From a virus, in the IMG/VR virus record IMGVR_UViG_3300037042_002125, positions 158,079 through 222,078 of that record: a stretch of 64,000 bases of DNA; one strand, 5' to 3'. Each line of letters begins with the position of its first letter. Within the stretch, counting starts at the first letter, position 1. Of the stretch, positions 1-64,000 are shown in pieces. Both the position numbers and the translations under genes were made by a program. The notes under the pieces are model-generated. The model was not told where the DNA came from and made no database searches. It saw nothing but the letters and a program-made list of their open reading frames with translations.

Positions 1-156
1 CGTACAGAAGAAGAAGCAGATCAAATTCTTACCTGGATGTACGGCACCCAAAAGCCAATGTCTGCTGCTCTACAAGAGATAGCTTGGGATAAGGCGACAG
101 TGACCCAAGCTGTGGCTGATGCCGTTGAGACTCTTAAGAAGGCGTTACAACCATGA
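1..156 (+). CDS. 3' end of an unidentified protein (partial)
   Basis: The reading frame is open from the first base and ends with TGA at 154-156, so the gene begins before the window. The 51 visible residues are mostly helical (for example EEEADQILTW) with no motif I recognise. Its stop overlaps the start of the next gene (ATGA at 153-156), which suggests translational coupling within one operon. Function cannot be assigned from this piece. Confidence 0.75.
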   Translation, partial: RTEEEADQILTWMYGTQKPMSAALQEIAWDKATVTQAVADAVETLKKALQP

Positions 157-488
157 CAGAAGATATAGACAGAATAAACGTCAGGAGTATGCTTGATCGT
201 ATCCAGAGAGCTGTTGACGAAACAATGGCCAGTCCTCTTAGGGTACTACCAACACAATACTCTATTACGCAACTAAACGCCCTACCAAACAGGCAAAAAA
301 TTGCGATCATAAATATGTCGGGTAACAACCTGCCTGACCTTGAAGATTTGAAAGCACAAGGGCGCATACATGACTTCAAGATAGAGTTCACAAAGGCCGG
401 CATGGCTGACATATACATCAGCCCTATCCAGGCAATTGAATACATCAACGTATCCATTAAGTCTCAAAAGAAAGGTAGTGAGCAATGA
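153..488 (+). CDS. Hypothetical protein, 111 aa
   Basis: A 111-residue acidic-to-neutral soluble protein with no signal peptide or membrane segment. It starts with an ATG that overlaps the previous stop (ATGA), and its own stop overlaps the next ATG at 485. I recognise no domain. The N-terminal half looks helical and the middle (residues about 45-85) looks like mixed alpha/beta. The coupled overlaps on both sides are the main evidence that it is real. Confidence 0.75.
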   Translation: MTEDIDRINVRSMLDRIQRAVDETMASPLRVLPTQYSITQLNALPNRQKIAIINMSGNNLPDLEDLKAQGRIHDFKIEFTKAGMADIYISPIQAIEYINVSIKSQKKGSEQ

Positions 489-778
489 TTGTAGAAGAAG
501 TAAGACCCGGCGTAAAACAGTATAGGATGATGGCAAACAATAGTGACCTAAGTCCAACTAGGAAACGAACAAGCTACAAGAGACTATCTAAAACAGAGGA
601 AGAGCTATTAACTTTTTTAGCTAAACCAAAGACTGTTCTAGAAGTAGGGAAGTTTGCCGAAGCAAATCTTGAAACTATACGCTACCACTTGCGAAAGCTT
701 GTTACCCAAGGCAAGATAGAGTATTCTGCATCATCTGGAGAATCTGGAACATATCATCAGTATTGGACAAAAAAGTGA
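485..778 (+). CDS. Small winged-helix-like DNA-binding protein
   Basis: A 97-residue protein. Residues about 38-90 read like a winged helix-turn-helix: a helix beginning EEELLTFLAK, then VLEVGKFAEA and NLETIRYHLRKLVTQGKI as a helix-turn-recognition-helix, then a short wing ending in YHQYW. The pattern 'IRYHLRKLVTQGKI' is typical of ArsR/MarR-like folds where a recognition helix is followed by a beta wing. It may regulate phage genes, but no target can be named. It overlaps both neighbours by 4 bases. Confidence 0.7.
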   Translation: MIVEEVRPGVKQYRMMANNSDLSPTRKRTSYKRLSKTEEELLTFLAKPKTVLEVGKFAEANLETIRYHLRKLVTQGKIEYSASSGESGTYHQYWTKK

Positions 779-1191
779 ACAAGAAAATTAACAACCCTAT
801 CATATGCGTTGACTTCGACGGAGTGATCAATAGCTATACCTCAGGCTGGATTAGCATTGATGTAATACCTGATGATCCTGTCCCTGGCGCTATCGAATGG
901 CTTATGGATCATCTTCCAACACCAGAAGGTCTCGGTCACATGGATGAATACAAAGGCCCTATCGTCTGCATCTATTCGTCGCGCTCGAAGGAGAACCGTG
1001 GCATCAAGGCTATGCAGCGGTGGCTGGTCAAGCACGGCTTACCTCGTCAGTACATCACTGACAATGTGCTTCAGTTCCCTACTCAAAAGCCAGCGGCGTT
1101 CTTGACTCTTGATGATCGCGCTATATGCTTCACAGGCACGTTCCCTACCACGGAGCAAATGATGGCGTTTAAACCTTGGAACAAGAGGTGA
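775..1191 (+). CDS. HAD-like phosphatase/hydrolase
   Basis: About 138 residues. Near the N-terminus the motif ICVDFDGVINSY matches HAD superfamily motif I (DxDGV), with the nucleophile and general acid aspartates. A later 'CIYSSRS' resembles motif II (T/S), and 'FLTLDDRAICFTG' resembles the terminal acidic motif. Phage HAD proteins of this size are usually nucleotide or polynucleotide phosphatases; the substrate is not visible here. I favour the GTG start at 775 because it forms a GTGA overlap with the previous stop; an in-frame TTG lies at 763. Confidence 0.78.
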   Translation: MNKKINNPIICVDFDGVINSYTSGWISIDVIPDDPVPGAIEWLMDHLPTPEGLGHMDEYKGPIVCIYSSRSKENRGIKAMQRWLVKHGLPRQYITDNVLQFPTQKPAAFLTLDDRAICFTGTFPTTEQMMAFKPWNKR

Positions 1192-1194
1192 GTT

Positions 1195-1443
1195 ATGAGC
1201 AACTTGTTGATGCAGACGATAGGCAACGACGATTGGATGAAAGCCAATGCTCCAAAGATTAAAAATATCTTGCCTGATACGTGGACGCACATAGCCAACT
1301 TGAATGGTTTACAATTAGGTTACCAGCTCAAACTACTTGGCATCGACTGGCGTTCAGAGGATGAGTTCGGTAAGTGCATGATATATCTTGAGCGTATAGG
1401 TATTATGAAACGAGACGGTATGTTGATCAAGAGGGCCTTATGA
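1195..1443 (+). CDS. Hypothetical protein, 82 aa
   Basis: A small soluble protein of 82 residues starting three bases after the HAD gene stop. Sequence features are a helical N-terminus and a C-terminal stretch 'CMIYLERIGIMKRDGMLIKRAL' that looks like the end of a small winged-helix or helical domain. No family recognised. It overlaps the next gene by 4 bases (ATGA), consistent with an operon of small accessory genes. Confidence 0.7.
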   Translation: MSNLLMQTIGNDDWMKANAPKIKNILPDTWTHIANLNGLQLGYQLKLLGIDWRSEDEFGKCMIYLERIGIMKRDGMLIKRAL

Positions 1444-1667
1444 CAACAGTATTTGTCGTGACAATAAGAGACGTTGTCACTATCATCTGCGTAGTAGTTG
1501 TTCTCATTGCATGTGTTACACCATTGCTTTTGACATTGATGAGGCAACGTCGTTGCCTGCACAACGAAGGGGTTACTGAAACGTCTACTTGCGATGCAAT
1601 CTGCCGCAAGTGTAGAAAGAATCTGGGGGTTCATAGGAACCTGGATACTGAAAAGGGATCACAATGA
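1440..1667 (+). CDS. Small single-pass membrane protein with cysteine-rich tail
   Basis: 75 residues. Residues about 12-34 form one strongly hydrophobic segment rich in Val, Ile and Leu, giving a predicted single transmembrane helix. The C-terminal part has cysteines spaced as C-H-N, then CDAIC and CRKC, which could bind a metal. No family recognised. Starts at an ATGA overlap with the previous gene and ends with one into the next, so expression is coupled. Confidence 0.7.
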   Translation: MTTVFVVTIRDVVTIICVVVVLIACVTPLLLTLMRQRRCLHNEGVTETSTCDAICRKCRKNLGVHRNLDTEKGSQ

Positions 1668-1945
1668 AATTTATTCGGCAAGCACCTATTGATCCTAACT
1701 CCAAACTAGGTAAGGCACGCTATCAGGTCACCAACGCAAAATCAGCTCTACATCGTGGTGAAGAAGCTAGAGATGAAGCACAAATTATTGACGCAATAAA
1801 CAGTGCAAACCTATTCATCAAGCTTGCCAAGTCTGCTTTGGATGGATCTGATGAAGCAAAACTCAAAGTGTCTACTAATAGGTTTGGTAAAACAACCGTT
1901 CACTACCAAACGCCTGCAATACAACCTCCTCCAAGGAACCCTTGA
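1664..1945 (+). CDS. Hypothetical protein, 93 aa
   Basis: A basic, alanine-rich, probably alpha-helical protein. Residues 14-65 look like two helices of a hairpin or coiled coil, followed by a proline-rich C-terminus (TPAIQPPPRNP). No motif recognised. It is the last gene of the coupled run before a small intergenic gap (1946-1977) containing a TAATTT-type promoter candidate. Confidence 0.7.
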   Translation: MKFIRQAPIDPNSKLGKARYQVTNAKSALHRGEEARDEAQIIDAINSANLFIKLAKSALDGSDEAKLKVSTNRFGKTTVHYQTPAIQPPPRNP

Positions 1946-1948
1946 CGT

Positions 1949-1957
1949 TAATTTCAT
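1949..1957 (+). promoter_or_regulatory. Candidate promoter word TAATTTCAT
   Basis: TAATTTCAT lies 21 bases upstream of the ATG at 1978. It is a one-base variant of TAATTTWAT, which appears at six other gene starts in this window (13550, 21289, 22053, 29593, 35694 on + and 32717-32725 on -). The position and orientation are the evidence; it has not been tested. Confidence 0.35.
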
Positions 1958-1977
1958 GTAACTATTAGGAGCAGGCT

Positions 1978-2388
1978 ATGACGATGACAGCCAAACAGTT
2001 GATGAAATTTACGCCGCGGAATAGAAAAGATGCTTCTCTATCTGCTCGCATCAAGGAAATAAAAAAGGGCACTTTGTCAAATGGATCTACGATCTACAAG
2101 GCAAAGATTATGACTACCCGCACACCAGCGGGTGCTCGTAAACCGCCTCCGCCTATGTACACCTATGTGACTACAGTAGAGGTTAGTCCAAAGGAAAAAT
2201 GCGTGGTATCCTGTTCTTGTGAAGACTTTTTGTTCACGTGGGAGTACACCTTGAACAAGAAAGGTGCAGCCCGTATTGAATACTCCAATGGAGAGTCGTC
2301 TAAGGACAGGAATCCTCAGCAAATTCCTGGAACGTGCAAACACATCTATTCATTCCTAACACGTTTGATCGACAAAGGAAAACTATAG
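1978..2388 (+). CDS. SWIM-type zinc-finger protein
   Basis: 136 residues. The signature is CxC followed far downstream by CxH: 'VVSCSCEDF' near residue 80 and 'GTCKHIYSFL' near residue 122, the hallmark of a SWIM zinc finger. SWIM domains bind nucleic acid or protein partners and occur in recombination-associated proteins. The N-terminus is basic. A Shine-Dalgarno sequence (AGGAG) precedes the ATG. It stands between small unknown genes and a sigma-like gene; the partner is unknown. Confidence 0.8.
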   Translation: MTMTAKQLMKFTPRNRKDASLSARIKEIKKGTLSNGSTIYKAKIMTTRTPAGARKPPPPMYTYVTTVEVSPKEKCVVSCSCEDFLFTWEYTLNKKGAARIEYSNGESSKDRNPQQIPGTCKHIYSFLTRLIDKGKL

Positions 2389-2429
2389 GTCAGGTTTAGC
2401 ACAGACTAAATCTGGCAGTTTGGTACATC

Positions 2430-3500
2430 ATGACAACCCCAACATCAACATCGTCTAGATCAGATCCAAAATCCCACCCAAAATCTTCAAATGGCAAGGC
2501 AACAATAAACAACTACAACCACTCAAAGTTGTTTGCCAAGCTGAAATCAATTGAAGAGACTATACCAAACAATCTCACCTCCTATCAGTACCTAAGTGTC
2601 CTTGACGAATTGATCTACCGTGGTCTGTATCCTATAATTGAAGGTACAAAATTCTTCGAGAACTTCTTGGCACAGATTCTTGGGTGGCAAACAATAAATT
2701 CGAAGCGCAAGGTCGTTGGGGTTGGAAGACAGGCCTTTAGTTCATACACCACATTGTATCTTCTCCTTGATGACCCAAAGCAACGCATAAAGCTTATCAA
2801 GAAGATGAAGATTGATAGGGCGGTCTTATTTGAGGCAATGCGTAGGTGGACATCGATCTCAGAGGAAATAGTTTCTATATCTGAGACAGACGTAATAACC
2901 TCTGATGCCTTAACACAAATTGCAGACCTTAGCGAAAGGGCTTCAATACGAGATGGGTATCATGTGATAGCCCTTTACAATCAAGTACACTACTGGCATA
3001 ACCAAGCAGTAGCTTTTAAATCTCAGATCTTAGAAAAGTACACTCGCCTGTGCCTTACCACTGCCCAACGTGATTACGTGCAGATGGATTGCCAGGGAGA
3101 TTTAGATGACATAATTCAAGTTTACTTCATGAGCGCAGGCAAGGCCATTGATAAATGTGACACCGAGAAGGGTGTTCTTACCACACATATTCAAAACTGG
3201 CTGCTCAGCGCCAAGAACGTAGTCATAGCTACCTATGTAAACGGGGCAGTTACGCAAACCAAGGCAAGTACCGCAGGTGCTTCTATCATTCGTACAATGG
3301 TAGATCACGTTAGCCTAGATGAAATCGAAAACATGATTGCAGAGGAATTAGATGACCCAGCAGAAAAAGAAGAGACGGTCTATCAGGTACGGAAAGTAAC
3401 ACGCTTCTTTGACAAGACAGGTATAGGTCGAATCCTTTTGGGCATACAAGACGTTCTATCAAAAGAAGATGTACAGGCACTGAGGGCTCACGCACTGTAA
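2430..3500 (+). CDS. Divergent sigma-70 region-2-like protein (candidate phage sigma factor)
   Basis: 356 residues. Residues about 212-268 resemble sigma-70 region 2: 'DYVQMDCQGDLDDIIQVYF' followed by 'AGKAIDKCDTEKGVLTTHI' and 'NWLLSAKNVV', parallel to the core-binding helix (…DLIQEG.iGL…AvdkFDpekGv.F.TYa..WIr.ai) of bacterial sigma factors. The first 30 residues are Ser/Thr/Lys-rich and look disordered. It is longer than T4 gp55. Its stop codon forms part of the TGTAAATAC promoter word that precedes the clamp gene. Recognition of T4-late-like promoters is an inference; no clear region 4 is visible. Confidence 0.5.
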   Translation: MTTPTSTSSRSDPKSHPKSSNGKATINNYNHSKLFAKLKSIEETIPNNLTSYQYLSVLDELIYRGLYPIIEGTKFFENFLAQILGWQTINSKRKVVGVGRQAFSSYTTLYLLLDDPKQRIKLIKKMKIDRAVLFEAMRRWTSISEEIVSISETDVITSDALTQIADLSERASIRDGYHVIALYNQVHYWHNQAVAFKSQILEKYTRLCLTTAQRDYVQMDCQGDLDDIIQVYFMSAGKAIDKCDTEKGVLTTHIQNWLLSAKNVVIATYVNGAVTQTKASTAGASIIRTMVDHVSLDEIENMIAEELDDPAEKEETVYQVRKVTRFFDKTGIGRILLGIQDVLSKEDVQALRAHAL

Positions 3501-3504
3501 ATAC
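3496..3504 (+). promoter_or_regulatory. T4-late-like promoter word TGTAAATAC, overlapping a stop codon
   Basis: TGTAAATAC at 3496-3504 contains the TAA stop (3498-3500) of the sigma-like gene and lies 47 bases upstream of the sliding clamp start at 3552. The T4 late promoter word is TATAAATA. The same TGTAAATA core occurs in the correct orientation before several other genes here. Confidence 0.5.
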
Positions 3505-3551
3505 AATAGTTAAGTGTAAGCATCTCTTTCTCAAGAATAGGAAAAACAAAC

Positions 3552-4622
3552 ATGCAATTCTCAATCGACTCTGAACTACTGGGCGGCACAATCCGTACTT
3601 TGCAGCGTATAGCCCAAGCCGTTTCTATCTCACTTGAGGTCGCCAAGGGCAACGTTCTTATCACAGGCACTGGCAACGGGAACTCTTGTTCCATCAATTT
3701 GCCTTGCAAGATACTCGAGAAGTCCGCGCAAAACAAATTCAGCATTGCCGCTGAAACGTTAGCTAACGCAATTGCAAAACGCAAGGACATGAAGATCACA
3801 ATCAAGGACACGTCCATTGAGCTGGCGAGTTCTCGGTATGCGGTTGAGCTCTTGATCAACCAGTTTGAACAGATTGAAGTTATCCCAGAAGCTGTCAAGC
3901 AAGACAAGAGCTTGAAGCTCAGTACAAAATTCCTTGATGCTATACGGGCCAACTTGAGCAAGATAGAGTTGAAGCCTTTGTTAAGTCTCTATGATTACAT
4001 TCCTATTGGTATCAAGAGCACTGACGAAGGTACGTTTGTTGCTTGCTTTGATACTTGGCAGTCGGCGTTTTTCTTTGACAAAGAAGTTACTGGCAAACTA
4101 GAGTTCACGTTGCCTAGCAATATCTTCATGACGATTGCCAAAGAGTTCAAGAACCAAAGCTACAAACTTTGCATCACCGACAGCACGGTATACGCCTACA
4201 ATGATTTCTTTGAGTTGGGCATTGCGCTGACGCAAACTGAAGGTGAGCAGGTTACGTTAGGTCACATGCTGGCTCTCTACAACAGTCTCAAGAAAGATAA
4301 AAGCGGCGTAAAGATCAAATTGAAGACAGAAGGCATAAACCAACTGATCGAAAATGCCAAAGCTGTCTACGAAAAGGATAGCACATTTACGTTCACTACC
4401 AAAGGTGACAAATGCAAACTTGTGCTCAAGAGTTCATTTGGCTCCATGAGCACGTTGGTCATGATGGAAGAAGCGCCCGCAAAGGACGTCAGCTTCTCTT
4501 GCGACTTCTCATTCTTTAGCACACTGCTTGCTAAAGCACCACCCACCCTTGAACTCAGAGTAAATGATAGGATGATGTTGTTTTCCAACAAGCCTGTCAC
4601 GTACCTCTTGAGTCTGGTATAA
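3552..4622 (+). CDS. dnaN-like: Sliding clamp (DnaN/beta-like)
   Basis: 356 residues, close to the usual length of about 366 for bacterial beta clamp. The N-terminal pattern 'MQFSIDSELL…TLQRIAQAV…SLEVAKGNVLITGTGN' and the regular alternation of short strands and helices match the clamp domain repeat, and the C-terminus 'FSNKPVTYLLSLV' mimics the conserved end of DnaN (…PVTYLLMPVR…). It would encircle DNA and tether the polymerase at 46111-49374, loaded by the DnaX-like protein at 36071-37171. In T4 the clamp also activates late transcription. Sequence divergence is high, so the assignment rests on length, topology and termini. Confidence 0.72.
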   Translation: MQFSIDSELLGGTIRTLQRIAQAVSISLEVAKGNVLITGTGNGNSCSINLPCKILEKSAQNKFSIAAETLANAIAKRKDMKITIKDTSIELASSRYAVELLINQFEQIEVIPEAVKQDKSLKLSTKFLDAIRANLSKIELKPLLSLYDYIPIGIKSTDEGTFVACFDTWQSAFFFDKEVTGKLEFTLPSNIFMTIAKEFKNQSYKLCITDSTVYAYNDFFELGIALTQTEGEQVTLGHMLALYNSLKKDKSGVKIKLKTEGINQLIENAKAVYEKDSTFTFTTKGDKCKLVLKSSFGSMSTLVMMEEAPAKDVSFSCDFSFFSTLLAKAPPTLELRVNDRMMLFSNKPVTYLLSLV

Positions 4623-4632
4623 GGGCTAGTCC

Positions 4633-5091
4633 ATGTCTACAGTAATTGAAGAATCCTCTCCAATGCCGTTGACGATGGACTTAGACATAGCAGAGTCCTT
4701 CAACAAGCGTCTAATAACGAGCTACATCTACCGAGGCCGGACATACTTCCTATTGTTCTACAAGAATGGGACGCCTGGCCCTTTTTACGTTGAGGATGCA
4801 CCCTACGCAGAGAACTCCTTGCTCTCAATTGGAGAAATCAAATGCAAGGCAGACGATCTTGTGATAGGTAACATCTTCTACACTAATGTAAATTACAGAT
4901 GTGAAGGCAGCTTTCTGCTAGTCTACAGCGGGGTGTTCAAACATTCCATCAACAAGAAATTGCCAAGGGACTTGAACATGTCCTTGTGGGCTAAGACTCC
5001 TTACATGCAAATCTTCCAAGAGAAGAATAGAGCAACGTTAGTAATTAGTCCTATGCTCAAGAATAGTATCAAACAGAATCTGGAGATCTAA
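4633..5091 (+). CDS. Hypothetical protein, 152 aa, downstream of clamp
   Basis: A 152-residue soluble protein rich in aromatic residues and beta-type segments (YIYRGRTYFLLFYK, GNIFYTNVNYRC). No family recognised. It follows the clamp by 10 bases and abuts the next gene directly (TAA then ATG), so it belongs to the replication operon. A role with the clamp is only suggested by position. Confidence 0.72.
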   Translation: MSTVIEESSPMPLTMDLDIAESFNKRLITSYIYRGRTYFLLFYKNGTPGPFYVEDAPYAENSLLSIGEIKCKADDLVIGNIFYTNVNYRCEGSFLLVYSGVFKHSINKKLPRDLNMSLWAKTPYMQIFQEKNRATLVISPMLKNSIKQNLEI

Positions 5092-5655
5092 ATGGCTAAC
5101 AAAAAAGAACAGAGTAGAAAAACCAAAGAGGTTGGCGGTGAGAGCCTTAAGAGATCTCTGCTTGAGGACGATACGTACAAACGTTACCGTAACATTGTCA
5201 AGGCTATCAAGGACAAAATTATTGTGGATGATATGGACGATGAAATAAATCGTCTGCATAGCGGGCGTATATCACGCACGTTGTATGGTACCACACCGGG
5301 CGGTGACAAGATCATGAACGCGGCGCTGCAAGATGCTTCCCACAGGTCCCGCATGGCTGAAATACGGGTGCGGGTATCTAAGCAAGCTGACCTGCTGGAC
5401 ATTACGTTGGAAGCTACACGCATCTACTTGGCTCGCCAGTTTGCAGACGAGGTGCCAGACATACGGACTAAAGGCGAACGCATGGCCTACTTCGATGCTC
5501 ACCTCACCAATGGAATTGTCATGCACTCCAAACTCAAATCATTGATATCTCGCATTGACGTGCTGATCAAAGACGTTGACCAAACTGGTTTTTCTTTGAA
5601 ACATTGCGTGGACATCCTTGAGCTGGTATACCACAACTCGGGGGCGAAGCAGTGA
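5092..5655 (+). CDS. Hypothetical helical protein, 187 aa
   Basis: 187 residues, very charged and predominantly helical, with a lysine-rich N-terminus (MANKKEQSRKTKE) and long amphipathic stretches at residues 75-130. No domain recognised. Its ATG directly follows the previous stop, and its TGA overlaps the GTG start of the SF2 helicase (GTGA). Position suggests an accessory role in replication or recombination. Confidence 0.72.
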   Translation: MANKKEQSRKTKEVGGESLKRSLLEDDTYKRYRNIVKAIKDKIIVDDMDDEINRLHSGRISRTLYGTTPGGDKIMNAALQDASHRSRMAEIRVRVSKQADLLDITLEATRIYLARQFADEVPDIRTKGERMAYFDAHLTNGIVMHSKLKSLISRIDVLIKDVDQTGFSLKHCVDILELVYHNSGAKQ

Positions 5656-7160
5656 AAGTGTTCTGCAGGGATGCCTTGTACATCCCAATACACAAAGTAA
5701 ATGACGAGGAATATTCTGCTGTAGAGAGAAAATTCGAAAGAGATTCTTACGTAGATGAAGGTCAATGTGAAAAATGTGACTACTTCTCAGAGCGACCTTG
5801 CGATATCTGTACCGACTGCCCCAATTATGAGGGCAAGGTCAAGATGCACAGCATTGTCAAGAAGGACAGTGGTAAGAAATTCCTACGACTGCCTTTTGGA
5901 TCTAGGGCTGCTGTAGAGAAAATCTTTGGGCCCGTAACGTTTGTGAACAAGAACGAAGATGTGCCTATGAAGAAGGCAATCGAGTTCACTGGTGAGTTGC
6001 GAGAGGACCAAGTACGTGCTACCAAGAAGATGTTCAACGCAGAGTTCGGTGTGTTGAAGTCTCCGCCTCGCAGTGGTAAGACCGTCATGTGCGCCTACCT
6101 TGTGTGCAAGCTTAGCCAGAAGACTTTGATACTTGCGTCGCAAAAGGACTGGCTGGATAATTTCCATGAGACGTTTGTAGGTAGTGATACACAGACGCCA
6201 CTGACAAACATTAAAGGTAAACGTATTGGGTTCCCTAAGACGTTGGCTGACTTTGAGAAGTACGACATATGCTTAGTAACCTATCAGAAGTTTCTGTCAG
6301 CTAAGGGTAAGAAGCTACTCAAGGCCATTAGCAAGATGTTTGGTATCCTCTTAATTGACGAGGTGCAGGCAGTTGGTGCCAAGGAGTTTGCGACTGTAGT
6401 GAGCAAGATTCATACACGCTACAAAATCGGAGTTAGCGGAACACCTCAGCGGAAGGACAGCAAGGAATACATCATCTACAGTCTGCTTGGCCCTATCTTC
6501 TACGAGAACCACGTAGAGAAGTTGAGGCCTCGCCTTGAGTATGTTCGAACAGAGTTAGCAGGTAAGATGCCTCAGACGTGGACATACATGGTCAACAAGG
6601 TAGAGGAAGATCCTAAGAGACTTAAGCTAATAGCAGAGACGGCTATCCAAGATGTTAAGAACAAACATTTGGTATTCATACCTTTGGGCCGTGTGAATGT
6701 GATTAAGGCTCTTGTCAAAGCCATCAACATACTGTGTGGTAAGCAAATAGCCGCAGCGTTCTATGGTGGCATAACCAAAGAGAAGCGGATTAGCGTGATA
6801 CAAAAGGCGCGTGACTACAAATACAAAATCATTGTAGGTAACACGAGGCTGTTAAGCACTGGCATAAACATACCTCGGGCTAGTATGCTCTATCAGGTCA
6901 CCCCTTCGGCTAACTTGCCCAAGGCTCAGCAGAGATTTGCGCGTATCCTAACGCCGTACGATGGGAAACCTGAACCTGTGTTCAAGTATTTCCTTGATGA
7001 TGTAGACGTGATACGCTCGTGTATGCGTAAGGAACATTGGCAATGTGTCATACCAATGTTCAGGCCTAAGATGACCGGGCACGTCAAGGAGACCCTTGAC
7101 GCCTATTTCAAGAACAGTAAAAAAGCAAAACAGGACGCTTATACAGGCGGCTACATATGA
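5652..7160 (+). CDS. SF2 DNA helicase, UvsW-like
   Basis: 502 residues. Motif I is 'PPRSGKTVM' (about residue 138), motif II 'LLIDEVQAV' (DEVQ box), motif III 'GVSGTPQRK', and motif VI 'QQRFARIL' in a second RecA-like domain after 'STGINIPRA' (motif V). The N-terminus has a cysteine cluster (CEKC, CDIC, CPNY at residues 37-56) that could bind zinc. The family unwinds branched DNA and promotes branch migration; T4 UvsW is the model. Translation begins with GTG inside a GTGA overlap. It sits directly before the helicase-loader candidate and replicative helicase. Confidence 0.85.
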   Translation: MKVFCRDALYIPIHKVNDEEYSAVERKFERDSYVDEGQCEKCDYFSERPCDICTDCPNYEGKVKMHSIVKKDSGKKFLRLPFGSRAAVEKIFGPVTFVNKNEDVPMKKAIEFTGELREDQVRATKKMFNAEFGVLKSPPRSGKTVMCAYLVCKLSQKTLILASQKDWLDNFHETFVGSDTQTPLTNIKGKRIGFPKTLADFEKYDICLVTYQKFLSAKGKKLLKAISKMFGILLIDEVQAVGAKEFATVVSKIHTRYKIGVSGTPQRKDSKEYIIYSLLGPIFYENHVEKLRPRLEYVRTELAGKMPQTWTYMVNKVEEDPKRLKLIAETAIQDVKNKHLVFIPLGRVNVIKALVKAINILCGKQIAAAFYGGITKEKRISVIQKARDYKYKIIVGNTRLLSTGINIPRASMLYQVTPSANLPKAQQRFARILTPYDGKPEPVFKYFLDDVDVIRSCMRKEHWQCVIPMFRPKMTGHVKETLDAYFKNSKKAKQDAYTGGYI

Positions 7161-7780
7161 AAGAGCAAGAGGAAGATCCCCGTTTCAAGAACAGGGGCAA
7201 GTTGAAGATACGGCTTGCTGAAAAGTACATTACGATAATGAAGAACAGAGGTGTCAACGGTGGAGTGTTCAGACAGAACCCCTTTGTGTTGATGCCTACG
7301 TCCTTCACTTCCGACGTTGAGGGTCTCAAGCCCAAAGTGTTTAGCCGTCAGAAGCAGTTCGAGATGTTTGACAAGTTCATGGAGTCTCCTTTTGAGCCTA
7401 TGAACTGTTGCATTGTATCTGCTCCTGATGACGGGAAGGCCAAGCTAATGGCAGCCTACATGATGCAGCACGCCATAGCCCAGCACAATAGCTACACGTC
7501 CTTGCCTATGTGGATTGATCTAACTGGCGGCTTTGACAATCCGCTCGTTGTAAATAAAGTGAAGCCCTCCTTGCTTGTAATAAACAATGTAGGAGTAGCA
7601 TCAACTCAATCCAAGATGGAAAAGCTTAGGGACATACTGGAAGTGTATAGTGACATACCGCGCATTGTAGTAGCAACTGGTTGTGACCCCTACTACTTCT
7701 TCATGCGTCACTTGTATCTGCCCATACACTCGCTGATGTACCTAACCAATTCATCTGTCAAAAAATCTATTGAACTCTGA
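7157..7780 (+). CDS. Degenerate AAA+-like protein, candidate helicase loader
   Basis: 207 residues. A Walker-A-like stretch 'VSAPDDGKAKLMAAYMM' (near residue 90) is followed by a Walker-B-like 'SLLVINNVGV' and then 'RIVVATGCDPYYFF', the order seen in DnaC/DnaA-type AAA+ proteins. The P-loop lacks the usual first glycine and final Ser/Thr, and Walker B has NN instead of DD/DE, so ATPase activity may be lost. It overlaps the SF2 helicase by 4 bases and lies immediately before the DnaB-like gene, the usual place for a loader. The role is inferred from that position. Confidence 0.55.
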   Translation: MKEQEEDPRFKNRGKLKIRLAEKYITIMKNRGVNGGVFRQNPFVLMPTSFTSDVEGLKPKVFSRQKQFEMFDKFMESPFEPMNCCIVSAPDDGKAKLMAAYMMQHAIAQHNSYTSLPMWIDLTGGFDNPLVVNKVKPSLLVINNVGVASTQSKMEKLRDILEVYSDIPRIVVATGCDPYYFFMRHLYLPIHSLMYLTNSSVKKSIEL

Positions 7781-7841
7781 GGCCTATTTGCGTCAGTAGT
7801 CAAAGGGGAATATCATCAAGTTAGTTGCAACAAACTCTGAG

Positions 7842-9242
7842 ATGTCGGTACTTAGGGCAGCCGCCTCTAAGAATCCAACAATCGCAGGGACAGTCCTACA
7901 AGGTATTGATGAGTCTTACTTTCACAACGAGTTTGCGAAAGAAGTCTTGGCACGGATACTTAAGGTTAATCAGAAGTCAGGAACTCCTCCTACTTGGCGT
8001 GAGTTATGCGACGACCCTCATATCCGTGAGGAGACAAGAAAGAAGTTACGCACCTCTGAGATTGACAAGATCAAAACCCCAGAGGAAGCACTGCGTAGCA
8101 TAAAACTTCTGCACGGCTACAGGCAGTTGCGTGGAATGTTCCAGCTGGCAGAAGATACGGTGGTATCACTGCGTAAGAAGAAGGTCAACCCAGATCGGCT
8201 GTTGACTACAATGGCGGATACGATCATCCAGCTAAGACAGAACCGAAGCGAAGGTAACCAAGTCCTTACGTTCGGCAAAGGTAACAACACCACTGACATA
8301 GTGAAGAACCTGCTGCTCGATGAAGAGAAGAATTTCCTACCAACAGGCTTTAAGGATTTTGACGACGAGAATGGTGGCATTAGCTTTGGCAATTTGTTCT
8401 TGTTAGCTGGTTCAACAGGTGGTGGCAAGAGCGCATTGGCAGCACAGTTAGGAATTAACTGGGCGGACATGGGTGAGGACGTAACAGTCATTCCACTTGA
8501 AATGTCCGAGGACGAAATGACAGCACGGTTAATGGCTAATGCAGCCAAGTTGGACGTGCGAAAGATTCTGTTCCGCAGGCTTAGTGAAGACGAGAAGAAG
8601 ATCTACTGGAAACGCTACAAACGATTTGTGATGCGTAAGAAGAAGGTAGAAGGTTCCTTCAGAGTGTTCAAGCCTAAGAGTGACATGAACATCCAAGAGA
8701 TAATGGCTACGGTCTATCCCTTGGGCAGTAGAGTTGTCATCATCGATTACGTGTCGTTGTTGAAGGACGTTGATGGTGATGACGCATGGCAAAAGCTTGG
8801 TGCTGTCGCCCGCTATTGCAAGGTCTATGCCGAGACTCACAACATCATTATCGTCTTGCTGGCGCAGGTTAGCGATGAAGGTATTGTCAGGTACGCAAGG
8901 TCACTTGTTGAACATGCCAACTATGCTTGGAGATTTGTTGCAACGTCTGCAACTCGGGAACATGAGATCATAAACATAGACCAGCTTAAGGCGCGTAATG
9001 GTCGCATGTTTGAGTTTACGCTCCGGGCACAGATGGCCTACATGCGGATACGCAACCTCGACATAGAGGAGAAAGAAGAACTTATGTCCAGGATTAGCGG
9101 GTCGTCTGAAAACAAGGACAAGGGTGCTATTAAGGGCAAGCGGTTTGACAAGACTCGGAAGCACAGTGACAAAGAAGACAAACCTAAGAAGACTAACCCA
9201 GGCAAGGACTACTTGAAGGATTTGTCGGATGACGAAGATTAA
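7842..9242 (+). CDS. dnaB-like: Replicative DNA helicase, DnaB-like
   Basis: 466 residues. The C-terminal RecA-like domain has Walker A 'GSTGGGKSALA' (residues 190-200), then 'VIPLEMSEDEMTARLMA', the helicase pattern after H1a, Walker B 'VVIIDYVSLL', and 'VLLAQVSDEG' (motif H3 region). An N-terminal helical domain of about 110 residues matches DnaB architecture. The last 50 residues are lysine-rich and probably disordered. DnaB-type hexamers unwind the fork 5' to 3'. Start ATG at 7842 is the only good choice after a 61-base gap. Confidence 0.88.
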   Translation: MSVLRAAASKNPTIAGTVLQGIDESYFHNEFAKEVLARILKVNQKSGTPPTWRELCDDPHIREETRKKLRTSEIDKIKTPEEALRSIKLLHGYRQLRGMFQLAEDTVVSLRKKKVNPDRLLTTMADTIIQLRQNRSEGNQVLTFGKGNNTTDIVKNLLLDEEKNFLPTGFKDFDDENGGISFGNLFLLAGSTGGGKSALAAQLGINWADMGEDVTVIPLEMSEDEMTARLMANAAKLDVRKILFRRLSEDEKKIYWKRYKRFVMRKKKVEGSFRVFKPKSDMNIQEIMATVYPLGSRVVIIDYVSLLKDVDGDDAWQKLGAVARYCKVYAETHNIIIVLLAQVSDEGIVRYARSLVEHANYAWRFVATSATREHEIINIDQLKARNGRMFEFTLRAQMAYMRIRNLDIEEKEELMSRISGSSENKDKGAIKGKRFDKTRKHSDKEDKPKKTNPGKDYLKDLSDDED

Positions 9243-9256
9243 AGGAGCGTATGCTC

Positions 9257-9853
9257 ATGGCTAACTTAACCAAAAAACCTTTACGAAGCTCTGGGGCTGC
9301 CTCGGCCGCCAGGGCTTTCTTGCCTCAGACAAAGGCCCCTAGTTCCATATGGGACAATGCAAAGCTATCTGACATTGGGAACAACTTTGAGATCATTAGG
9401 GAAGCGCCTATCCTCGAGGAGTATTCTTTCCATAACCCTTTCCTAAGAGGGCAATCTGAGTTCATATTCTTTGTAGTTAAGCCTAAATACAAGGTCAAAG
9501 AGAAGAAGAAGGTAGTTACACCCTTAAACTTGAACAGCAAGTTGAGCAAACCTCAGAAGAGAAAGATAGCTAGAGCCATTGGCGATAACATTGAGGATTT
9601 TTCTACGTTCTTCATGGAGGAGATTTTGCCAGTTAGTCTGGCAATATCGTCTGCTGGTCAGAAGGTAGACGAATTGATCCAACAATTGATAGACGATAAG
9701 GCAAACCTGCCAATGTCATTCATCCAAGCTAAAGCTACGCAAGCCGTTTGCTTGCGGATCATTAGACGTATATCACAAAAGTTCAAGCTGACTAAAGACG
9801 AACAGCGTATGATGTTTAGGGAGTATCTACGTGAAAACGTTTTCAAAATCTAG
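9257..9853 (+). CDS. Hypothetical protein upstream of terminase
   Basis: About 198 residues. Two ATGs are available, at 9251 and 9257; the AGGAG at 9243-9247 is spaced 9 bases from the second, which I favour. The N-terminus is low-complexity, the C-terminal half helical and basic (LRIIRRISQKFKLTKDEQRMMF). It overlaps the terminase start by 23 bases. Small terminase subunits usually sit here and are helical, so that role is possible, but I see no definite helix-turn-helix. Confidence 0.65.
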   Translation: MANLTKKPLRSSGAASAARAFLPQTKAPSSIWDNAKLSDIGNNFEIIREAPILEEYSFHNPFLRGQSEFIFFVVKPKYKVKEKKKVVTPLNLNSKLSKPQKRKIARAIGDNIEDFSTFFMEEILPVSLAISSAGQKVDELIQQLIDDKANLPMSFIQAKATQAVCLRIIRRISQKFKLTKDEQRMMFREYLRENVFKI

Positions 9854-12800
9854 TAGTGGGAGTGGGATAATCCTACCTCACTTTGCAAGCAAGAGTAAAA
9901 ACTATGTTGACTCTCTGTTCAACAATCCTGGTTCCGCATCTTTACCTTGGGAGGCTTTCCCTGATGACTATGATCCACTCGATCTTATAGCAGCAGACGG
10001 AGAGTTTGATCTTGCTAAAATGATGGACAAGGCCGTAGACAGCATAACAGGTCTACCTAGAGATATCCGCCTACCAGAAGGTGATTTTCCAGAGGCTAAG
10101 AACTACTTTGATTATTGCGAAAACTTTGTAGGTCCTGACACAAAATTTCCTTTCTCCCGTCAGATGTGGGCAGCTATTCATCTGCTTGCCGAATACTGCC
10201 CTAGGTGTTCTCACCCTAAATGGGAAAATATTTTCAACGTAGGCGTTGACGTTGACCCTCGCAACATACCCAACAACGTCCGCCTTCTCCACTATGGGAA
10301 ATGCCCCAAGTGCAAGACAACAAAGGCTGAACTGTTTGCTAACAAGGAGCTAAACCTATACGTTGAAGCCGCTTGGTTATGGGGACAACGTTCTGGCAAA
10401 TCAATCTTGACCGCTAGTCTCACGAACTACCTTCTCCACAAGTACCTCAAGTTTCCAAAGATGAGTGCTATATGTGAGGGTATTCAATCCAGCACACCAT
10501 TGACAGCTACATTCGTTGGCGTTCGTTTTGCGGACGCCATTGCTACCTTGTGGGAGCCAATCACTAAAGGTATACATGATAGCCCTTGGTTTAGGGAATA
10601 TCATGCGATGATGGATCAATACGGTACCAAACTTGGCATTGAGTTTTACAGATTTAAAGATCAGTACCTAAAATACGGCCACAAGAATTTAGAAATCTAT
10701 CCAGCAGGCCCATCCAAACGTGCCCTACGTGGTCGTACTCGTTTCTTGTGCCTTACTGGCGATACTTTGGTAAATACAGACAGGGGTTTGGTAGAGATCA
10801 AAAACAATTTGCAGGGTCAGTCTGTAGACGTTTACATGACTAAAAATGCAGATATTACTTACCATGCATACTCGGGTAAAAAGGAAGTCTTTGAAGTAAC
10901 TCTTGGTAACGGCTTATCTGTTACTGGGTCTTCGGTGCACCCTCTCCTAACGTTAGACTTAGAGACATACAAACCTAAATGGACAAAAATCGAAAACTTG
11001 ACCGTTAACGACTACGTCGTCTGTGGATTAGGTGGCACGTTTCCAGATGAGTTAACCTTGCCTTCCGGCGATCTACCGTCTAAAGCCAAGTATGAAGTAG
11101 CTATTGAGGAAATGGTAAAGCGTAAGACGTTCTATCTTGCAGATATAACTAAAGTATGTGGGTTGTCTCCAAACGTGTTAAGCATAACAACCTGCCAGTA
11201 CACTAGGCTAGGTTTACTGACAAAACGTAAGATGTCACAGACTGGGACCTCTTTATTCTCAGTAGCTAAAGGCGTGACGGTCAACCAACTACTTGCAGCA
11301 AAGAAAAAAGGCTCTCAGCGTATAACTCAAAACAGGAACAAGACACAATTCCCGCTATCAATGACCACAGAACTAGCAAGTGTTCTGGGGTACTTGGTAG
11401 CTGATGGGAAATATACAGAACAAGGGTTTGCTCAAGAACTAGGTTTTGGCACAACCTCAATACTTAAGGCTGAGGACTTTGCGGCCAAATTCCAAGATAC
11501 CTTTGGGTGTGCACCTCGTAGGCGTACAGGTTATAAATCTGATGTAAAACTAGGAAAGGTGTATGGTTGTAGGATTGCGTACTCTGCGGTCAAAGACTTC
11601 TTAAAAACTATAGGACTAGTCCCCGCCGTTGCAAAGACAAAAGAAGTACCTTGGTCTATTCTACAGGCTGACCGAGACAGTGTGGTAGCTTTCCTGTCAT
11701 CTGCTATTAGTTGCGATGGCCGAGTTCCTAATACTTTCAATAAAGGCCTAGGTAGAACGGTTAGTTATACGTCAACTAGCTTAAAATTGCTGCAACAGAT
11801 GCAAATTTTATTCTTTAAACTTGGGTACCCGTGCCATATAAAACAGAATACTGACGGTACGTCTAAGGTCGTCCTTAAAGCCTACACTGCCAGCAAGTTT
11901 CTTGATGAGTACACTGGGCTAGAAAAACGCGACTGGCATATTAACCGAGAACGTACCGTACGTAGAAACTCTATGTCGTATTCAGAGTACCGTATCCCAG
12001 GTTTAGAACTTCGCAATACAAGTATGGTGTACTTTGTTCATACTCTAAAAGAGTTAAATGCTCACAGCCGAATAAATACTTCTGGACTAGGTCATCTTAT
12101 AGACAAAAATTTTGTCTTTTCAAAAGCGAAGACCATTAAGTCAAAAGGTGTTAAGAAAACCTACGACATTAGTGTTGATAGTAAAAGTCACGCGTTTGTT
12201 GCCAACGGGATTGTTGTCCACAACACAGGTCTCGATGAATTAGGTTGGTTCCCTATCTCAGGCGAGAACAGAGACCTTGAACGTGCAGACGCAGACGAAG
12301 TTCACACAGCACTTGACCGCTCCTTGCTTACGATGCGGCGCGAAGTGCGTACCTTGTACCGAAAGGGGTACAGCAATTTCATACCTGGTATCGCAATCAA
12401 CATTTCCAGTCCTGCAGACGAGACAGATAAGATGTGTAGGCTGGTCGAGGAGAATAGATCGAGCACTCGTGTGTTGGCGCTTCAGCTTGCTACGTGGGAA
12501 ATTAGTCCTTTGTTTACCAAGGACAACGAGGAAATTGCAGATGCATATTCTAAGAATCCAATAGATGCCGAGCGTGACTATGGGGCTAAACCTCCAATGA
12601 ACGCGCGGTCGTTTATGGATATGTCTGTGGCGGCCCGAGGGTTTAACGGACGTAATGCTGCTCACGTTACGCCTTTTGAGAAGACTATAAACGAGAAGGT
12701 CAGACGTGCGGCAGCTCTTGATAGTTGGTCACCCTCAACTCCTCAGCCAGCGTCGGTGTTATCAATGGATGCAGGTCTGACAAACAATTCGTTTGCCATA

Positions 12801-13547
12801 ACCATTATGAACTTGAACCAGACTAAAGTTGGTGAGTTGATAAACACTAGAGTTCAAGTGCAGGTGGCGGTTGAGATTCAGCCGCGACCAGGGGTAATGC
12901 TTCACTATAGCAAAATCTACAGTGACGTTATCAAACCAATGATAAAACATTTCAACGTCCGCTTCATGTTCGCAGATCGTTGGAATTCTGTTGCTTTATT
13001 AGACACAGCAGAAGAAGATTTCAAACACATTGGATTAGTCGCCAAGCAGCACAGTGTCAAGTACCCCGATTTCTTGACCACCAGGTCATATTTAGAGGAA
13101 GGTAAACTTATCCTTCCTAAACTTGAAATGGAATATGAGAAGATTCGACAAATTGATAGCTACCCCTCTTATTTTGAAGGTAAGCCAGCCGCTCATCTAT
13201 TGTTCCAGTTTGCCACTGTACGTGATATGGGTAGTACAGTTATCAAAGGTGGACCTTACACAGATGACATTTTTAGGGCCTTGGTTCTAGGTGTAGGTCG
13301 TATTCTCAATCCGAAGATCATGGAAGAGATTCTAAAGATGGGAGTTGTCCTCAACCAAAGGAATTTCGGTGCCGTAACAATGGGGAGATCTTTTGGTATG
13401 TCTAGTCCAATAAACTACCTTGCGAATAGGGACCCGTCTAAACCCAATGTAGGTTCTACAATCCTATCTGGGTATTCTACTATTAGTCCTGTTGGGGGTT
13501 CTAACTTTGCAACCTCACAAGTTGTAAGAAGTTCTAGGACAAGGTAG
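9831..13547 (+). CDS. terL: Terminase large subunit interrupted by an intein
   Basis: The 1238-residue precursor would splice to a 746-residue packaging motor. The ATPase domain has Walker A 'WGQRSGKSILTASL' (residues 185-191 core). Walker B is created only by splicing, joining RTRFL to TGLDELGWF. The C-terminal RNase H-like nuclease shows 'LSMDAGLTN' (Asp 980 of the precursor), 'FMFADRWNS' and 'YTDDIFRALVLG' as acidic motifs. An additional cysteine cluster, CPRC and CPKC (residues about 123-160), may bind zinc. TerL pumps DNA into the prohead through the portal encoded just downstream and cuts the concatemer. The C-terminal 80 residues are Ser/Gly-rich. Confidence 0.93.
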   Translation: MKTFSKSSSGSGIILPHFASKSKNYVDSLFNNPGSASLPWEAFPDDYDPLDLIAADGEFDLAKMMDKAVDSITGLPRDIRLPEGDFPEAKNYFDYCENFVGPDTKFPFSRQMWAAIHLLAEYCPRCSHPKWENIFNVGVDVDPRNIPNNVRLLHYGKCPKCKTTKAELFANKELNLYVEAAWLWGQRSGKSILTASLTNYLLHKYLKFPKMSAICEGIQSSTPLTATFVGVRFADAIATLWEPITKGIHDSPWFREYHAMMDQYGTKLGIEFYRFKDQYLKYGHKNLEIYPAGPSKRALRGRTRFLCLTGDTLVNTDRGLVEIKNNLQGQSVDVYMTKNADITYHAYSGKKEVFEVTLGNGLSVTGSSVHPLLTLDLETYKPKWTKIENLTVNDYVVCGLGGTFPDELTLPSGDLPSKAKYEVAIEEMVKRKTFYLADITKVCGLSPNVLSITTCQYTRLGLLTKRKMSQTGTSLFSVAKGVTVNQLLAAKKKGSQRITQNRNKTQFPLSMTTELASVLGYLVADGKYTEQGFAQELGFGTTSILKAEDFAAKFQDTFGCAPRRRTGYKSDVKLGKVYGCRIAYSAVKDFLKTIGLVPAVAKTKEVPWSILQADRDSVVAFLSSAISCDGRVPNTFNKGLGRTVSYTSTSLKLLQQMQILFFKLGYPCHIKQNTDGTSKVVLKAYTASKFLDEYTGLEKRDWHINRERTVRRNSMSYSEYRIPGLELRNTSMVYFVHTLKELNAHSRINTSGLGHLIDKNFVFSKAKTIKSKGVKKTYDISVDSKSHAFVANGIVVHNTGLDELGWFPISGENRDLERADADEVHTALDRSLLTMRREVRTLYRKGYSNFIPGIAINISSPADETDKMCRLVEENRSSTRVLALQLATWEISPLFTKDNEEIADAYSKNPIDAERDYGAKPPMNARSFMDMSVAARGFNGRNAAHVTPFEKTINEKVRRAAALDSWSPSTPQPASVLSMDAGLTNNSFAITIMNLNQTKVGELINTRVQVQVAVEIQPRPGVMLHYSKIYSDVIKPMIKHFNVRFMFADRWNSVALLDTAEEDFKHIGLVAKQHSVKYPDFLTTRSYLEEGKLILPKLEMEYEKIRQIDSYPSYFEGKPAAHLLFQFATVRDMGSTVIKGGPYTDDIFRALVLGVGRILNPKIMEEILKMGVVLNQRNFGAVTMGRSFGMSSPINYLANRDPSKPNVGSTILSGYSTISPVGGSNFATSQVVRSSRTR
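10749..12224 (+). other. Intein with LAGLIDADG homing endonuclease inside terL
   Basis: Precursor residues 307-798 (492 aa). The N-terminal splice block is 'CLTGDTLVNTDRGLVEI' with Cys1; block B is 'VTGSSVHPLLTL' with the conserved T..H; the C-terminal blocks are 'KKTYDISVDSKSHAFVANG' and 'IVVHN' followed by Thr799 as the +1 nucleophile. Between them, 'LGYLVADGKYT' (519-529) and 'FLSSAISCDGRVP' (about 621-633) are the two LAGLIDADG helices of a homing endonuclease. Splicing would restore the Walker B motif. Boundaries are assigned from these residues and are base-exact if Cys1 and Asn492 are right. Confidence 0.92.
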
Positions 13548-13549
13548 TT

Positions 13550-13558
13550 TAATTTAAT
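13550..13558 (+). promoter_or_regulatory. Candidate promoter word TAATTTAAT
   Basis: TAATTTAAT lies just after the terL stop and 20 bases upstream of the ATG at 13579. It is the same word as at 22053 and 35694. Confidence 0.4.
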
Positions 13559-13578
13559 TGCATGTAAAGGGGTACCTA

Positions 13579-13839
13579 ATGTCTAATTCCACCACACCAA
13601 TCCAGAGAATCATTCCTCGCGTCATGCAAGCTCAGCCACATTCTGAAACGACAGTGGCTAAGACTACAGTGACAGTGGGTGCAGATGGTAAGGAAAAAGT
13701 CACGTCAAGAGTTGAAAACATCAACGAAGGTCAATGTCCAATATGCGGAACTCAGTTACGACCAACCGAAGCTAATGGAAATACTGTCCTGTATTGCCCC
13801 GCTCACAACATTGTGATGCCGGTTCGAGATCAAAATTAA
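13579..13839 (+). CDS. Small zinc-ribbon protein
   Basis: 86 residues from the ATG at 13579, preceded by AAGGGG as ribosome-binding site; an in-frame TTG at 13558 is less likely. Near residue 55 'GQCPICGTQL' and near residue 76 'LYCPAHNIV' give a C-x2-C…C-x2-H pattern, typical of a zinc ribbon. It lies between terminase and portal, so it is probably expressed with head genes. Function unknown. Confidence 0.75.
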   Translation: MSNSTTPIQRIIPRVMQAQPHSETTVAKTTVTVGADGKEKVTSRVENINEGQCPICGTQLRPTEANGNTVLYCPAHNIVMPVRDQN

Positions 13840-13851
13840 AGGTAGAACAAT

Positions 13852-15717
13852 ATGTTCGGTACTGACAGAAGAATATCCGTTAATGGCAGCACATTGCGTT
13901 CAACAAAGCTAGGTCAACTGTCCGCCACAAAGACAATAAAGTCTCGGACAACTGAAATGGCAAACCTGTTCGGTGGTGGCCCATTAGGAGGAGCAGGAAA
14001 CTCCTCAATGAACGTCTACGCGTCTGGTCCTCTTGCATCTGTATCCATGCTAAACGGATTGGTACCAGAGCAGGAGGATTATCTACGACGTTACTACAGG
14101 GACATCTACTACCTCGATGCCGTAGCTGGTACCACAGTGGACTTGATGTCCACGTTTCCATTTTCAGAGTACACTCTCACTGGTTGCGACACAGACAAAC
14201 TTGAGAAGTATGCAGAGTCGTTGGAACGTCTTAACATCCGTTCGCTGATGCCTGAGATTAGCACAGCCTACTTGGTCGAAGGTTCCTCAATCTCCAGTCT
14301 GATCTTTAACCAGAGAGAAAAGATCTTCATCGACCTGGTTATGTTCGGCGTTGACAACTGCACCATCCAGCAACTGCCGTTCTACTCGACCGACCCAAGC
14401 ATTACGGTCAAGAACACTCAGGCGATGATCGAGTTCATGCGCTCGAATGACAAGCAGGCAAGGGCAATCCGTTCTTTGCTTCCACCGCAGTTGGCAGCAA
14501 CGTTCGCCAGCAATGCGTTCAAGCTTGACCCATTGACGACCTTGTATTTGTCCCGCAAGACGCTCCCAGGTTCAGAGCCTATCTCGTTCTTGAAACGCAT
14601 GTTGCCTATCTACCTTCTTGAGAAAACTCTGTTCCGCGGAACGATTGTTGAAGCCAACAAACGCCAGCGCAGTATGTTGCACGTCACAATGGGCGACGAC
14701 ACTCACACGTTCACACCAGAAGAAATGGCAGAGACTGTCAACCAATTCCAATTGGCAGATTTGGATCCACTAGGCGCCGTCATTGGCACACGTGGTACTG
14801 TCGCAGCTTCTGAAATCCGCCAAGGTGGTGATTTCTGGAAGTGGACAGACACTATCGACACGATGACTCCCTACAAACTTCGCGCCTTGGGGATAAGTGA
14901 AGCATTCCTAAGCGGCGACAGCAATTTCAGCAACACAGAGACGGCCTTGTCAGTGTTCCTGGAAAACCTCGATGCGTACAGGTCATACTTGACGTACGAA
15001 GTGTTCACTAACAAGATCTTTCCGATTGTCGCTATTGCCAACGACTTCTTCAAGAAGGGTAAAGAAATAGATACGTCAAAACGAAACAAGATGACGTACC
15101 AAGCCAACAACCATAAGGACTTGGACATTCCGTTGATGCACTGGCACAAACGTCTTGAAGCAAAAGACGAAGACAACATCATAGAGACTCTCACTACGTT
15201 ACAAGAAAAGGGATTCCCCATTCCTATGCGTATGTGGGCAGCGGCTGCTAAGGTAGACCTCGGCGCATACTACCACGACCTGCAACAGGACAAAGAAGTT
15301 CGAGAGTTGATTGCCAAATACAGCGGCCAAAAGCCAGAAGATATTGGGGCAGCCAAAGACGGTGAAGGCGATGAAGAGGATGATGGAGAATTTGCATCTT
15401 TGCACAACATCACTCAGCCTGTTCGCTCACAGAATCTGTTGGACCGTGACTTTGGGCCTAACGCAGGCGAAGTTGTTGGTCGTACAAAGACCGGCAAGGC
15501 CACGTACATCTTAAATCAGAAGCGCGCCAATGATGAAGCCAATCAAAACATTGCAAAGGCAATGACAGAGTTGAACAAGCCTGAGGTGAGGGCAGCCGCA
15601 TTGAAACGTGTTCGCTCTGCTTTAGGCGCAATTCCAAACATCATTGGTGAGCCACTTCGCAAAGCAGAAAAATCTGCGTCTCTTGCACGAGCAAGAGCAT
15701 CTGGTTCACAGCATTAA
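13852..15717 (+). CDS. Portal protein
   Basis: 621 residues directly after the terminase region, the expected position and size. The segment 'YYRDIYYLDAVAGTTVDLMS' near residue 85 and the later 'LEKTLFRGTIVEANKRQRS', 'FWKWTDTIDTMTPYKLRALG' and 'ISEAFLSGDSNFSNTETAL' fit the wing and stem regions of phage portal proteins, where GISEAFL(S)G is a commonly conserved motif. The dodecamer forms the vertex through which DNA enters and leaves. The last 120 residues contain an acidic linker and a basic, alanine-rich tail. Confidence 0.88.
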   Translation: MFGTDRRISVNGSTLRSTKLGQLSATKTIKSRTTEMANLFGGGPLGGAGNSSMNVYASGPLASVSMLNGLVPEQEDYLRRYYRDIYYLDAVAGTTVDLMSTFPFSEYTLTGCDTDKLEKYAESLERLNIRSLMPEISTAYLVEGSSISSLIFNQREKIFIDLVMFGVDNCTIQQLPFYSTDPSITVKNTQAMIEFMRSNDKQARAIRSLLPPQLAATFASNAFKLDPLTTLYLSRKTLPGSEPISFLKRMLPIYLLEKTLFRGTIVEANKRQRSMLHVTMGDDTHTFTPEEMAETVNQFQLADLDPLGAVIGTRGTVAASEIRQGGDFWKWTDTIDTMTPYKLRALGISEAFLSGDSNFSNTETALSVFLENLDAYRSYLTYEVFTNKIFPIVAIANDFFKKGKEIDTSKRNKMTYQANNHKDLDIPLMHWHKRLEAKDEDNIIETLTTLQEKGFPIPMRMWAAAAKVDLGAYYHDLQQDKEVRELIAKYSGQKPEDIGAAKDGEGDEEDDGEFASLHNITQPVRSQNLLDRDFGPNAGEVVGRTKTGKATYILNQKRANDEANQNIAKAMTELNKPEVRAAALKRVRSALGAIPNIIGEPLRKAEKSASLARARASGSQH

Positions 15718-15726
15718 GGACATGTC

Positions 15727-16455
15727 ATGTCAATACTTAGCTTAGCCGCAAAAGATAACAGGAAATTCCTCGAAAGATTTATCTCTCAGTATTGCAGTGA
15801 AGATCCTGGGCAATTTCTTTTCTTGCCTATCAATGTAGGTGCTTGGTATAAAGGCATTACTGGAATGAGTTCCAAGGACAAAGAGCCAAAGGGACTTAAA
15901 ACCTTAACGAAGGCTATTTTGGCTATTGGCAAACCTCCGGTTATTGGTACCACTGTATACAGAATGGCAAACGTAAAAGTTCCGCCATCTGGAATTGAGA
16001 CGCTGATGGGTAGACCTAGGAAACTGCAGGTTGGCCCACGACCAATACTGTCCTTTTCCAGAGATAGGGAATACACAAAGAAGTTCTACAAAAAATTCTA
16101 TACCCGAGGTGGTGGTACCCCTATCAAAAGGGGAGACGCTAGGTTTGCCTACGTGGTGCTAATGACAGAAGTGTCAATAAAAAATTATGTGTTGGACACA
16201 CATACAATCACAGAACTGTTCAAGTTGATACTGACAAACTGGGAGTTTACGTTGTCATTAGTAGAGCAACTAGACCCAAATGAATGGCAAAAACTAAGAA
16301 AACAAATAACCAAATACCCCTTCACGGCAACGTACAAAGAGATATCTACTGTATTCATACAACAGCAGCAAGAGGTTATCCTGAGAAGTAAAACCTCTAC
16401 ATTTCCAAATGTCGAAGTAGTAGATGTACTTTGGCATAGTGGTAACAAGGACTAA
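15727..16455 (+). CDS. Possible ADP-ribosyltransferase next to portal
   Basis: 242 residues. Three spaced features resemble the R-S-E class of ADP-ribosyltransferases: Arg79 in 'GTTVYRMANV', Ser109 and Ser111 in 'PILSFSRDRE', and a QxE element, Gln214 to Glu216, in 'IQQQQEVILRS' just before a terminal beta-strand. These enzymes transfer ADP-ribose from NAD to host proteins, and phages often package them near the portal. Similarity is limited to motifs, so the function is tentative. It starts 9 bases after the portal stop. Confidence 0.6.
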   Translation: MSILSLAAKDNRKFLERFISQYCSEDPGQFLFLPINVGAWYKGITGMSSKDKEPKGLKTLTKAILAIGKPPVIGTTVYRMANVKVPPSGIETLMGRPRKLQVGPRPILSFSRDREYTKKFYKKFYTRGGGTPIKRGDARFAYVVLMTEVSIKNYVLDTHTITELFKLILTNWEFTLSLVEQLDPNEWQKLRKQITKYPFTATYKEISTVFIQQQQEVILRSKTSTFPNVEVVDVLWHSGNKD

Positions 16456-16461
16456 CAAATC

Positions 16462-16914
16462 ATGCAACCACCATTCAAAGTAGCTGCGTTCTGGAACTCG
16501 TTTAATTCCCAGGTAGCAACTCGCGTTCTTCGAGATAGCTTGGCCATCCAACGGCTGGCAAAAGCCAATCGCGCTGACTTTGTTATCGCGTGTGACCCCG
16601 AACTTCACCACACGTTGTCTGCAATGGGCATTCCTGTTACGAGCGATTTTGTTAGCCCCAATATGGTTAGGGCTTACTTGATGAGAGATGACTTAACAGA
16701 TGACCTAACTGATCGTCTACCTGAGTGTGAGGATACTGAGTTGATCACCTTGACTCCAATGCCTGCACTAGGTGATGGGCACAGTGAACAGACAGTTGAC
16801 CCTTATGCCGGTGTCAAGTTGTTCAAGGATTGGAAGGCAATTCCGGAGACACTTCCTCTGGACAAGGCGCCGCCTAAGGGACCTTCGGACCCCATGTGGT
16901 CACCTTGGTTGTAG
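16462..16914 (+). CDS. Hypothetical protein, 150 aa
   Basis: 150 residues. The first 65 residues look alpha/beta (FNSQVATRVLRDSLAIQRL, FVIACDPELHHTLSAMG); the C-terminal half is acidic then proline-rich (PMPALGDGHSEQ, APPKGPSDPMWSPWL) and probably extended. No family recognised. It lies between the ART-like gene and DNA ligase, separated by 6 and 9 bases. Confidence 0.7.
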   Translation: MQPPFKVAAFWNSFNSQVATRVLRDSLAIQRLAKANRADFVIACDPELHHTLSAMGIPVTSDFVSPNMVRAYLMRDDLTDDLTDRLPECEDTELITLTPMPALGDGHSEQTVDPYAGVKLFKDWKAIPETLPLDKAPPKGPSDPMWSPWL

Positions 16915-16923
16915 GGGTGTAAG

Positions 16924-18792
16924 ATGGCAACACTCGACCAACTCAAAGATCAATACCTTGCCGCAAAAGAAAAATACTACAACGATAAAAACGGCAAGAA
17001 CCTTATGTCGGACGCAATGTTCGATAAGCTTGAAGACAAGATACGCAAAGCCGACCCTAAATGGAAAGGGTTTAAGGCAGGGGCACCCGTCAACAAAAAG
17101 ACGAAGGTGAAGTTGCCTATCCCTATGTTCTCGCTCGATAAATTGAAGGCACCAACTGTACAGGCATGGCTAGACAACCAAAACCCAAATGACGACGTAA
17201 CGTTGAGCGATAAGCTTGATGGGTCCTCCCTTGAGATCGTCTACACTCGTGGTGTACCTACATTTTGTGCCACCAGAGGCAATGGCGTCATTGGTGGAGA
17301 GGTTAGCTTCTTGATACCTCACCTGAGGATTCCACAGAAGGTAGGGACCGCAGACTTCACTATCCGCTGCGAAGGCTTGTTCTCTAAGGCAGGTTTCCTC
17401 AAGTACAAAGCTGAGTTTGACGCAGCCCGCAATGCAGCCAGTGGTATCTTGAACAGGCAAGACATTCACCACAGCATGAAGGACCTCAAGGTAGTGGTGT
17501 TGCAGGTCATGAAGCCTAACGTTCAACCTAGTAAGGGCTTGCGTTGGGCAAAGCAAAAGGGCTTCACTGTCGTCCCGTTCAAAGTGTTTAAGGTGCGTGA
17601 TCTTAATGCACACAACCTAAGCACCCTTCTGGCCCAGCGTAAGGTCGCATCTAAATTTGACATGGATGGGCTTGTCCTTACGCTTGACAAGGTCAACAAA
17701 CTGCCAATGAACGGCAACCCCGACTGGGCAAAGGCCTTCAAACAAAACATTGATACTGATAGTGCGCCTGTCACCACAGTAAGAGCAGTAGAGTGGGAAG
17801 TGTCATCTCACGGCCTTATCAAACCAGTGATTGTGTATGACGCGATAAATTGGGACGGTAGCACTCTAACTAGAGCAAGTGCCTACAACGCCAAATTCGT
17901 CAACCTGAATGGCATTGGTATAGGGTCGAAAGTTGCCTTGATACGCTCAGGAGAAATAATACCTAAGGTTGTCAAGGTTTTGAAAAAAGCAGCAAGGACA
18001 GCTATCCCTGATCCTAAAGTGTTCGGTGACTACCACTTAACCAAGAATGACACTGACTATGTGCTGAGCGCACCCCTTGAGAATGAGGATTTCCGGGTCA
18101 AGAAGATTGCCCGCTTCTTTGCTAACCTCGAAGTTGATTACCTACGTGAGCAGACAGTTCGCAAGATGTACGAGGTAGGCTTTGACAACGTCAAGAGCAT
18201 AACACGGGCGACAGTCAAAGACTTCATGGGCATCCCTGGCATACAGGCCAAGGGCGCCAACAAACTCTATGAGGCTATCCATTCCAAAATAGACCAAGGC
18301 GTTCCTGTGGTAAAACTGATGGACGCTAGTGGTGTGTTTCCCAGTGGTATGGGCGAGACACGTTTTGAAACCATTGCCAAGTACCATGACTTATTGGACC
18401 TGTGCGCTTTGCCCGAGTCTGAACAATTGGCTATTCTGTTGAAAATTCCTGGGTTCAAAGACTTGACTGCTGACTTCTTTATCAGAGGCAGTAAGAAGTT
18501 TCTCAAGTGGGTTAAGCTAGTAGGTATAACCCCGGTTAAGCCAAAGAAAGTGAGGGTAAAACTTGACAGCCAAAAACTCGCAGGAATGGGAATCAGTTGG
18601 ACTGGGTATCGCAGCGATGAACAAGAAAGCACCGTCAAAGCAAACGGCGGAACAGTTGAGAGCTTCGGAGGACGGACGAAAACTTTGCTGGTTAGTCCAA
18701 CCGGAAAGGCAAGCTCAAAAGCCCAGAAAGCAGAACAAAAAGGAATCCCAGTCATGACATGGGAAGCCTTTGCACGCAAGTACAAACTCTAG
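16924..18792 (+). CDS. ligA: NAD-dependent DNA ligase
   Basis: 622 residues. The adenylation motif is 'SDKLDGSSLEIVYTRG' with catalytic Lys near residue 98, followed by 'ATRGNGVIGGEV' and 'CEGLFSK'. An OB domain, a helix-hairpin-helix region ('GIPGIQAKGANKLYEAI') and a C-terminal BRCT ('GTVESFGGRTKTLLVS') complete LigA architecture. It seals nicks using NAD. The zinc-finger region between OB and HhH, normally four cysteines, contains none (near 'GDYHLTKNDTDYVLSAP'), so the zinc site appears lost. Confidence 0.93.
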   Translation: MATLDQLKDQYLAAKEKYYNDKNGKNLMSDAMFDKLEDKIRKADPKWKGFKAGAPVNKKTKVKLPIPMFSLDKLKAPTVQAWLDNQNPNDDVTLSDKLDGSSLEIVYTRGVPTFCATRGNGVIGGEVSFLIPHLRIPQKVGTADFTIRCEGLFSKAGFLKYKAEFDAARNAASGILNRQDIHHSMKDLKVVVLQVMKPNVQPSKGLRWAKQKGFTVVPFKVFKVRDLNAHNLSTLLAQRKVASKFDMDGLVLTLDKVNKLPMNGNPDWAKAFKQNIDTDSAPVTTVRAVEWEVSSHGLIKPVIVYDAINWDGSTLTRASAYNAKFVNLNGIGIGSKVALIRSGEIIPKVVKVLKKAARTAIPDPKVFGDYHLTKNDTDYVLSAPLENEDFRVKKIARFFANLEVDYLREQTVRKMYEVGFDNVKSITRATVKDFMGIPGIQAKGANKLYEAIHSKIDQGVPVVKLMDASGVFPSGMGETRFETIAKYHDLLDLCALPESEQLAILLKIPGFKDLTADFFIRGSKKFLKWVKLVGITPVKPKKVRVKLDSQKLAGMGISWTGYRSDEQESTVKANGGTVESFGGRTKTLLVSPTGKASSKAQKAEQKGIPVMTWEAFARKYKL

Positions 18793-18802
18793 GAAGTACA
18801 GT

Positions 18803-19315
18803 ATGGAAGCACACACCTACGCAAACATTAGGGAATCTATTCGATCTGGAGATTTGCTGGCCTTTTCTCATGGAGACTTCAAGTCGTTTAATGGCATGCT
18901 TGTCAAAGGGGTCCGTGTGTTTACAACATCCACCTATAGCCATGTGGCAGTAGCGTGGGTTGCAAAAGATAGAGTGTTTGCTCTTGAGGCAGTTGTGCCT
19001 AAGGTACGGATATTTCCCTTGAGCTTGTTAGGCGATTTTGATCTTATTCCGCTAGAAGCGCCTTGGACAGCAGACACAGAACAGTATGCTTTGTCAAAGG
19101 TAGGCGCTGACTACTCGAGGTGGACAGCAATACAAGGCTTCTTCAACCCTCTTGCTGATGGTGACGTTTCAGAATGTGCAGCCTATGCTCGTGAGGTTTT
19201 GAAGCGCGATGGAATTGATTTAGGGAAAATGTCCCGACCGGATACTGTCATTCATGCTGCCCAAGATTTGGGTGCCACTTTGATTCATGTCGCCAACGGC
19301 GGCTATGTAGCTTAA
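18803..19315 (+). CDS. YiiX-like permuted NlpC/P60 hydrolase
   Basis: 170 residues from ATG 18803, which has AGGAAG upstream; a longer frame from a TTG at 18770 would run back into ligA. The order of candidate catalytic residues, His in 'STYSHVAVAW', Glu in 'VFALEAVVP' and Cys in 'VSECAAYAREVL', together with 'RSGDLLAFSH' at the start, matches the circularly permuted papain-like group (YiiX/YaeF). Such enzymes act on amide or ester bonds in peptides, peptidoglycan or lipids. Its location before a tail fibre gene fits a virion-associated or lysis role, which is not shown. Confidence 0.7.
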   Translation: MEAHTYANIRESIRSGDLLAFSHGDFKSFNGMLVKGVRVFTTSTYSHVAVAWVAKDRVFALEAVVPKVRIFPLSLLGDFDLIPLEAPWTADTEQYALSKVGADYSRWTAIQGFFNPLADGDVSECAAYAREVLKRDGIDLGKMSRPDTVIHAAQDLGATLIHVANGGYVA

Positions 19316-19332
19316 TCTTTAGAAAGTTCACT

Positions 19333-21285
19333 ATGATATTCCAAGTAACAGACGCAGGTCGGCTCCTCCTAGATTCAATGCCAGATGGTGTTGTAATAAC
19401 ACGAGCAGACTTTGGGGATGCTTTCAACTACTCCTTGCCACCTAACCCAACTGGCCTAACTGGTGCATTGGTTTATAGCGCCAACGTAGTGTGGAATCCA
19501 CAAATAGTTGATGTGAATACTCTACGCTATTCTATTCTACTGGCTAACTCTTTACCAAGCTTTGCCTTTGGCGAAGTTGCTCTCTACAGTGACACCACGT
19601 TGTTGGGAGTTGCCGTTAATGCTGTTATGCTTAACAAAATTGGTCCAGTTAGTGGATCAAGTGGACAAACCTTCAAGCTTGATTTCTTTATTGGTAACGC
19701 TCCAGGTCAGCAATATGCTGTAGGTGACGTTATAGGAGATCAACGTGCCTTTGCGCGTCTGCCAGTTCCAGACCTTCTCAAACCTCCTGCTCTCAATGAG
19801 ACAAATGCCTATGTCATCTATGGTATTGGTGAGAATGATATTCCGTATTTTGCATTCTCTGATCCAACAGGCAAGTGGAGTTTCAGTTCAAAACCGTCAA
19901 TCTACATAACAGGTACAATAAGTGATGTTGGTACGTATGGCCTACAAAGCTTTGATATTACTGGTAGCTACCCAGGGCCAGTAACTGACCTAGTTCTTCA
20001 ATTTGTATCTGGCACAACTCGCGGCTACTGCCGTCAAGTATCTTCTATGGTGACAGATGGAATTGTGTGGACAACTCCGATGACTTATCTGCCGTCTGTT
20101 GGGGACAGTTTCATAATCCTAGGTCCCCAAGTGTCTAGTGGCGGTACCATAACCGCCACAGCGGACGACTACGCAGCGTTCTCTTTCAATGGTTCGGCAT
20201 TGGTAGTACCACAAACCTTTGGTCACTATGTAAATACCTTTGAGAGTGGTACTAGCACTAGGTTGAGTCATACTAGCCTAACTTCTGCACACTACAATGG
20301 AGGAGGTAATACTGCTCTTGGGTATAGCTCCTTGGCACAAATATCTGTTGGTAACAACAACACAGCAGTTGGCGATCAAGCAATGAGAGATACAGGCGGT
20401 GGCGATAACAATACTGTCGTTGGTGCACAATCGCTTTCTTCTGACGCCTCTGGGGTATCAGGTAATTCTACTTTGGGTTACAACACTTTAAGTTGGTTAA
20501 CACAGGGCAACAATAACGTTGCCATAGGGCACTCTGCATTAGCCACAGCAGGTTCCCTTATCGATAACGTTGCAGTTGGGGCGTTTTCCTTAACCAATTT
20601 GTTGGGTCAAGGTGCAGGTGCAGGCAATGGACATCGTAATGTGGCCGTTGGCGCATACTCTTTAACAGGTAGCACTATAGGGGATGACAATACTGCAATA
20701 GGTCATAGTGCGGCATACAGTTCCACCAGTGGGGTTAGAAATACGGCCGTAGGTGGTAAGGCTATGTACAGCGTAACTGTCGGGTATAACAATACTGCCG
20801 TTGGTTACTATGCAGGTCAAAACCTTACAACAGGTACTAACAATACGTTCCTGGGGTACAATGCTTTGGCGTTAACAGGAACCGCATCTAATACAATTAC
20901 GTTGGGCAACAGTGCCATAACGACGTTGCGTTGCCAGGTTACAACAATTACCGCACTGTCTGATTTTAGGGACAAAACAGACATTATGCCGTTGCAGCAA
21001 GGTATAGATTTTGTCATGGGCCTTAAGCCCGTTAGCTTCACTTGGAATACTAGAGATGGTTCCAAGGTAGGCATTAAAGATAGCGGATTCATTGCACAAG
21101 ACCTTAAGCAGTCTCAAGATGAAGTAGGGGCCCAGGACATTTTAAAGTTAGTCTGCGAAGACGACCCTGAACATCTTGAAGCATCTGCTGGTCGCTTGTT
21201 GCCAGTCTTGGTAAAGGCTATCCAGGACCTTACAAACCAAGTCAATAGTCTTAAGGCCGAGTTAGCTATTCTTAAGGGGGCCTAA
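19333..21285 (+). CDS. Tail fibre with NTAVG repeats and C-terminal S74 chaperone
   Basis: 650 residues. An N-terminal beta-rich part (1-290) is followed by about a dozen repeats of the N-N-T-A-V/I-G type (residues about 315-525) that fold as a beta-roll, as in YadA heads. The C-terminus has the peptidase S74 intramolecular chaperone: 'LSDFRDKTDIMPLQQGIDF', 'LKPVSFTWNTRDGSKVG' and 'GFIAQDLKQS', ending in a coiled coil. S74 domains trimerise the fibre and then cleave themselves off at a conserved Ser just before 'DFRDK'. This is a receptor-binding or fibre component, a smaller relative of the protein at 59334-62720. Confidence 0.85.
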   Translation: MIFQVTDAGRLLLDSMPDGVVITRADFGDAFNYSLPPNPTGLTGALVYSANVVWNPQIVDVNTLRYSILLANSLPSFAFGEVALYSDTTLLGVAVNAVMLNKIGPVSGSSGQTFKLDFFIGNAPGQQYAVGDVIGDQRAFARLPVPDLLKPPALNETNAYVIYGIGENDIPYFAFSDPTGKWSFSSKPSIYITGTISDVGTYGLQSFDITGSYPGPVTDLVLQFVSGTTRGYCRQVSSMVTDGIVWTTPMTYLPSVGDSFIILGPQVSSGGTITATADDYAAFSFNGSALVVPQTFGHYVNTFESGTSTRLSHTSLTSAHYNGGGNTALGYSSLAQISVGNNNTAVGDQAMRDTGGGDNNTVVGAQSLSSDASGVSGNSTLGYNTLSWLTQGNNNVAIGHSALATAGSLIDNVAVGAFSLTNLLGQGAGAGNGHRNVAVGAYSLTGSTIGDDNTAIGHSAAYSSTSGVRNTAVGGKAMYSVTVGYNNTAVGYYAGQNLTTGTNNTFLGYNALALTGTASNTITLGNSAITTLRCQVTTITALSDFRDKTDIMPLQQGIDFVMGLKPVSFTWNTRDGSKVGIKDSGFIAQDLKQSQDEVGAQDILKLVCEDDPEHLEASAGRLLPVLVKAIQDLTNQVNSLKAELAILKGA

Positions 21286-21288
21286 CAC

Positions 21289-21297
21289 TAATTTTAT
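21289..21297 (+). promoter_or_regulatory. Candidate promoter word TAATTTTAT
   Basis: TAATTTTAT lies immediately after the fibre gene stop and 32 bases upstream of the ATG at 21330. It is the same word as at 29593 and, on the other strand, 32717-32725. Confidence 0.4.
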
Positions 21298-21329
21298 TGG
21301 TAAACGGGAAACACACTAAGGCGGTATTT

Positions 21330-21890
21330 ATGGTAACTAAGAGAGACAATGGTGACCCCATAGATACTGGGGATTTCCCAGAGGACTTTGTTCCTTCACA
21401 ACTAAAACTTGAAGCACTTGTCTCTCATCCAAGTAGATTTGGAAAAGGGCACGAGCGAGAGTACGAATATGAATCAGACAGCAGGTTCAGATTAGATGCG
21501 GAAAACTCTAATACAGAATACTTGAATGGTGCTGCACCTAATTTTTCTGACCGCAGAGTTGCCAATGATGAAGCTGCTATCTTTCATTTGGTAAAACAAA
21601 TTCATTCAGACGTAAAACATCTAGATGGGAAATTAAGCTCTCACATCATAGACGAACCTAAGGATACGGCTAAAGCAATACAAAAGGCAATAACCGAATT
21701 GGTTCCTAACGGTGATGTGTCAAAACACTTTAATAGTCACAAGAGTGCTTTTGATTCTGATGATGCTAATAAAAAAATGTGGCGGGGCATAATAGAAAAA
21801 ACAGTTGGGGGAGTTATTTGGGCTGCTTTAGGTTTATTAGCTCTTGCCATATGGGAATACGTAAAGAAGCAATTGGGAGTATCAAAATGA
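21330..21890 (+). CDS. C-terminally anchored membrane protein
   Basis: 186 residues from ATG 21330, with AAGGCGG upstream. A soluble charged region (1-150) ends in 'GGVIWAALGLLALAIWEYV', one predicted transmembrane helix near the C-terminus, then a basic tail. The orientation suggests a cytoplasmic N-terminal domain. It could be a lysis or virion assembly protein, but I recognise no family. The end of the gene lies in a 25-base perfect tandem repeat. Confidence 0.72.
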   Translation: MVTKRDNGDPIDTGDFPEDFVPSQLKLEALVSHPSRFGKGHEREYEYESDSRFRLDAENSNTEYLNGAAPNFSDRRVANDEAAIFHLVKQIHSDVKHLDGKLSSHIIDEPKDTAKAIQKAITELVPNGDVSKHFNSHKSAFDSDDANKKMWRGIIEKTVGGVIWAALGLLALAIWEYVKKQLGVSK

Positions 21891-21914
21891 GAAGCAATTG
21901 GGAGTATCAAAATG
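21865..21914 (+). repeat. Perfect 25-bp tandem duplication of a ribosome-binding site and start codon
   Basis: Two identical 25-base units, 21865-21889 and 21890-21914, each contain GGGAG and end in AAAATG. The first copy holds the last codons of the upstream gene and the second supplies the start codon of the 47-aa gene. Confidence 0.9.
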
Positions 21915-22055
21915 AGTAGGCAATTTAGATATGCGTTGGCAATTTGGCCGTTTGTGCTAGGTCTTTTGATCATATTTGGGTTGTACGAGGAGAACATTAT
22001 TTCTTCCTTGTTATTGGAGATACCTAGCAATATATCAAACGTTATCTCTAAGTAA
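21912..22055 (+). CDS. Small single-pass membrane protein, 47 aa
   Basis: The ATG at 21912 starts a 47-residue protein 'MSRQFRYALAIWPFVLGL…' ending at TAA 22053-22055. Residues about 8-25 form one hydrophobic helix, followed by 'YEENIISSLLLEI'. A Shine-Dalgarno GGGAG lies 8 bases upstream. It follows another membrane-anchored protein, so the pair could act together, for example in lysis. No homologue is recognised. Confidence 0.62.
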   Translation: MSRQFRYALAIWPFVLGLLIIFGLYEENIISSLLLEIPSNISNVISK

Positions 22056-22061
22056 TTTAAT
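22053..22061 (+). promoter_or_regulatory. Candidate promoter words TAATTTAAT and TGTAAATT
   Basis: TAATTTAAT (22053-22061) begins with the stop codon of the 47-aa gene and is followed at once by TGTAAATT (22063-22070). Both lie upstream of the ATG at 22098. Confidence 0.4.
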
Positions 22062-22097
22062 GTGTAAATTGTTTTCAACGCCTACAAAGGACAAATC

Positions 22098-22712
22098 ATG
22101 CTAATGCTGTTGCAAAAGACTTTCATGGATGACACAGGTACGCCATATGCGAATTACCCTGTTGTTATCACTGAGTGTGGTTCAAACAATCCTGTTCGCC
22201 TGTACACCCAATCAGGGTTGTTGATGGAACGTTTTGGAAATACAAAAACAGATTCAGACGGAATCATTTCTGTGTATGTGTCAGATGAAAAATTCTATGG
22301 CGCAAATCTTTTTAATCCCTCAAACGGGTTGAAGGTACAAAGTGTATACCGTCTTGACGTTGGTAATGGCGCTGACGTTCGCGTTGGCCCAACTGGCGCA
22401 GCCTCTACTGTTACTGGACCTACAGGACCGTCTGTCACAGGACCGTCTGTCACAGGTCCCACTGGCGCAGCCTCTACTGTTACTGGACCTACAGGACCGT
22501 CTGTCACAGGACCGTCTGTCACAGGTCCCACTGGTGCTGACTCAACTGTTCCTGGACCTACAGGTCCTCAAGGTGACTCGTTGACGGGACCCACTGGTGC
22601 TGACTCGTCAGTCACGGGACCTACAGGTGCCGCAGGCAACGATGGGGCTACTGGCCCGACCGGTGCAGACGGTGTGGCTGGCCCAACAGGCCCAACAGGC
22701 GCAGCACCCTGA
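22098..22712 (+). CDS. Collagen-like virion protein
   Basis: 204 residues. The first 95 form a globular beta-type domain; residues about 96-204 are Gly-Pro-Thr-rich collagen-like triplets ([11 protein letters not shown] and variants) that would make a triple helix. Phage collagen-like proteins are usually fibre or head-decoration components. Inside, a 69-base unit is perfectly repeated at 22392-22460 and 22461-22529, so repeat number may vary. Confidence 0.8.
22392..22529 (+). repeat. Perfect 69-bp tandem repeat in the collagen-like gene
   Basis: Unit 1 is 22392-22460 and unit 2 is 22461-22529, identical base for base, encoding 23 residues of collagen-type triplets with an [10 protein letters not shown] core. 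A diverged third unit follows. Confidence 0.85.
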
Positions 22713-22722
22713 TCTGATGTGA

Positions 22723-22731
22723 TGTAAATAC
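22723..22731 (+). promoter_or_regulatory. T4-late-like promoter word TGTAAATAC
   Basis: TGTAAATAC is 10 bases after the collagen-like gene stop and 75 bases upstream of the ATG at 22806. Same word and orientation logic as at 3496. Confidence 0.45.
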
Positions 22732-22805
22732 TAGGTGGGGTGCAGTTAACTACTGTACTCCACCTTTGTGCGTTATTTGTCGTATACCAACTCAGGAACA
22801 ATATC

Positions 22806-23669
22806 ATGTCTATACAGGCTTTACAGAGAGATGCTGAAGAAGCTTCTTTAAGTCATGGCAGACTGACTGTTGACTCAAGTTCTGGTATCACCCTTCCTCC
22901 AGACATAAAATTCAAAACACCTTTTGCGTTCTGCAAGATATCCCAAGGCAGCACGTTCAAGATGAAATACCTATCTGAGAGGTGGCACTTCTTTAACAAG
23001 GAGTTGTTTGGTGGGTCAATGACAGAGCCAAAGTTGATTATAACCAAGGCATTTAAGCACATGAAGACCTTGGGGTTCTGGAGACCTTACACAAAAGAGT
23101 TATCCATACATCATAAGCTTTTCACTCTTGATAGTGACAAACAAATTTTAGGTACCCTTGTGCATGAAATGGCACATGAGTACGATTCTGATATCTTGCA
23201 AACCCCAATTAGAGAGCGAATGATCAAAAAGGGTCATGGTCCTAGCTGGGACGGTATCATGCGGTCTATTGGTCTGCCTGCAGATGCAATGTTTGCAGGG
23301 GACTCTGACGAATTGATTGATGAAGAACAAAAAGAAAATTTGAATATTCGTAGGGGTAAAATCGAGTCACATAACCAAATAACACCCGCGTCCTTTGACG
23401 GCAAGCCTTACATACCAGTTATGTTCATCAAGGGCAGCGGGACCTTGGAGCCAATGCTACTCCTAGATTCTCAGCTTGTACATGGCGATCCTAATTCAAG
23501 CTACAGAGGGTTTACTAAGAAAGACTTACGGACAGGTTCTTGCTGGTACGTAGACATAGATAACTGTCTTAAGCCTACATCTGCTCAACTTAAAAAGTTC
23601 CCTCCTGAGTTTGACACTATACGCACTCTTGAGATAGTTAACTACACGTATGAACGGTATAAGCCTTGA
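22806..23669 (+). CDS. SprT-like zinc metalloprotease
   Basis: 287 residues from ATG 22806 (AGGAA upstream); an in-frame extension to 22740 lacks a good start context. The zinc site is 'LVHEMAHEYDSD' (HExxH) near residue 120, with the third ligand likely in 'GHGPSWDGIMRSIGL', the SprT/Spartan pattern HExxH…GHG. 'ELFGGSMTEPKLII' upstream is the usual SprT N-terminal motif. The family includes proteases acting on DNA-protein crosslinks. A C-terminal domain of 120 residues is not recognised. Confidence 0.82.
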   Translation: MSIQALQRDAEEASLSHGRLTVDSSSGITLPPDIKFKTPFAFCKISQGSTFKMKYLSERWHFFNKELFGGSMTEPKLIITKAFKHMKTLGFWRPYTKELSIHHKLFTLDSDKQILGTLVHEMAHEYDSDILQTPIRERMIKKGHGPSWDGIMRSIGLPADAMFAGDSDELIDEEQKENLNIRRGKIESHNQITPASFDGKPYIPVMFIKGSGTLEPMLLLDSQLVHGDPNSSYRGFTKKDLRTGSCWYVDIDNCLKPTSAQLKKFPPEFDTIRTLEIVNYTYERYKP

Positions 23670-23708
23670 TAAAGTGCAGGCGAACTAATTCCACTCACTG
23701 GAGAGTTT

Positions 23709-24197
23709 ATGTCCAAAGCAAATTCACAACCTGAGACAAGTAAATGGGTCCCACCTTTCCAAAGGGCAGACAGCATAACACTTGACGGGTGTCATTACCT
23801 TCTAAGTAGGTTCAATAATAAATGGGCAGTATTGCACGATGGTGATTGGGCTATTCTCCCCGAAGAAAAGTACATTTTTGTCTACATGGGAAGAGAGACT
23901 AATGGACGGAATTCCAAGTGGAAAGTTATCCGTAAACAAGGTACACCCAGGCTTACATCTAGTAATGACGAAGAAGCAGAACTTAATACCGAAACCTCAG
24001 ATGGTCTTAAGGACTTCCAAGTTGTGGCCAACATCAACAAACACAAAGATACCTTGCACATTAGGGCACACAATGCTCGCCATGCTGAGATGATTGCGTT
24101 CTGCGAGTTAAGCACTAGAATAAAATTGTCTGTGGCTACTCTACGGTCTATGTGCCTACCTGATTCGCTAAACATACAATTACAACCAGAAGATTGA
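23709..24197 (+). CDS. Hypothetical protein, 162 aa
   Basis: 162 residues, soluble. 'NKWAVLHDGDWAILPEEKYIFVYMGRE' suggests a small beta-barrel or SH3-like part near residues 35-65, then an acidic linker and a helical C-terminus. No family recognised. It ends within 6 bases of the topoisomerase start and is likely co-transcribed with it. Confidence 0.72.
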   Translation: MSKANSQPETSKWVPPFQRADSITLDGCHYLLSRFNNKWAVLHDGDWAILPEEKYIFVYMGRETNGRNSKWKVIRKQGTPRLTSSNDEEAELNTETSDGLKDFQVVANINKHKDTLHIRAHNARHAEMIAFCELSTRIKLSVATLRSMCLPDSLNIQLQPED

Positions 24198-24202
24198 CCA
24201 TC

Positions 24203-25879
24203 ATGTCCAAAAAAGCTTTTTCTCGTATCGCAACACTGGCTCGCGTAAAGCCGAAAAGCTTAGATAGTTTCATCTACCTTCTGTATGCAGCATCTGCAGT
24301 ATTGGCAAAAGACGAGACATTGCCTAAGCTGGCACAGAACGTCACAGCTAAAGCAAAAGACGCGGCAGAGGTAGATGCAGAGCTTGGAACTAAAATTGTC
24401 CCAATGTTGGTTAAGATCGTTAAGTCAAACGACTATGATGAAGAAGAGCTGTCTAAAGATGTTCGCGAACTGAGAAAAGCAATTCGGCGTGACGTTGATA
24501 CTGATGCACAGGTCAACCATGATCACATTGATATGCTAAAGGCCCTTACTGCCTACATATCAAGCCGTGCTGAAGGTGCTCTGCGTAAGTTAATCAGCTT
24601 GGCTCCCCTTACCGAGGCAAACGAGCTTATAGATGCTTTGACATTCAAGCCAAACTCGCAAAAGGAATTTCTCAAACCACTCGAAAAGATTGTCAATGCG
24701 TTTCACCGCAAGGGTACTACACTTACTTCCGAAGAGCAGAAAGTACTCAAAGTCAAGTCTCCGAAGGTGCATAAGGAATATCTGCGGCTTCGCAAGGAGT
24801 TCAACAACGTCTGGAAAGATGAGCTACGCAACCTTATTAACAAGGCAGGTCGGCCAATGACTGACTTCCAGTATGCCCTTGACTACTTGAAAAGCCAAGG
24901 CATACATAATCCTTTGCCGCCAGATTTTGAGGGTAACGTAGATGCCAACGGCAAGTTCTATACCAAGACAGGCAAGCTAATTGCTAACGTACCTGGTGTA
25001 GGCTTCAAGATCGTAATGAATCCGGATTACGATCCCAAAGAAGATAACACCTACGTGTTTACTACTGTCAATGCCGAAGGAAAGGTAAGCCAGCATGTCT
25101 ACACTACCGAGTACCGCAAGAAGACAACAGACGTTAAGTTCAAGAAGGTAGACGAGCTAGACGCTGTTATTGATAGCGTCCGCAAGAAGTGGATGAAATA
25201 CGTCAAACAAGGTGGATCAAGTGTTCAGGCTGTAGCCAGCACGGTATTAGAGTTGATCTATCAATTTAGTGCTCGTGTAGGTTCAATGGGTAATTCTACT
25301 GCTGGTCAAGACACTTATGGCATAAGCACGTTGCTATACAAGCAAGTCAAAGCAGGAAAGACTGGTATTCTTATAAAGTACCCAGGTAAGAAGGGCGTTG
25401 TCCAGTCTCACCTGTTGCAAGGCTCTACCGTTGAAGCTAAGTGGTTGATCCGTAACATTAAAGAATGTCTTGTTGATAAAGACCCAACAGACAGAGTGTT
25501 TACGTTTGATAACAACGGTAAATTGTACCCAGTAACAGGCAATATATCTAACAAGTGGTTTGCCAAACTGGGTTCACCCGTTACAGTACACAAACTTAGG
25601 CACGTCAAAGGATCTAGATTGTTTGCCCAAGAGATTGCTGACAATGACAAGGTTATAAACAACCCCAACAAGCCGTTGAACCAATCTCAAGCAGATGCGT
25701 TGTTCAAACAAATGGCTACTAAGGTAGGTGAGTTGTTAGGTCACGTTACTGGCATTGGTAAACAACAGAAAGTTACGCCAATGACTGCGGTGCAGAACTA
25801 CATATCACCTGCACTAATGATTGGTTACTATCAAAGACTCAATTTGAGACCGCCAAAGTTCTTGTCCAAATTTGAGTAA
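24203..25879 (+). CDS. DNA topoisomerase, type IB
   Basis: 558 residues from ATG 24203 (an in-frame TTG at 24194 is less likely). The C-terminal catalytic half shows Arg358 in 'SARVGSMGN' followed by 'DTYGISTLL', Lys in 'YPGKKGVVQS', Arg in 'VTVHKLRHVKGSRLFAQ', His in 'ELLGHVTGIG' and Tyr533 in 'QNYISPALM'. These match the Arg-Lys-Arg-His-Tyr set of poxvirus and bacterial TopIB, which relax supercoils through a 3'-phosphotyrosine intermediate. A large N-terminal helical domain of about 250 residues precedes it. No bacterial type IA or II features are present. Last + strand gene before the terminator. Confidence 0.83.
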   Translation: MSKKAFSRIATLARVKPKSLDSFIYLLYAASAVLAKDETLPKLAQNVTAKAKDAAEVDAELGTKIVPMLVKIVKSNDYDEEELSKDVRELRKAIRRDVDTDAQVNHDHIDMLKALTAYISSRAEGALRKLISLAPLTEANELIDALTFKPNSQKEFLKPLEKIVNAFHRKGTTLTSEEQKVLKVKSPKVHKEYLRLRKEFNNVWKDELRNLINKAGRPMTDFQYALDYLKSQGIHNPLPPDFEGNVDANGKFYTKTGKLIANVPGVGFKIVMNPDYDPKEDNTYVFTTVNAEGKVSQHVYTTEYRKKTTDVKFKKVDELDAVIDSVRKKWMKYVKQGGSSVQAVASTVLELIYQFSARVGSMGNSTAGQDTYGISTLLYKQVKAGKTGILIKYPGKKGVVQSHLLQGSTVEAKWLIRNIKECLVDKDPTDRVFTFDNNGKLYPVTGNISNKWFAKLGSPVTVHKLRHVKGSRLFAQEIADNDKVINNPNKPLNQSQADALFKQMATKVGELLGHVTGIGKQQKVTPMTAVQNYISPALMIGYYQRLNLRPPKFLSKFE

Positions 25880-25902
25880 TAAGACTTGACGTTGCAATAG
25901 AA

Positions 25903-25937
25903 AAAGGGGCTGTAGACTAAAAATCTACAGCCCCTTT
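25903..25937. terminator. Bidirectional rho-independent terminator
   Basis: A perfect 14-bp stem (25903-25916 with 25924-25937) around a 7-base loop. The stem begins AAA and ends TTT, so transcripts from either side see a G/C-rich hairpin with A/T flanks. It separates the converging + strand topoisomerase gene and the - strand deazaguanine operon. Confidence 0.88.
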
Positions 25938-25954
25938 GTCGTTTGCTTTTCTTG

Positions 25955-26062
25955 TTATGTGACAGCATCTCCAGACAATTTGTTCTCCCACTTGACTATC
26001 CTGTACGACAAATATATGGGAAGCCATACAAGGAGAGCCATGTAAATGTATTCACTCATCAT
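25955..26062 (-). CDS. Tiny membrane protein, 35 aa
   Basis: A 35-residue frame beginning MMSEYIYMALLVWLPIY, with one hydrophobic helix (residues 5-20) then a basic stretch. Its ATG overlaps the stop of the 49-aa gene upstream (ATGA), which supports translation. Last gene of the operon before the terminator. No family recognised. Confidence 0.5.
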   Translation of the reverse strand: MMSEYIYMALLVWLPIYLSYRIVKWENKLSGDAVT

Positions 26063-26208
26063 TTCTTTTTCTCATAGAACTGGCGATTCCACATGTCGTA
26101 AGCATATCCTGCTATACGTGCCAACACGTACAGAACAATCAAGACACATACAACGATTATTAGACCGTTATCAAGCATCTCGATGATTCTGGTGAAAGTA
26201 GTTCCCAT
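26059..26208 (-). CDS. Small membrane protein, 49 aa
   Basis: A 49-residue frame beginning MGTTFTRIIEMLDNG. Residues about 16-34 (LIIVVCVLIVLYVLARIAG) form one transmembrane helix, with a short positively charged C-terminus (EKKK). It starts 1 base after the upstream stop and overlaps the 35-aa gene. The pair resembles small holin or spanin-type genes in size only. Confidence 0.55.
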   Translation of the reverse strand: MGTTFTRIIEMLDNGLIIVVCVLIVLYVLARIAGYAYDMWNRQFYEKKK

Positions 26209-26209
26209 G

Positions 26210-26572
26210 TCAGGCCTCCTCTTTACCCTCTACCCCACGCACCATACGCCGTGCAGTCCTTACTTCGAGGTTCACCAACGCTTCTTCCATGTGTTGGATG
26301 GCTCGCTGGTTCTCATCGCAGCCAAATTTAGCATCCAAAAACTTTGTGCGGTGAATCAAGATCGCCAGCAAAGCCTCGTTGGTTAAGCCATTTACTCCAG
26401 ATTTTGGAACTGGGCCGTATTGAAACTTGATCAGACATGAATCTTCGCCTAAAGCAACTTCGTAATAGTGTCCAGTTACGTTCGAAATAATCCCACTAGG
26501 GAAGAAGGTTCGTCCTGCAATGGCTGTTACGGTCACCCCATTGTGGTCTTTGTAAATTTGTGGATCTGGCAT
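26210..26572 (-). CDS. Hypothetical protein, 120 aa
   Basis: 120 residues from the ATG at 26572, preceded by AGGAGA at a good distance; a longer frame to 26653 would run into folE. 'DHNGVTVTAIAGRTF' and 'HYYEVALGEDSCLIKFQYG' are beta-type; residues 70-110 are helical. No family recognised. Located at the end of the folE-queE-dUTPase-queD operon, but nothing links it to deazaguanine chemistry beyond position. Confidence 0.7.
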   Translation of the reverse strand: MPDPQIYKDHNGVTVTAIAGRTFFPSGIISNVTGHYYEVALGEDSCLIKFQYGPVPKSGVNGLTNEALLAILIHRTKFLDAKFGCDENQRAIQHMEEALVNLEVRTARRMVRGVEGKEEA

Positions 26573-26585
26573 GGTGTAGGTTCTC

Positions 26586-27278
26586 CTATTTCTTTCCCAT
26601 TGATACAAGTGATAAAAATTCAGCTTTAGCAGTGGTAGTCTTGAACACACCACTCAACTTGGATGTAACCGTATCTGAGCAGGCATCTTCTACCCCACGA
26701 GTACGGACGCACATATGTTCTGCCTCTATCAAGACCGCAACGTGTTCTGTTCCAAGAACAAACTTTAGTGTCTCACATATTTGGCTAGCAAGACGCTCTT
26801 GTATCTGCGGACGCCTGCAGAAAAACTCAACGATACGGTTGATCTTACTCAGGCCCAACACCTTGTCTTTGGCTATGTACGCCACGTGGGCGCAACCAAT
26901 TATAGGAAGAATGTGATGTTCGCACGTGGAGTTGACAGTGATATTGCGTTCGAGAACCATCTCGTCTACTTGCATCTTGTTCTCGACAACAGTAGCCTTT
27001 GGGAAATTGTCGTAATCTAATCCCCAGAAGATTTCGTTGAGATACATCTTGGCAACACGCTTGGGAGTATCAGCCAAAGAGTCATCAGACAGATCCATAC
27101 CTAAAGCCTGCAAGATACCAGTTACGTGATCTTGGATTGCCTGTAGCTGAACAGATTTTGTAACCTCTGCATTATTGCTCGGAAGCCTTGTCATTGGCGT
27201 TTCGATGCCTAGGCTTTTCAAGTGAGCCTCGACTCTGCCACCCAGGAATACATCTGCTTTTGCGTCGTCAGTTTTCAT
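26586..27278 (-). CDS. folE: GTP cyclohydrolase I
   Basis: 230 residues. Active-site and zinc residues are seen in '[12 protein letters not shown]' (zinc Cys and His) and '[20 protein letters not shown]' (second zinc Cys and the conserved TVTS segment). It opens GTP to dihydroneopterin triphosphate, the first committed step of both folate and 7-deazaguanine synthesis. The neighbours queE and queD indicate the latter. Length fits bacterial FolE (about 220 aa). Confidence 0.93.
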
Positions 27279-27295
27279 TGTTATCCTTGTTTAGA

Positions 27296-28216
27296 TTAGG
27301 CCATTGAGGCGTATAGATGCATTTGGAGACACAGCCGGTAGCCCATATGCAAGGCGTAGTTGGCAGCGTACTCATGGTTTATTTGGTTCTCTTTCTGGTT
27401 GAGCAACCCTGGTGTCCAGAAACTAATCACTTCGTCTACAGTAGAACGCTCATGCAGGCTAGGTGTGTATGTACCGTCTGCACCCTTCTTTGTAAGCCGC
27501 AGGATTTTCGACTGTTGTGGCACATCGTTGTAGATGTTCATTGGGGATATATAGATTTCCCTGCCAGTGCGAGCCTTCCATTCTTGAGCCCATTGAGGTA
27601 CGTTCCAGTACGGGCTGTCAAAATCTTGCTTGACAACGAATTTCAAACACTGAACAGAATCTAGAACCTTATCGTTTGGTTTGAGGTACTCAGTAGGTAC
27701 ACCATTCTTCTCGCCACACTTGGGACTACATACAAACGTAACAAAGTCTGGCACTCTCGTGTTGAGCAAACCATTGCTTTCGATTTGGACATGCTTGTAT
27801 GCAAACTGTTGCCGCATCAAGAACTCATACAAGTTATCTTGCAGCAAAGGCTCTCCACCAGTGACGACCAATATGCAGCCGTAAGGCCCAAGCTTTCTGT
27901 CAAACTTTGTTTCCTTATCAAAGCTCTTAGGCAATACCCAAAGAGGTGCAGGAGTCCCGCCTTCATTCCAGTGATCGCATATGGTAGCGTAGGCTTTCGC
28001 CTCTATTTGCTCGTAGGTAAGCCAGTCACCTTGGTCAAAGAACGTGTCGCAGAAGTGACAATTGAGATTGCACTTAGCAAGACGTATGAACAAGGCAGGC
28101 ATTCCTGCATAAGGTCCCTCGCCTTGTATTGTGAAAAACATGCTCGTCACGTACAGGGAATTCGCGGGTGCGTCTTTGAAGAACTTCTTGCCAGTTATTT
28201 CGTTAGTTCCAAACAT
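27296..28216 (-). CDS. queE: 7-carboxy-7-deazaguanine synthase, radical SAM
   Basis: 306 residues. 'FFTIQGEGPYAGMPALFIRL' is the QueE N-terminal signature, followed by the [4Fe-4S] motif CNLNCHFC (C-x3-C-x2-C). 'VTGGEPLLQ' is the radical-SAM GGE motif. QueE converts 6-carboxytetrahydropterin into 7-carboxy-7-deazaguanine. It is longer than typical QueE (about 210-220 aa) with extra sequence in the middle and C-terminus. Confidence 0.92.
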   Translation of the reverse strand: MFGTNEITGKKFFKDAPANSLYVTSMFFTIQGEGPYAGMPALFIRLAKCNLNCHFCDTFFDQGDWLTYEQIEAKAYATICDHWNEGGTPAPLWVLPKSFDKETKFDRKLGPYGCILVVTGGEPLLQDNLYEFLMRQQFAYKHVQIESNGLLNTRVPDFVTFVCSPKCGEKNGVPTEYLKPNDKVLDSVQCLKFVVKQDFDSPYWNVPQWAQEWKARTGREIYISPMNIYNDVPQQSKILRLTKKGADGTYTPSLHERSTVDEVISFWTPGLLNQKENQINHEYAANYALHMGYRLCLQMHLYASMA

Positions 28217-28224
28217 GGTTCATC

Positions 28225-29025
28225 CTATACAGCATCTTTGCTTGTCTCATATCGACCCTCAAATGCCTTGAGAGAGTTTGCAAGGGCGATCTCGTAGTTG
28301 TCACTTAGCCACTGTTTGATCGTTGCCAGATCAGGCGGCGTGGTTTGTTTGTCCAACCAGGCAGTAAGGAAGTAGTTGTCTTGGTTAGCCCCATCCCACA
28401 GCTTGAGATACCGATCTACGGCATAGTACCCATACTTGAACGTACCTGCCTTGTACCCTTTGTCTTGGCGGAATTGATTCAGCAAAGCCTTTGCCATGTA
28501 GCGGGTGTAGAGGTTACGCAAGTCAAAGTCAATTGATCTTGAAAGGCTGAACAACAAAGACCAAGGGTTAAGGCCAAGCAACCCGTGTGCTTCCACGTAC
28601 TCACTTGCGCTGTTCAAATTCAGGCTAGCCATTAGCATCTTTGCCAAAGACAAAGTCTTAACTTTATCCACAGACAAATCTGCAGACATTTGAAGGCTTC
28701 GGTAGATGCTCTCAATTGCTTCATCGGCGTCTTGGCTATCAATCACTGATTGGCTGAGCATGAAGTGAACTGCGTCTACTATCTCCATTTTGCAGTTACC
28801 TAGGTCTTGCTTATCTCCTGACCACCACTCGTAGCCGTAGCTGTTAACGAACTCACCGATCTCTTGAGAGGCTGCTAGGCTGTAATCAAACTCCTGGGTG
28901 CGGCCTTTGTTAAGCCAATCCTCGTTGTAGGCTTTGGTGTTCAAAGCAATCTGGTTAAATACCATTTCACGTATCATCGAATACGCTGGTGAGGTTTTGA
29001 AATCTTCGCCGAAGAGGTTAACCAT
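28225..29025 (-). CDS. Dimeric dUTPase-like nucleotide pyrophosphatase
   Basis: 266 residues, all-helical. 'AASQEIGEFVNSYGYEWWSG' carries the ExxE-type metal residues followed by WW, and 'CKMEIVDAVHFMLSQSV' supplies the second ExxD pair, as in dimeric dUTPases related to MazG. It hydrolyses dUTP, or possibly another dNTP, to the monophosphate, controlling DNA base composition. Its place inside the deazaguanine operon suggests pool management linked to modified DNA. Confidence 0.82.
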   Translation of the reverse strand: MVNLFGEDFKTSPAYSMIREMVFNQIALNTKAYNEDWLNKGRTQEFDYSLAASQEIGEFVNSYGYEWWSGDKQDLGNCKMEIVDAVHFMLSQSVIDSQDADEAIESIYRSLQMSADLSVDKVKTLSLAKMLMASLNLNSASEYVEAHGLLGLNPWSLLFSLSRSIDFDLRNLYTRYMAKALLNQFRQDKGYKAGTFKYGYYAVDRYLKLWDGANQDNYFLTAWLDKQTTPPDLATIKQWLSDNYEIALANSLKAFEGRYETSKDAV

Positions 29026-29027
29026 GG

Positions 29028-29570
29028 TCAGTCCTTGTTGGTGTTTGAGATAAATGAGCTACGGCTCTTTGGAGTCTCCCACCAATCGACACGAGAGCAG
29101 GTAACCCCCAAAGCCTTCATCTTTATTGAGACTAAAGTGTGCATCCACTTTGCAAAATTCTCGCTCGTTGGTACAAAGTCTACAACTAGCATACCACCAT
29201 ACAGCTCTTGCAATAAAGGGGACATTGAATCGTTTTCAACAGTCCATGCTACCTCCACTCCTTCCAGCTCTACTGGTTGTAATCTAGATGTTTCTGGGAA
29301 TAGAATTAACCTTAGTGGATCATTTCTGTCAATGACAAACTTGTGATCAATAAAAGTATTTAGCCACTTCTTAAGCCACTCCAAGTGCCTAAAATCTGTA
29401 ACCATACCTCGCACCAACGTGTCTGAGCTTAAAAAGACTTGAACTTTTGCTTCATGGCCGTGCAGATGCCTACAGGCGCATTTCAAGTCTTCTGAAAATC
29501 TACCGTCTAATTCTTGACTCCAAACTCTATGGCCATAACAGAACTCAAAAGTCTTATCAATGTTGAACAT
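29028..29570 (-). CDS. queD: 6-carboxytetrahydropterin synthase
   Basis: 180 residues. Zinc histidines appear in 'FCYGHRVW' and 'CRHLHGHEAKVQV', with the catalytic Cys just before; 'VTDFRHLEWLKKW', 'FIDHKFVID' and 'TSENFAKWM' are the remaining QueD signatures. It acts after FolE to form 6-carboxytetrahydropterin. First gene of the operon, 28 bases downstream of a TGTAAATAA promoter word, with AAAGGA as ribosome-binding site. Confidence 0.93.
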   Translation of the reverse strand: MFNIDKTFEFCYGHRVWSQELDGRFSEDLKCACRHLHGHEAKVQVFLSSDTLVRGMVTDFRHLEWLKKWLNTFIDHKFVIDRNDPLRLILFPETSRLQPVELEGVEVAWTVENDSMSPLLQELYGGMLVVDFVPTSENFAKWMHTLVSIKMKALGVTCSRVDWWETPKSRSSFISNTNKD

Positions 29571-29592
29571 GGTTTCTTCCTTTATATCAATG

Positions 29593-29601
29593 TAATTTTA
29601 T
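29593..29601 (+). promoter_or_regulatory. Candidate promoter word TAATTTTAT ahead of the homing endonuclease gene
   Basis: TAATTTTAT overlaps the opposite-strand TGTAAATAA (29598-29606), so this short gap may be a divergent promoter. The + strand start is ATG 29633. Confidence 0.4.
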
Positions 29602-29606
29602 TTACA
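29598..29606 (-). promoter_or_regulatory. T4-late-like promoter word TGTAAATAA for the deazaguanine operon
   Basis: The - strand reads TGTAAATAA, 28 bases upstream of the queD start at 29570. Confidence 0.5.
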
Positions 29607-29632
29607 CTCTAAGTTACTACATGGTGTAAACT

Positions 29633-30613
29633 ATGAACCTAAATACCGCAGTAAAAAAATTCCTATCTTATGCAGATAAAAATGGCATACGTAGACTTTA
29701 TGAAGTCCTACCTGGTTGGTTGAAAGCTAATTACCCGTCTGTTTATTTCTCTACTCCTGAGTTCAAATTGTTAGAACACCTGCCACACAAGAACGATCAC
29801 GCATACAGGGATATGTCTAAAAAAGACAAGGCTAAAGTAAAGGCCTCACGTACACAACTATATAATGCTATTGCTAAACAGGCTTTGAAAATCCGACATT
29901 GCTACGGTTGTGGAGTCGAACTTACCTATAATTTAACAGGTAGTGTCCCGTGTTCTTTACGGTATGTAAGGACTACACGAAGGTCCTGTTCTATGAAATG
30001 CAGTTCAAATTCCAAAGAAACAAGAGACAAAACCTCCGCAACCAACCTTGCAAAATATGGTAATAAGTGTTCCTTAAACGGGAAAGATCAGATAAAGGCA
30101 AAAAAGGCAACCTGGAAGAAAAATCTAGGTGTATCCAACCCTTCACAAAGTCCTGCCACTGTTAGTAAGATACTAGAGGCTAGGTACGGGCGAAAAACAA
30201 TTGATTTAGCTGGAAAGAAATTTTCATACCAAGGCTACGAGAACGTTCTTCTAAAACACTTATTTCACCTAGGCATAACTGCAAACAATGTATCAACCAA
30301 AGCGTCCGTAATAGGTATGTTTGATTACAAGTATTTTGGCAAGATATTCAAGTACCTTCCAGACATAAAAGCAAAAACGTCATCTGGAAAAATTTGGTAC
30401 TTTGAAGTAAAATCTACTTATACTTTGTGTGGAAGTACTTCTATGCAGAAGCAACTGTGGTATAAAGCTAAATCTATGTTGGAGGTACACAAAAAGAACT
30501 TCCGCGTAGTTCTGTGTTCTAGAAACGAGATTCTTATGAAGGCTGACAACCTAGATGAACTGACTGCAATTATAACCTACGTTAAGAAAAAAGGGAAAAC
30601 TATTCCTAGGTGA
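29633..30613 (+). CDS. PD-(D/E)XK homing-endonuclease-like protein
   Basis: 326 residues. The N-terminal half has paired cysteines ('HCYGCGVEL', 'SCSMKCSSN') suggesting a zinc-binding part, then DNA-binding repeats of the type found in phage mobile endonucleases ('TNLAKYGNKCS', 'LGVSNPSQSP'). The nuclease core is 'KYLPDIKAKT' and 'IWYFEVKST', the PD…ExK pattern. Such free-standing genes cut alleles lacking them and spread by repair. It lies on the + strand between - strand operons and has no strong ribosome-binding site. No other gene function is indicated. Confidence 0.7.
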   Translation: MNLNTAVKKFLSYADKNGIRRLYEVLPGWLKANYPSVYFSTPEFKLLEHLPHKNDHAYRDMSKKDKAKVKASRTQLYNAIAKQALKIRHCYGCGVELTYNLTGSVPCSLRYVRTTRRSCSMKCSSNSKETRDKTSATNLAKYGNKCSLNGKDQIKAKKATWKKNLGVSNPSQSPATVSKILEARYGRKTIDLAGKKFSYQGYENVLLKHLFHLGITANNVSTKASVIGMFDYKYFGKIFKYLPDIKAKTSSGKIWYFEVKSTYTLCGSTSMQKQLWYKAKSMLEVHKKNFRVVLCSRNEILMKADNLDELTAIITYVKKKGKTIPR

Positions 30614-30798
30614 CCAACCCATGTAGTAGATTGCAATGTGAGTCTGCTCGCCATTGCCTAAAGGCACAGGAGAAACCAGCTTCGTGTCCGTAACGTTTTG
30701 TTGATTGAAACATTTTTACTTCCAGTAAAGTAGATTGGTGTAGTGTATTGCTAACACTTCTATTTACAACTCGATCAAAAGACTTTTTACAAGGGAAG
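30614..30798. other. Gene-free stretch with short hairpins
   Basis: No credible reading frame. I see three short inverted repeats: GCAATG with CATTGC (about 30636-30656), TTTACT with AGTAAA (about 30716-30730) and AGTGT with ACACT (about 30742-30758). It lies between the homing endonuclease gene and the candidate structured RNA and may be part of the same insertion. Confidence 0.4.
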
Positions 30799-30904
30799 GG
30801 GTACACACAATCAGGAAACGCAGTCTTAGAAATGTGAGCGGAGTGGCCTAACGATCTGAATGACGGGACCGTCCTAAGTAATGCGACTGCTGTCGTGTGT
30901 ACCC
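30799..30904. ncRNA. Candidate structured RNA
   Basis: About 106 bases close on themselves by nested stems: 30799-30808 with 30895-30904 (10 bp, perfect), 30820-30825 with 30885-30890 (6 bp, perfect), 30826-30829 with 30874-30877 (4 bp), and a small GACG-CGTC hairpin at 30862-30873. There is no open frame and no tRNA T-loop. The long outer stem and layered inner stems suggest a folded RNA, but strand and class are unknown. Confidence 0.45.
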
Positions 30905-30908
30905 AAAA

Positions 30909-31373
30909 CTATCTAAGAGGAACGCGGAGTTTCCCTTTAGACTTACTAGCGGTGGAAGATTGTGTTTCCACTTTTGTTTGCGTCTCAGTTGACGTAGATG
31001 TATTGTCCTGATTGCTTGGGGAGTTAGGCAATCTTCCTGAGTACGCATCAACTAATTTGTCAGCTACCTTAGCACCTGACCATATTGCCATGTACGCAAT
31101 GAAAATCCACGCATCAATCTTTCCTTTGTTGTTTACCAACATGTACATTATTGCCCACGTAGATACACCTAGGCATACAAAGATTGCAAGGCGAAAGGCA
31201 GAAGGTTTATTGAACTCATCGCGTAGCATGTCAGAGAAATCAAAATCATTGTCTGGGTTCTTCTGAGTCTTCCACAGGACCCAACCACCAAGAGAAAGAA
31301 TGACTAGCAATATGAGTGCTGGAAAATCTATGGTAGTCACCCACCATGTCTCAATTCCCTTCAGTGCGTCCAT
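30909..31373 (-). CDS. Membrane protein with three helices, holin-like
   Basis: 154 residues with predicted transmembrane helices near residues 15-34 (FPALILLVILSLGGWVLW), 60-80 (LAIFVCLGVSTWAIMYMLV) and 87-103 (AWIFIAYMAIWSGAKVA), then a Ser/Thr/Lys-rich soluble tail of about 45 residues. The size and three-helix layout fit class I holins, but other small phage membrane proteins look alike. It is at the end of the - strand run beside the candidate RNA. Confidence 0.7.
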   Translation of the reverse strand: MDALKGIETWWVTTIDFPALILLVILSLGGWVLWKTQKNPDNDFDFSDMLRDEFNKPSAFRLAIFVCLGVSTWAIMYMLVNNKGKIDAWIFIAYMAIWSGAKVADKLVDAYSGRLPNSPSNQDNTSTSTETQTKVETQSSTASKSKGKLRVPLR

Positions 31374-31385
31374 AGCAATCCCTTC

Positions 31386-31961
31386 TTAAGTTCTTGATCG
31401 GTAAGTCTTACGCTTACTCTTACGCCTACGTCGAAATTTAGGTCGTTTGGGTTGGGGTTTGGGTTTCAACTCTGGTGCCCCTGGTAGGTACACCCTCTGC
31501 CTAGCTCGTGTCGTTCTCTTGGACAGTTCGCCTGCTCTCCAAGCAAGACGCGCCAGTATGCTCATCCTTATATCAGGTTCAACAGGGACAATCTTTGCCT
31601 TCTTGACAACACGCATCAGGCCGTATTCACTTAAGACAAGCACACCTACTCGACTAGGTATGCGAGACATCAGCTCTTTATCCTTGTTGATCTTTCGAGC
31701 TACATCGACTGTGAATGCCAAGTACACACGATCTGCAAATTTCAAATACTCATGCCACTTAGAATCAGATCGGAAATCAGCTACACTTGATTTAACCTCT
31801 ATGAGGACCAAGTCTCCTGATATCTTGTTGCCAATTACGTCTGCCCGACGGGTTCCCCACGATTGCAAACCAACCTCATAGGCCATTGAATAGCGGTACC
31901 TAAAGAACATAAAAGCAGACGCTTTTTTAAGTGCGTCTGCTACTTCACGTCTAGTAGCCAT
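31386..31961 (-). CDS. MmcB-like PD-(D/E)XK nuclease family protein
   Basis: 191 residues. 'TRRADVIGNK' followed by 'LVLIEVKSSVADFRSDSKW' gives the D…ExK core with the VKSS-DFRSD-KW signature of the MmcB/DUF394 DNA-repair group. The last 45 residues are extremely basic (RRRRKSKRK), probably DNA-binding. It may cut or bind damaged or branched DNA. Neighbouring genes are a holin-like protein and an Ig-domain protein. Confidence 0.72.
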   Translation of the reverse strand: MATRREVADALKKASAFMFFRYRYSMAYEVGLQSWGTRRADVIGNKISGDLVLIEVKSSVADFRSDSKWHEYLKFADRVYLAFTVDVARKINKDKELMSRIPSRVGVLVLSEYGLMRVVKKAKIVPVEPDIRMSILARLAWRAGELSKRTTRARQRVYLPGAPELKPKPQPKRPKFRRRRKSKRKTYRSRT

Positions 31962-32013
31962 TGTAGGCTGTGCCTTTGTTGTTATTGATGTAGGTTGTGG
32001 GTTTGTGTATGCG

Positions 32014-32667
32014 TTAGGCGACAGGTGTCACTATGTTGGAGGCCTTGAGAGCACTTGTGCCGTATGCGTTAACTGCCCACACAACGCATCGTATGTCTTG
32101 ACCAACGTCACCAATCAACAAAGTGTAGGTGTTTGTAGCTTCCCCAGATATTACCACATTGTTTTTATACCACTGGTAGACGTAAGAAGTAGGAACAACA
32201 TTCCATGTTCCGGTATCACAAGTCAGAAGATTTCCAGTGGTCTCAATTCCTGTAACTACAGGGGCGACCGTATTGATCGGCACCATGTTGGCAACACCAA
32301 CACCAAAGGAATACGAGAGACCTTCGATTATTGCACCATTGGATTGATGCACGTAGTTGGCTAGGCCAGAAGAAGAGCCAATCCAAGAACTAGGAAGCGC
32401 ATCACTCACCTTGACAAACTCAGCGAATCCCTGGTAAGCCTTAAGGCGCACATCTTCATGATTCCACACAGAAGCCATGAACTCTTGATTTACTGGACGA
32501 ATTAGAGAAGGGGTTGGGATCCACAGTTCAATAGCCACGTCGCCTGCAACCAGAGTGTATTTAATTTCAGCCCCGGTGAAGGTGATGTTTGCGCCTAGGT
32601 TATACAGGCCAAGAATTTGTTTGGTTTCACGAGCAATTATTGGCAGGTAATACTGGATGGTTGACAT
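32014..32667 (-). CDS. Ig-like domain virion protein
   Basis: 217 residues from ATG 32667, with AGAGGA upstream; a longer frame to 32715 has a weaker start. The C-terminal 85 residues ('APVVTGIETTGNLLTCDTG', 'YQWYKNNVVISGEAT', 'VVWAVNAYG') form a phage-type Ig-like beta-sandwich with the Cys-Trp-Cys pattern. The N-terminal domain is unrecognised and beta-rich. Ig domains on phage proteins usually decorate the capsid or tail and bind glycans weakly. Confidence 0.75.
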   Translation of the reverse strand: MSTIQYYLPIIARETKQILGLYNLGANITFTGAEIKYTLVAGDVAIELWIPTPSLIRPVNQEFMASVWNHEDVRLKAYQGFAEFVKVSDALPSSWIGSSSGLANYVHQSNGAIIEGLSYSFGVGVANMVPINTVAPVVTGIETTGNLLTCDTGTWNVVPTSYVYQWYKNNVVISGEATNTYTLLIGDVGQDIRCVVWAVNAYGTSALKASNIVTPVA

Positions 32668-32716
32668 TGTGCGTCCTCTTAAGGGTGATGGATTACGGTC
32701 TTGTTTCCGCGTCAAA

Positions 32717-32725
32717 ATAAAATTA
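32717..32725 (-). promoter_or_regulatory. Candidate promoter word TAATTTTAT overlapping a stop codon
   Basis: On the - strand TAATTTTAT begins with the TAA stop of the 246-aa gene and lies 49 bases upstream of the Ig-domain gene start at 32667. Confidence 0.4.
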
Positions 32726-33463
32726 CTTTGTAGCTATAAGGTATCGAAGGTCGAAGGCAGATATTTTATATTTCTTGGCAGCCTTGGTTGGTGTGAGTTT
32801 GTTCTGTTTAACCTGTCTTATTGCTACTCTTAGGTTATCTACTGACGGTTGACATAGCATGGCACGTAGGTTGTCTACAATTGCAGGCTTTATTTCCTTC
32901 TGTAACCTACTTTCAATCTTTGACAAAGGCGCGGCTGTAAGTAGCCACGTCTTAATCAATCTAGAAACTATGTCTCGCTTATCAACCTCTTTTATCTTGT
33001 ACAAGAAGGTTTGTATCTTTGACAGATCTGACTGTTCATACTTCTTTAGGATCTCCTTTATTGGCTGATACTTGTGATCAGAAAATAAGAGTTGCTCTTC
33101 TTTGTTTGCGTTTTCAATTAACAGTGATCTAAGAACACCTTCTGTGATATGAGAAAACTCTAATCCCGTTGTTGCTGCTTCTGCTCCCAGTAACGGCACC
33201 TTTAGATTACGAGTCAATACAACAGGGTTATCAACTACAAATGCGACGACCTTAGCAATCTTGAAACGGCCTTGCGTCCTTAGTAAGCAGGTACTTGAAG
33301 TAAAAATAACTGGAAATATTGGCTGCGGTTTAAGGCGTCCTTCTAGGATAACCTTCCTAAAAGAATTCTGCTTGACAATACCGTAGTCAACTTTCAACTT
33401 GCCTAGCATAAGGGCCAACTCGATACCTGTTATGCCAGGAACACCATAAGCTGCTACTATCAT
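32723..33463 (-). CDS. Hypothetical protein, 246 aa, coupled to SbcC
   Basis: 246 residues. The N-terminal 100 residues look like a small alpha/beta domain ('MIVAAYGVPGITGIELAL', 'VVAFVVDNPVVL'), and the rest is helical, ending in a helix-turn-helix-like 'TPTKAAKKYKISAFDLRYL'. It overlaps sbcC by 4 bases. No family recognised; position suggests an accessory to the recombination nuclease. Confidence 0.72.
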   Translation of the reverse strand: MIVAAYGVPGITGIELALMLGKLKVDYGIVKQNSFRKVILEGRLKPQPIFPVIFTSSTCLLRTQGRFKIAKVVAFVVDNPVVLTRNLKVPLLGAEAATTGLEFSHITEGVLRSLLIENANKEEQLLFSDHKYQPIKEILKKYEQSDLSKIQTFLYKIKEVDKRDIVSRLIKTWLLTAAPLSKIESRLQKEIKPAIVDNLRAMLCQPSVDNLRVAIRQVKQNKLTPTKAAKKYKISAFDLRYLIATK

Positions 33464-35682
33464 TTTGCTCCTGCCTTTCCAGGGACAAGTGTAGACACAC
33501 CACCCTTCTTGACAACTGTGAAGACTCTGCTACCTTCAATCTCTAGTTCTGGCCTAGGTGTGATGACCACAATGTGGGGTATCACTTTGTTAAGCACAGG
33601 CAAGGCCCTGACAAAGGTAGCGACAGCTTCTGGGCCCATGTTAGCCTCGGGCTCATCTAAGATCAAGAAGTTACTACGTTTATTCTTTGGCAGCAAGCTA
33701 ATTGATGCAACAACTAACACCAATGTCAACATACGTTTCTCGGCCCCCGACAGGCGCTTAACATCAGTGGTGATTACCTTCTTACCTTTCTTGCGATTGG
33801 CAAGTACATCTAGCTTTGATCCATACGAGAACTCGAATTGGATATCCTCTGCAAAGAACAGTCGTACAAATTTGTTTACCTGCTGCTGGAGTAACGACGC
33901 GTACCTTTGGATCAAGATTTTCTTCAAGCCCTTTTTGGAGTAGGCATCGATTAGAGCCTTCAACACCGGCTCGTCTTCTGCCTGCTTTTCCAAGACTTTA
34001 CCACGAGTAGCAAGCTGCTTGAGTTGTTTAGATGCCTCTATACCAGCTGTAACTTCTGCCGTGAGGTTGTTCAGCTTGTTGCTTATCTTGCCCAAGTCAT
34101 CTGTTATAGTGTCGAGCTCTTTTGCCTTTGCTCTCTGCTCATCTGTGACTTTAGACAGCTCGCGTATTTGTTCAATTACATCTTTGAACCGATCAAGCTC
34201 AGATTTTTTCTCCATCCACTTTTCAAGCTTTGCCTCAATGTCAGCAAGATCAAGTTTATCACCTTCAGGCTTGACAGGCTTCTTAGGCAACTGCTTGATA
34301 AGCTCGTACGCCTCCGCATAGTTCTGTATTGCCTCAAGGCGTCCAATCGCATCTTCTAACTGCGCTTCTAACTCCGCCTTGAGCGTCTTGTTTTTCTTGT
34401 AGGTGTCGTAATCTTTCTTGTACTCAGCATAGGCTTGACAAGCATACGCAGTCTCTCTTGCTCTCTGCATATCAGATTTTATTGCACCAAGTTCTCGGCT
34501 CTCGTGCGGTGCGCCGCACGTTGGACATTTACCGCCTTGGAAAGACTTGGCGTGATCTAACTCTTCCTTTATACTAAACACTCTTGCGTTAGCCTTCTCA
34601 AGAGACATCTTAGGCTCGTCAACAGGCTTTGGCTTTTTTACCACTCTTGTAGTGTAGGCCAACCTTAGAGTCTTATACTCTTCATCTATAAGCAGGTACT
34701 TGGCAGCCTTAGATTTTACTTTGTCTATCTTATAAGAAGGACCGACCAACTCTTCTATTTTAGCCGCCAACGGCTCGTATGCCTTTAGGTAGACCTTGCG
34801 AAGACGTCTATATGTCTCCCATTCTTGGGCAGATTCTTTCTTTGCCCTTATGCTCTTGATCAGGTTCTTAGTGTTGAAAACTTCTGAGTCAAAAATAGCC
34901 AATGAGGTTGTAGCATTGAACTTAGATATCAGCTTCTTGTTCTGCTCCTCGAAACGAAGCAGGTCACGGACAACTTGATAAGTGTTAAGCTTAGCCAACA
35001 ACTTTTCTTGGCGCTCTTTGTAGATCCCAATCCGTTCTTGACGTTCTTCAATCTCAGCAGGCTTAAGGGCTTTACCTTTCAGATCATCGAACAAAGCCTT
35101 AACTTCTTTGTAGGTAGCACTAGCCTTCTGTGCCTCTCGTAGATCCGCCAAGAGCAGATGTCGTGTTGCGTCTACGTTCTCCAAATTGAACATGCGGACA
35201 AAGAAGTCCTGACGCACTGCTGCCTTGCCAACAATAAGCGGATGAGGGATTGTATTGTCTATGTAGCGTGTGGTATAGAAGTCTTCTTCTGACCCGCCTA
35301 GTAGTGCCTGCAATTTCGTTTCAGCATATCCAAGCTTGCGAACATTCAAGTCCTTCCCATTCTTGCAAACAACAAACTTCTTGCCTTTGCCATAGGTCTT
35401 GACGAATGTTAGGACGTCCCTGCCTTTATCTCCACCACGGAATTCTAAACCTATTTCTGTGTTGGTATGTTTGGTTTGATCTTTTCCACTAGGAGGACTG
35501 CCGAATCCTATTTCTGGAACAGATGTGAACAAGAGAGATTTTCCGCTCGCGTTGGTGTATGACGCCCCACCAGCATCTTTGTTAAGGCCAAAGACAGTTG
35601 TTAACCCTTTGTAAGCAAGGTCAAACTCTGCGCCTTTAGCAAACGTGCCATATCCCTTAACCCAGAATTTAGAGAGTATCAT
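33460..35682 (-). CDS. sbcC-like: Recombination endonuclease SbcC/gp46-like ATPase
   Basis: 740 residues. The N-terminal P-loop is in 'SYTNASGKSLLF', then a long coiled coil with the zinc hook 'KCPTCGAPH' near residue 390, then the ABC signature 'LSGAEKRMLTLVL' and Walker B 'NFLILDEPEANMG'. With the SbcD-like subunit at 37803-38819 it would form the Mre11-Rad50-type complex that resects DNA ends for recombination-dependent replication (T4 gp46/gp47). Gene order here separates the two subunits by three - strand genes. Confidence 0.92.
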   Translation of the reverse strand: MILSKFWVKGYGTFAKGAEFDLAYKGLTTVFGLNKDAGGASYTNASGKSLLFTSVPEIGFGSPPSGKDQTKHTNTEIGLEFRGGDKGRDVLTFVKTYGKGKKFVVCKNGKDLNVRKLGYAETKLQALLGGSEEDFYTTRYIDNTIPHPLIVGKAAVRQDFFVRMFNLENVDATRHLLLADLREAQKASATYKEVKALFDDLKGKALKPAEIEERQERIGIYKERQEKLLAKLNTYQVVRDLLRFEEQNKKLISKFNATTSLAIFDSEVFNTKNLIKSIRAKKESAQEWETYRRLRKVYLKAYEPLAAKIEELVGPSYKIDKVKSKAAKYLLIDEEYKTLRLAYTTRVVKKPKPVDEPKMSLEKANARVFSIKEELDHAKSFQGGKCPTCGAPHESRELGAIKSDMQRARETAYACQAYAEYKKDYDTYKKNKTLKAELEAQLEDAIGRLEAIQNYAEAYELIKQLPKKPVKPEGDKLDLADIEAKLEKWMEKKSELDRFKDVIEQIRELSKVTDEQRAKAKELDTITDDLGKISNKLNNLTAEVTAGIEASKQLKQLATRGKVLEKQAEDEPVLKALIDAYSKKGLKKILIQRYASLLQQQVNKFVRLFFAEDIQFEFSYGSKLDVLANRKKGKKVITTDVKRLSGAEKRMLTLVLVVASISLLPKNKRSNFLILDEPEANMGPEAVATFVRALPVLNKVIPHIVVITPRPELEIEGSRVFTVVKKGGVSTLVPGKAGAK

Positions 35683-35693
35683 GTTGCCTAAAG

Positions 35694-35702
35694 TAATTTA
35701 AT
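35694..35702 (+). promoter_or_regulatory. Candidate promoter word TAATTTAAT for the orphan + strand gene
   Basis: TAATTTAAT lies 45 bases upstream of the ATG at 35748, inside the short gap before sbcC, which is transcribed the other way. Confidence 0.4.
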
Positions 35703-35747
35703 GTACTCTATTTAAAGAGCGTATTTATCCAACCCAAAGGACTTTGT

Positions 35748-36074
35748 ATGCCGTTCTATCTCGAAATCACTACCACCCGTCCAACTACCACCACATTATT
35801 CTTTTCACAATCAGGCGCTGCCGCAACTGCCTTGATAAAGAATCTGCCTTCGAATACGGCATCTTCTCCAGTTGCATCTCGGTCAAATCTGTCAGCCGAC
35901 AAGCTAGTTTCAACTGACCAGTTCAAATGGAATACCAAACTGGCCTATGACAAATACCTTGCGGAAAACGCAGAAGCATTGTCTGAACTGAACTCGGCTC
36001 GCTCGGCGCACAACGCAGCCAACAAAATTGTTCGCAAGGAACGAACGTTCAACGTTGACAAGGCATTGTTCTAA
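35748..36074 (+). CDS. Orphan + strand protein, 108 aa
   Basis: 108 residues with AAAGGA as ribosome-binding site. The N-terminus is Thr-rich (TTTRPTTTTLFF), the centre Ser/Ala-rich, and residues 60-105 form a helix ('YDKYLAENAEALSELNSARSAHNAANKIV'). No family recognised. It is the only + strand gene in a long - strand region; its TAA (36072-36074) interlocks with the TAG of the clamp-loader gene (36073-36071), so the two coding regions overlap by 4 bases tail to tail. Confidence 0.68.
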   Translation: MPFYLEITTTRPTTTTLFFSQSGAAATALIKNLPSNTASSPVASRSNLSADKLVSTDQFKWNTKLAYDKYLAENAEALSELNSARSAHNAANKIVRKERTFNVDKALF

Positions 36075-37171
36075 GACTTCGCATACAGAGGTTTGAGTTC
36101 CTTAGTTGCGTTGAATAAACAAGCGGAGGTGAGCACCGTTTCGGGTAGCAAGAACCCTCCGCTCTTCAACCTCAGATCAACCAGATGGTTTTGAACGATT
36201 GCGTAAGCTGTAAGCAAGGTTGACTCTTCAATCTTGCCATACTCTTTAACACCTTTTGACACGTCTTTGTTAACCTGGGACCACCACACTGATTTATGTG
36301 AGTCGCCCTTCAACACCTTTGAGTTCATCAAGAAGCTATTAAGACGGATTAGAGAACCTATGAGCTTGAACGGATCTTGCACATCCAACAGATCACGTTG
36401 CACAGTCCTGAACTTGTTTGCATACACCGCTGTCAATATGCGTACTGCCAACTGGTCGTCCAAAGATTCCGCAGTAGCAAGAGCTTCGTTTATGTCCTTA
36501 GCTGTCACTTTCTTTGACCCAGAACCTGCAACCGATTGGCTCAGAGCCTCTAACAGATTAGCGGCGGATCGTAACTCACCGTTAGAGTTCTCTGCGATAG
36601 TACCTGCTATGTCTTCTGTAACATATCTCATATCCTCACCTTTAGCTATACGCCTGATGAATTTGACGATATGAGCCTTCTCTGGCACTTGCAGAACAAA
36701 CTGAGAGCACCTGTTCTTCATAGCTTGCAACATCTTCTCTGGTTCCATAGAACACAAGATGAACAACGTTGTAGGTGGCGGGTCTTCCAAAGGCTTCAAC
36801 AGCAACTGAGCAGAAGGCCCTGTTAGTTGTTGGCATTCGTCAACAAGGATAACCCTACGTGGTGCTATGCGAGGTTTAAGCTTGCTGATCTTCAAAAGGT
36901 CTCGCAAGTCATCAATACCTCTTGAGTCTGCCGCATTTATCTCATGGTAATCCTGAGACCCAGACAAATCCTTTACACCAAACAACTCAGCAGTGAAGGC
37001 CCGTGCCAGCGTAGTTTTACCTGCGCTAGATGGGCCTACAAACAACAGGGCGTTAGGAACTTTTTTGCTTTTTACAATTCCAGTAAGCCGCTCTACGATC
37101 TTCTCTTGACCTATCACCTTGTCCAAGGTACGCGGACGATATTTTGTATGGAATGGCTGGTTGCTGCTCAT
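36071..37171 (-). CDS. Clamp loader ATPase subunit (DnaX/RFC-like)
   Basis: 366 residues. It begins with the classical 'KYRPRTLDKVIGQ', then Walker A 'FVGPSSAGKTTLARAF', Walker B 'VILVDECQQL' and the sensor segment 'TTLFILCSMEPEKM', with 'KNRCSQF' in the place of the SRC motif. The C-terminal collar region is helical. It opens and loads the clamp encoded at 3552-4622. Part of a coupled - strand run with the methyltransferase and SbcD genes. Confidence 0.92.
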   Translation of the reverse strand: MSSNQPFHTKYRPRTLDKVIGQEKIVERLTGIVKSKKVPNALLFVGPSSAGKTTLARAFTAELFGVKDLSGSQDYHEINAADSRGIDDLRDLLKISKLKPRIAPRRVILVDECQQLTGPSAQLLLKPLEDPPPTTLFILCSMEPEKMLQAMKNRCSQFVLQVPEKAHIVKFIRRIAKGEDMRYVTEDIAGTIAENSNGELRSAANLLEALSQSVAGSGSKKVTAKDINEALATAESLDDQLAVRILTAVYANKFRTVQRDLLDVQDPFKLIGSLIRLNSFLMNSKVLKGDSHKSVWWSQVNKDVSKGVKEYGKIEESTLLTAYAIVQNHLVDLRLKSGGFLLPETVLTSACLFNATKELKPLYAKS

Positions 37172-37806
37172 AGTGGTTTTCTTATTAAGAGGTTCCTGTT
37201 GGTAGGTAAAACTTCAGCATGAGGACCTAAGTTATTAGCCATCATAAATTCATTTACAGCTCGCATTAGTCCTTCGAATTGATGCTCGTAGTCGTCAATG
37301 ATGAACACACCACCTGGTTTGAGGTTAGGCCACCAATGAATCAAATCGTCCCTAACACCTTCATACGTGTGGTTGGCGTCGTGGTAGATGAAATCAATAT
37401 TCGGTAGGTCAACATTAGGTTGTGACGTCCTTCCTTTTCTTGGACATAGGTTAGGTATATCCTTTGTCCACAGTGTCCACATATTCACGTAGTCTAAACT
37501 ACTCAGCATGTTCTCTGGTTGTTTGATCCTGCTATTTAATATCACAGACTCACGTTCACCACAAGTGTTTGGATCGTAAATTCCTCGAGGATGATTCTTC
37601 AAATGTATGTCAGTCCAGATGTCAATAGTGACAAGCTTTACTGACTCCTTTTTATTCCACCCAAGAGAATAAGTGCTACGGCCAAACAGAGCACCTAGCT
37701 CTACTATAAGACCATTCTCTGGAACTGCCGCAGCGTGTTCCGCAATGATGTTTAAGATTGGCAACCCATTCCAGCCAGGTATGTGGGGGTTAATTTTCCA
37801 AGTCAT
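37168..37806 (-). CDS. SAM-dependent methyltransferase (class I, Methyltransf_24-like)
   Basis: 212 residues. 'LIVELGALFGRSTYSLGW' is the SAM-binding motif I, 'LVTIDIWTD' motif II, 'DFIYHDANHTYEGVRDDL' and 'LKPGGVFIIDDYEH' the post-motif segments of the TylF/Methyltransf_24 group, which methylates sugars or small molecules. It lies between SbcD and the clamp loader, overlapping both by 4 bases, although its family is linked to glycan synthesis. Confidence 0.82.
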   Translation of the reverse strand: MTWKINPHIPGWNGLPILNIIAEHAAAVPENGLIVELGALFGRSTYSLGWNKKESVKLVTIDIWTDIHLKNHPRGIYDPNTCGERESVILNSRIKQPENMLSSLDYVNMWTLWTKDIPNLCPRKGRTSQPNVDLPNIDFIYHDANHTYEGVRDDLIHWWPNLKPGGVFIIDDYEHQFEGLMRAVNEFMMANNLGPHAEVLPTNRNLLIRKPL

Positions 37807-38819
37807 TTCCGTAGTCCTTTAAGTATTTCCAAACCTCTTGTAACTTGGCTCTTACGCAAGCCTGCAGTGGACATAAATTCCCGTATCACCTCTATCTCAT
37901 CAAAGGCAGAAGTGTCCGTTGTCAACTCTGCGTCAAAATCCCACTCACGTGTTATGAGGGTTTCGAGATCCTTCTTATTTCTGAATACGTTATGGCGAAC
38001 CACGTTAGGATAATCTGACAACACCTGGTTTATGTCAAGGTCTAGACCCTCTTTTATGAATAGCTTGTACAGGTTTAATGGTTCATGATCGAGCGCCTGC
38101 AGATCGTTCTTAGTTGTTATTGTCTCGTTGATCAACTTCCATGGCGGCTTAAACTTAACACACTCAACATCAAGCTCTGACAAAGGGGCTCCCTTGGGTA
38201 GCTTAACGTGGTGGAAGAACTTGGGTAGGCTCTCGCCAAAATTTGTTTGGTACAAGGTACCGCTATAGTAGGTATTACGAACACGATGCTTAGTATGCAG
38301 GTGTCCCATCAACGTGCGGTGCTTTGTATCTATACCCTCAGAGATTGACCTGCCGTTATCACGCATAGACCCACTTACCTCAAAGTGACCTACGTTTACC
38401 TTATCCTTGCGAGTGTTGGTGAAGGGGTAGGGCAAGAAATTAAAAGGCGCACCGTCTATATCTATTAGCTCTTGCTTAGTGTGGACAATCAAATTTGAGG
38501 TACGTGCCCAAGCACATGCTGACTCCAATACCTGTAGACTGTGAGTCCCATCTTCAGCAAAGTCATGGTTCCCTAGTATAAAATGCAGGTCTAAGTCCCT
38601 ATACTTCTTTACGGCCAACAAACCAAACAGAGCTATGTGAGACTCATAGCTCAATCTGGGTTTATCACCTACATCACCGTAGAATATGATTGTCCTAACA
38701 CCTGCTTCTAATGCGTAGTTGAACACCTTAGCAACAGAGTTGACTATAAGTTCACTGGCGTTAGGGATTATGTTGTCTAATTTTCCAAGATGTAGGTCCC
38801 CTATACCTATGCACTCCAT
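37803..38819 (-). CDS. sbcD-like: Recombination nuclease SbcD/gp47-like
   Basis: 338 residues. Calcineurin-like phosphoesterase motifs: 'GIGDLHLGKL' (D-x-H), 'IIFYGDVGDKP' (GDxxD), 'FILGNHDFAE' (GNHD) and 'LMGHLHTKH' (GHxH). It is the nuclease partner of the SbcC-like ATPase. The C-terminal 130 residues include a helical capping and ATPase-binding region. Its ATG is 3 bases after the RecA-like stop. Confidence 0.92.
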   Translation of the reverse strand: MECIGIGDLHLGKLDNIIPNASELIVNSVAKVFNYALEAGVRTIIFYGDVGDKPRLSYESHIALFGLLAVKKYRDLDLHFILGNHDFAEDGTHSLQVLESACAWARTSNLIVHTKQELIDIDGAPFNFLPYPFTNTRKDKVNVGHFEVSGSMRDNGRSISEGIDTKHRTLMGHLHTKHRVRNTYYSGTLYQTNFGESLPKFFHHVKLPKGAPLSELDVECVKFKPPWKLINETITTKNDLQALDHEPLNLYKLFIKEGLDLDINQVLSDYPNVVRHNVFRNKKDLETLITREWDFDAELTTDTSAFDEIEVIREFMSTAGLRKSQVTRGLEILKGLRK

Positions 38820-38821
38820 TT

Positions 38822-40282
38822 TTACTCTCCGTCCTCGTCATCTTCGTCAGTTCCTTGTGTTGCTTTCCCTTGGGCTGAGAACAAAATCTCAGCCTTGCCG
38901 CTTGCCATCTGTGCAAAGCACATCTTACGCAGGTTCATAGGCTTGGGTATTCCCGCTTTCTTGCATACGCTGGCCATGTCGTCTTTTGACCCAAGTATCC
39001 ACAGCTTGAAGTCATCCCATGACAACGGACGTGTTGACTTGGAATGGTTCCAGAACAGAGTAAGCGCCGTACGGCCTTTGCCTTTGAGCTGCCCACTTGC
39101 TTTGAGGTAGTGCATGGTGTCGTACACTGGATCAACTCCGTGTGCTGTACCATTGCTATCCTTAGTCCACAGGCGGATGAATCCTTCTCGATCAGATTCA
39201 GACAGTTTGTTCTTAACTGCCTTAACGCTAATGTACTTGTAGAGGTCCTTGCCGCCGTCAATAGAACGTTCTACCTCATAACCCTTCTTGACCTTGTCTT
39301 CCTTAGGCCACAGTTTTATAGCACTAAGGGCACGAGGGTAGAACCGCAGACGTGCGTCACTGTTATATCGAAGCGCCTTTCCACAAGGTTCCGCTTCCTT
39401 AGGACCAAACATTGCCATGGGTACGTCGCGCAATTGGTTAACACCAAGCACAGCTACTTTCTTGCTAGCCAGGGAACCCTTAACCCGCGGCAGATTCTTT
39501 GAGAACATGCGTGCCTGTAGTGCCAGCGAGTTATCAGAGTTGTCTTCATCCTTGTAGTCTGGGTTCATGTTAGGGTAGCTATCAACAATTACAACTCCTT
39601 GCAGACCAGAGTCGGGAGCAGGTACGTATATGCCAGCGCCATAACGCTTAGCCATAGTTGCGTCTGCATGTTCCTTCATGTGTGCATTAGACTTATCGTC
39701 ATCATATACTAGCCACCACTTGCCGTTCAACAGCTTCTTATCAGGCAGTCTACGCAAGATGGCTGCAAACCAGTTGAAGAAGGATACCCCTTTGGTGCTT
39801 GAGCTATATCTCACTCGTGGAGGGACCAACCAGTCGCCTGTCTTATCATCCTTCTTGCCGAACAGTTCTTCCTTTGACATCTTAATACCAGACGTCTTGA
39901 GAATGCTTTTGACATACGGCAGAGAGTTGCCTGTGCTACCTTCAAAGTCACGCAGGGAAATGATAGGCACCTCATGTTTGATTGCACTCGCCATTACCAA
40001 CAAGGCTGCCGTTGTCTTTGCACTCTGCTCTGGACCAAAGTTTGTGTACCATGCTGGCCGTATCCCGCCGCCCAAAATGTAATCAAGCACAAGGCTGCCT
40101 GTGGACATTGGCACAACATCATCGAGAGTGTCGGCATCAGATAGCTTCTTGGCCACCTCATCAAGAACCCTTGTGTACCCTGCGTAGGGGTTGAACGCCT
40201 TGTCAACGGCTTTGTCGACCTTGTTAGGTTTGATATCCTTGTTTGGTTTAGAAGGTTTTTTAGGTGTCTTTGTTTTTGCCAT
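38822..40282 (-). CDS. RecA/UvsX-like recombinase
   Basis: About 486 residues from ATG 40282; an upstream in-frame ATG (40321) would overlap the next gene. The N-terminus is a lysine-proline-rich tail. Walker A is 'TNFGPEQSAKTTAALLV', with Ala replacing the usual second Gly, and Walker B is 'GVVIVDSYPNM'. 'KKVAVLGVNQLRDVP' resembles the loop after motif 3 of RecA-type proteins. An acidic C-terminus (TDEDDEDGE) is present. It would coat ssDNA and carry out strand exchange with SbcCD and SSB. Confidence 0.85.
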   Translation of the reverse strand: MAKTKTPKKPSKPNKDIKPNKVDKAVDKAFNPYAGYTRVLDEVAKKLSDADTLDDVVPMSTGSLVLDYILGGGIRPAWYTNFGPEQSAKTTAALLVMASAIKHEVPIISLRDFEGSTGNSLPYVKSILKTSGIKMSKEELFGKKDDKTGDWLVPPRVRYSSSTKGVSFFNWFAAILRRLPDKKLLNGKWWLVYDDDKSNAHMKEHADATMAKRYGAGIYVPAPDSGLQGVVIVDSYPNMNPDYKDEDNSDNSLALQARMFSKNLPRVKGSLASKKVAVLGVNQLRDVPMAMFGPKEAEPCGKALRYNSDARLRFYPRALSAIKLWPKEDKVKKGYEVERSIDGGKDLYKYISVKAVKNKLSESDREGFIRLWTKDSNGTAHGVDPVYDTMHYLKASGQLKGKGRTALTLFWNHSKSTRPLSWDDFKLWILGSKDDMASVCKKAGIPKPMNLRKMCFAQMASGKAEILFSAQGKATQGTDEDDEDGE

Positions 40283-40292
40283 TATATTGTCT

Positions 40293-41192
40293 TTATACAG
40301 ATTTTGTACGGAAGAACTCATTGAGACGAGATAGGGCTATCAATGCGCCTGACACTTTGGGTTCATCAACACTATATACCTTGCCTTTTACATCTTTGGG
40401 CAAGCATGTACCTGCAACCCCCATGGTATTCTCATGGCACCCTATTTTGTTATAATTTGTTAGTGTGTTCAGCCTAGGATCCAAGTGTATGTAATCTACT
40501 ATGCTTTGTGCTTGTTTAGAACTTATACCATGATGAACAGCTTCGTTATAAACTAAGTTGGCAGCCATCAACTTGATAAATAAAGATAGGTTCTTTCCTG
40601 TTTTGATCAACAAACATTCTTCTGCAGATTTACGATTAAAGACTATTGGTGTAGTTTGTGTCTTACAGTTACGCAATGTCTTCTTAAACGTATCGTCTAT
40701 TGCCTTGTTTGTCCAAGGTCCATATACGATGTCAGTCTGATTGTAGAAATCAGAAGCAGCATTTTTCTCTGTTAAGAACTCTGGGCATACTATAAGATTG
40801 AAAGCCCTGTGGATAAACCTATACCTCAACATCTTGTATTCGTTTACCCCCATAGTGCTGATCAAGATAACAAGACCTTTGTATTTTAGATCGCACAGCA
40901 AGCTGAGTACTTTGTTGATATTTGTCATATCATACCCATAACCTTTTGCAGGCGTATTGACACAAACAAATATAGCTCTAGTATGGTGTACCCAAGGTAC
41001 ACACAGGTCAGGGTGCTTTTTTACATCATACACCCAAGAGTTGACAGAATTTGCAATAAACCCACTTCCGATTGCAGATCCTACTACTCCATAGCCAATA
41101 ATACCATACTGCGGTTTTGAACCTGTCTCAAAAAGAGTTCTCATACTAAGGGCTGTAGCGGTAGCAAAGTTGCAATTAGTTTTGGTCTTCAT
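40293..41192 (-). CDS. UDP-glucose/nucleotide-sugar dehydrogenase-like protein
   Basis: 299 residues. 'YGIIGYGVVGSAIGSGF' is the NAD-binding GxGxxG region, 'FVCVNTPAKG' matches the V(C/N)TP motif, and 'VAGTCLPKDVKG' matches the GG-x-C-x-PKD active-site loop with the catalytic Cys. UDP-sugar dehydrogenases oxidise UDP-hexoses to uronic acids. At 299 aa it is shorter than usual (about 390-450), so the C-terminal UDP-binding domain may be missing. Preceded by TGTAAATAA at 41212-41220. Confidence 0.8.
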   Translation of the reverse strand: MKTKTNCNFATATALSMRTLFETGSKPQYGIIGYGVVGSAIGSGFIANSVNSWVYDVKKHPDLCVPWVHHTRAIFVCVNTPAKGYGYDMTNINKVLSLLCDLKYKGLVILISTMGVNEYKMLRYRFIHRAFNLIVCPEFLTEKNAASDFYNQTDIVYGPWTNKAIDDTFKKTLRNCKTQTTPIVFNRKSAEECLLIKTGKNLSLFIKLMAANLVYNEAVHHGISSKQAQSIVDYIHLDPRLNTLTNYNKIGCHENTMGVAGTCLPKDVKGKVYSVDEPKVSGALIALSRLNEFFRTKSV

Positions 41193-41211
41193 ATATTTCC
41201 TTGTTAACTAG

Positions 41212-41220
41212 TTATTTACA
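41212..41220 (-). promoter_or_regulatory. T4-late-like promoter word TGTAAATAA embedded in a stop codon
   Basis: On the - strand the last codons of the DUF2264 gene, TTG TAA, continue as ATAA to make TGTAAATAA, 19 bases ahead of the next gene start at 41192. Confidence 0.5.
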
Positions 41221-42367
41221 AAATGATGCCTTCACCATACGATGAATCAATAGATACACTTTCACCTGACCATACTTTAGCTTGCGTCCACTTTTGATCT
41301 TCTGAGGACCAAAAGGGATGATCGTCCGATACAGCTAAAGGTAAAAGAAAGAAGCCAGTTGCGTATAGACTAGACGTGCTAACATAAGGTTCAGATAAAC
41401 AGAATGTCTCATACTTTGAATTAAACCCGTTTCTAAGCATCCCATTAGTCTCGAACATATTCTGTTCGAGCCTCTTTAATACTGCAGTCATACCACATCG
41501 GGACTTCCCCAAAAATCCTGACTCATTTATATCTTGGACTTTACTACACCAACGAGATAGGTGGTGAAATGCTCCTAATCTATAAGTAGCAGACCTACCA
41601 ATAACGGGATAAGTACCTTCGGGAGATATAAGGCGCTCTAAGATACGAGAGTACCGTTCTGACCTAAACGGTTGGTTTACTAACAACGCCTGCATTCTAG
41701 GGTCATCGGCGGTAACTTCTTTGATCGTATCTAAAGCAGGGTGGGTTACGATGCTATTGTAGTAATCAGTATGCAAATCAGGACCGTCCCCGTAAATCGA
41801 CCCACCTTTATAAGATGCTAACGTATTAAGGACAGCAAAATCCAGCCTCATAGGATCAAATGCACTTGACGCAAGTTTGTAAGAAAGAACCTCTGGCATT
41901 GCTGCCAGTAACAGCCAATTGTTCGTTAAAGGCCTAATTTTCTTTAGGTACTGGTTGTACACGACAAAGTTTTCAACAGCTATTGTAGTTGAGTATTCGA
42001 GCAGTGACTTGTAACCATAAGACATCGTATCTAAAATGGACCAAGTGAGGTATCCGTAGTCTACTATGTTCTGAGAGCACGGTTTACAGGAAATGTTGTT
42101 TTTACCAGAAAACAAGTTGTTAAACGCCTTAACTGATAGGTCAGCTAAGTCTCTCCTGTCTATCTCAACACTTGACATAGACTCTGGCGCAAATAACCAA
42201 CACCCTAGACTGTAAAGAATTCTAGAGTAAGCCTCTAGGTTTTGACACAGTTGACCGCCGTTAAAGTTACCAGTCCAAGGTATGTGTTTGTCGTCTGCTA
42301 ACAGGCTTAGGCAAGGTTTAGCGTATTTAACAGCAAAAGCTTCCCAGTAATTTCTGTCTCTAGACAT
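41216..42367 (-). CDS. DUF2264-family protein, likely carbohydrate-active
   Basis: 383 residues. Characteristic segments are 'NNWLLLAAMPEVLSYKL', 'IYGDGPDLHTDYYNSIVTHP' and 'EGTYPVIGRSATYRLGAFHHL', which match DUF2264 proteins, an (alpha/alpha)6-barrel family related to glycoside hydrolases or lyases. A phage version could trim or modify capsule or its own glycans. It overlaps the glycosyltransferase by 8 bases. The substrate is unknown. Confidence 0.78.
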   Translation of the reverse strand: MSRDRNYWEAFAVKYAKPCLSLLADDKHIPWTGNFNGGQLCQNLEAYSRILYSLGCWLFAPESMSSVEIDRRDLADLSVKAFNNLFSGKNNISCKPCSQNIVDYGYLTWSILDTMSYGYKSLLEYSTTIAVENFVVYNQYLKKIRPLTNNWLLLAAMPEVLSYKLASSAFDPMRLDFAVLNTLASYKGGSIYGDGPDLHTDYYNSIVTHPALDTIKEVTADDPRMQALLVNQPFRSERYSRILERLISPEGTYPVIGRSATYRLGAFHHLSRWCSKVQDINESGFLGKSRCGMTAVLKRLEQNMFETNGMLRNGFNSKYETFCLSEPYVSTSSLYATGFFLLPLAVSDDHPFWSSEDQKWTQAKVWSGESVSIDSSYGEGIIL

Positions 42368-43130
42368 TTAGAGTTACCCTTTGACTGACCACAGCATCAG
42401 TAGCCTTCCAATTATCATTAAGGTAACCTTGTTCAAGTCCAATATGGTGAGCCTCGCACCCCATAGTGTACCCAATCTTGTACCCTAACTCTGTTAATCT
42501 TATCTCTAACGCTATGTCGTACCCTCGAACTCCTTTTTTACTAAAAGTTTCTTCTATAAGTAACCACAAGTTGTCGTCTTCTAATACGTCTCTTCGCATA
42601 GAGTAGAATTGAGATAGCCACTTGTACTGTATTGTCGATAGGCTCTTGATAAAGTGCACTTTTGCTTTATCTTCTGGCATACCTGCATTGAGATATGACG
42701 CATAAGAGAGATATCTGGTTCTGTTGAAGTCAGAGTAACCCCTAACATTAGCAGCGTCAACTACTCCAATAGTATGAACGTCAAGGCCCCCGCTTCTGTT
42801 AAGAAGCGAATACCAAGCGTTATAGTGAGTTATTAGATCATCATCGAGGTTAACAAACCATTTCCAATCTGGATTTATAGTATTCTTAAACTCCCTTTTT
42901 GACCTTGCTACGGACATAGATTCCGGTATTTCATTGATCAGAAAGTGGTTTTCAGTTGCCAGCGCAGCTAGATCTATAGCAAGGCGTACGTTAGCTTCCA
43001 TTTTGCCATAATGCTGTATTATAAACACAGCGTTGCTGACGTTAGCCATTGCGCAAGACAAAGTAGCAAGCAGGGCATGACTACGCCCGGGATAAGTAGT
43101 TGTTAGAAGTACAAAATCAGTATAATTCAT
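42360..43130 (-). CDS. GT-A fold glycosyltransferase
   Basis: 256 residues. N-terminal 'DFVLLTTTYPGR' is the nucleotide-binding start, 'WKWFVNLDDDLITHY' contains the DxD metal motif, and 'ETFSKKGVRGYDIALEIRLTELGYKIGYTMG' is the acceptor-side region. The enzyme transfers a sugar from a nucleotide donor. It lies after a terminator and before DUF2264, forming a small sugar group with the nucleotide-sugar dehydrogenase. Confidence 0.75.
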   Translation of the reverse strand: MNYTDFVLLTTTYPGRSHALLATLSCAMANVSNAVFIIQHYGKMEANVRLAIDLAALATENHFLINEIPESMSVARSKREFKNTINPDWKWFVNLDDDLITHYNAWYSLLNRSGGLDVHTIGVVDAANVRGYSDFNRTRYLSYASYLNAGMPEDKAKVHFIKSLSTIQYKWLSQFYSMRRDVLEDDNLWLLIEETFSKKGVRGYDIALEIRLTELGYKIGYTMGCEAHHIGLEQGYLNDNWKATDAVVSQRVTLNV

Positions 43131-43137
43131 TTAGGTT

Positions 43138-43161
43138 AGAAGGGGGACGTGTCCCCCTTCT
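43138..43161 (-). terminator. Hairpin terminator after the SSB gene
   Basis: A perfect 11-bp stem, 43138-43148 with 43151-43161, lies 31 bases after the SSB stop and just before the glycosyltransferase start. The T-run on the - strand is weak, so efficiency is uncertain. Confidence 0.65.
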
Positions 43162-43191
43162 CTCTTTAGTTAATCTTCATCATCCTCAGTC

Positions 43192-44628
43192 TTAGTCGTC
43201 TTCATCCTCGTCGTCTTCATCATCCTCGTCATCATCGTCTGACTTCTTGGACTTTTTGCCTTTATTGGCCTGCTTCTTGGCTTTCTTGGCCGGCTTACCT
43301 TTGGCCTTTTTCTTTGGGACGTCGTCTAGATCATCGTCATCATCATCCTCGTCGTCATCATCTTCGTCCTCATCATCATCGTCATCTTTTTTAGATGGCT
43401 TCTTAGAAGGTTTACCCTTAGCTTTAGACGCTTTGGACTTTGGAACGTCCTCGTCTTCGTCATCATCGTCTTCATCATCCTCATCCTCATCGTCATCATC
43501 GTCGTCGGACTTCTTGGATTTCTTTGAGGGTTTGGCCTTGGCCTTCTTGCTCTTGGGTGTATCATCTTCGTCGTCCTCGTCATCTTCGTCCTCGTCATCA
43601 TCTTCGTCATCTTCATCATCGTCATCGTCGGACTTCTTGGATTTCTTCGAGGGCTTAGCCTTTGATTTCTTTGACTTTGGAGTATCCTCGTCTTCATCGT
43701 CTAGGTCATCATCTTCATCGAGGTCGTCTTCTTCGTCCTCATCGTCGTCTTTGGAATGCTTTTTGCCTTTAGCATTTTTATCTGGCTTGCCTTTACCCTT
43801 CTTTGACTTAGGTGTATCTTCATCATCATCATCGTCGTCATCATCCTCGTCGTCACCCTTCTTTTTCTTCTTACCACCGATAGTTGCCATACGCTCAGAC
43901 CAACGCTCAACTTCCTTCTTGGCTTCCTTAGGTGTTTCTGGGGACATCAGTGCAGACAAATCCCACAGCAAGTATTCCTGCTCTTCTTCTGTCAAGGGGC
44001 TATGGTCACCCTTTTGGATAGAGTATGCGTTAGCCGCCAGCTTCGCATCTGGGTCGTACATGATCGAGACATCGCAACCGTACTTGGGATTCGACAGGTC
44101 AAAGCCTTTCTTCTCGCCAGTCTTTTTGTCCTTGTGACGATTAAGAGCGCCAATTTTCTTCAACTCACGAATGAGTGTACTTGTCAGGCGTACGCCACGA
44201 GCAGGCGTCCAGGTCTTGCTACCTTTCGTCTTAATACCAGTCTTGTCTTCGGACTTGCTTGGGGTGCCTTTTTTGCTAGGCTCGTCTTCTTGCACAGACC
44301 TGATGATTGCATTGGTGAAGTATTCCTTCGAGAACCGAATACGCTCATCATCAGCCTCACAGTATGCACATGACTTGGTACTGTCATGATCTTCTGTTTG
44401 GGGATCGAACGACACACATGTCTTAGGAAATTTGATAGTCTTTCCCTCTTTGGATCTTGACTCAATCCAATGCTTCCCATAAGCAAAGATTGGGCCTACG
44501 AAACGTAGCTGCACCCATTCATTAGGCGGGAACTTGAACATGTCCACTATTTCGTCAGGGCGTGGATCCCTGTTGTTTGTGTCTTTGACGTCGCTAAACG
44601 TCTTGTTGGATTTGAAAACTGCTTTCAC
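43192..44628 (-). CDS. Single-stranded-DNA-binding protein with repeated charge-block tail
   Basis: 478 residues. The N-terminal 240 residues fit a phage gp32-type ssDNA-binding core: 'NEWVQLRFVGPIFAYGKHWI', then a likely zinc site 'KTCVSFD…TEDHDSTKSCAYCEAD', and basic stretches. Residues about 255-478 alternate Asp/Glu runs of 10-30 residues with Lys/Pro/Ser blocks of the type PKSKKSKAKPSKKSKK, five times, ending with an acidic tip. SSBs usually carry one short acidic tail that recruits partners; here it is multiplied. Promoter word TGTAAATAA lies upstream at 44673-44681. Confidence 0.75.
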   Translation of the reverse strand: MKAVFKSNKTFSDVKDTNNRDPRPDEIVDMFKFPPNEWVQLRFVGPIFAYGKHWIESRSKEGKTIKFPKTCVSFDPQTEDHDSTKSCAYCEADDERIRFSKEYFTNAIIRSVQEDEPSKKGTPSKSEDKTGIKTKGSKTWTPARGVRLTSTLIRELKKIGALNRHKDKKTGEKKGFDLSNPKYGCDVSIMYDPDAKLAANAYSIQKGDHSPLTEEEQEYLLWDLSALMSPETPKEAKKEVERWSERMATIGGKKKKKGDDEDDDDDDDDEDTPKSKKGKGKPDKNAKGKKHSKDDDEDEEDDLDEDDDLDDEDEDTPKSKKSKAKPSKKSKKSDDDDDEDDEDDDEDEDDEDDEDDTPKSKKAKAKPSKKSKKSDDDDDDEDEDDEDDDDEDEDVPKSKASKAKGKPSKKPSKKDDDDDEDEDDDDEDDDDDDLDDVPKKKAKGKPAKKAKKQANKGKKSKKSDDDDEDDEDDEDEDD

Positions 44629-44672
44629 TTTTACTCCAGTTTGTTGTTAATGGAAATACATAACTAACACGT

Positions 44673-44681
44673 TTATTTACA
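44673..44681 (-). promoter_or_regulatory. T4-late-like promoter word TGTAAATAA embedded in a stop codon
   Basis: The last codons of the 240-aa gene, TTG TAA, followed by ATAA form TGTAAATAA on the - strand, 44 bases upstream of the SSB start at 44628. Confidence 0.5.
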
Positions 44682-45399
44682 ATGCTATGTCTGCGTCTTT
44701 TAGAGTCTTCTTATTTATGTACTCCTCTAGTGCGTTCATAACCATCAACCTATCTCGTAGGTTCTTCCTCCACTTCTGATAAAGCTTCCTAACGTAATAA
44801 GATTGAATCACCAATGTGCCGTCAATCAATACACCTAGGTCGTAGTAATAGAATTGATTTCCATAGAAGTCTCGCATACGCTGCCTAAGTGTCTCTTCGT
44901 TTGACCACATGAAGTACGTCGCATGTTCATCGCTAAATGTGAACATATAGACTGGCACGCCTTTACTCATGATCACAAATTTGGACTTACTACTCAGTAT
45001 GTCAAACGTAGCAAACATTCTACCTTTGGCATTCTTGCTAATCTTTGCGTACACAAGATCTAAGTAAGGAAGATTCTTATCTTCCTCAGTAGAGGTAGAG
45101 TTTATAGTTAGTAGGTTGTAGATGATCTTGTGTGTCAAGTTGTCTTCTGACTCATCACCTACACGCATACCACCAATGGTGACACCACGACTTGGAGCAC
45201 TTAGCTTGGAGGTTTCTGCGTCAATGCAACCTAAGAAATAATCAAAAGGTTTCTCTTCGTCAGATACCTTCTCACCAAAGTGATTCCCTATCTCAATCTT
45301 GTCCATGTGTACAAAAGGGAACGTTACTGGAGAGACTGTACTAGATGCCTCTCCCCTATAACTGTGCAAAACAACACACCCGTATAAAAGGCCTGTCAT
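44677..45399 (-). CDS. Hypothetical protein, 240 aa
   Basis: 240 residues, mixed alpha/beta with many aromatic residues in the C-terminal half ('MWSNEETLRQRMRDFYGNQFYYYDLGVL', split over a helix and a strand). No family recognised. It follows the P-loop kinase gene by 4 bases and ends inside the promoter word for the SSB gene. It probably belongs to the polymerase operon. Confidence 0.75.
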   Translation of the reverse strand: MTGLLYGCVVLHSYRGEASSTVSPVTFPFVHMDKIEIGNHFGEKVSDEEKPFDYFLGCIDAETSKLSAPSRGVTIGGMRVGDESEDNLTHKIIYNLLTINSTSTEEDKNLPYLDLVYAKISKNAKGRMFATFDILSSKSKFVIMSKGVPVYMFTFSDEHATYFMWSNEETLRQRMRDFYGNQFYYYDLGVLIDGTLVIQSYYVRKLYQKWRKNLRDRLMVMNALEEYINKKTLKDADIAL

Positions 45400-45403
45400 A
45401 GCA

Positions 45404-46114
45404 TCACCTCTTTAACAGAGACTGGCGAGTAAGAATTTTTATAGCCCTCTCTTTTATAGGGGTCCTATCATACGGGAAAAATCCTTGTAACCCAGTTGTT
45501 ATAAGATGCCCACCGTACTCTTTTAGCAAGTTATCTAAACAAGCTGACCAGACGTAGTTGCGAGCGCCAGGAGCATATCTCCACCCATCATTTGCTGCGC
45601 CACTTTTTGCCCAAGATGTTGGGTAGGAAAAGAACCAAACACTTGATTTTATTTTTACATACTCTTGTGTCGTAATGCTAAGAAGCCTAGGCCGAAGTAA
45701 TTCAGTGCTAAAAACTTTCAAGGTTTCAAGAACTGTTTCGATGTACTCCAAGGTTAGCTTCGGCAAAAGTACCATACGGTAGGATAAGTGATCATACGGG
45801 GTACGATCCACTACAAGAACGTCTAAACCTTCAACTGTTGCTAGTGTTACTTCATCTTGAAGGTTTCTACAATAGTCTTCAAGTATTGCTTCTTGCAAGG
45901 TTAGTTTCTGATCATCGGTGAGGTATTGGGCGTCGCTTTCTGTGCCTATGTTTAATCTTGCATACGTTTGTCTTGTAGTGCTCTTAACAATTCCTGCCTT
46001 TAAACCCAAGGTTGTTGCTTGATCTTTTAACTCTTTGGCTACAGAGGTTTTGCCTACACCTCCTGCCCCCGCCAAAAATATGATGTTCAACGTGTGTGTA
46101 TTATTGGTCTTCAT
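45404..46114 (-). CDS. P-loop kinase-like ATPase (AAA_28/NadR-like)
   Basis: 236 residues. Walker A 'FLAGAGGVGKTSVAKEL' starts at about residue 14, and 'VLVVDRTPYDHLSYRM' resembles the kinase Asp-Arg motif of the NadR/AAA_28 group. These are nucleotide or nucleoside-type kinases. It overlaps the DNA polymerase start region by 4 bases. The substrate is not visible. Confidence 0.75.
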   Translation of the reverse strand: MKTNNTHTLNIIFLAGAGGVGKTSVAKELKDQATTLGLKAGIVKSTTRQTYARLNIGTESDAQYLTDDQKLTLQEAILEDYCRNLQDEVTLATVEGLDVLVVDRTPYDHLSYRMVLLPKLTLEYIETVLETLKVFSTELLRPRLLSITTQEYVKIKSSVWFFSYPTSWAKSGAANDGWRYAPGARNYVWSACLDNLLKEYGGHLITTGLQGFFPYDRTPIKERAIKILTRQSLLKR

Positions 46115-49100
46115 TTGTATTCCTCTGGCACTACGCCTAAAATTGGATAGTTGGTGTGAAGGTAACGCTTAAGCTTTTTGTACTTTGGGTCTTCGTAAAT
46201 CGCCCATATTTTTGTCTCTGCTTCTTTGCGGCTCTCAGCATCTAAATCTTTTAAGGCGACCTGATCGTCTAAGGTTTTTAGGATTATCTCGTTCAAATTT
46301 GAATTTGTAAATGACCATTTGTAATGCTTGTCTTCTGTTGCGCCGATTTCCACTTCGATCTCTGGTTCAACTGTGAACTCGAAATTGTAGACGTCCTTGT
46401 AGTGTTTAGTCACACCATACGTCACTGTCCATTGCATCACGTGGATGAAGATAAGCATGATCTCATAAGGCACCTCAGAGTATTGGGCATCATGTACTTG
46501 CTTAAGGATATCAACAGGCATTACTTCTGTGTTTTCATCCATGAAGCCAAACTTTGTTAGAACATCCCACATTTCAACTACAACCAACCGACTGCCTGTA
46601 ACGCCTATCATAGAGGCCAGACCTTGAACAGGACTGTTGGCCGCCCTGCGTAGCAAGCCAGCAACAATGCCGTTTATGCCAGTCATGACACCAAACAGAT
46701 TGCGCCGTACCCCAATAGGGCTGTAGGTGTAGTAATTTTTCTCGGCATGAGCTTTAGACCACTCTAACCAAGCTGCGCCTTTCTTAAACTCAGCAAACAT
46801 CTTGGTCATTATGTCTTTAGCAAGCTTTACCTTGTCGTCCCCAGCTAACTCTACATAATCAGGCTTGAGCTTAAGCAAAGCATCTTTTATCTCTAAAACA
46901 CGTGCCTTAGTAGGGGCTGGAGTGGCCTTTAGTTCGTTCTTAAGTGCGTACTTCTTGTCATCCAAGTTGTTCTTTGCTGTAGTGCGAATGTCCTTAGCAA
47001 GAGACTTGGCGCTTTTTTGATAGATCACACCGAACACAACGCTCTTGATTGCGTCACGTAGTGGATGCTCTTTATCAACCCACATATCAAAGAAGCGTTT
47101 TACGTTCAGCAGATGTATATCGCCCCTCTTTTTCAAATCTTTGAATATTCTATCAGCTTTCAGTGTGTGCTGTATCTCTTTAATTCTTTGTCTTTTTTCA
47201 TCTTTGTTCAAAGATTTAAGCTCCTCTTCTAACTTCTTTATATCCTCTTCACTTAAAGGAAATTTACTATTTGTAGGCAGACTGTAAAGTTGGCGTAGTT
47301 TCCTACGCAACTCTTGGCCGACCTTAAACACGGACGCAAGCACCAAGTCAAAGGAAATCATTGACCACACTCTAACCTCGTGTGCGCTATAGTCAAACTT
47401 GACATGCACATGCCCAGGTGGGGCCCTAAAAGATCGCTTGATGTACTTGGCCTCAGGACCTCTTGATGGTACTTGCTGCAGGCTAGGCTTCATGCTGTTA
47501 AGCCGGCCTGTCACAACATCAAAGAAACCATAGGCCGCACGTAGCATCCAGTCAAGCTTGCTATCAGGCGAATCTTGAATCTTGTTCCACCAGCCTTTAA
47601 CGTATGTAGACCACAGCTTCTTTAGCTTAACAAGCTTGCCGAACTTCTCTACAATAACGTTGTCTCGTTTGTAAGCCTTAATGAACGATACGTTTACCTG
47701 AGGTTTTCCAGTCTTTGTGTGGCTAATTGGTTCTAGACCTAGCACACCAAAGAACAATAGCATTTGATGCTCTGCTTTGCCGAAGTCAAACACTGACAGC
47801 ACTGTATCAAACAGACCTTTGTTTGTCTTTTGGCCAGAGCCTTCATCAAGAAGCTTTGCATTAGCTTGCTTTAACTCCTTTGTACTCATCAAGTCTTTCG
47901 ACAGGTCAGCTATAAGCTTAAGCAAAGGACTTGCCTTCGACTTTAAGAGCGCCAAATAGTTTCTGTCAATGGATATGCCTGCCGCTTCCATGTGAGATAT
48001 GGCATGTACCGTGTTGCTCATCTGGTTTATTACAAGCCTTCGGAAGAAAGGTTTGTAATTCTTATCGCCTAGTGTTAGGTCACTAGCTCTCTCCAACTGC
48101 ATTTGGTGCATACACCACGGGAACACCACATCACCACACCCGTACTTGATGAAATCAGGGTTGCTTATCTTTGTGAGGTTTGGATTACTACGGTCTTCCT
48201 TAGAGAATTTAGATCTCTTGTAGAAGTCATTACCATATACAAACAAAGTCTGTTCTAGACCACCATGTGCTGTACCGAAAGGACTGTCCTTAAGGGCTGT
48301 GCGGTTCTCATCAAGCAACCACTCTCCCGCAGTGATCTCCCATATAGGATGGAAGATGATAGGGATGCCCAAGGACTTGCGTATGATGCGGTTGTCAAAT
48401 TTGCCGTTGACTGCTATAAGGTACTTGCAAGGTAACTCACCAGTCTTGGCATAGAAGAATTTGCGTAGACGCTTCTTTATATACCGAGTCTCTTTAGCTG
48501 AGAATGGAGTTTCCTCATGATCAACAGGCAGCATGTATCCCTTGCCACTATCATCGAAGGCGAATTGAATCGTCTTCATCTTGTTGTGGTTGACCGTCAA
48601 ATTTTCCGTCTCTGTATCGACTGCAATCTTCTCTTCTGTCTTGAGGCGACGATACAGCTTATCAAACTTCTCGATTGTATCAACAAGACGTGGACGTACT
48701 TTGACCTTAGACAAGTCATAGAGCATACGGCCAAGCAAAGCATTGATCACATGGTTCGTGACGTAGAACAGAAGATTAGATCTAGTATAGATCTTGCTTT
48801 CGCCTTCACCTTCGTCTTCGCCATCATCCTCGTCTGCCTGTTCGTCTTTTTTGCCCAACGTGTACAAAGGCAGGAGGTCCAAGCTAGGGACCATCTTGCA
48901 CTTATGTCCGTTAGCTTCTAAGTCAAAAACCCACCCACGCTTTTTAGGCAGGAAGTCAACATCTGGAAGAAGAGATTGAGCAGCGTAATCGCCAAATACT
49001 AAAACCGTTGTTGGTTCTAAGTCAGCAATAGCTACTTTGACGCGCTTAACAAATTCTGCGCGATAGGGCGGCCACATCTCTTTTGGCTTGTCCATGAATT

Positions 49101-49374
49101 TTTCATTGTTGAAGTTTACCGCAGCAAAAGCCACATCCTTGCGACGCAGCCCTTTTTCTTTAGCTCGGTCTAAGCTGTACCTAAGTAAATTAGCCACAAC
49201 TGTTTTTGCTCTGTCATGCAGTAGCTGACGATCTTTTATGTCATGAGTATCGACAGTCTCAATGACAATAAGAATCCTGTTACTTGCAGTCTCCCAATCG
49301 GAATCTACTGGGCACCGTAGACTGTAGCTGCCCTTTTTGTAAGGGACGTCTGGTTTGAAATAACTATCGAACAC
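46111..49374 (-). CDS. Family A DNA polymerase with exonuclease and N-terminal UDG-like domain
   Basis: 1087 residues. Residues about 30-190 resemble an inactive uracil-DNA-glycosylase fold ('TTVLVFGDYAAQSLLPDV'), as in some phage polymerases. The 3'-5' exonuclease shows 'IAVDTETENL', 'AVNGKFDNRII' and 'YGCGDVVF'. Polymerase motif A is 'VKFDYSAHEVRVW', motif B 'RDAIKSVVFGVIYQKS', and motif C 'KQVHDAQYSEVP', in which the usual Glu after HD is Ala. It is the replicative polymerase candidate, working with clamp, loader and DnaB-like helicase. Confidence 0.9.
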   Translation of the reverse strand: MFDSYFKPDVPYKKGSYSLRCPVDSDWETASNRILIVIETVDTHDIKDRQLLHDRAKTVVANLLRYSLDRAKEKGLRRKDVAFAAVNFNNEKFMDKPKEMWPPYRAEFVKRVKVAIADLEPTTVLVFGDYAAQSLLPDVDFLPKKRGWVFDLEANGHKCKMVPSLDLLPLYTLGKKDEQADEDDGEDEGEGESKIYTRSNLLFYVTNHVINALLGRMLYDLSKVKVRPRLVDTIEKFDKLYRRLKTEEKIAVDTETENLTVNHNKMKTIQFAFDDSGKGYMLPVDHEETPFSAKETRYIKKRLRKFFYAKTGELPCKYLIAVNGKFDNRIIRKSLGIPIIFHPIWEITAGEWLLDENRTALKDSPFGTAHGGLEQTLFVYGNDFYKRSKFSKEDRSNPNLTKISNPDFIKYGCGDVVFPWCMHQMQLERASDLTLGDKNYKPFFRRLVINQMSNTVHAISHMEAAGISIDRNYLALLKSKASPLLKLIADLSKDLMSTKELKQANAKLLDEGSGQKTNKGLFDTVLSVFDFGKAEHQMLLFFGVLGLEPISHTKTGKPQVNVSFIKAYKRDNVIVEKFGKLVKLKKLWSTYVKGWWNKIQDSPDSKLDWMLRAAYGFFDVVTGRLNSMKPSLQQVPSRGPEAKYIKRSFRAPPGHVHVKFDYSAHEVRVWSMISFDLVLASVFKVGQELRRKLRQLYSLPTNSKFPLSEEDIKKLEEELKSLNKDEKRQRIKEIQHTLKADRIFKDLKKRGDIHLLNVKRFFDMWVDKEHPLRDAIKSVVFGVIYQKSAKSLAKDIRTTAKNNLDDKKYALKNELKATPAPTKARVLEIKDALLKLKPDYVELAGDDKVKLAKDIMTKMFAEFKKGAAWLEWSKAHAEKNYYTYSPIGVRRNLFGVMTGINGIVAGLLRRAANSPVQGLASMIGVTGSRLVVVEMWDVLTKFGFMDENTEVMPVDILKQVHDAQYSEVPYEIMLIFIHVMQWTVTYGVTKHYKDVYNFEFTVEPEIEVEIGATEDKHYKWSFTNSNLNEIILKTLDDQVALKDLDAESRKEAETKIWAIYEDPKYKKLKRYLHTNYPILGVVPEEYK

Positions 49375-49402
49375 AAATGACCTCGAAGGTAGTATAAGGG
49401 AG

Positions 49403-49420
49403 GGGGCAAATATTTGCCCC
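49403..49420. terminator. Palindromic hairpin between polymerase and DUF2061 genes
   Basis: GGGGCAAATATTTGCCCC is a perfect palindrome. On the + strand it is followed by TTGTTTTGTT, a typical U-rich tail, but no + gene leads into it; on the - strand it lies after the DUF2061 gene and after the promoter word, with a poor T-run. Confidence 0.5.
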
Positions 49421-49428
49421 TTGTTTTG

Positions 49429-49437
49429 TTATTTACA
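49429..49437 (-). promoter_or_regulatory. T4-late-like promoter word TGTAAATAA embedded in a stop codon
   Basis: The DUF2061 gene ends TTG TAA and continues ATAAC, forming TGTAAATAA on the - strand, 54 bases upstream of the polymerase start at 49374. Confidence 0.5.
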
Positions 49438-49705
49438 ACGTAGATGATTGTTTACCCCAGGTGATTTTGTTCCACACACGCTCATGACACCAGTAGATGA
49501 AAGGCTTAACGACAATCTCAGTGGTGCCAATAGCAAGAGAAACAATAATCTTCCCAGTTACAACGTAGGAGATGATTACGGTTGTAGCTGTCCCACACAT
49601 GCGATAGCTATACGCCTTAACCAAACTCCTAATGCCAGATTCACCGTTACGCAAGTCCCATGTCTTGACGAATCTTTGTAGCAGAGATTGAGTGTGTTGC
49701 GTCAT
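49433..49705 (-). CDS. DUF2061 membrane protein
   Basis: 90 residues from ATG 49705, with AGGAA upstream; it overlaps the kinase gene by 59 bases. 'SLVKAYSYRMCGTATTVIISYVVTG' and 'LAIGTTEIVVKPFIYWCHERVW' give two membrane segments with the conserved YR, TG, HERxW residues of DUF2061. This family is, as I recall, often found beside or fused to adenylylsulfate kinases, which fits its neighbours. It may carry or channel sulfur compounds; function is unproven. Confidence 0.78.
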   Translation of the reverse strand: MTQHTQSLLQRFVKTWDLRNGESGIRSLVKAYSYRMCGTATTVIISYVVTGKIIVSLAIGTTEIVVKPFIYWCHERVWNKITWGKQSSTL

Positions 49706-50498
49706 CGAAAGTTTCCTGGGCAATTGTATAACCAACACCGCGTCCGTACCCAATGTGGGTGATGTTCGGCACAACTTGAATCTCGTACTGACCTTGGTAG
49801 ATAGGGTCAAGGTCACGTCGTATGAAGGCCTTAACTTTCTCAATCTCGAATGGATTGGAACCATTCCAGCCTTGGCAATCACGCACTTGGATCACAACTT
49901 GACCCGTCTTCTGGATCAGACGGTCAAACAATGCACGGTGGCCTTCGTGCCAAGGTTGCCAGCGGCCAAGCATCTGCACAGTTTCCTTCTGCCAGTTGAA
50001 GACAGGACGACGGCGGTTGTTCAGTATATGGTCGCCAATGAACTCCGCCCACTTGTCAGCGTTCTGTTCAGGGACTCGGAAGTCGTATTGCTCAGGTGGC
50101 ACAAACGCTTTGTTGGTGTCCTCATACCGGCCTTGGTCGATTGTATCAACCCAGATCGTCCAGTCGGCTTTGAAGTTGTGGCGCATTTCAGGCAGAGGGG
50201 CTACAAAGTCAGCAATAGCAAAATCACCTGCTGACTTTAGGGCAAACTCCGCCATACGCAGTGATTGACGGATGCGCCCGTCATGCGAGAAGTCCCAATC
50301 ATTGAACCGCTTGCGAATCTCGTCGGCGTTGAACCAATCAACCTTTACACAGTACGGGCCAAGCATCGAGTCAGTTGTCATCGCTCTGGACAGCGACATG
50401 TTGTTGGCAGTGCCGTTGTCCTCAATGTATTTCTTAAGTGCCATTGCAAGTGTTGTCTTGCCGGAGCCTGGAAGCCCCATTACGAGTATTTTTGTCAT
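49647..50498 (-). CDS. Bifunctional APS kinase-like / nucleotidyltransferase protein
   Basis: 283 residues. Domain 1 (1-165) is APS kinase-like: P-loop 'MGLPGSGKTTLAMAL', then 'FNADEIRKRFNDWDFS', 'RIRQSLRMAEFA' and 'ADFVAPLPEMR'. Domain 2 (175-283) is a HxGH nucleotidyltransferase: 'GRWQPWHEGHRALFDRL' and terminal 'HSISATKIR'. APS kinase makes PAPS from adenylylsulfate; the second domain could make the adenylylsulfate or another adenylylated or cytidylylated metabolite, and resembles NadM-type enzymes more than classical sulfurylase. Part of the 14-gene operon. Confidence 0.82.
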   Translation of the reverse strand: MTKILVMGLPGSGKTTLAMALKKYIEDNGTANNMSLSRAMTTDSMLGPYCVKVDWFNADEIRKRFNDWDFSHDGRIRQSLRMAEFALKSAGDFAIADFVAPLPEMRHNFKADWTIWVDTIDQGRYEDTNKAFVPPEQYDFRVPEQNADKWAEFIGDHILNNRRRPVFNWQKETVQMLGRWQPWHEGHRALFDRLIQKTGQVVIQVRDCQGWNGSNPFEIEKVKAFIRRDLDPIYQGQYEIQVVPNITHIGYGRGVGYTIAQETFDDATHSISATKIRQDMGLA

Positions 50499-50516
50499 GT
50501 TGTTACCTTGTTAGTG

Positions 50517-51014
50517 TTAGAAACCAATGTTCTGGTTAATTTTTTTAGCGAATGCCCAATCGTAATGTAGCTCATACTGTAAAGGCTTTTCACGATTTGC
50601 CAAACGCCTAGCTAATTCTTGGGCATGGTACTCTGGGAATACGTTGTCCCATTTGGAAGTTATTCGGATATCAAACTTTGACGGAGGCACAAACAATTTG
50701 TTAGTATCCTCGAACCGACCAGCTTCAATACGGTCAACCCAAATTGTGAATTGGGCATTGAACAATGCTCGCGTTTCCTCGGTAGGACACACAAAGTCGG
50801 CAATGACGTTTGCGCCCCACTTGGCTGCAATGTCACACAGGTGTCCCATGCGTCGCGCTTGCTCAACACGATCAGAAGATGAAAAACCAAGGTCCTTGTT
50901 AATGTTTTTGCGTATATCGTCGGCGTTGAAGTGTACGCACTTTAGATTTTTAGCCAAGGCCTCAGCAAGATAAGTCTTGCCGGACCCTGGTAGTCCCATA
51001 ATTAGGATCTTCAT
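50517..51014 (-). CDS. Adenylylsulfate (APS) kinase-like protein
   Basis: 165 residues, single domain. P-loop 'MGLPGSGKTYLAEALAKNL', 'VHFNADDIRKNINKDLGFS' and 'DRVEQARRMGHLCDIA', 'ADFVCPTEETRAL' follow the CysC pattern closely. It would phosphorylate APS to PAPS, the sulfate donor for the two sulfotransferases in the operon. It is a paralogue of domain 1 of the next gene; the NAD in place of DGD is shared by both. Confidence 0.82.
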   Translation of the reverse strand: MKILIMGLPGSGKTYLAEALAKNLKCVHFNADDIRKNINKDLGFSSSDRVEQARRMGHLCDIAAKWGANVIADFVCPTEETRALFNAQFTIWVDRIEAGRFEDTNKLFVPPSKFDIRITSKWDNVFPEYHAQELARRLANREKPLQYELHYDWAFAKKINQNIGF

Positions 51015-51033
51015 ATTGTTGAACTAGTTGGAG

Positions 51034-51345
51034 TTACTCGGCTTCGAGCATTTCCTTGACGCGGGCGCGCAACGTGTCGTCAGTCCACGTGCCGCGCACG
51101 GCCAAGTACGCATCGCCTTCCCATGCGGTCATGTTGCGAGTAGTCAGTGGTGTAGTCGGGAACGAAACGACGACCTGAACGCTGCTCAGAGGACCGCGCC
51201 CAAAGTTCTCGCGATGCGGCTGATCTGGATTGGGGTTGGGAGGCGTGTAGCCGTAGTTTTCTTGAACGTCAACGAGATCAAATTCAGTGACGACGACGGC
51301 TGCAATTGCTGCGGCCACTACATAGCTTTTCGACAAGGCTGTCAT
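51034..51345 (-). CDS. Small hypothetical protein with hydrophobic N-terminus
   Basis: 103 residues. Residues 5-20 (SKSYVVAAAIAAVVVT) are a short hydrophobic segment that could be a signal peptide or anchor. The middle is proline-rich (YTPPNPNPDQP), and the C-terminus helical. AAGGAC precedes the ATG. No family recognised; it sits between an APS kinase and a sulfotransferase gene. Confidence 0.65.
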   Translation of the reverse strand: MTALSKSYVVAAAIAAVVVTEFDLVDVQENYGYTPPNPNPDQPHRENFGRGPLSSVQVVVSFPTTPLTTRNMTAWEGDAYLAVRGTWTDDTLRARVKEMLEAE

Positions 51346-51354
51346 GGTAAGTCC

Positions 51355-52272
51355 TTAAAGTTGAATGGCCGATTTTGGCCGTTGGGGTTGCGGGATAGAT
51401 TGCGGAGATTGTTTAACAAGTTGTGATTGGGTTGTTGGCTGGACATTGGGTACCCAGTTAAGTTGTGATTTGATTTGATCGAAATTACTCCTCCAAAAAG
51501 ATGCGGATTCATATTGCTGCCAAAGGTCTCCAGGCAGAATACTAACACGTTGCTTGAATTCAACCTTCTTACGAACCGTATGGAGACCTACAATTTTTGT
51601 CTGCTGATCAAACTCATCGTAAGAATCTTCCACGCTATTTAAGTCATGGTTGAACCAAGGCTCGCCTATGAAATTATAAATAGCTTTGAGCACACTTAGG
51701 GGTTCGCATACTAACGTATCGTACTCAATGTACAGAATGTTCTTACGCTCATTGCAGAACAAAGATTGCTTTACGTTAGCCAAAGGACCCGCAACATAAC
51801 CTGGGAAGTTAGGAATCTGTCCCATAAGCATATTGCTACGCTCGTACACGGTACTTAGTTGCTGATGACCGTACAGTGGCTTGATCGTGTATGGATTTTT
51901 AGCATTTAGTTGCTCGAATGAATCGAGAATCCAAGGTATTTCTCGGACGCACACAATCATCTTGAACGTAGGGAACAGATCAGCAAGCAAGGCCGTCTCT
52001 GCGGACCACCCTCGGTTGGTATTGAAACAAACGTCAGTCTTGTTTTCCTTGTAGTAACTATCAAACAGATCACGAATCATCTGCCTGCGTTTATCAATAG
52101 ATACTACAGCCTCCATCCCTGCTGCTGTACCTGTATCCTTGATGATGCTGTTGATGTACATAGCCAGCGGATCACTGATGCCAGTGGAGAACCTTGGGTT
52201 CTGCTTCAAGATCGCGCTGAGCAACGTAGTACCCGATCGAGGCAAGCCAGAAATAAAGTGATATGTCTTCAT
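51355..52272 (-). CDS. Sulfotransferase
   Basis: 305 residues. The 5'-phosphosulfate-binding loop is 'FISGLPRSGTTLLSAIL' at the N-terminus, and the 3'-phosphate-binding segment is 'KMIVCVREIPWILDSFEQL'. These are the PAPS-binding signatures of sulfotransferases. It would move sulfate from PAPS to an unknown acceptor. The C-terminal 50 residues are Gln/Pro-rich. It is coupled to the 29-aa membrane gene by an ATGA overlap. Confidence 0.85.
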   Translation of the reverse strand: MKTYHFISGLPRSGTTLLSAILKQNPRFSTGISDPLAMYINSIIKDTGTAAGMEAVVSIDKRRQMIRDLFDSYYKENKTDVCFNTNRGWSAETALLADLFPTFKMIVCVREIPWILDSFEQLNAKNPYTIKPLYGHQQLSTVYERSNMLMGQIPNFPGYVAGPLANVKQSLFCNERKNILYIEYDTLVCEPLSVLKAIYNFIGEPWFNHDLNSVEDSYDEFDQQTKIVGLHTVRKKVEFKQRVSILPGDLWQQYESASFWRSNFDQIKSQLNWVPNVQPTTQSQLVKQSPQSIPQPQRPKSAIQL

Positions 52273-52358
52273 TTGAAAACTCCAGTGACTACGCCGATAA
52301 TGTAGCCAAGAATGAACGCTACCATCGGGTGCTGTATGACGGCGTGAAGTTTAGCCAT
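52269..52358 (-). CDS. Tiny membrane protein, 29 aa
   Basis: A 29-residue frame starting MAKLHAVIQHPMVAF, with a single hydrophobic helix (about residues 11-27) ending GVFK. It starts inside the last codons of the carbamoyltransferase gene and ends overlapping the sulfotransferase start, a double overlap typical of coupled translation. It may anchor or regulate neighbouring enzymes; this is a guess. Confidence 0.5.
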   Translation of the reverse strand: MAKLHAVIQHPMVAFILGYIIGVVTGVFK

Positions 52359-54063
52359 TAGACTTCACCTTAGTGATAAGCTTGCCAAGGTCAGGCATGT
52401 ATAGGTACTGTATCTCGCTATTGAACAGAGTGACCAGCGCATCATACGTGCTCTCGACCAGCGGTTGGCCGGCCAGATTGAAGCTGGTGTTGAACAGCAT
52501 AGGCATTCCGGTAATTGACTCAAAAGCTTTGATGAGTTTGTAGTACACAGGGTTCTGTTTTTCAGTAACAGTCTGGATGCGGCAGGTACCGTCAACGTGT
52601 GTCACTGCGGGAATAAGATCGGCCTTGTCTTCACGCACCTTCACAGCGTACATCATGAACGGAGACTCTTCGAGGCCGGCCATTTCAAACAGTTGGTCTG
52701 CGTACTCTGCCATAACCGAGCCTGCAAAGGGGCGGAACCACTCGCGGTGCTTGACCGAGTTGATAAACTCTTTACCATTAGGCGCGCGCGGATCAAACAA
52801 GATACTGCGATTGCCCAAAGCGCGTGGACCGCCTTCTGCTTGCCCTTGGAACAAGGCGACGATCTGTTGTTTGGACAATAGGTCTGCTACATCTTCTGCA
52901 GTTGCATCTTCTACCTTGATGTTGCCGTTCTTCTCAGCCACCTGAATGGCCTCGTAGTTAGGAGGGGCGCCAAGATACACTGACGTTAGAGGGCGCACCG
53001 TCAGTTCCTTGCTGTGCTGATACCACGCGTATTGTGCCAGGCCGATCGCCGTGCCGCCGTCATGCGCCATTGGATCAACGTAGAACTCAATGTTAGGGAA
53101 CGCCTTGACGTACTTGTAGTTGGCGACGCAGTTGAGCGCGAACCCACCAGATAGTACGATGTTGGTTTCACCAGTTGTGTCAATCGCCTTCTGGATCAAC
53201 CGCATCACCATTTCTTCGGCTTCATTTTGAACCGCGTAAGCAAGGTTCTTGTCTTGCTCACGAACCAGATTGAAATCGTTGTGCCACTCACGAGGCTCAG
53301 TGTAGCGTTTCAGATATGGGAACCTGTTCTCGTCGATGTGTGCGCCCGCTGGGTACGCAGGGATCAGCAGGTTTTTGTTTCCCTTGCCGTTGACGAAGAA
53401 GGGTGGGATGCTCGTGTCTGGTTTTCCGTACGGGGACAAGCCCATTGTCTTACCAGCTTCAATGAAGCCGAATCCCAGGTACTGGGAGACAGCTTCGTAT
53501 GCCTTGGTAATGGTGACAGAGCTATCAAACTCTTGGATGCCGTTGTCGTAGTAGGTGTTGGTGCCACCGTCGGAGTAGCGTTTGTAGACTGCATTGAACT
53601 CATGTGGGTAACTGCATTGGTAAATTGTCTCGGTCTCGTATCCGGCAACCTCTGGGCCGTTCTCGCTAACACGTTCACGGTGGACCGAACCAGAACCGTC
53701 AACGATGATTGCGGCGGCGGTCTCAAAGCCTGAACCGTAAAAGGCAGCCGCAGCGTGGCCAAGATGGTGTAAGTTCCCCATCACAGATACCTTGATATTC
53801 GGGTTAAATTTACGGGCCAATGCAGAGTACGCATTTTCCCCTGTCCACGGTAAAACAGCTAATTCCGGTGAGGTACCGCCTATAATTAGCTCGTCTACGG
53901 GGTGATTTATGAGGACCTGTAGCATAGCACGAAACGGGTTTCCGTCGTATTTCATGCGACTGACTCGTTCTTCTTCACCATAGAAGGCAAGAACACCGTC
54001 TACGACGAGGGCGGCGCTGCCGTTGTGGCCTGGATTGATTGCCAAAATTGAATACATGGTCAT
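52351..54063 (-). CDS. Carbamoyltransferase, NodU/TobZ type
   Basis: 570 residues. The N-terminal ASKHA-type domain begins 'ILAINPGHNGSAALVVDG', then 'GGFALNCVANYKYVKAFPN' and 'DPMAHDGGTAIGLAQ'; the C-terminal YrdC-like part has 'EGGPRALGNRSILFDPR' and 'REWFRPFAGSVM'. These enzymes form carbamoyl-adenylate from carbamoyl phosphate and ATP and carbamoylate hydroxyl groups, as on Nod factors and antibiotics. A second ATG lies two codons in. It is in the middle of the sulfation operon. Confidence 0.9.
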   Translation of the reverse strand: MTMYSILAINPGHNGSAALVVDGVLAFYGEEERVSRMKYDGNPFRAMLQVLINHPVDELIIGGTSPELAVLPWTGENAYSALARKFNPNIKVSVMGNLHHLGHAAAAFYGSGFETAAAIIVDGSGSVHRERVSENGPEVAGYETETIYQCSYPHEFNAVYKRYSDGGTNTYYDNGIQEFDSSVTITKAYEAVSQYLGFGFIEAGKTMGLSPYGKPDTSIPPFFVNGKGNKNLLIPAYPAGAHIDENRFPYLKRYTEPREWHNDFNLVREQDKNLAYAVQNEAEEMVMRLIQKAIDTTGETNIVLSGGFALNCVANYKYVKAFPNIEFYVDPMAHDGGTAIGLAQYAWYQHSKELTVRPLTSVYLGAPPNYEAIQVAEKNGNIKVEDATAEDVADLLSKQQIVALFQGQAEGGPRALGNRSILFDPRAPNGKEFINSVKHREWFRPFAGSVMAEYADQLFEMAGLEESPFMMYAVKVREDKADLIPAVTHVDGTCRIQTVTEKQNPVYYKLIKAFESITGMPMLFNTSFNLAGQPLVESTYDALVTLFNSEIQYLYMPDLGKLITKVKSNG

Positions 54064-54989
54064 TTCACTTTCTTGTCGACGTCAGCACAGATGGATACGA
54101 AGATTTCGTTGAGGTCCTTCTCGGAGAACCGCATGGTTGACTCATTGAGCCTGTTGGACAACGCTACGTCAAGACCGGCCAGACGGATAGGGCTGTACTT
54201 CTTGACGGTCAGACGATCAATGATATTGAAGTAGTCCGGGTACGACGTATTGATCGGGAACGTAGAGCCAAAGATCACAGAGCCGGGTGTACCGACCGCA
54301 CGAGCAATGTGCTGGCCTACGCTGTCGCAACCAACGAAGTAGTCGGCTTCGGCAATCAACGCACCCCACTGGCGCAGATCGCAAGTGTACTTGGCGGCAA
54401 AGTTGTCGTCCTTGAGTTGGAAGTCAGGCTCGCCGAAGAACACCATGTTGTATCTTTGGGCTAATTTCTTCACCAGCGACAGGTAATCCTTTTGGCTCAA
54501 GCTGCGGGATTCTTCATCGATGATCGCAGTCTTGTCAATCTTGGCGCCTCGACCAAACGGTTGGAAGATCACGGTCCGTTGCTTCTTCTGGATGCCCTTG
54601 AGGTCGTTGAGTGTGCTGGTAGCCACAGCGCGTTCGGTGATGTTGAACACCATCTGCGGTACGCCCAGATCGCTGTGATCCTTGGTCAGATTGATTTCCC
54701 GGTCAAAGCCTTCGACCAGCGAAATCTCCTGACGGAAATATGCGGGGTTGCGATACGGCTCAGGTGTGATGATACGATCCGCGTTCTTCACCACGTTGTC
54801 AAACACGCCCTTGGTGTCCAGGTTATACGCACGATCCTGTAGCTCAGGAATGCCCCAGAACAGAAAGTCCCATGCACCAATGAGCACAGCCCAATCATCA
54901 TTAGGGTTGAGCCGTCCGTACTTGATGAGTGCGGGGATGGCCGCGATCACTCGGCCTGCGCCGCCGTCGATGAAAAATATAGTCTTCAC
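54060..54989 (-). CDS. Family-9-like glycosyltransferase
   Basis: 309 residues, two Rossmann-type halves. 'IFFIDGGAGRVIAAIPALIKY' at the start and 'EADYFVGCDSVGQHIARAVG' followed by 'PGSVIFGSTFP' resemble ADP-heptose:LPS heptosyltransferase (GT9) proteins, where the second motif is D…S…H.A.A…P…lFG.T.P. It would add a sugar from a nucleotide donor. It overlaps the genes on both sides by 4 bases. Confidence 0.75.
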   Translation of the reverse strand: MKTIFFIDGGAGRVIAAIPALIKYGRLNPNDDWAVLIGAWDFLFWGIPELQDRAYNLDTKGVFDNVVKNADRIITPEPYRNPAYFRQEISLVEGFDREINLTKDHSDLGVPQMVFNITERAVATSTLNDLKGIQKKQRTVIFQPFGRGAKIDKTAIIDEESRSLSQKDYLSLVKKLAQRYNMVFFGEPDFQLKDDNFAAKYTCDLRQWGALIAEADYFVGCDSVGQHIARAVGTPGSVIFGSTFPINTSYPDYFNIIDRLTVKKYSPIRLAGLDVALSNRLNESTMRFSEKDLNEIFVSICADVDKKVK

Positions 54990-55717
54990 AGTAGGAGTCT
55001 TTCTTCAGTGGTTGTTGCTATTTCGGAAGTAGTAGGCGCTAAGCCTGTTAGCGAAATGTTCAAGTGTCGCTCGAACAGGATGTCAGTCTGGAGCAACGTG
55101 CCTCGCTCATCGTACGAGGTGCCAAAGATGTCGATTGCTACGTATCCGATTGCCGCCATGTACGCGATGACTTCGGCAAACAGAGGTGCGTCCTTGTTGT
55201 ATTCTGCGATTGAGCACTCCAATAAAATGTACAGAGGCAGCTTATCAAGAATGAATCCGGATGCGCCCTTGAGTATCAGTAGCTCTGCGCCCTGTGCATC
55301 GATTTTGATTAGTCCGTTCGTTGACCACGAGCCGAAGAAGTTGTGCTTGCGGTGCAGGGCGTCCACCGTTGTCATGTGCTTCTTCAGGACTAGCGTAGAC
55401 ATCGGGTTGTAGTGGAACGTCTGCTCAAGGAAGATTGAGCTGCCCGTAGTGTTCTTGTCTTCGCCGAGCGTGTAGAAATTCACGTTGTCTTGCTCACGAT
55501 CACCAAGCAAGGCGATGATCGCTCGGTCAGATAACCACGGCGCCTGGCGTTCGTCAGCTTCGATCTGCCACACTATAGCAGTAGGCCACACGGCTCTGAC
55601 CGTTTCAGTGAACTCACCACGGTAGGCGCCAATGTCAAGCACGTAGTTGATGTGTCTTCCGTGGTTCTTCAACACCGAGAACCTCTGTCTGAATTGTTCA
55701 ATCATTTTCTGTTCCAA
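54986..55717 (-). CDS. FkbM-family methyltransferase
   Basis: 243 residues. 'INYVLDIGAYRGEFTETV' is the SAM-binding motif, and 'GLIKIDAQGAELLILKGA' is the FkbM signature (IDxxGxExxvL.G). FkbM-type enzymes O-methylate sugars. It overlaps the sulfotransferase upstream by 16 bases and the glycosyltransferase downstream by 4. Confidence 0.85.
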   Translation of the reverse strand: MEQKMIEQFRQRFSVLKNHGRHINYVLDIGAYRGEFTETVRAVWPTAIVWQIEADERQAPWLSDRAIIALLGDREQDNVNFYTLGEDKNTTGSSIFLEQTFHYNPMSTLVLKKHMTTVDALHRKHNFFGSWSTNGLIKIDAQGAELLILKGASGFILDKLPLYILLECSIAEYNKDAPLFAEVIAYMAAIGYVAIDIFGTSYDERGTLLQTDILFERHLNISLTGLAPTTSEIATTTEERLLL

Positions 55718-56502
55718 AAGTCGAGCTGCATATCAGTGTAGAGATTGGTCAGTTCGTGTCCGATCACTTTCTCGGGCTCAGGACTTGTCTGAGCCATCGT
55801 CGGGCGCACGTCATGCAGACCTTCGAGACCGCCGTGGTATGAGTCGTTCTCAGGCATTGGCTGTAGCGAATCCAGACGGACTCCGCAGGACTCAATGCCG
55901 ACGAACTGACAGACCTGGTCCATTGTTCCCTGACTGTTATTTACAATGTCCAAATAGCGTAGCACCAGCAGGTCAGCAGCACCTGATTGAAATCCATGAC
56001 GCAGCGCCATGTAGGGCACGTTGATGTAACGCTCCCACAAAATCTTGCATCTGTTCTTGTCGTTGATCGGCAGCCCCTTGTCGATCAGGTCTTGATCCAC
56101 GAACGTAGTCTTGTGAGAGTTCTTGCGTATCAGCAGAATGTAGGACGCCAGCACACTGGGTATGGATCGCACTGTGCAGATGATCTTGGGACGCTCGTGC
56201 AGAACGTCCTTCATCATGTGAGCCTGACGCGGCCAGATGCGGTTCTTGTCAACGATGATAGGCTTGGATACGTGCTCGTAAGCGCCGAACACCAAGCCTC
56301 GCATCATGTTGCTGTACTGGTTTGGGTCTGGATTGACTAACGCTGCCGAGATTTGGGGCCAGTTGTTGTTGAAGATCGTAATCATGTCCACCACTGGTGA
56401 CGTAGTGGAGGCATGAATCATCGGATGTTGATTCAGCAAGGACGCAAGTACCTGTGAGCCAGAGCGTGGAATGCCCGAGAGCATGATAAAAGACTTGTCC
56501 AT
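55702..56502 (-). CDS. Sulfotransferase (second copy)
   Basis: 266 residues. PAPS-binding loop 'IMLSGIPRSGSQVLASLL' and 3'-phosphate site 'KIICTVRSIPSVLASYI'. It shares layout with the gene at 51355-52272 but is diverged, so the two probably act on different acceptors or positions. It starts at the TAATG overlap with the YkgJ-like gene. Confidence 0.85.
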   Translation of the reverse strand: MDKSFIMLSGIPRSGSQVLASLLNQHPMIHASTTSPVVDMITIFNNNWPQISAALVNPDPNQYSNMMRGLVFGAYEHVSKPIIVDKNRIWPRQAHMMKDVLHERPKIICTVRSIPSVLASYILLIRKNSHKTTFVDQDLIDKGLPINDKNRCKILWERYINVPYMALRHGFQSGAADLLVLRYLDIVNNSQGTMDQVCQFVGIESCGVRLDSLQPMPENDSYHGGLEGLHDVRPTMAQTSPEPEKVIGHELTNLYTDMQLDFWNRK

Positions 56503-56987
56503 TACAGTTGTTTCCCGTTCGTTGGGGCCGCAGTTGCTGTAGTACCGCGCATAATCTCAAGGAACTCCTTTGTGCCTAGGAAGTTCCAGCCACCATCAAT
56601 CTCGTACCGCACATTGGCCAAGGCATTTCGTTGGATAGCTTGCACGGCCCAATTCAGTACACGAGCGTCAAGCCGTTGCCCCATTTCCTTTATGGTGACG
56701 AACGATACTCCAGTTCGGGTTGTTTCCAACACTAGCAACGCGTTGACCAGATTAGGCTTCATCCATGCAGGGATAGCGAGCGACCTCAACCATAGACAGC
56801 GGAACGTTTTGCACGGTTGCTCAGGTCGATCTTCATAGATGGTGCAGCCAGTTTCACACACGAAATGGCACTTCGTACCTGGATAGAACTGGTGTCCGTG
56901 CGCTTCGCCGGTCGCCCAACCATCGCAGCAGGCCGTACAGCCACCACAGTTCCTTTCAGCCATTATGTGAATTGTGGCACCTCTCAT
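56502..56987 (-). CDS. YkgJ-like cysteine-cluster protein
   Basis: 161 residues. N-terminal 'NCGGCTACCDGW', then 'GTKCHFVCETGCTIYEDRP' and 'PCKTFRCLWL' form the 8-cysteine cluster typical of YkgJ-family proteins, thought to bind zinc or an Fe-S centre. These genes are frequently found near glycan genes; a direct function is not established. The protein links the second glycosyltransferase and a sulfotransferase by overlaps. Confidence 0.8.
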   Translation of the reverse strand: MRGATIHIMAERNCGGCTACCDGWATGEAHGHQFYPGTKCHFVCETGCTIYEDRPEQPCKTFRCLWLRSLAIPAWMKPNLVNALLVLETTRTGVSFVTIKEMGQRLDARVLNWAVQAIQRNALANVRYEIDGGWNFLGTKEFLEIMRGTTATAAPTNGKQL

Positions 56988-57682
56988 AGCTGCCTCTTCG
57001 TAGTCGGTATGGTAAAGTCAGGACCCTTGAACCATCTGGTAAACTGATGACTAGTTCCTTTAAACTTGTAGGGTCCGATATGGTTGCACACGATGTCAGG
57101 ATCGAGATATATCTGGAAGCCGCCCGTACGTAGCTTGTTGAACGCGTGAATGTCCTCGCTTATGAGGCTACTGTCTTCGATCACAACGTCAAAGATCATG
57201 CGACGCTCTTTGTTGTCCTTGGGATCGATGTAGGGCACACTTGCGTCCCACAAATACTGCATGGCCTTGCGACTCATCTTGACGAAGCCTGTTCCTAGCC
57301 CATCAACTTCGATCAGACCAGTGACGGGGTCCTTGGGACGTCGCTGTACACTGCGAACAACGTACTCCTCAATGTCGCCCTTCTTGCGATACGTGCCACC
57401 AACCACGTCAGCCTCGTGGTCTAGCAGTCGGAAGAACCACTCAGGTTCCCACTCAATGTCGCTGTCAATCCAGATCAGATCGTCAACGCCCGACTCAAGA
57501 GCAACGTGGATTGTGTCGTTACGGGCACGTTGCAGCAGAGCGTCGAAGCTGATCCACATTGGCGTAATATCGACGTCACGTTCCATGCCCATCTTGATCG
57601 TATTGCACAGACTGTTCGTGTACCACACGTCGAGGCGGCCGTCGTAGCACGGCGTTCCTATCATCACTTTTCGTGCGCTCAT
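56984..57682 (-). CDS. GT-A fold glycosyltransferase
   Basis: 232 residues from ATG 57682 (ATGA overlap with the upstream methyltransferase); longer frames are less likely. 'KVMIGTPCYDGRLDVWYTNSL' and 'DDLIWIDSDIEWEPEWF', with the DxD motif, then 'GLGTGFVKMSRKAM' and 'SEDIHAFNKL', match processive phage-type GT-A enzymes. It probably transfers a sugar to a glycan or protein. Confidence 0.8.
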   Translation of the reverse strand: MSARKVMIGTPCYDGRLDVWYTNSLCNTIKMGMERDVDITPMWISFDALLQRARNDTIHVALESGVDDLIWIDSDIEWEPEWFFRLLDHEADVVGGTYRKKGDIEEYVVRSVQRRPKDPVTGLIEVDGLGTGFVKMSRKAMQYLWDASVPYIDPKDNKERRMIFDVVIEDSSLISEDIHAFNKLRTGGFQIYLDPDIVCNHIGPYKFKGTSHQFTRWFKGPDFTIPTTKRQL

Positions 57683-58323
57683 TGCAGTGCCTTTATCAAG
57701 TCTCGAAATTCTAGGAGGACAGTCTGTGCATCGGGCCCGAGATAGTTGTTCATGAACGAACGATATGGTACGGTGTCCGTCCACTCGTACACAATCTCCT
57801 CGTACTCGCGGTCGTGAAAAATGCTGTTGCCAACCAGGTGTTCTAGCATACTCAGTTTAGGCACCACAAGCATATTGCCGTCACGCTCAGTGAATATCCA
57901 GCGATGGTGAATGAAACCCAACCACTTGGCGCTCTCGATCCGCGTAAGTTCTGTGCGGATGCTGGGCGTGGTAATGACGCCGGCCTTGGCAATACGCGGC
58001 AGTAGCTCCAACGTAGTGAACGGGTTGTAGAGGTCTTCGAGAGTGTGAGTGCAGATCGCGTAGTCGAAGCGTCCGTGACGTTCCACATACTCAAGCATGG
58101 TGTTCCACGCCTCACGGTCGCAGACATCAATTCTCACGCCACTAGGTGACGTCACTGCATTGATGTCAATCACGAGGTCAGTGATAGACGCAGACCAGCC
58201 TCCGCCATGAGTACCGCCGACGTCAATGACAGAGTATCCCGGCGTCTGTTGTTTGGTGTTCCCTACGTCGTGTAGGATACGCGCACGGGTATGCAGCGTC
58301 CTACCGTATTTGATTGTGAGCAT
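57679..58323 (-). CDS. SAM-dependent methyltransferase
   Basis: 214 residues from ATG 58323. 'YSVIDVGGTHGGGWSASITDLVI' has the SAM-binding G-rich loop, 'RIDVCDREAWN' motif II, and 'FDYAICTHTLEDLYNP' the motif after the catalytic core, as in class I methyltransferases (Methyltransf_11/25 type). It lies immediately after the GT4 gene and would decorate a sugar or acceptor. The exact substrate is unknown. Confidence 0.78.
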   Translation of the reverse strand: MLTIKYGRTLHTRARILHDVGNTKQQTPGYSVIDVGGTHGGGWSASITDLVIDINAVTSPSGVRIDVCDREAWNTMLEYVERHGRFDYAICTHTLEDLYNPFTTLELLPRIAKAGVITTPSIRTELTRIESAKWLGFIHHRWIFTERDGNMLVVPKLSMLEHLVGNSIFHDREYEEIVYEWTDTVPYRSFMNNYLGPDAQTVLLEFRDLIKALQ

Positions 58324-58325
58324 AT

Positions 58326-59270
58326 TCAAGCCTGCAGTAGTGAGTTGAAGAACTGACGCCACTCGCCAATGCGATGTTCCCAACTGTAGCGACTGTTGAA
58401 CCAGGCCGACTGTGCACGCCATTGTGAGTCGGGTAGCCACGTGTACTCGTCGATAGCGTCTGCAAGCACCTTGGCGTACCGCTCGACTAGTCCGCTGCGC
58501 TCACTATTGACATACGTGGCGTGAGGTCCGCACGTCTCAGGCAACGCACCAAGACCTGTAGTGACTATGTGGCAACCAGCAGCGCCAGCCTCAATCGCGG
58601 ACAAGCAGCTAGTCTCCTCGAACGTACTTGGGTACGCCAGAATGTGAGCCCGTTGCACCGCTACGCGAACGGCTTTGTTGGTGACGTATCCTCTGTAATT
58701 TACACCTGGAGCAGTCCGACATTTGGCAAGGACGTCCTTGTTTTTCTGACCTTCGCCACTAGCGTAACCCGCACCATAGATGATGTTGGATGAGTACACG
58801 TCAAGAACCACATTGCGGCCAGGCTTCACAATCTCGTATGCGTCAAGCAGAATGTCAAGACCCCGATCTGGCATGGAGGTATAGATGAGCCGAATCTGAC
58901 CGTCCGGCTTTGGCACGAACGGTATTGGGTCAATTGCGTTTCTGATTACGGTGTTTTGAACGTGCTCGATGTTGTACAGTTCACGGAATTGGGCAAGCTG
59001 CCATTCACTGACGTAAACAAAGGACGATACTTGGCTGACGAACTCAGCGTCGCGCATTCCATAGGTTGCGGGCTGGTCAGTCATCAAGTGCTGCCACACT
59101 ACGTTGAGCCTTTGGGACTCAAGTAGCTGTGGAGCGCAGATGCTAAGGATCAAGTTGACCCGGCTTAGAATAGCGGGCCAATTTGGTCCTAGGTACCGCA
59201 AGAGGGAGGTGTACAGAAGTTCTGATCCGCCTTTTGGCGTTATTGATATTGGTGTCATGGTCTGTACCAT
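58326..59270 (-). CDS. Family-4-like glycosyltransferase
   Basis: About 314 residues from ATG 59270; an in-frame GTG at 59300 falls in a terminator. 'IRLIYTSMPDRGLDILLDAYEIV' and 'AHILAYPSTFEETSCLSAIEAGAAG' with the ExxxxxxxE pattern mark the GT4 GT-B fold. First gene of the operon, with a TGTAAATAA word and a terminator just upstream. It should be the first transferase made. Confidence 0.82.
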   Translation of the reverse strand: MVQTMTPISITPKGGSELLYTSLLRYLGPNWPAILSRVNLILSICAPQLLESQRLNVVWQHLMTDQPATYGMRDAEFVSQVSSFVYVSEWQLAQFRELYNIEHVQNTVIRNAIDPIPFVPKPDGQIRLIYTSMPDRGLDILLDAYEIVKPGRNVVLDVYSSNIIYGAGYASGEGQKNKDVLAKCRTAPGVNYRGYVTNKAVRVAVQRAHILAYPSTFEETSCLSAIEAGAAGCHIVTTGLGALPETCGPHATYVNSERSGLVERYAKVLADAIDEYTWLPDSQWRAQSAWFNSRYSWEHRIGEWRQFFNSLLQA

Positions 59271-59285
59271 TGGTGGAGAACGAAA

Positions 59286-59307
59286 AAGGAGTGTACGCAC
59301 ACTCCTT
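59286..59307 (-). terminator. Terminator after the giant fibre gene, overlapping a promoter word
   Basis: A 9-bp stem (59286-59294 with 59299-59307), tetraloop 59295-59298, followed on the - strand by TTTTTC. It sits 26 bases after the fibre stop (59334), and its distal arm shares bases with the TGTAAATAA word at 59306-59314. Confidence 0.85.
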
Positions 59308-59314
59308 ATTTACA
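59306..59314 (-). promoter_or_regulatory. T4-late-like promoter word TGTAAATAA for the 14-gene operon
   Basis: On the - strand TGTAAATAA lies 36 bases ahead of the likely GT4 start at 59270 and overlaps the terminator of the fibre gene. Confidence 0.5.
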
Positions 59315-59333
59315 GTGCTTGATCTGCGGACGG

Positions 59334-62300
59334 TCACGCTCCTTCTAGCACACGCACGCGTTCTGTGAGCGCCTCTACGCTGGTAGTCAAAGCGTCATTC
59401 TTTTCTGCCAGTTCCTGAATGGCTTTCACCATCACTGGCAAGAGCTTACCAGGTGCTGCTTCGTATCTTGATTCGTCCTCGTTGGAGATCACAAGTTCAA
59501 GCCAGTCACGGACCTGATGGTAATCCATCGCTTGCTTGAGTTCCTGGGCAATAAATCCAGCGTACCCCTGACCAACTTTTGATCCGTCACGCATATTCCA
59601 TGTGAATTTCACTGGACGGATTTGCCGAATGAAATCAAGACCTAGTGGAATGTCCTGAATGTCTTTCTTGTCACGGGCATCAGATAGTGCAGTGATACTG
59701 GTTACCTGAGCACGGATGGTTGCTATGCTTGCGTTACCAAGAGTAATAGTATTAGAGCAAGCCGCTGCTAATGCCTGTGAGTTAAATCCTATTAGGATAT
59801 TATTTGATCCCCCGTTAACGGTGTATCCGGAACAGCAACCAATAGCTATGTTATTGCTGCCGGTGGTGTTGCCGTAGAGCGCCAAGTACCCTTGGGCGGT
59901 GTTATTACTGCCGGTGGTGTTGGAGTAGAGCGCCTGTTGTCCCTGGGCGAAGTTATTACTGCCGGTGGTATTGTAGAAGAGCGCCTGTTGTCCCTGGGCG
60001 AAGTTATTATTGCCAGTAGTGTTGAATATGAGCGCCAAGTACCCCGAGGCGATGTTATTACTGCCGGTGTTGGAGTAGAGCGCCTGTTGTCCCTGGGCGA
60101 AGTTATTATTGCCGGTGGTGTTGGAGGTGAGCGCCAAGTACCCTTGGGCGAAGTTATTACAACCGGTGGTATTGGAGCTGAGCGCCAAGTACCCTTGGGC
60201 GAAGTTATTGTTGCCGGTGGTGTTGAAGTAGAGCGCCTGGTATCCTATTGCGGTGTTATTACTGCCGGTGGTGTTGCCGTAGAGCGCATGGTTTCCTTGG
60301 GCGAAGTTATTACTGCCGTAGGTGTTGCTGTAAAGTGCAGCTTGTCCCTGGGCGGTGTTATTACTGCCGGTGGTGTTGGAGGTGAGCGCCTGGTATCCTA
60401 TTGCGGTGTTATTACTGCCGGTGGTGTTGGAGTAGAGCGCCTGTTGTCCCTGGGCGAAGTTATTATTGCCGGTGGTGTTGTTGCTATAGAGTGCCTTGTA
60501 TCCCTGGGCGAAGTTATTACAACCGGTGGTGTTACCGTAGAGCGCCCAGTACCCTTGGGCGAAGTTATTACGGCCGGTGGTGTTGGAGGTGAGCGCCAAG
60601 TACCCTTGGGCGAAGTTATTACCGCCGGTGGTGTTGCAGTAGAGCGCCTGTTGTCCCTGGGCGAAGTTATTATTGCCGGTGGTGTTGCTGCTATAGAGTG
60701 CCTTGTATCCCTGGGCGAAGTTATTACTGCCGGTGGTGTTGCCGTAGAGCGCCAAGTATCCTATGGCGGTGTTATTATTACCGTAGGTATTTGAGTAGAG
60801 CGCCGAGTATCCTATGGCGGTGTTATTACGGCCGGTGGTGTTGCAGTAGAGCGCCCTGCATCCTTGGGCGGTGTTATCATTACCAGTAGTATTGCCGTAG
60901 AGCGCCCTGTATCCTATGGCGGTGTTATTACAACCGGTGGTATTGGAGCGGAGCGCCTGTGGTCCCTGGGCGAAGTTATTACTGCCGGTGGTGTTGCTGT
61001 AAAGTGCCCCGCATCCTTGGGCGGTGTTATGGCTGCCGGTGGTGTTACCGTAGAGTGCCTTGTATCCTTGGGCGAAGTTATTACTGCCGGTGGTGTTCTT
61101 GCGGAGCGCCAGTGGTCCTATGGCGGTGTTATTATTACCGGTGGTGTTGCATTGGAGCGCCTTGCATCCTTGGGCGGTGTTACTACAACCGGTGGTATTG
61201 TAGAAGAGCGCCTGGTATCCTTGGGCGAAGTTATTACAACCGGTGGTGTTACCGTAGAGCGCCTGATATCCTTGGGCGAAGTTATTGTTGCCGTAGGTGT
61301 TGAAGTAGAGCGCCTTACTTCCCTGGGCGGTGTTATTACAACCGGTGGTATTGGAGCGGAGCGCCGAGTATCCTTGGGCGAAGTTAGTACTGCCGGTGGT
61401 GTTGGAGCGGAGCGCCGAGTATCCTTGGGCGAAGTTATTACAGCCAGAGGTGTTGCCGTAGAGCGCCCTGCATCCTATGGCGGTGTTATGGTTGCCGGTG
61501 GTGCTGTAAAGTGCCCCGTATCCTTGGGCGAAGTTACCACAGCCGGTGGTGTTCTTACATAGAGCACCGATACCAACTGCAAAGTTATTAGCGCCCGTAG
61601 TATTACTAGCCAATGCGCCAGTCCCGATACCAAGGTTGTTGTAAGTCGGGGTTAGTGAGGCGCCGCCTACCGAAGCGCCATTGACTGTTAATGCTCCGGC
61701 ACCAGTTACCTGTAGGCAGTTAGTACCTGCTTTAAGGTAGATAGTGTTAACCAGACCGGCAGTCCCTACATAAGAGCCTATGATAGTGTTGTCAACACCT
61801 GTGGTTATGCTCTTACCAGCATCAGCACCAATAGCGATGTTGTTACCTGCATTGTTCGATGCGTATAGGGCACAGCAACCGATACCAATGTTGTTGGAAC
61901 CAGTAGTATTGCTGTATAGTGCCTTGTATCCTTGGGCGGTGTTATTATTACCGGTGGTGTTGCATTGGAGCGCCTTGCATCCTTGGGCGGTGTTATTACT
62001 GCCGGTGGTGTTGGAGAGGAGCGCCAAGTATCCTATTGCGGTGTTATTACAACCGGTGGTGTTACCGTAGAGCGCCCTGTATCCTTGGGCGAAGTTATTA
62101 CAGCCAGTAGTGTTGAATAAGAGCGCCTTGCATCCTATGGCGGTGTTATTACTGCCGGTGGTGTTACCGTAGAGCGCCTTGCATCCTTGGGCGGTGTTAT
62201 TATTGCCGGTGGTGTTCTTGTAGAGCGCCTTACTTCCCTGGGCGGTGTTATTATTGCCGGTGGTGTTGCCGTAGAGCGCCTTGCATCCTTGGGCGGTGTT

Positions 62301-62720
62301 ATTATTGCCGGTGGTGTTGCCGTAGAGCGCCTGTTGTCCTATGGCGGTGTTATTACAACCGGTGGTGTTGGAGTAGAGCACCAAGTCTCCTATGGCGGTG
62401 TTATTACTGCCGTAGGTGTTCTTGTAGAGCGCCCAGTAGCCTTGGGCGAAGTTATTACAGCCAGAGGTGTTGCCGTAGAGCGCCGAGTGTCCTTGGGCGA
62501 AGTTACCACAGCCGGTGGTGTTCTTACATAGAGCACCGATACCAACTGCAAAGTTATTCGTGCCAGTAGTGTTACTAGCCAGTGAACCAGTGCCAATTGC
62601 CATGTTGTTGGTTCCGGTGCTAGTTGTCAAGCCAGCACCTACACCAAGGGCCAATTCACCACGTGCGTTCGCATTTGTATCAGGGATGATTGTACATCCA
62701 TTTATCTTGATAGCCATCAT
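59334..62720 (-). CDS. Giant repeat-built tail fibre with S74 chaperone
   Basis: About 1128 residues from ATG 62720 (AAAGGA upstream). About 50 copies of a 17-residue unit, ALYGNTTGNNNTAQGCK and variants, build two beta-roll modules separated by a linker ('LTVNGASVGGASLTPTYNN'); the first repeats of both modules are near-identical. The S74 region follows: 'LSDARDKKDIQDIPLGLDF', 'IRPVKFTWNMRDGSKVG', 'GFIAQELKQA', ending in a coiled coil 'TERVRVLEGA'. S74 chaperones trimerise and self-cleave. Variable residues cluster at fixed repeat positions (after TTG and after QG). Confidence 0.88.
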   Translation of the reverse strand: MMAIKINGCTIIPDTNANARGELALGVGAGLTTSTGTNNMAIGTGSLASNTTGTNNFAVGIGALCKNTTGCGNFAQGHSALYGNTSGCNNFAQGYWALYKNTYGSNNTAIGDLVLYSNTTGCNNTAIGQQALYGNTTGNNNTAQGCKALYGNTTGNNNTAQGSKALYKNTTGNNNTAQGCKALYGNTTGSNNTAIGCKALLFNTTGCNNFAQGYRALYGNTTGCNNTAIGYLALLSNTTGSNNTAQGCKALQCNTTGNNNTAQGYKALYSNTTGSNNIGIGCCALYASNNAGNNIAIGADAGKSITTGVDNTIIGSYVGTAGLVNTIYLKAGTNCLQVTGAGALTVNGASVGGASLTPTYNNLGIGTGALASNTTGANNFAVGIGALCKNTTGCGNFAQGYGALYSTTGNHNTAIGCRALYGNTSGCNNFAQGYSALRSNTTGSTNFAQGYSALRSNTTGCNNTAQGSKALYFNTYGNNNFAQGYQALYGNTTGCNNFAQGYQALFYNTTGCSNTAQGCKALQCNTTGNNNTAIGPLALRKNTTGSNNFAQGYKALYGNTTGSHNTAQGCGALYSNTTGSNNFAQGPQALRSNTTGCNNTAIGYRALYGNTTGNDNTAQGCRALYCNTTGRNNTAIGYSALYSNTYGNNNTAIGYLALYGNTTGSNNFAQGYKALYSSNTTGNNNFAQGQQALYCNTTGGNNFAQGYLALTSNTTGRNNFAQGYWALYGNTTGCNNFAQGYKALYSNNTTGNNNFAQGQQALYSNTTGSNNTAIGYQALTSNTTGSNNTAQGQAALYSNTYGSNNFAQGNHALYGNTTGSNNTAIGYQALYFNTTGNNNFAQGYLALSSNTTGCNNFAQGYLALTSNTTGNNNFAQGQQALYSNTGSNNIASGYLALIFNTTGNNNFAQGQQALFYNTTGSNNFAQGQQALYSNTTGSNNTAQGYLALYGNTTGSNNIAIGCCSGYTVNGGSNNILIGFNSQALAAACSNTITLGNASIATIRAQVTSITALSDARDKKDIQDIPLGLDFIRQIRPVKFTWNMRDGSKVGQGYAGFIAQELKQAMDYHQVRDWLELVISNEDESRYEAAPGKLLPVMVKAIQELAEKNDALTTSVEALTERVRVLEGA
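59849..62560 (-). repeat. Long array of 51-bp repeats encoding the fibre shaft
   Basis: About 50 tandem 51-base units encode the 17-residue shaft repeat; a few units lack or gain a residue or two (for example ALYSTTG and ALYSSNTTG). Two modules begin with the same stretch (around 61545-61620 and 62510-62590). Confidence 0.85.
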
Positions 62721-62740
62721 CGTTCCTTTCAAGAACTCGG

Positions 62741-62749
62741 TTATTTAGA
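62741..62749 (-). promoter_or_regulatory. Variant promoter word TCTAAATAA ahead of the giant fibre
   Basis: On the - strand TCTAAATAA, one base different from TGTAAATAA, lies 20 bases upstream of the fibre start at 62720. Confidence 0.3.
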
Positions 62750-62791
62750 TTGTCGAATGAAATTAGATTGAATTAGTTTTGAAATTTTAGT

Positions 62792-62850
62792 TCAAGTCTC
62801 TTCCAATATTCTTACTCTATCTGAAAGCACCCTGAGATTTAGTAATAAAG
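62792..62850 (-). pseudogene. Fragment of an S74-type coiled-coil tail end
   Basis: Between the glycine-rich gene and the giant fibre gene a - strand frame reads NSLLLNLRVLSDRVRILEET followed by stop, very like the last residues of the giant fibre (ALTERVRVLEGA). It has no start codon of its own and lies in the +1 frame directly after the glycine-rich gene stop (62856). It looks like the leftover end of a replaced fibre gene. Confidence 0.55.
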
Positions 62851-62855
62851 AGTTC

Positions 62856-64000
62856 CTAGAAAGTAATGGAGCCGTTGCCGGTCCATGTATAGATGCGATA
62901 ACCACCTGCTACTGTGATAGTAGGAGAGCCCGTAGTTGCGGCAGCGTCTGCATAACTGTCTGCATAACGGATGACTACTATTCCAGAGCCACCTAACGAA
63001 GATGTATTAGAGCTGCCATCGCCTCCACCTCCGCCACCAGTATTTACTACTCCGTTCTCAGGAATGCTGCCGCTGCCGGCACCTGAACTTGAGCCGCCGC
63101 CACCTGAACCTCCTGATACTGTAGGTCCGTGATAATTACCACCAGCACCACCACCGGCATAATAAGTTTGAATTCCGGATATAGAGGATTGTAGACCACC
63201 GCCCGGATAACGACCGTATGCTGCTCCACCGGCTCCGCCGCCACCACCGGCTGAAGGACTGGACGTATTGCCACCCGAAAATCCTTGGCCGGACGTTCCA
63301 GTGCCAGCAGTTCCGTCAGGCGCAGACCCGCCACCGCCAGACCCACCAGATGCTCCTACTCTAACAACATCGACGATTCCGCCTCGCCCACCCCCTAGTG
63401 ATGTTATTGAGTGGAAAATTGAAGACAATCCAGATGCTTGTGCGACGCCGCCAGCGCCAACAGTTACGGGATAAGTTGTGCCGCTTGAGATTGCAAGTCC
63501 GGTGCCCGACCTAAATCCACCGCCACCACCGCCGCCTCCGCCACCATTGCCGTATCCAATGTTATTGCCACCACTACCACCACCAGCAACTACTAGATAT
63601 TCAACCGTACTCGTAGCAACCATAAGAGCGACATATAAACTAAAACTCCTATCGGTGACTTGATTTTGACCATCAGTTGCACGAATCACAAAGCTATATG
63701 TAGTTGAACTACTCAAGGTCGGGGCAATGCCTGATATAACGCCGGTGCTACTACTTAGTGAAACACCACTTGGCAATACTCCGGAATACAAGCTATACGT
63801 AACTGGTGCATCACCTGTTGCTGCAACAGTAATATTAACGCTATGTGAAACCGTAGCGGTGCCTAAACTCCCTGCTGCCGTTGTCCAAGCGGGTATACCG
63901 CTGTACGAGATACCCGGAACTGCGATGGCCGTTGCACCGTCTGTATTGACAAGGTAGACCGGGTACGTTCCAGCGGCCACGGCTGGTGCAGTGAAGGTGA
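62856..64000 (-). CDS. Glycine-rich adhesin with Ig-like domain (5' partial)
   Basis: The frame is open to the right edge of the window, so the start lies beyond 64000. Visible order: an IPT/Ig-type end (TYPVYLVNTDG), a putative Ig domain (He_PIG-like: 'YSLYSGVLPSGVSLSSSTG', 'YSFVIRATDGQ'), then about 210 residues with poly-Gly runs (up to ten Gly) between short aromatic segments, and a C-terminus 'YRIYTWTGNGSITF'. Glycine-rich motifs of this sort form receptor-binding tips in phage adhesins (as in T-even gp38). Probably a tail fibre tip or adhesin. Confidence 0.75.
   Translation of the reverse strand, partial: TFTAPAVAAGTYPVYLVNTDGATAIAVPGISYSGIPAWTTAAGSLGTATVSHSVNITVAATGDAPVTYSLYSGVLPSGVSLSSSTGVISGIAPTLSSSTTYSFVIRATDGQNQVTDRSFSLYVALMVATSTVEYLVVAGGGSGGNNIGYGNGGGGGGGGGGFRSGTGLAISSGTTYPVTVGAGGVAQASGLSSIFHSITSLGGGRGGIVDVVRVGASGGSGGGGSAPDGTAGTGTSGQGFSGGNTSSPSAGGGGGAGGAAYGRYPGGGLQSSISGIQTYYAGGGAGGNYHGPTVSGGSGGGGSSSGAGSGSIPENGVVNTGGGGGGDGSSNTSSLGGSGIVVIRYADSYADAAATTGSPTITVAGGYRIYTWTGNGSITF

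Follow-up and report, generated by a model that had tools for sequence, protein, structure and literature searches.

The window analysed here, a 64,000-nucleotide stretch of the record of a large uncultured bacterial virus, carries on its minus strand (59300-49433) a run of 14 open reading frames, each open with zero internal stops. They follow a fibre gene and are listed below in order of transcription; identities refer to homologues in other viral contigs, chiefly the relative L016.

59334..62732, minus strand: repeat fibre, 1132 aa, with a C-terminal S74 chaperone (Peptidase_S74, E 1e-11); conserved 5' neighbour of the operon and possible acceptor
58326..59300, minus strand: GT4-type glycosyltransferase, 324 aa, first gene after the fibre (Glyco_trans_1_4, E 5e-10; Glycos_transf_1, E 1e-8); 50% identity to L016
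57679..58323, minus strand: MT1, probable SAM methyltransferase, 214 aa from the ATG at 58323 (Methyltransf_23, E 0.004, weak, below cut-off); 48% identity to L016
56984..57682, minus strand: GT2/Anp1-like glycosyltransferase, 232 aa (Anp1/Glycos_transf_2, weak, below cut-off); 76% identity to L016
56502..56987, minus strand: cysteine-cluster protein, 161 aa (phrog_9155, E 6e-35); 60% identity to L016
55702..56502, minus strand: ST1, sulfotransferase, 266 aa (Sulfotransfer_3, E 1e-11), with a PRSG loop and invariant R..S pair
54986..55705, minus strand: FkbM-type methyltransferase, 239 aa (Methyltransf_21, E 1e-10, above cut-off)
54060..54989, minus strand: GT9-type glycosyltransferase, 309 aa (Glyco_transf_9, E 2e-6, above cut-off); 74% identity to L016
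52351..54063, minus strand: NodU/TobZ-type O-carbamoyltransferase, 570 aa (Carbam_trans_C, E 5e-61; Carbam_trans_N, E 4e-22; both above cut-off)
52269..52358, minus strand: 29-aa frame, probably no gene
51355..52272, minus strand: ST2, sulfotransferase, 305 aa (Sulfotransfer_3, E 6e-14); 71% identity to L016
51034..51345, minus strand: conserved 103-aa protein; 73% identity to L016, 53-56% to L060 and L084, there near KNT
50517..51014, minus strand: CysC, standalone APS-kinase-like protein, 165 aa (APS_kinase, E 3e-15, above cut-off)
49647..50498, minus strand: KNT, 283 aa, an APS-kinase domain (~1-160) followed by an NMNAT-like HxGH nucleotidyltransferase (NT, ~160-283); proposed compact PAPS synthetase
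49433..49705, minus strand: DUF2061 small membrane protein, 90 aa (DUF2061, E 5e-16), overlapping the 3' end of KNT

Adjacent genes are mostly joined by 4-nt ATGA/GTGA overlaps or separated by gaps of at most 19 nt (2 nt between MT1 and the GT4 gene); the DUF2061 gene and KNT overlap by 59 nt. A search across other contigs recovered the same gene order, which places the operon well beyond chance, and comparison with L016 indicates strong purifying selection on its genes (pN 0.11-0.27, pS saturated or nearly so). The original prediction of a coupled fourteen-gene operon is confirmed for 13 ORFs, which are real, tightly coupled and kept in other viral contigs. It probably does not hold for the 29-aa frame, one of two small membrane proteins proposed at the time: in L016 and L029 the carbamoyltransferase gene and ST2 abut without it, and it is therefore probably not a gene, whereas the 90-aa protein belongs to DUF2061. 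The 103-aa protein has no family match in Pfam, NCBIfam or PHROG searches. The cysteine cluster of the 161-aa protein is visible in the sequence, and its family, phrog_9155, is a PHROG without assigned function.

The same three collections confirm the GT4, FkbM and GT9 proteins, both domains of the carbamoyltransferase, two Sulfotransfer_3 proteins, two APS_kinase proteins and DUF2061. The gene families for PAPS supply, sulfation, carbamoylation, methylation and glycosylation are, as predicted, combined in one operon. Among the three glycosyltransferases and two methyltransferases named earlier, the GT4, GT9 and FkbM assignments stand; the GT2 and MT1 proteins have weak Pfam matches only, the former with additional PHROG matches (phrog_1574, E 1e-20; phrog_34859, a glycosyltransferase family, E 4e-5). 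The carbamoyltransferase also matches phrog_1601 (E 5e-157) and, among PDB proteins, novobiocin carbamoyltransferase (E 5e-57) and TobZ (2e-54). The suggested resemblance to rhizobial Nod-factor decoration (NodPQ, NodH/NoeE, NodU, NodS) is apt as an analogy of chemistry, since both systems unite a sulfate donor route, a sulfotransferase, a carbamoyltransferase and a methyltransferase for a glycan. It does not extend to membership: scores fall well short of the equivalog cut-offs for NodU and NoeE (140.6 bits for the NodU-type protein against an NCBIfam cut-off of 1000), and neither CysDN/NodPQ nor chitin-oligomer genes are found among the operon annotations.

Both predicted sulfotransferases score above the Sulfotransfer_3 cut-off of 27 bits (45.9 and 53.3 bits). 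Five positions (P11, R12, G14, R110 and S118) are invariant across 23 sequences, and the PAPS-binding residues, a 5'-loop PRSGxT and a 3'-phosphate R..S pair (R110 and S118 in ST2), are intact; the assignment follows the residue spacing of SULT enzymes. APS-kinase motifs (P-loop, NAD/DGD..R and DLGFSxxDR.E..RRM) are likewise intact in alignments, so that at the sequence level the original prediction withstands its own check on the sulfotransferase and kinase residues. The PDB proteins nearest to the sulfotransferase profile are TPST1/2; tyrosine sulfation was considered for this reason, and the support is too weak to adopt it.

Two APS-kinase-like proteins, one fused to an HxGH nucleotidyltransferase, had been read from the sequence, and both kinases and the fusion are borne out. 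CysC matches M. tuberculosis CysC (E 1e-9) and human PAPSS1 (4e-9) in the PDB; KNT exceeds the Pfam APS_kinase cut-off, and its best Foldseek matches are APS kinases. Both are far below the cut-off of the apsK equivalog TIGR00455 in NCBIfam (138.7 bits; CysC 53.9, KNT 22.8). The HxGH half of KNT is NMNAT-like rather than ATP-sulfurylase-like by sequence (E 3e-10) and carries the motifs GRxQPxHxGH and IS.T..R common to the NMNAT family. Model confidence for this half was low in the full KNT model (pLDDT 69), and it was therefore refolded with a deeper alignment (84.7); the fold ranking again favours NMN adenylyltransferase over ATP sulfurylase, although none of the PDB matches reaches significance (best E 0.012) and they cannot tell NMNAT, PPAT and ATP sulfurylase apart. 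Profile searches find no canonical ATP sulfurylase (PF01747) in this record or in 29 related records. Because the HxGH domain cannot be recognised as an ATP sulfurylase, the proposed sulfate-activation step rests on the NMNAT-like domain and on gene association, and KNT would work like a PAPS synthetase without being a member of that family. Animal PAPSS enzymes also place the APS kinase domain first. Like PAPSS1/2 and bacterial SAT/APS kinases, KNT joins an APS kinase and an HxGH-superfamily adenylyltransferase in one polypeptide and is tied to PAPS-using sulfotransferases; it differs in its compact NT half of ~120 aa, nearest to NMNAT/PPAT.

KNT is phage-specific and abundant, occurring in at least 597 IMG/VR stretches, and is statistically linked with several sulfotransferase families. 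A sulfotransferase lies near KNT in 48 of 82 close loci (12 of the remainder are truncated) and in 33 of 80 distant loci. An independent control set anchored on neck genes gives 8 of 10 KNT-bearing against 0 of 69 KNT-less loci (Fisher p = 1.7e-9, before correction for relatedness). Collapsing relatives leaves 35 gene-order backgrounds around KNT, 13 of them with a sulfotransferase. The families comprise Sulfotransfer_3, TPR-fused Sulfotransfer_3, Sulfotransfer_2, Stf0-like proteins and one divergent group; family-specific HMMs were used because PF13469 alone missed the divergent family ST_C, and the assignments near KNT in L087, L315 and L316 are made by motifs only. About half of the KNT loci, including records of 80-166 kb, have no recognisable sulfotransferase nearby. 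Searching in reverse, KNT or its kinase half is present in 50 of 80 sulfotransferase-anchored loci, and many sulfotransferase operons hold a standalone kinase only. In one locus (L199) the NT and kinase halves are separate adjacent genes of the same operon. DUF2061 follows KNT in 21 of 82 close and 26 of 80 distant loci (47 of 162 in total), and all 69 KNT-less control loci lack it. A Mesorhizobium nod region has the order sulfotransferase-DUF2061-CysD-CysN; on plasmids of Haloterrigena, Bradyrhizobium, Phaeobacter and Halobellus, DUF2061 is not near sulfate genes, and its link with sulfate is therefore partial.

We consider it probable, though by no means certain, that the operon is a phage module for sulfation and glycan decoration in which KNT supplies PAPS and the fibre is the likeliest acceptor. 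KNT, aided by CysC, would produce PAPS during infection: the NMNAT-like half of KNT would adenylylate sulfate to APS and the kinase half would phosphorylate APS to PAPS, a two-step coupling that may drive the unfavourable first step forward, with DUF2061 assisting, possibly as a partner in the membrane. The two sulfotransferases would use PAPS on a short glycan made by the three glycosyltransferases, which may also be O-carbamoylated by the NodU-type enzyme and methylated by FkbM and MT1. Most relatives whose contigs extend far enough have a fibre homologue on the upstream side of the operon, and this conserved neighbour tips the balance slightly from a host surface glycan towards one on the virion fibre; a compositional test for fibre genes near sulfotransferases yields no more than 57% against 43%. 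That the same chemistry acts instead on host lipopolysaccharide or another surface glycan precursor, altered in infection and for example blocking superinfection or re-adsorption, is a possibility to be taken seriously, if not the one we expect. GT9 is a heptosyltransferase family, carbamoyltransferases are frequent in cyanophages (142 phage records), and sulfated bacterial capsules have been described (PMC11641403); yet the Pfam matches of the operon genes include no flippase, polymerase or initiating transferase, and the operon repeatedly stands behind a fibre gene.

With respect to KNT itself, we infer a compact, non-orthologous PAPS synthetase that feeds sulfotransferases, its NMNAT-like half taking the ATP-sulfurylase role. 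Only tentatively do we extend this to the view that KNT represents a PAPS synthetase class that is new and confined to phages, with a domain of NMNAT descent in place of ATP sulfurylase; hundreds of phages would pair it with several unrelated sulfotransferase families to add sulfate to the glycans or fibres of their virions. It is rather unlikely that the kinase half merely turns host APS into PAPS while the NT half does other work, such as adenylylating another phosphorylated compound. The NMNAT-like sequence and fold ranking and the operons with a standalone kinase agree with such a division, but beside sulfotransferases from several families the two halves stay together, as one protein or as neighbouring genes, and no other adenylyl-acceptor pathway was seen recurring near KNT. 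That KNT serves NAD salvage in the manner of NadR (riboside kinase plus NMNAT), possibly against NAD-depleting defence, is very unlikely. NadR and NMNAT share the NT motifs, NMNAT is the best match of that half, and NAPRTase/NadV occurs in 3 of 27 KNT records; in all three, however, NadV adjoins its own separate NMNAT-like protein (342-372 aa). Moreover, the kinase half belongs to a different, APS-kinase-like family with no riboside-kinase domain, the domain order of NadR is the reverse of that in KNT, and the recurrent neighbours of KNT are sulfotransferases.

Hypermodified DNA bases, raised in the original prediction as a third acceptor, are disfavoured. Phage systems of this kind, in which hydroxymethylpyrimidine is decorated with sugars, carbamoyl or sulfate, have been proposed computationally (Iyer et al. 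2013, cited in PMC10829341), and a PolA gene lies just downstream of the operon. This reading is nevertheless highly improbable: the record has no match to a ThyA-family hydroxymethylase (PF00303; positive control detected) or to Tet/JBP (PF12851; positive control also silent), its thymidylate synthase looks ThyX-like by sequence, and the PolA adjacency is not seen in inspected relatives. For another cluster, an interpretation as 7-deazaguanine (TGT/DpdA) genes is not supported. Least credible is a role of the kinases as auxiliary metabolic genes in assimilatory sulfate reduction by the host, the heading under which viral cysC has been catalogued without validation (PMC12713726): the record holds one marginal partial PAPS_reduct (PF01507) match elsewhere (108076-108201, record coordinates), but 12 of 13 records have none above the cut-off, the related records lack ATP sulfurylase as noted, and the kinases stand directly behind sulfotransferases.

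In KNT there seems to exist a route to activated sulfate that has gone unrecognised, present in hundreds of viruses beside sulfotransferases. Phage sulfotransferases, whose function was called unclear (PMC10580990), and viral cysC (PMC12713726) have each been reported separately; the genomic link offers a single account of both, phage PAPS supply. Should the NMNAT-like half prove to activate sulfate, evolution would have found one more way to APS, and KNT would be a small PAPS synthetase consisting of a single protein. Such a result would also hint that sulfated virion or host glycans are widespread among phages, with a bearing on adsorption, superinfection and defence.

A virus that encodes both the sulfate donor route and the transferases is less unusual than first supposed. 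An account of the giant viruses Moumouvirus australiensis and Cotonvirus describes sulfate activation and a sulfotransferase within a glycosylation cluster, thought to decorate virion fibrils, an arrangement like that of the present operon; these are eukaryotic viruses with a canonical SAT/APS kinase of 624-655 aa, and passages describing the clusters mention no carbamoyltransferase (PMC10117803). The cyanophages S-CAM1, P-SSM2, S-SKS1 and S-SRM01 share families with the operon (carbamoyltransferase ~38-46% identity, sulfotransferase 27-29%). Unlike this operon, the three sulfotransferase cyanophages checked are without KNT and without ATP sulfurylase; the sulfotransferase of S-SRM01 is located among glycan genes.

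The operon was confirmed as a whole: its protein families were verified against Pfam, PHROGs and NCBIfam, and most of its junctions are 4-nt overlaps. The genes and the fusion protein central to its reading are:

59300 to 49433, minus strand: operon, in order glycosyltransferase GT4, probable methyltransferase MT1, glycosyltransferase GT2, cysteine-cluster protein, sulfotransferase ST1, FkbM-type methyltransferase, glycosyltransferase GT9, NodU-type carbamoyltransferase, 29-aa ORF, sulfotransferase ST2, 103-aa protein, CysC (APS-kinase-like), KNT, DUF2061 (90-aa membrane protein)
50498 to 49647, minus strand: KNT, a 283-aa fusion of an APS-kinase half and an NMNAT-like nucleotidyltransferase (NT) half

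The gene order is conserved in other viral contigs. L016/L020 preserves the arrangement almost completely, again with a fibre homologue ahead of it (48-84% identity), the exceptions being the separate CysC and the 29-aa ORF; in L016 and L029 the ORF is missing and the carbamoyltransferase directly abuts ST2. Shorter or rearranged versions occur in L029, L060, L084, L098, L188, L189, L192-L201, L203 and L206. Against L016, pN is 0.11-0.27 with pS saturated or nearly so, and the substitution pattern indicates that the operon genes are under purifying selection.

The predicted sulfation is well supported by conserved sulfotransferase residues, by the likeness of CysC and KNT to APS kinases, and by the association of KNT with sulfotransferases. 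P11, R12 and G14 (PRSG loop), R110, S118, Y184 and H231 (ST2 numbering) are invariant across 23 phage sulfotransferases; among solved structures, tyrosylprotein sulfotransferases come closest (E 2e-19). R110 and S118 are eight apart, as are the R and S of human SULTs. CysC resembles its M. tuberculosis namesake and human PAPSS1 (E 1e-9 to 4e-9), the top 35 Foldseek matches of the KNT model are all APS kinases, and divergent KNTs retain an APS-kinase-like stretch, e.g. NADEIRKEINKDLKFSxEDRxEQARRMG.

For the association, KNT loci were gathered blind to sulfotransferase presence, and a sulfotransferase at most eight genes away was counted. Of 82 close loci, 48 have such a gene; among the 34 without one, 12 are truncated on the upstream side. 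It is found in 33 of 80 distant loci (11 loci are cut off). Among 79 control loci anchored on an unrelated neck-type structural gene, 10 contain KNT; a sulfotransferase is present in 8 of these versus 0 of the 69 lacking KNT (Fisher 1.7e-9, kinship between loci ignored). Because control and test sets hold close relatives, it is the number of backgrounds and families, not the P value, that carries the claim. Once loci with at least two neighbour genes in common are joined, 35 backgrounds remain; a sulfotransferase is present in 13 of them (in two on motif alone). The families near KNT include Sulfotransfer_3, TPR-fused Sulfotransfer_3, Sulfotransfer_2, a Stf0-like family (scoring under the cut-off) and a divergent group marked by the motifs GAPGSKWSS and VRIIKSH. 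Conversely, KNT or its kinase half occurs in 50 of 80 sulfotransferase-anchored loci, often immediately behind the sulfotransferase, and in L199 the KNT halves are two overlapping separate genes within the same operon.

The divergent proteins (L085:8657-9283, L031, L042, L052, L074; ~208 aa, GAPGSKWSS...VRIIKSH...ACLGWW) lie upstream of KNT, are missed by Pfam and probably constitute an undescribed sulfotransferase family. The TPR fusions, proteins of ~590 aa in which a sulfotransferase is joined to a TPR-containing C-terminal half (L061:5430-7202 and similar), are often flanked by RCC1-like repeat genes on viral contigs.

As to PAPS synthesis, KNT is likely a PAPS synthetase, with sulfate activation assigned to the NT half by inference. 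The closest sequence to this half is NMN adenylyltransferase (E 3e-10); in fold comparison of the model NMNAT, PPAT and ATP sulfurylase are all among the matches, none significant. GR.QP.H.GH, the RD-region arginine, NP/PN, GR.VGY and IS.T..R are conserved in 60 divergent copies. ATP sulfurylase was not found in the virus's own record nor in 29 related or sulfotransferase-bearing records, which makes sulfate activation by the NT half the simplest reading. A role of KNT in NAD salvage is unlikely, because NadV, in KNT records that carry it, adjoins its own separate NMNAT-like gene (342-372 aa).

KNT occurs in at least 597 IMG/VR stretches, the best 80 being 72-85% identical; a distant query returned 139. 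Among 84,980 bacterial and archaeal species (one genome each), relatives were found in two metagenome-assembled contigs only, by short exact peptide patterns that more distant bacterial relatives might escape. PHROGs annotates KNT solely as 'kinase', and a literature search of partial coverage returned no description. A second copy (79% identical; record 10202-11056, L004:10202-11056) lies near the opposite end of the same record, near large tail-fibre genes and without an adjoining sulfotransferase. A phage combining the sulfate donor route with transferases had been considered unusual; giant viruses provide precedents for virus-encoded sulfate activation and sulfation (PMC10117803), so that the overall idea is not without parallel, while KNT itself may turn out to be a new enzyme class.

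DUF2061 follows KNT in 21 of 82 close and 26 of 80 distant loci, and is found in 0 of the 69 KNT-less control loci. On the Mesorhizobium huakuii symbiosis plasmid (L106:4020-8260, adjoining nodBCI) the order sulfotransferase, DUF2061, CysD, CysN suggests a part for DUF2061 in sulfate activation, though this placement is not shared by the DUF2061 genes examined on other plasmids.

The gene ahead of the operon, 33 nt away, encodes a 1132-aa fibre that contains ~30 NTTG-type repeats and an S74 chaperone, and fibre homologues lie upstream in most relatives having sufficient flank. This slightly favours a virion-fibre glycan over a host surface glycan as acceptor. Hypermodified DNA bases, also proposed originally, are disfavoured, as neither ThyA-type hydroxymethylase nor Tet/JBP genes were found in the record (the Tet positive control was also silent). 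A single partial, marginal PAPS-reductase-family match lies elsewhere in the record.

The record is linear and 222,078 bases long, and the window makes up its right end. The tail sheath shares 44-46% identity with its counterparts in three jumbo myoviruses, BcepSauron and BcepSaruman (Burkholderia) and Motura (Achromobacter); judged by this gene, the virus is closer to these than to cyanophages. GC is 0.51-0.52 in operon and fibre versus 0.445 across the window's first 50 kb, with third-position GC staying at the lower level in ST2, CysC and DUF2061, which suggests a mosaic, imported module.

Elsewhere, record 97561-112653 (L009:2561-17653, plus strand) holds a ~20-gene cluster that encodes, among others, two radical SAM proteins as well as an epimerase, a weakly matching PIG-L deacetylase and a GT1; its 435-aa protein, TGT/DpdA-like by eye, has no PF01702 match. 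A DUF2264 protein and a UDP-glucose/GDP-mannose dehydrogenase-like protein lie amid replication genes (window 40293-42367). Directly behind the fibre gene, a nine-pair hairpin followed by T-rich sequence spans the GT4 start codon (window 59286-59307) and is possibly a terminator or attenuator; hairpins are likewise close to the fibre/operon junction in L189, L192 and L193.
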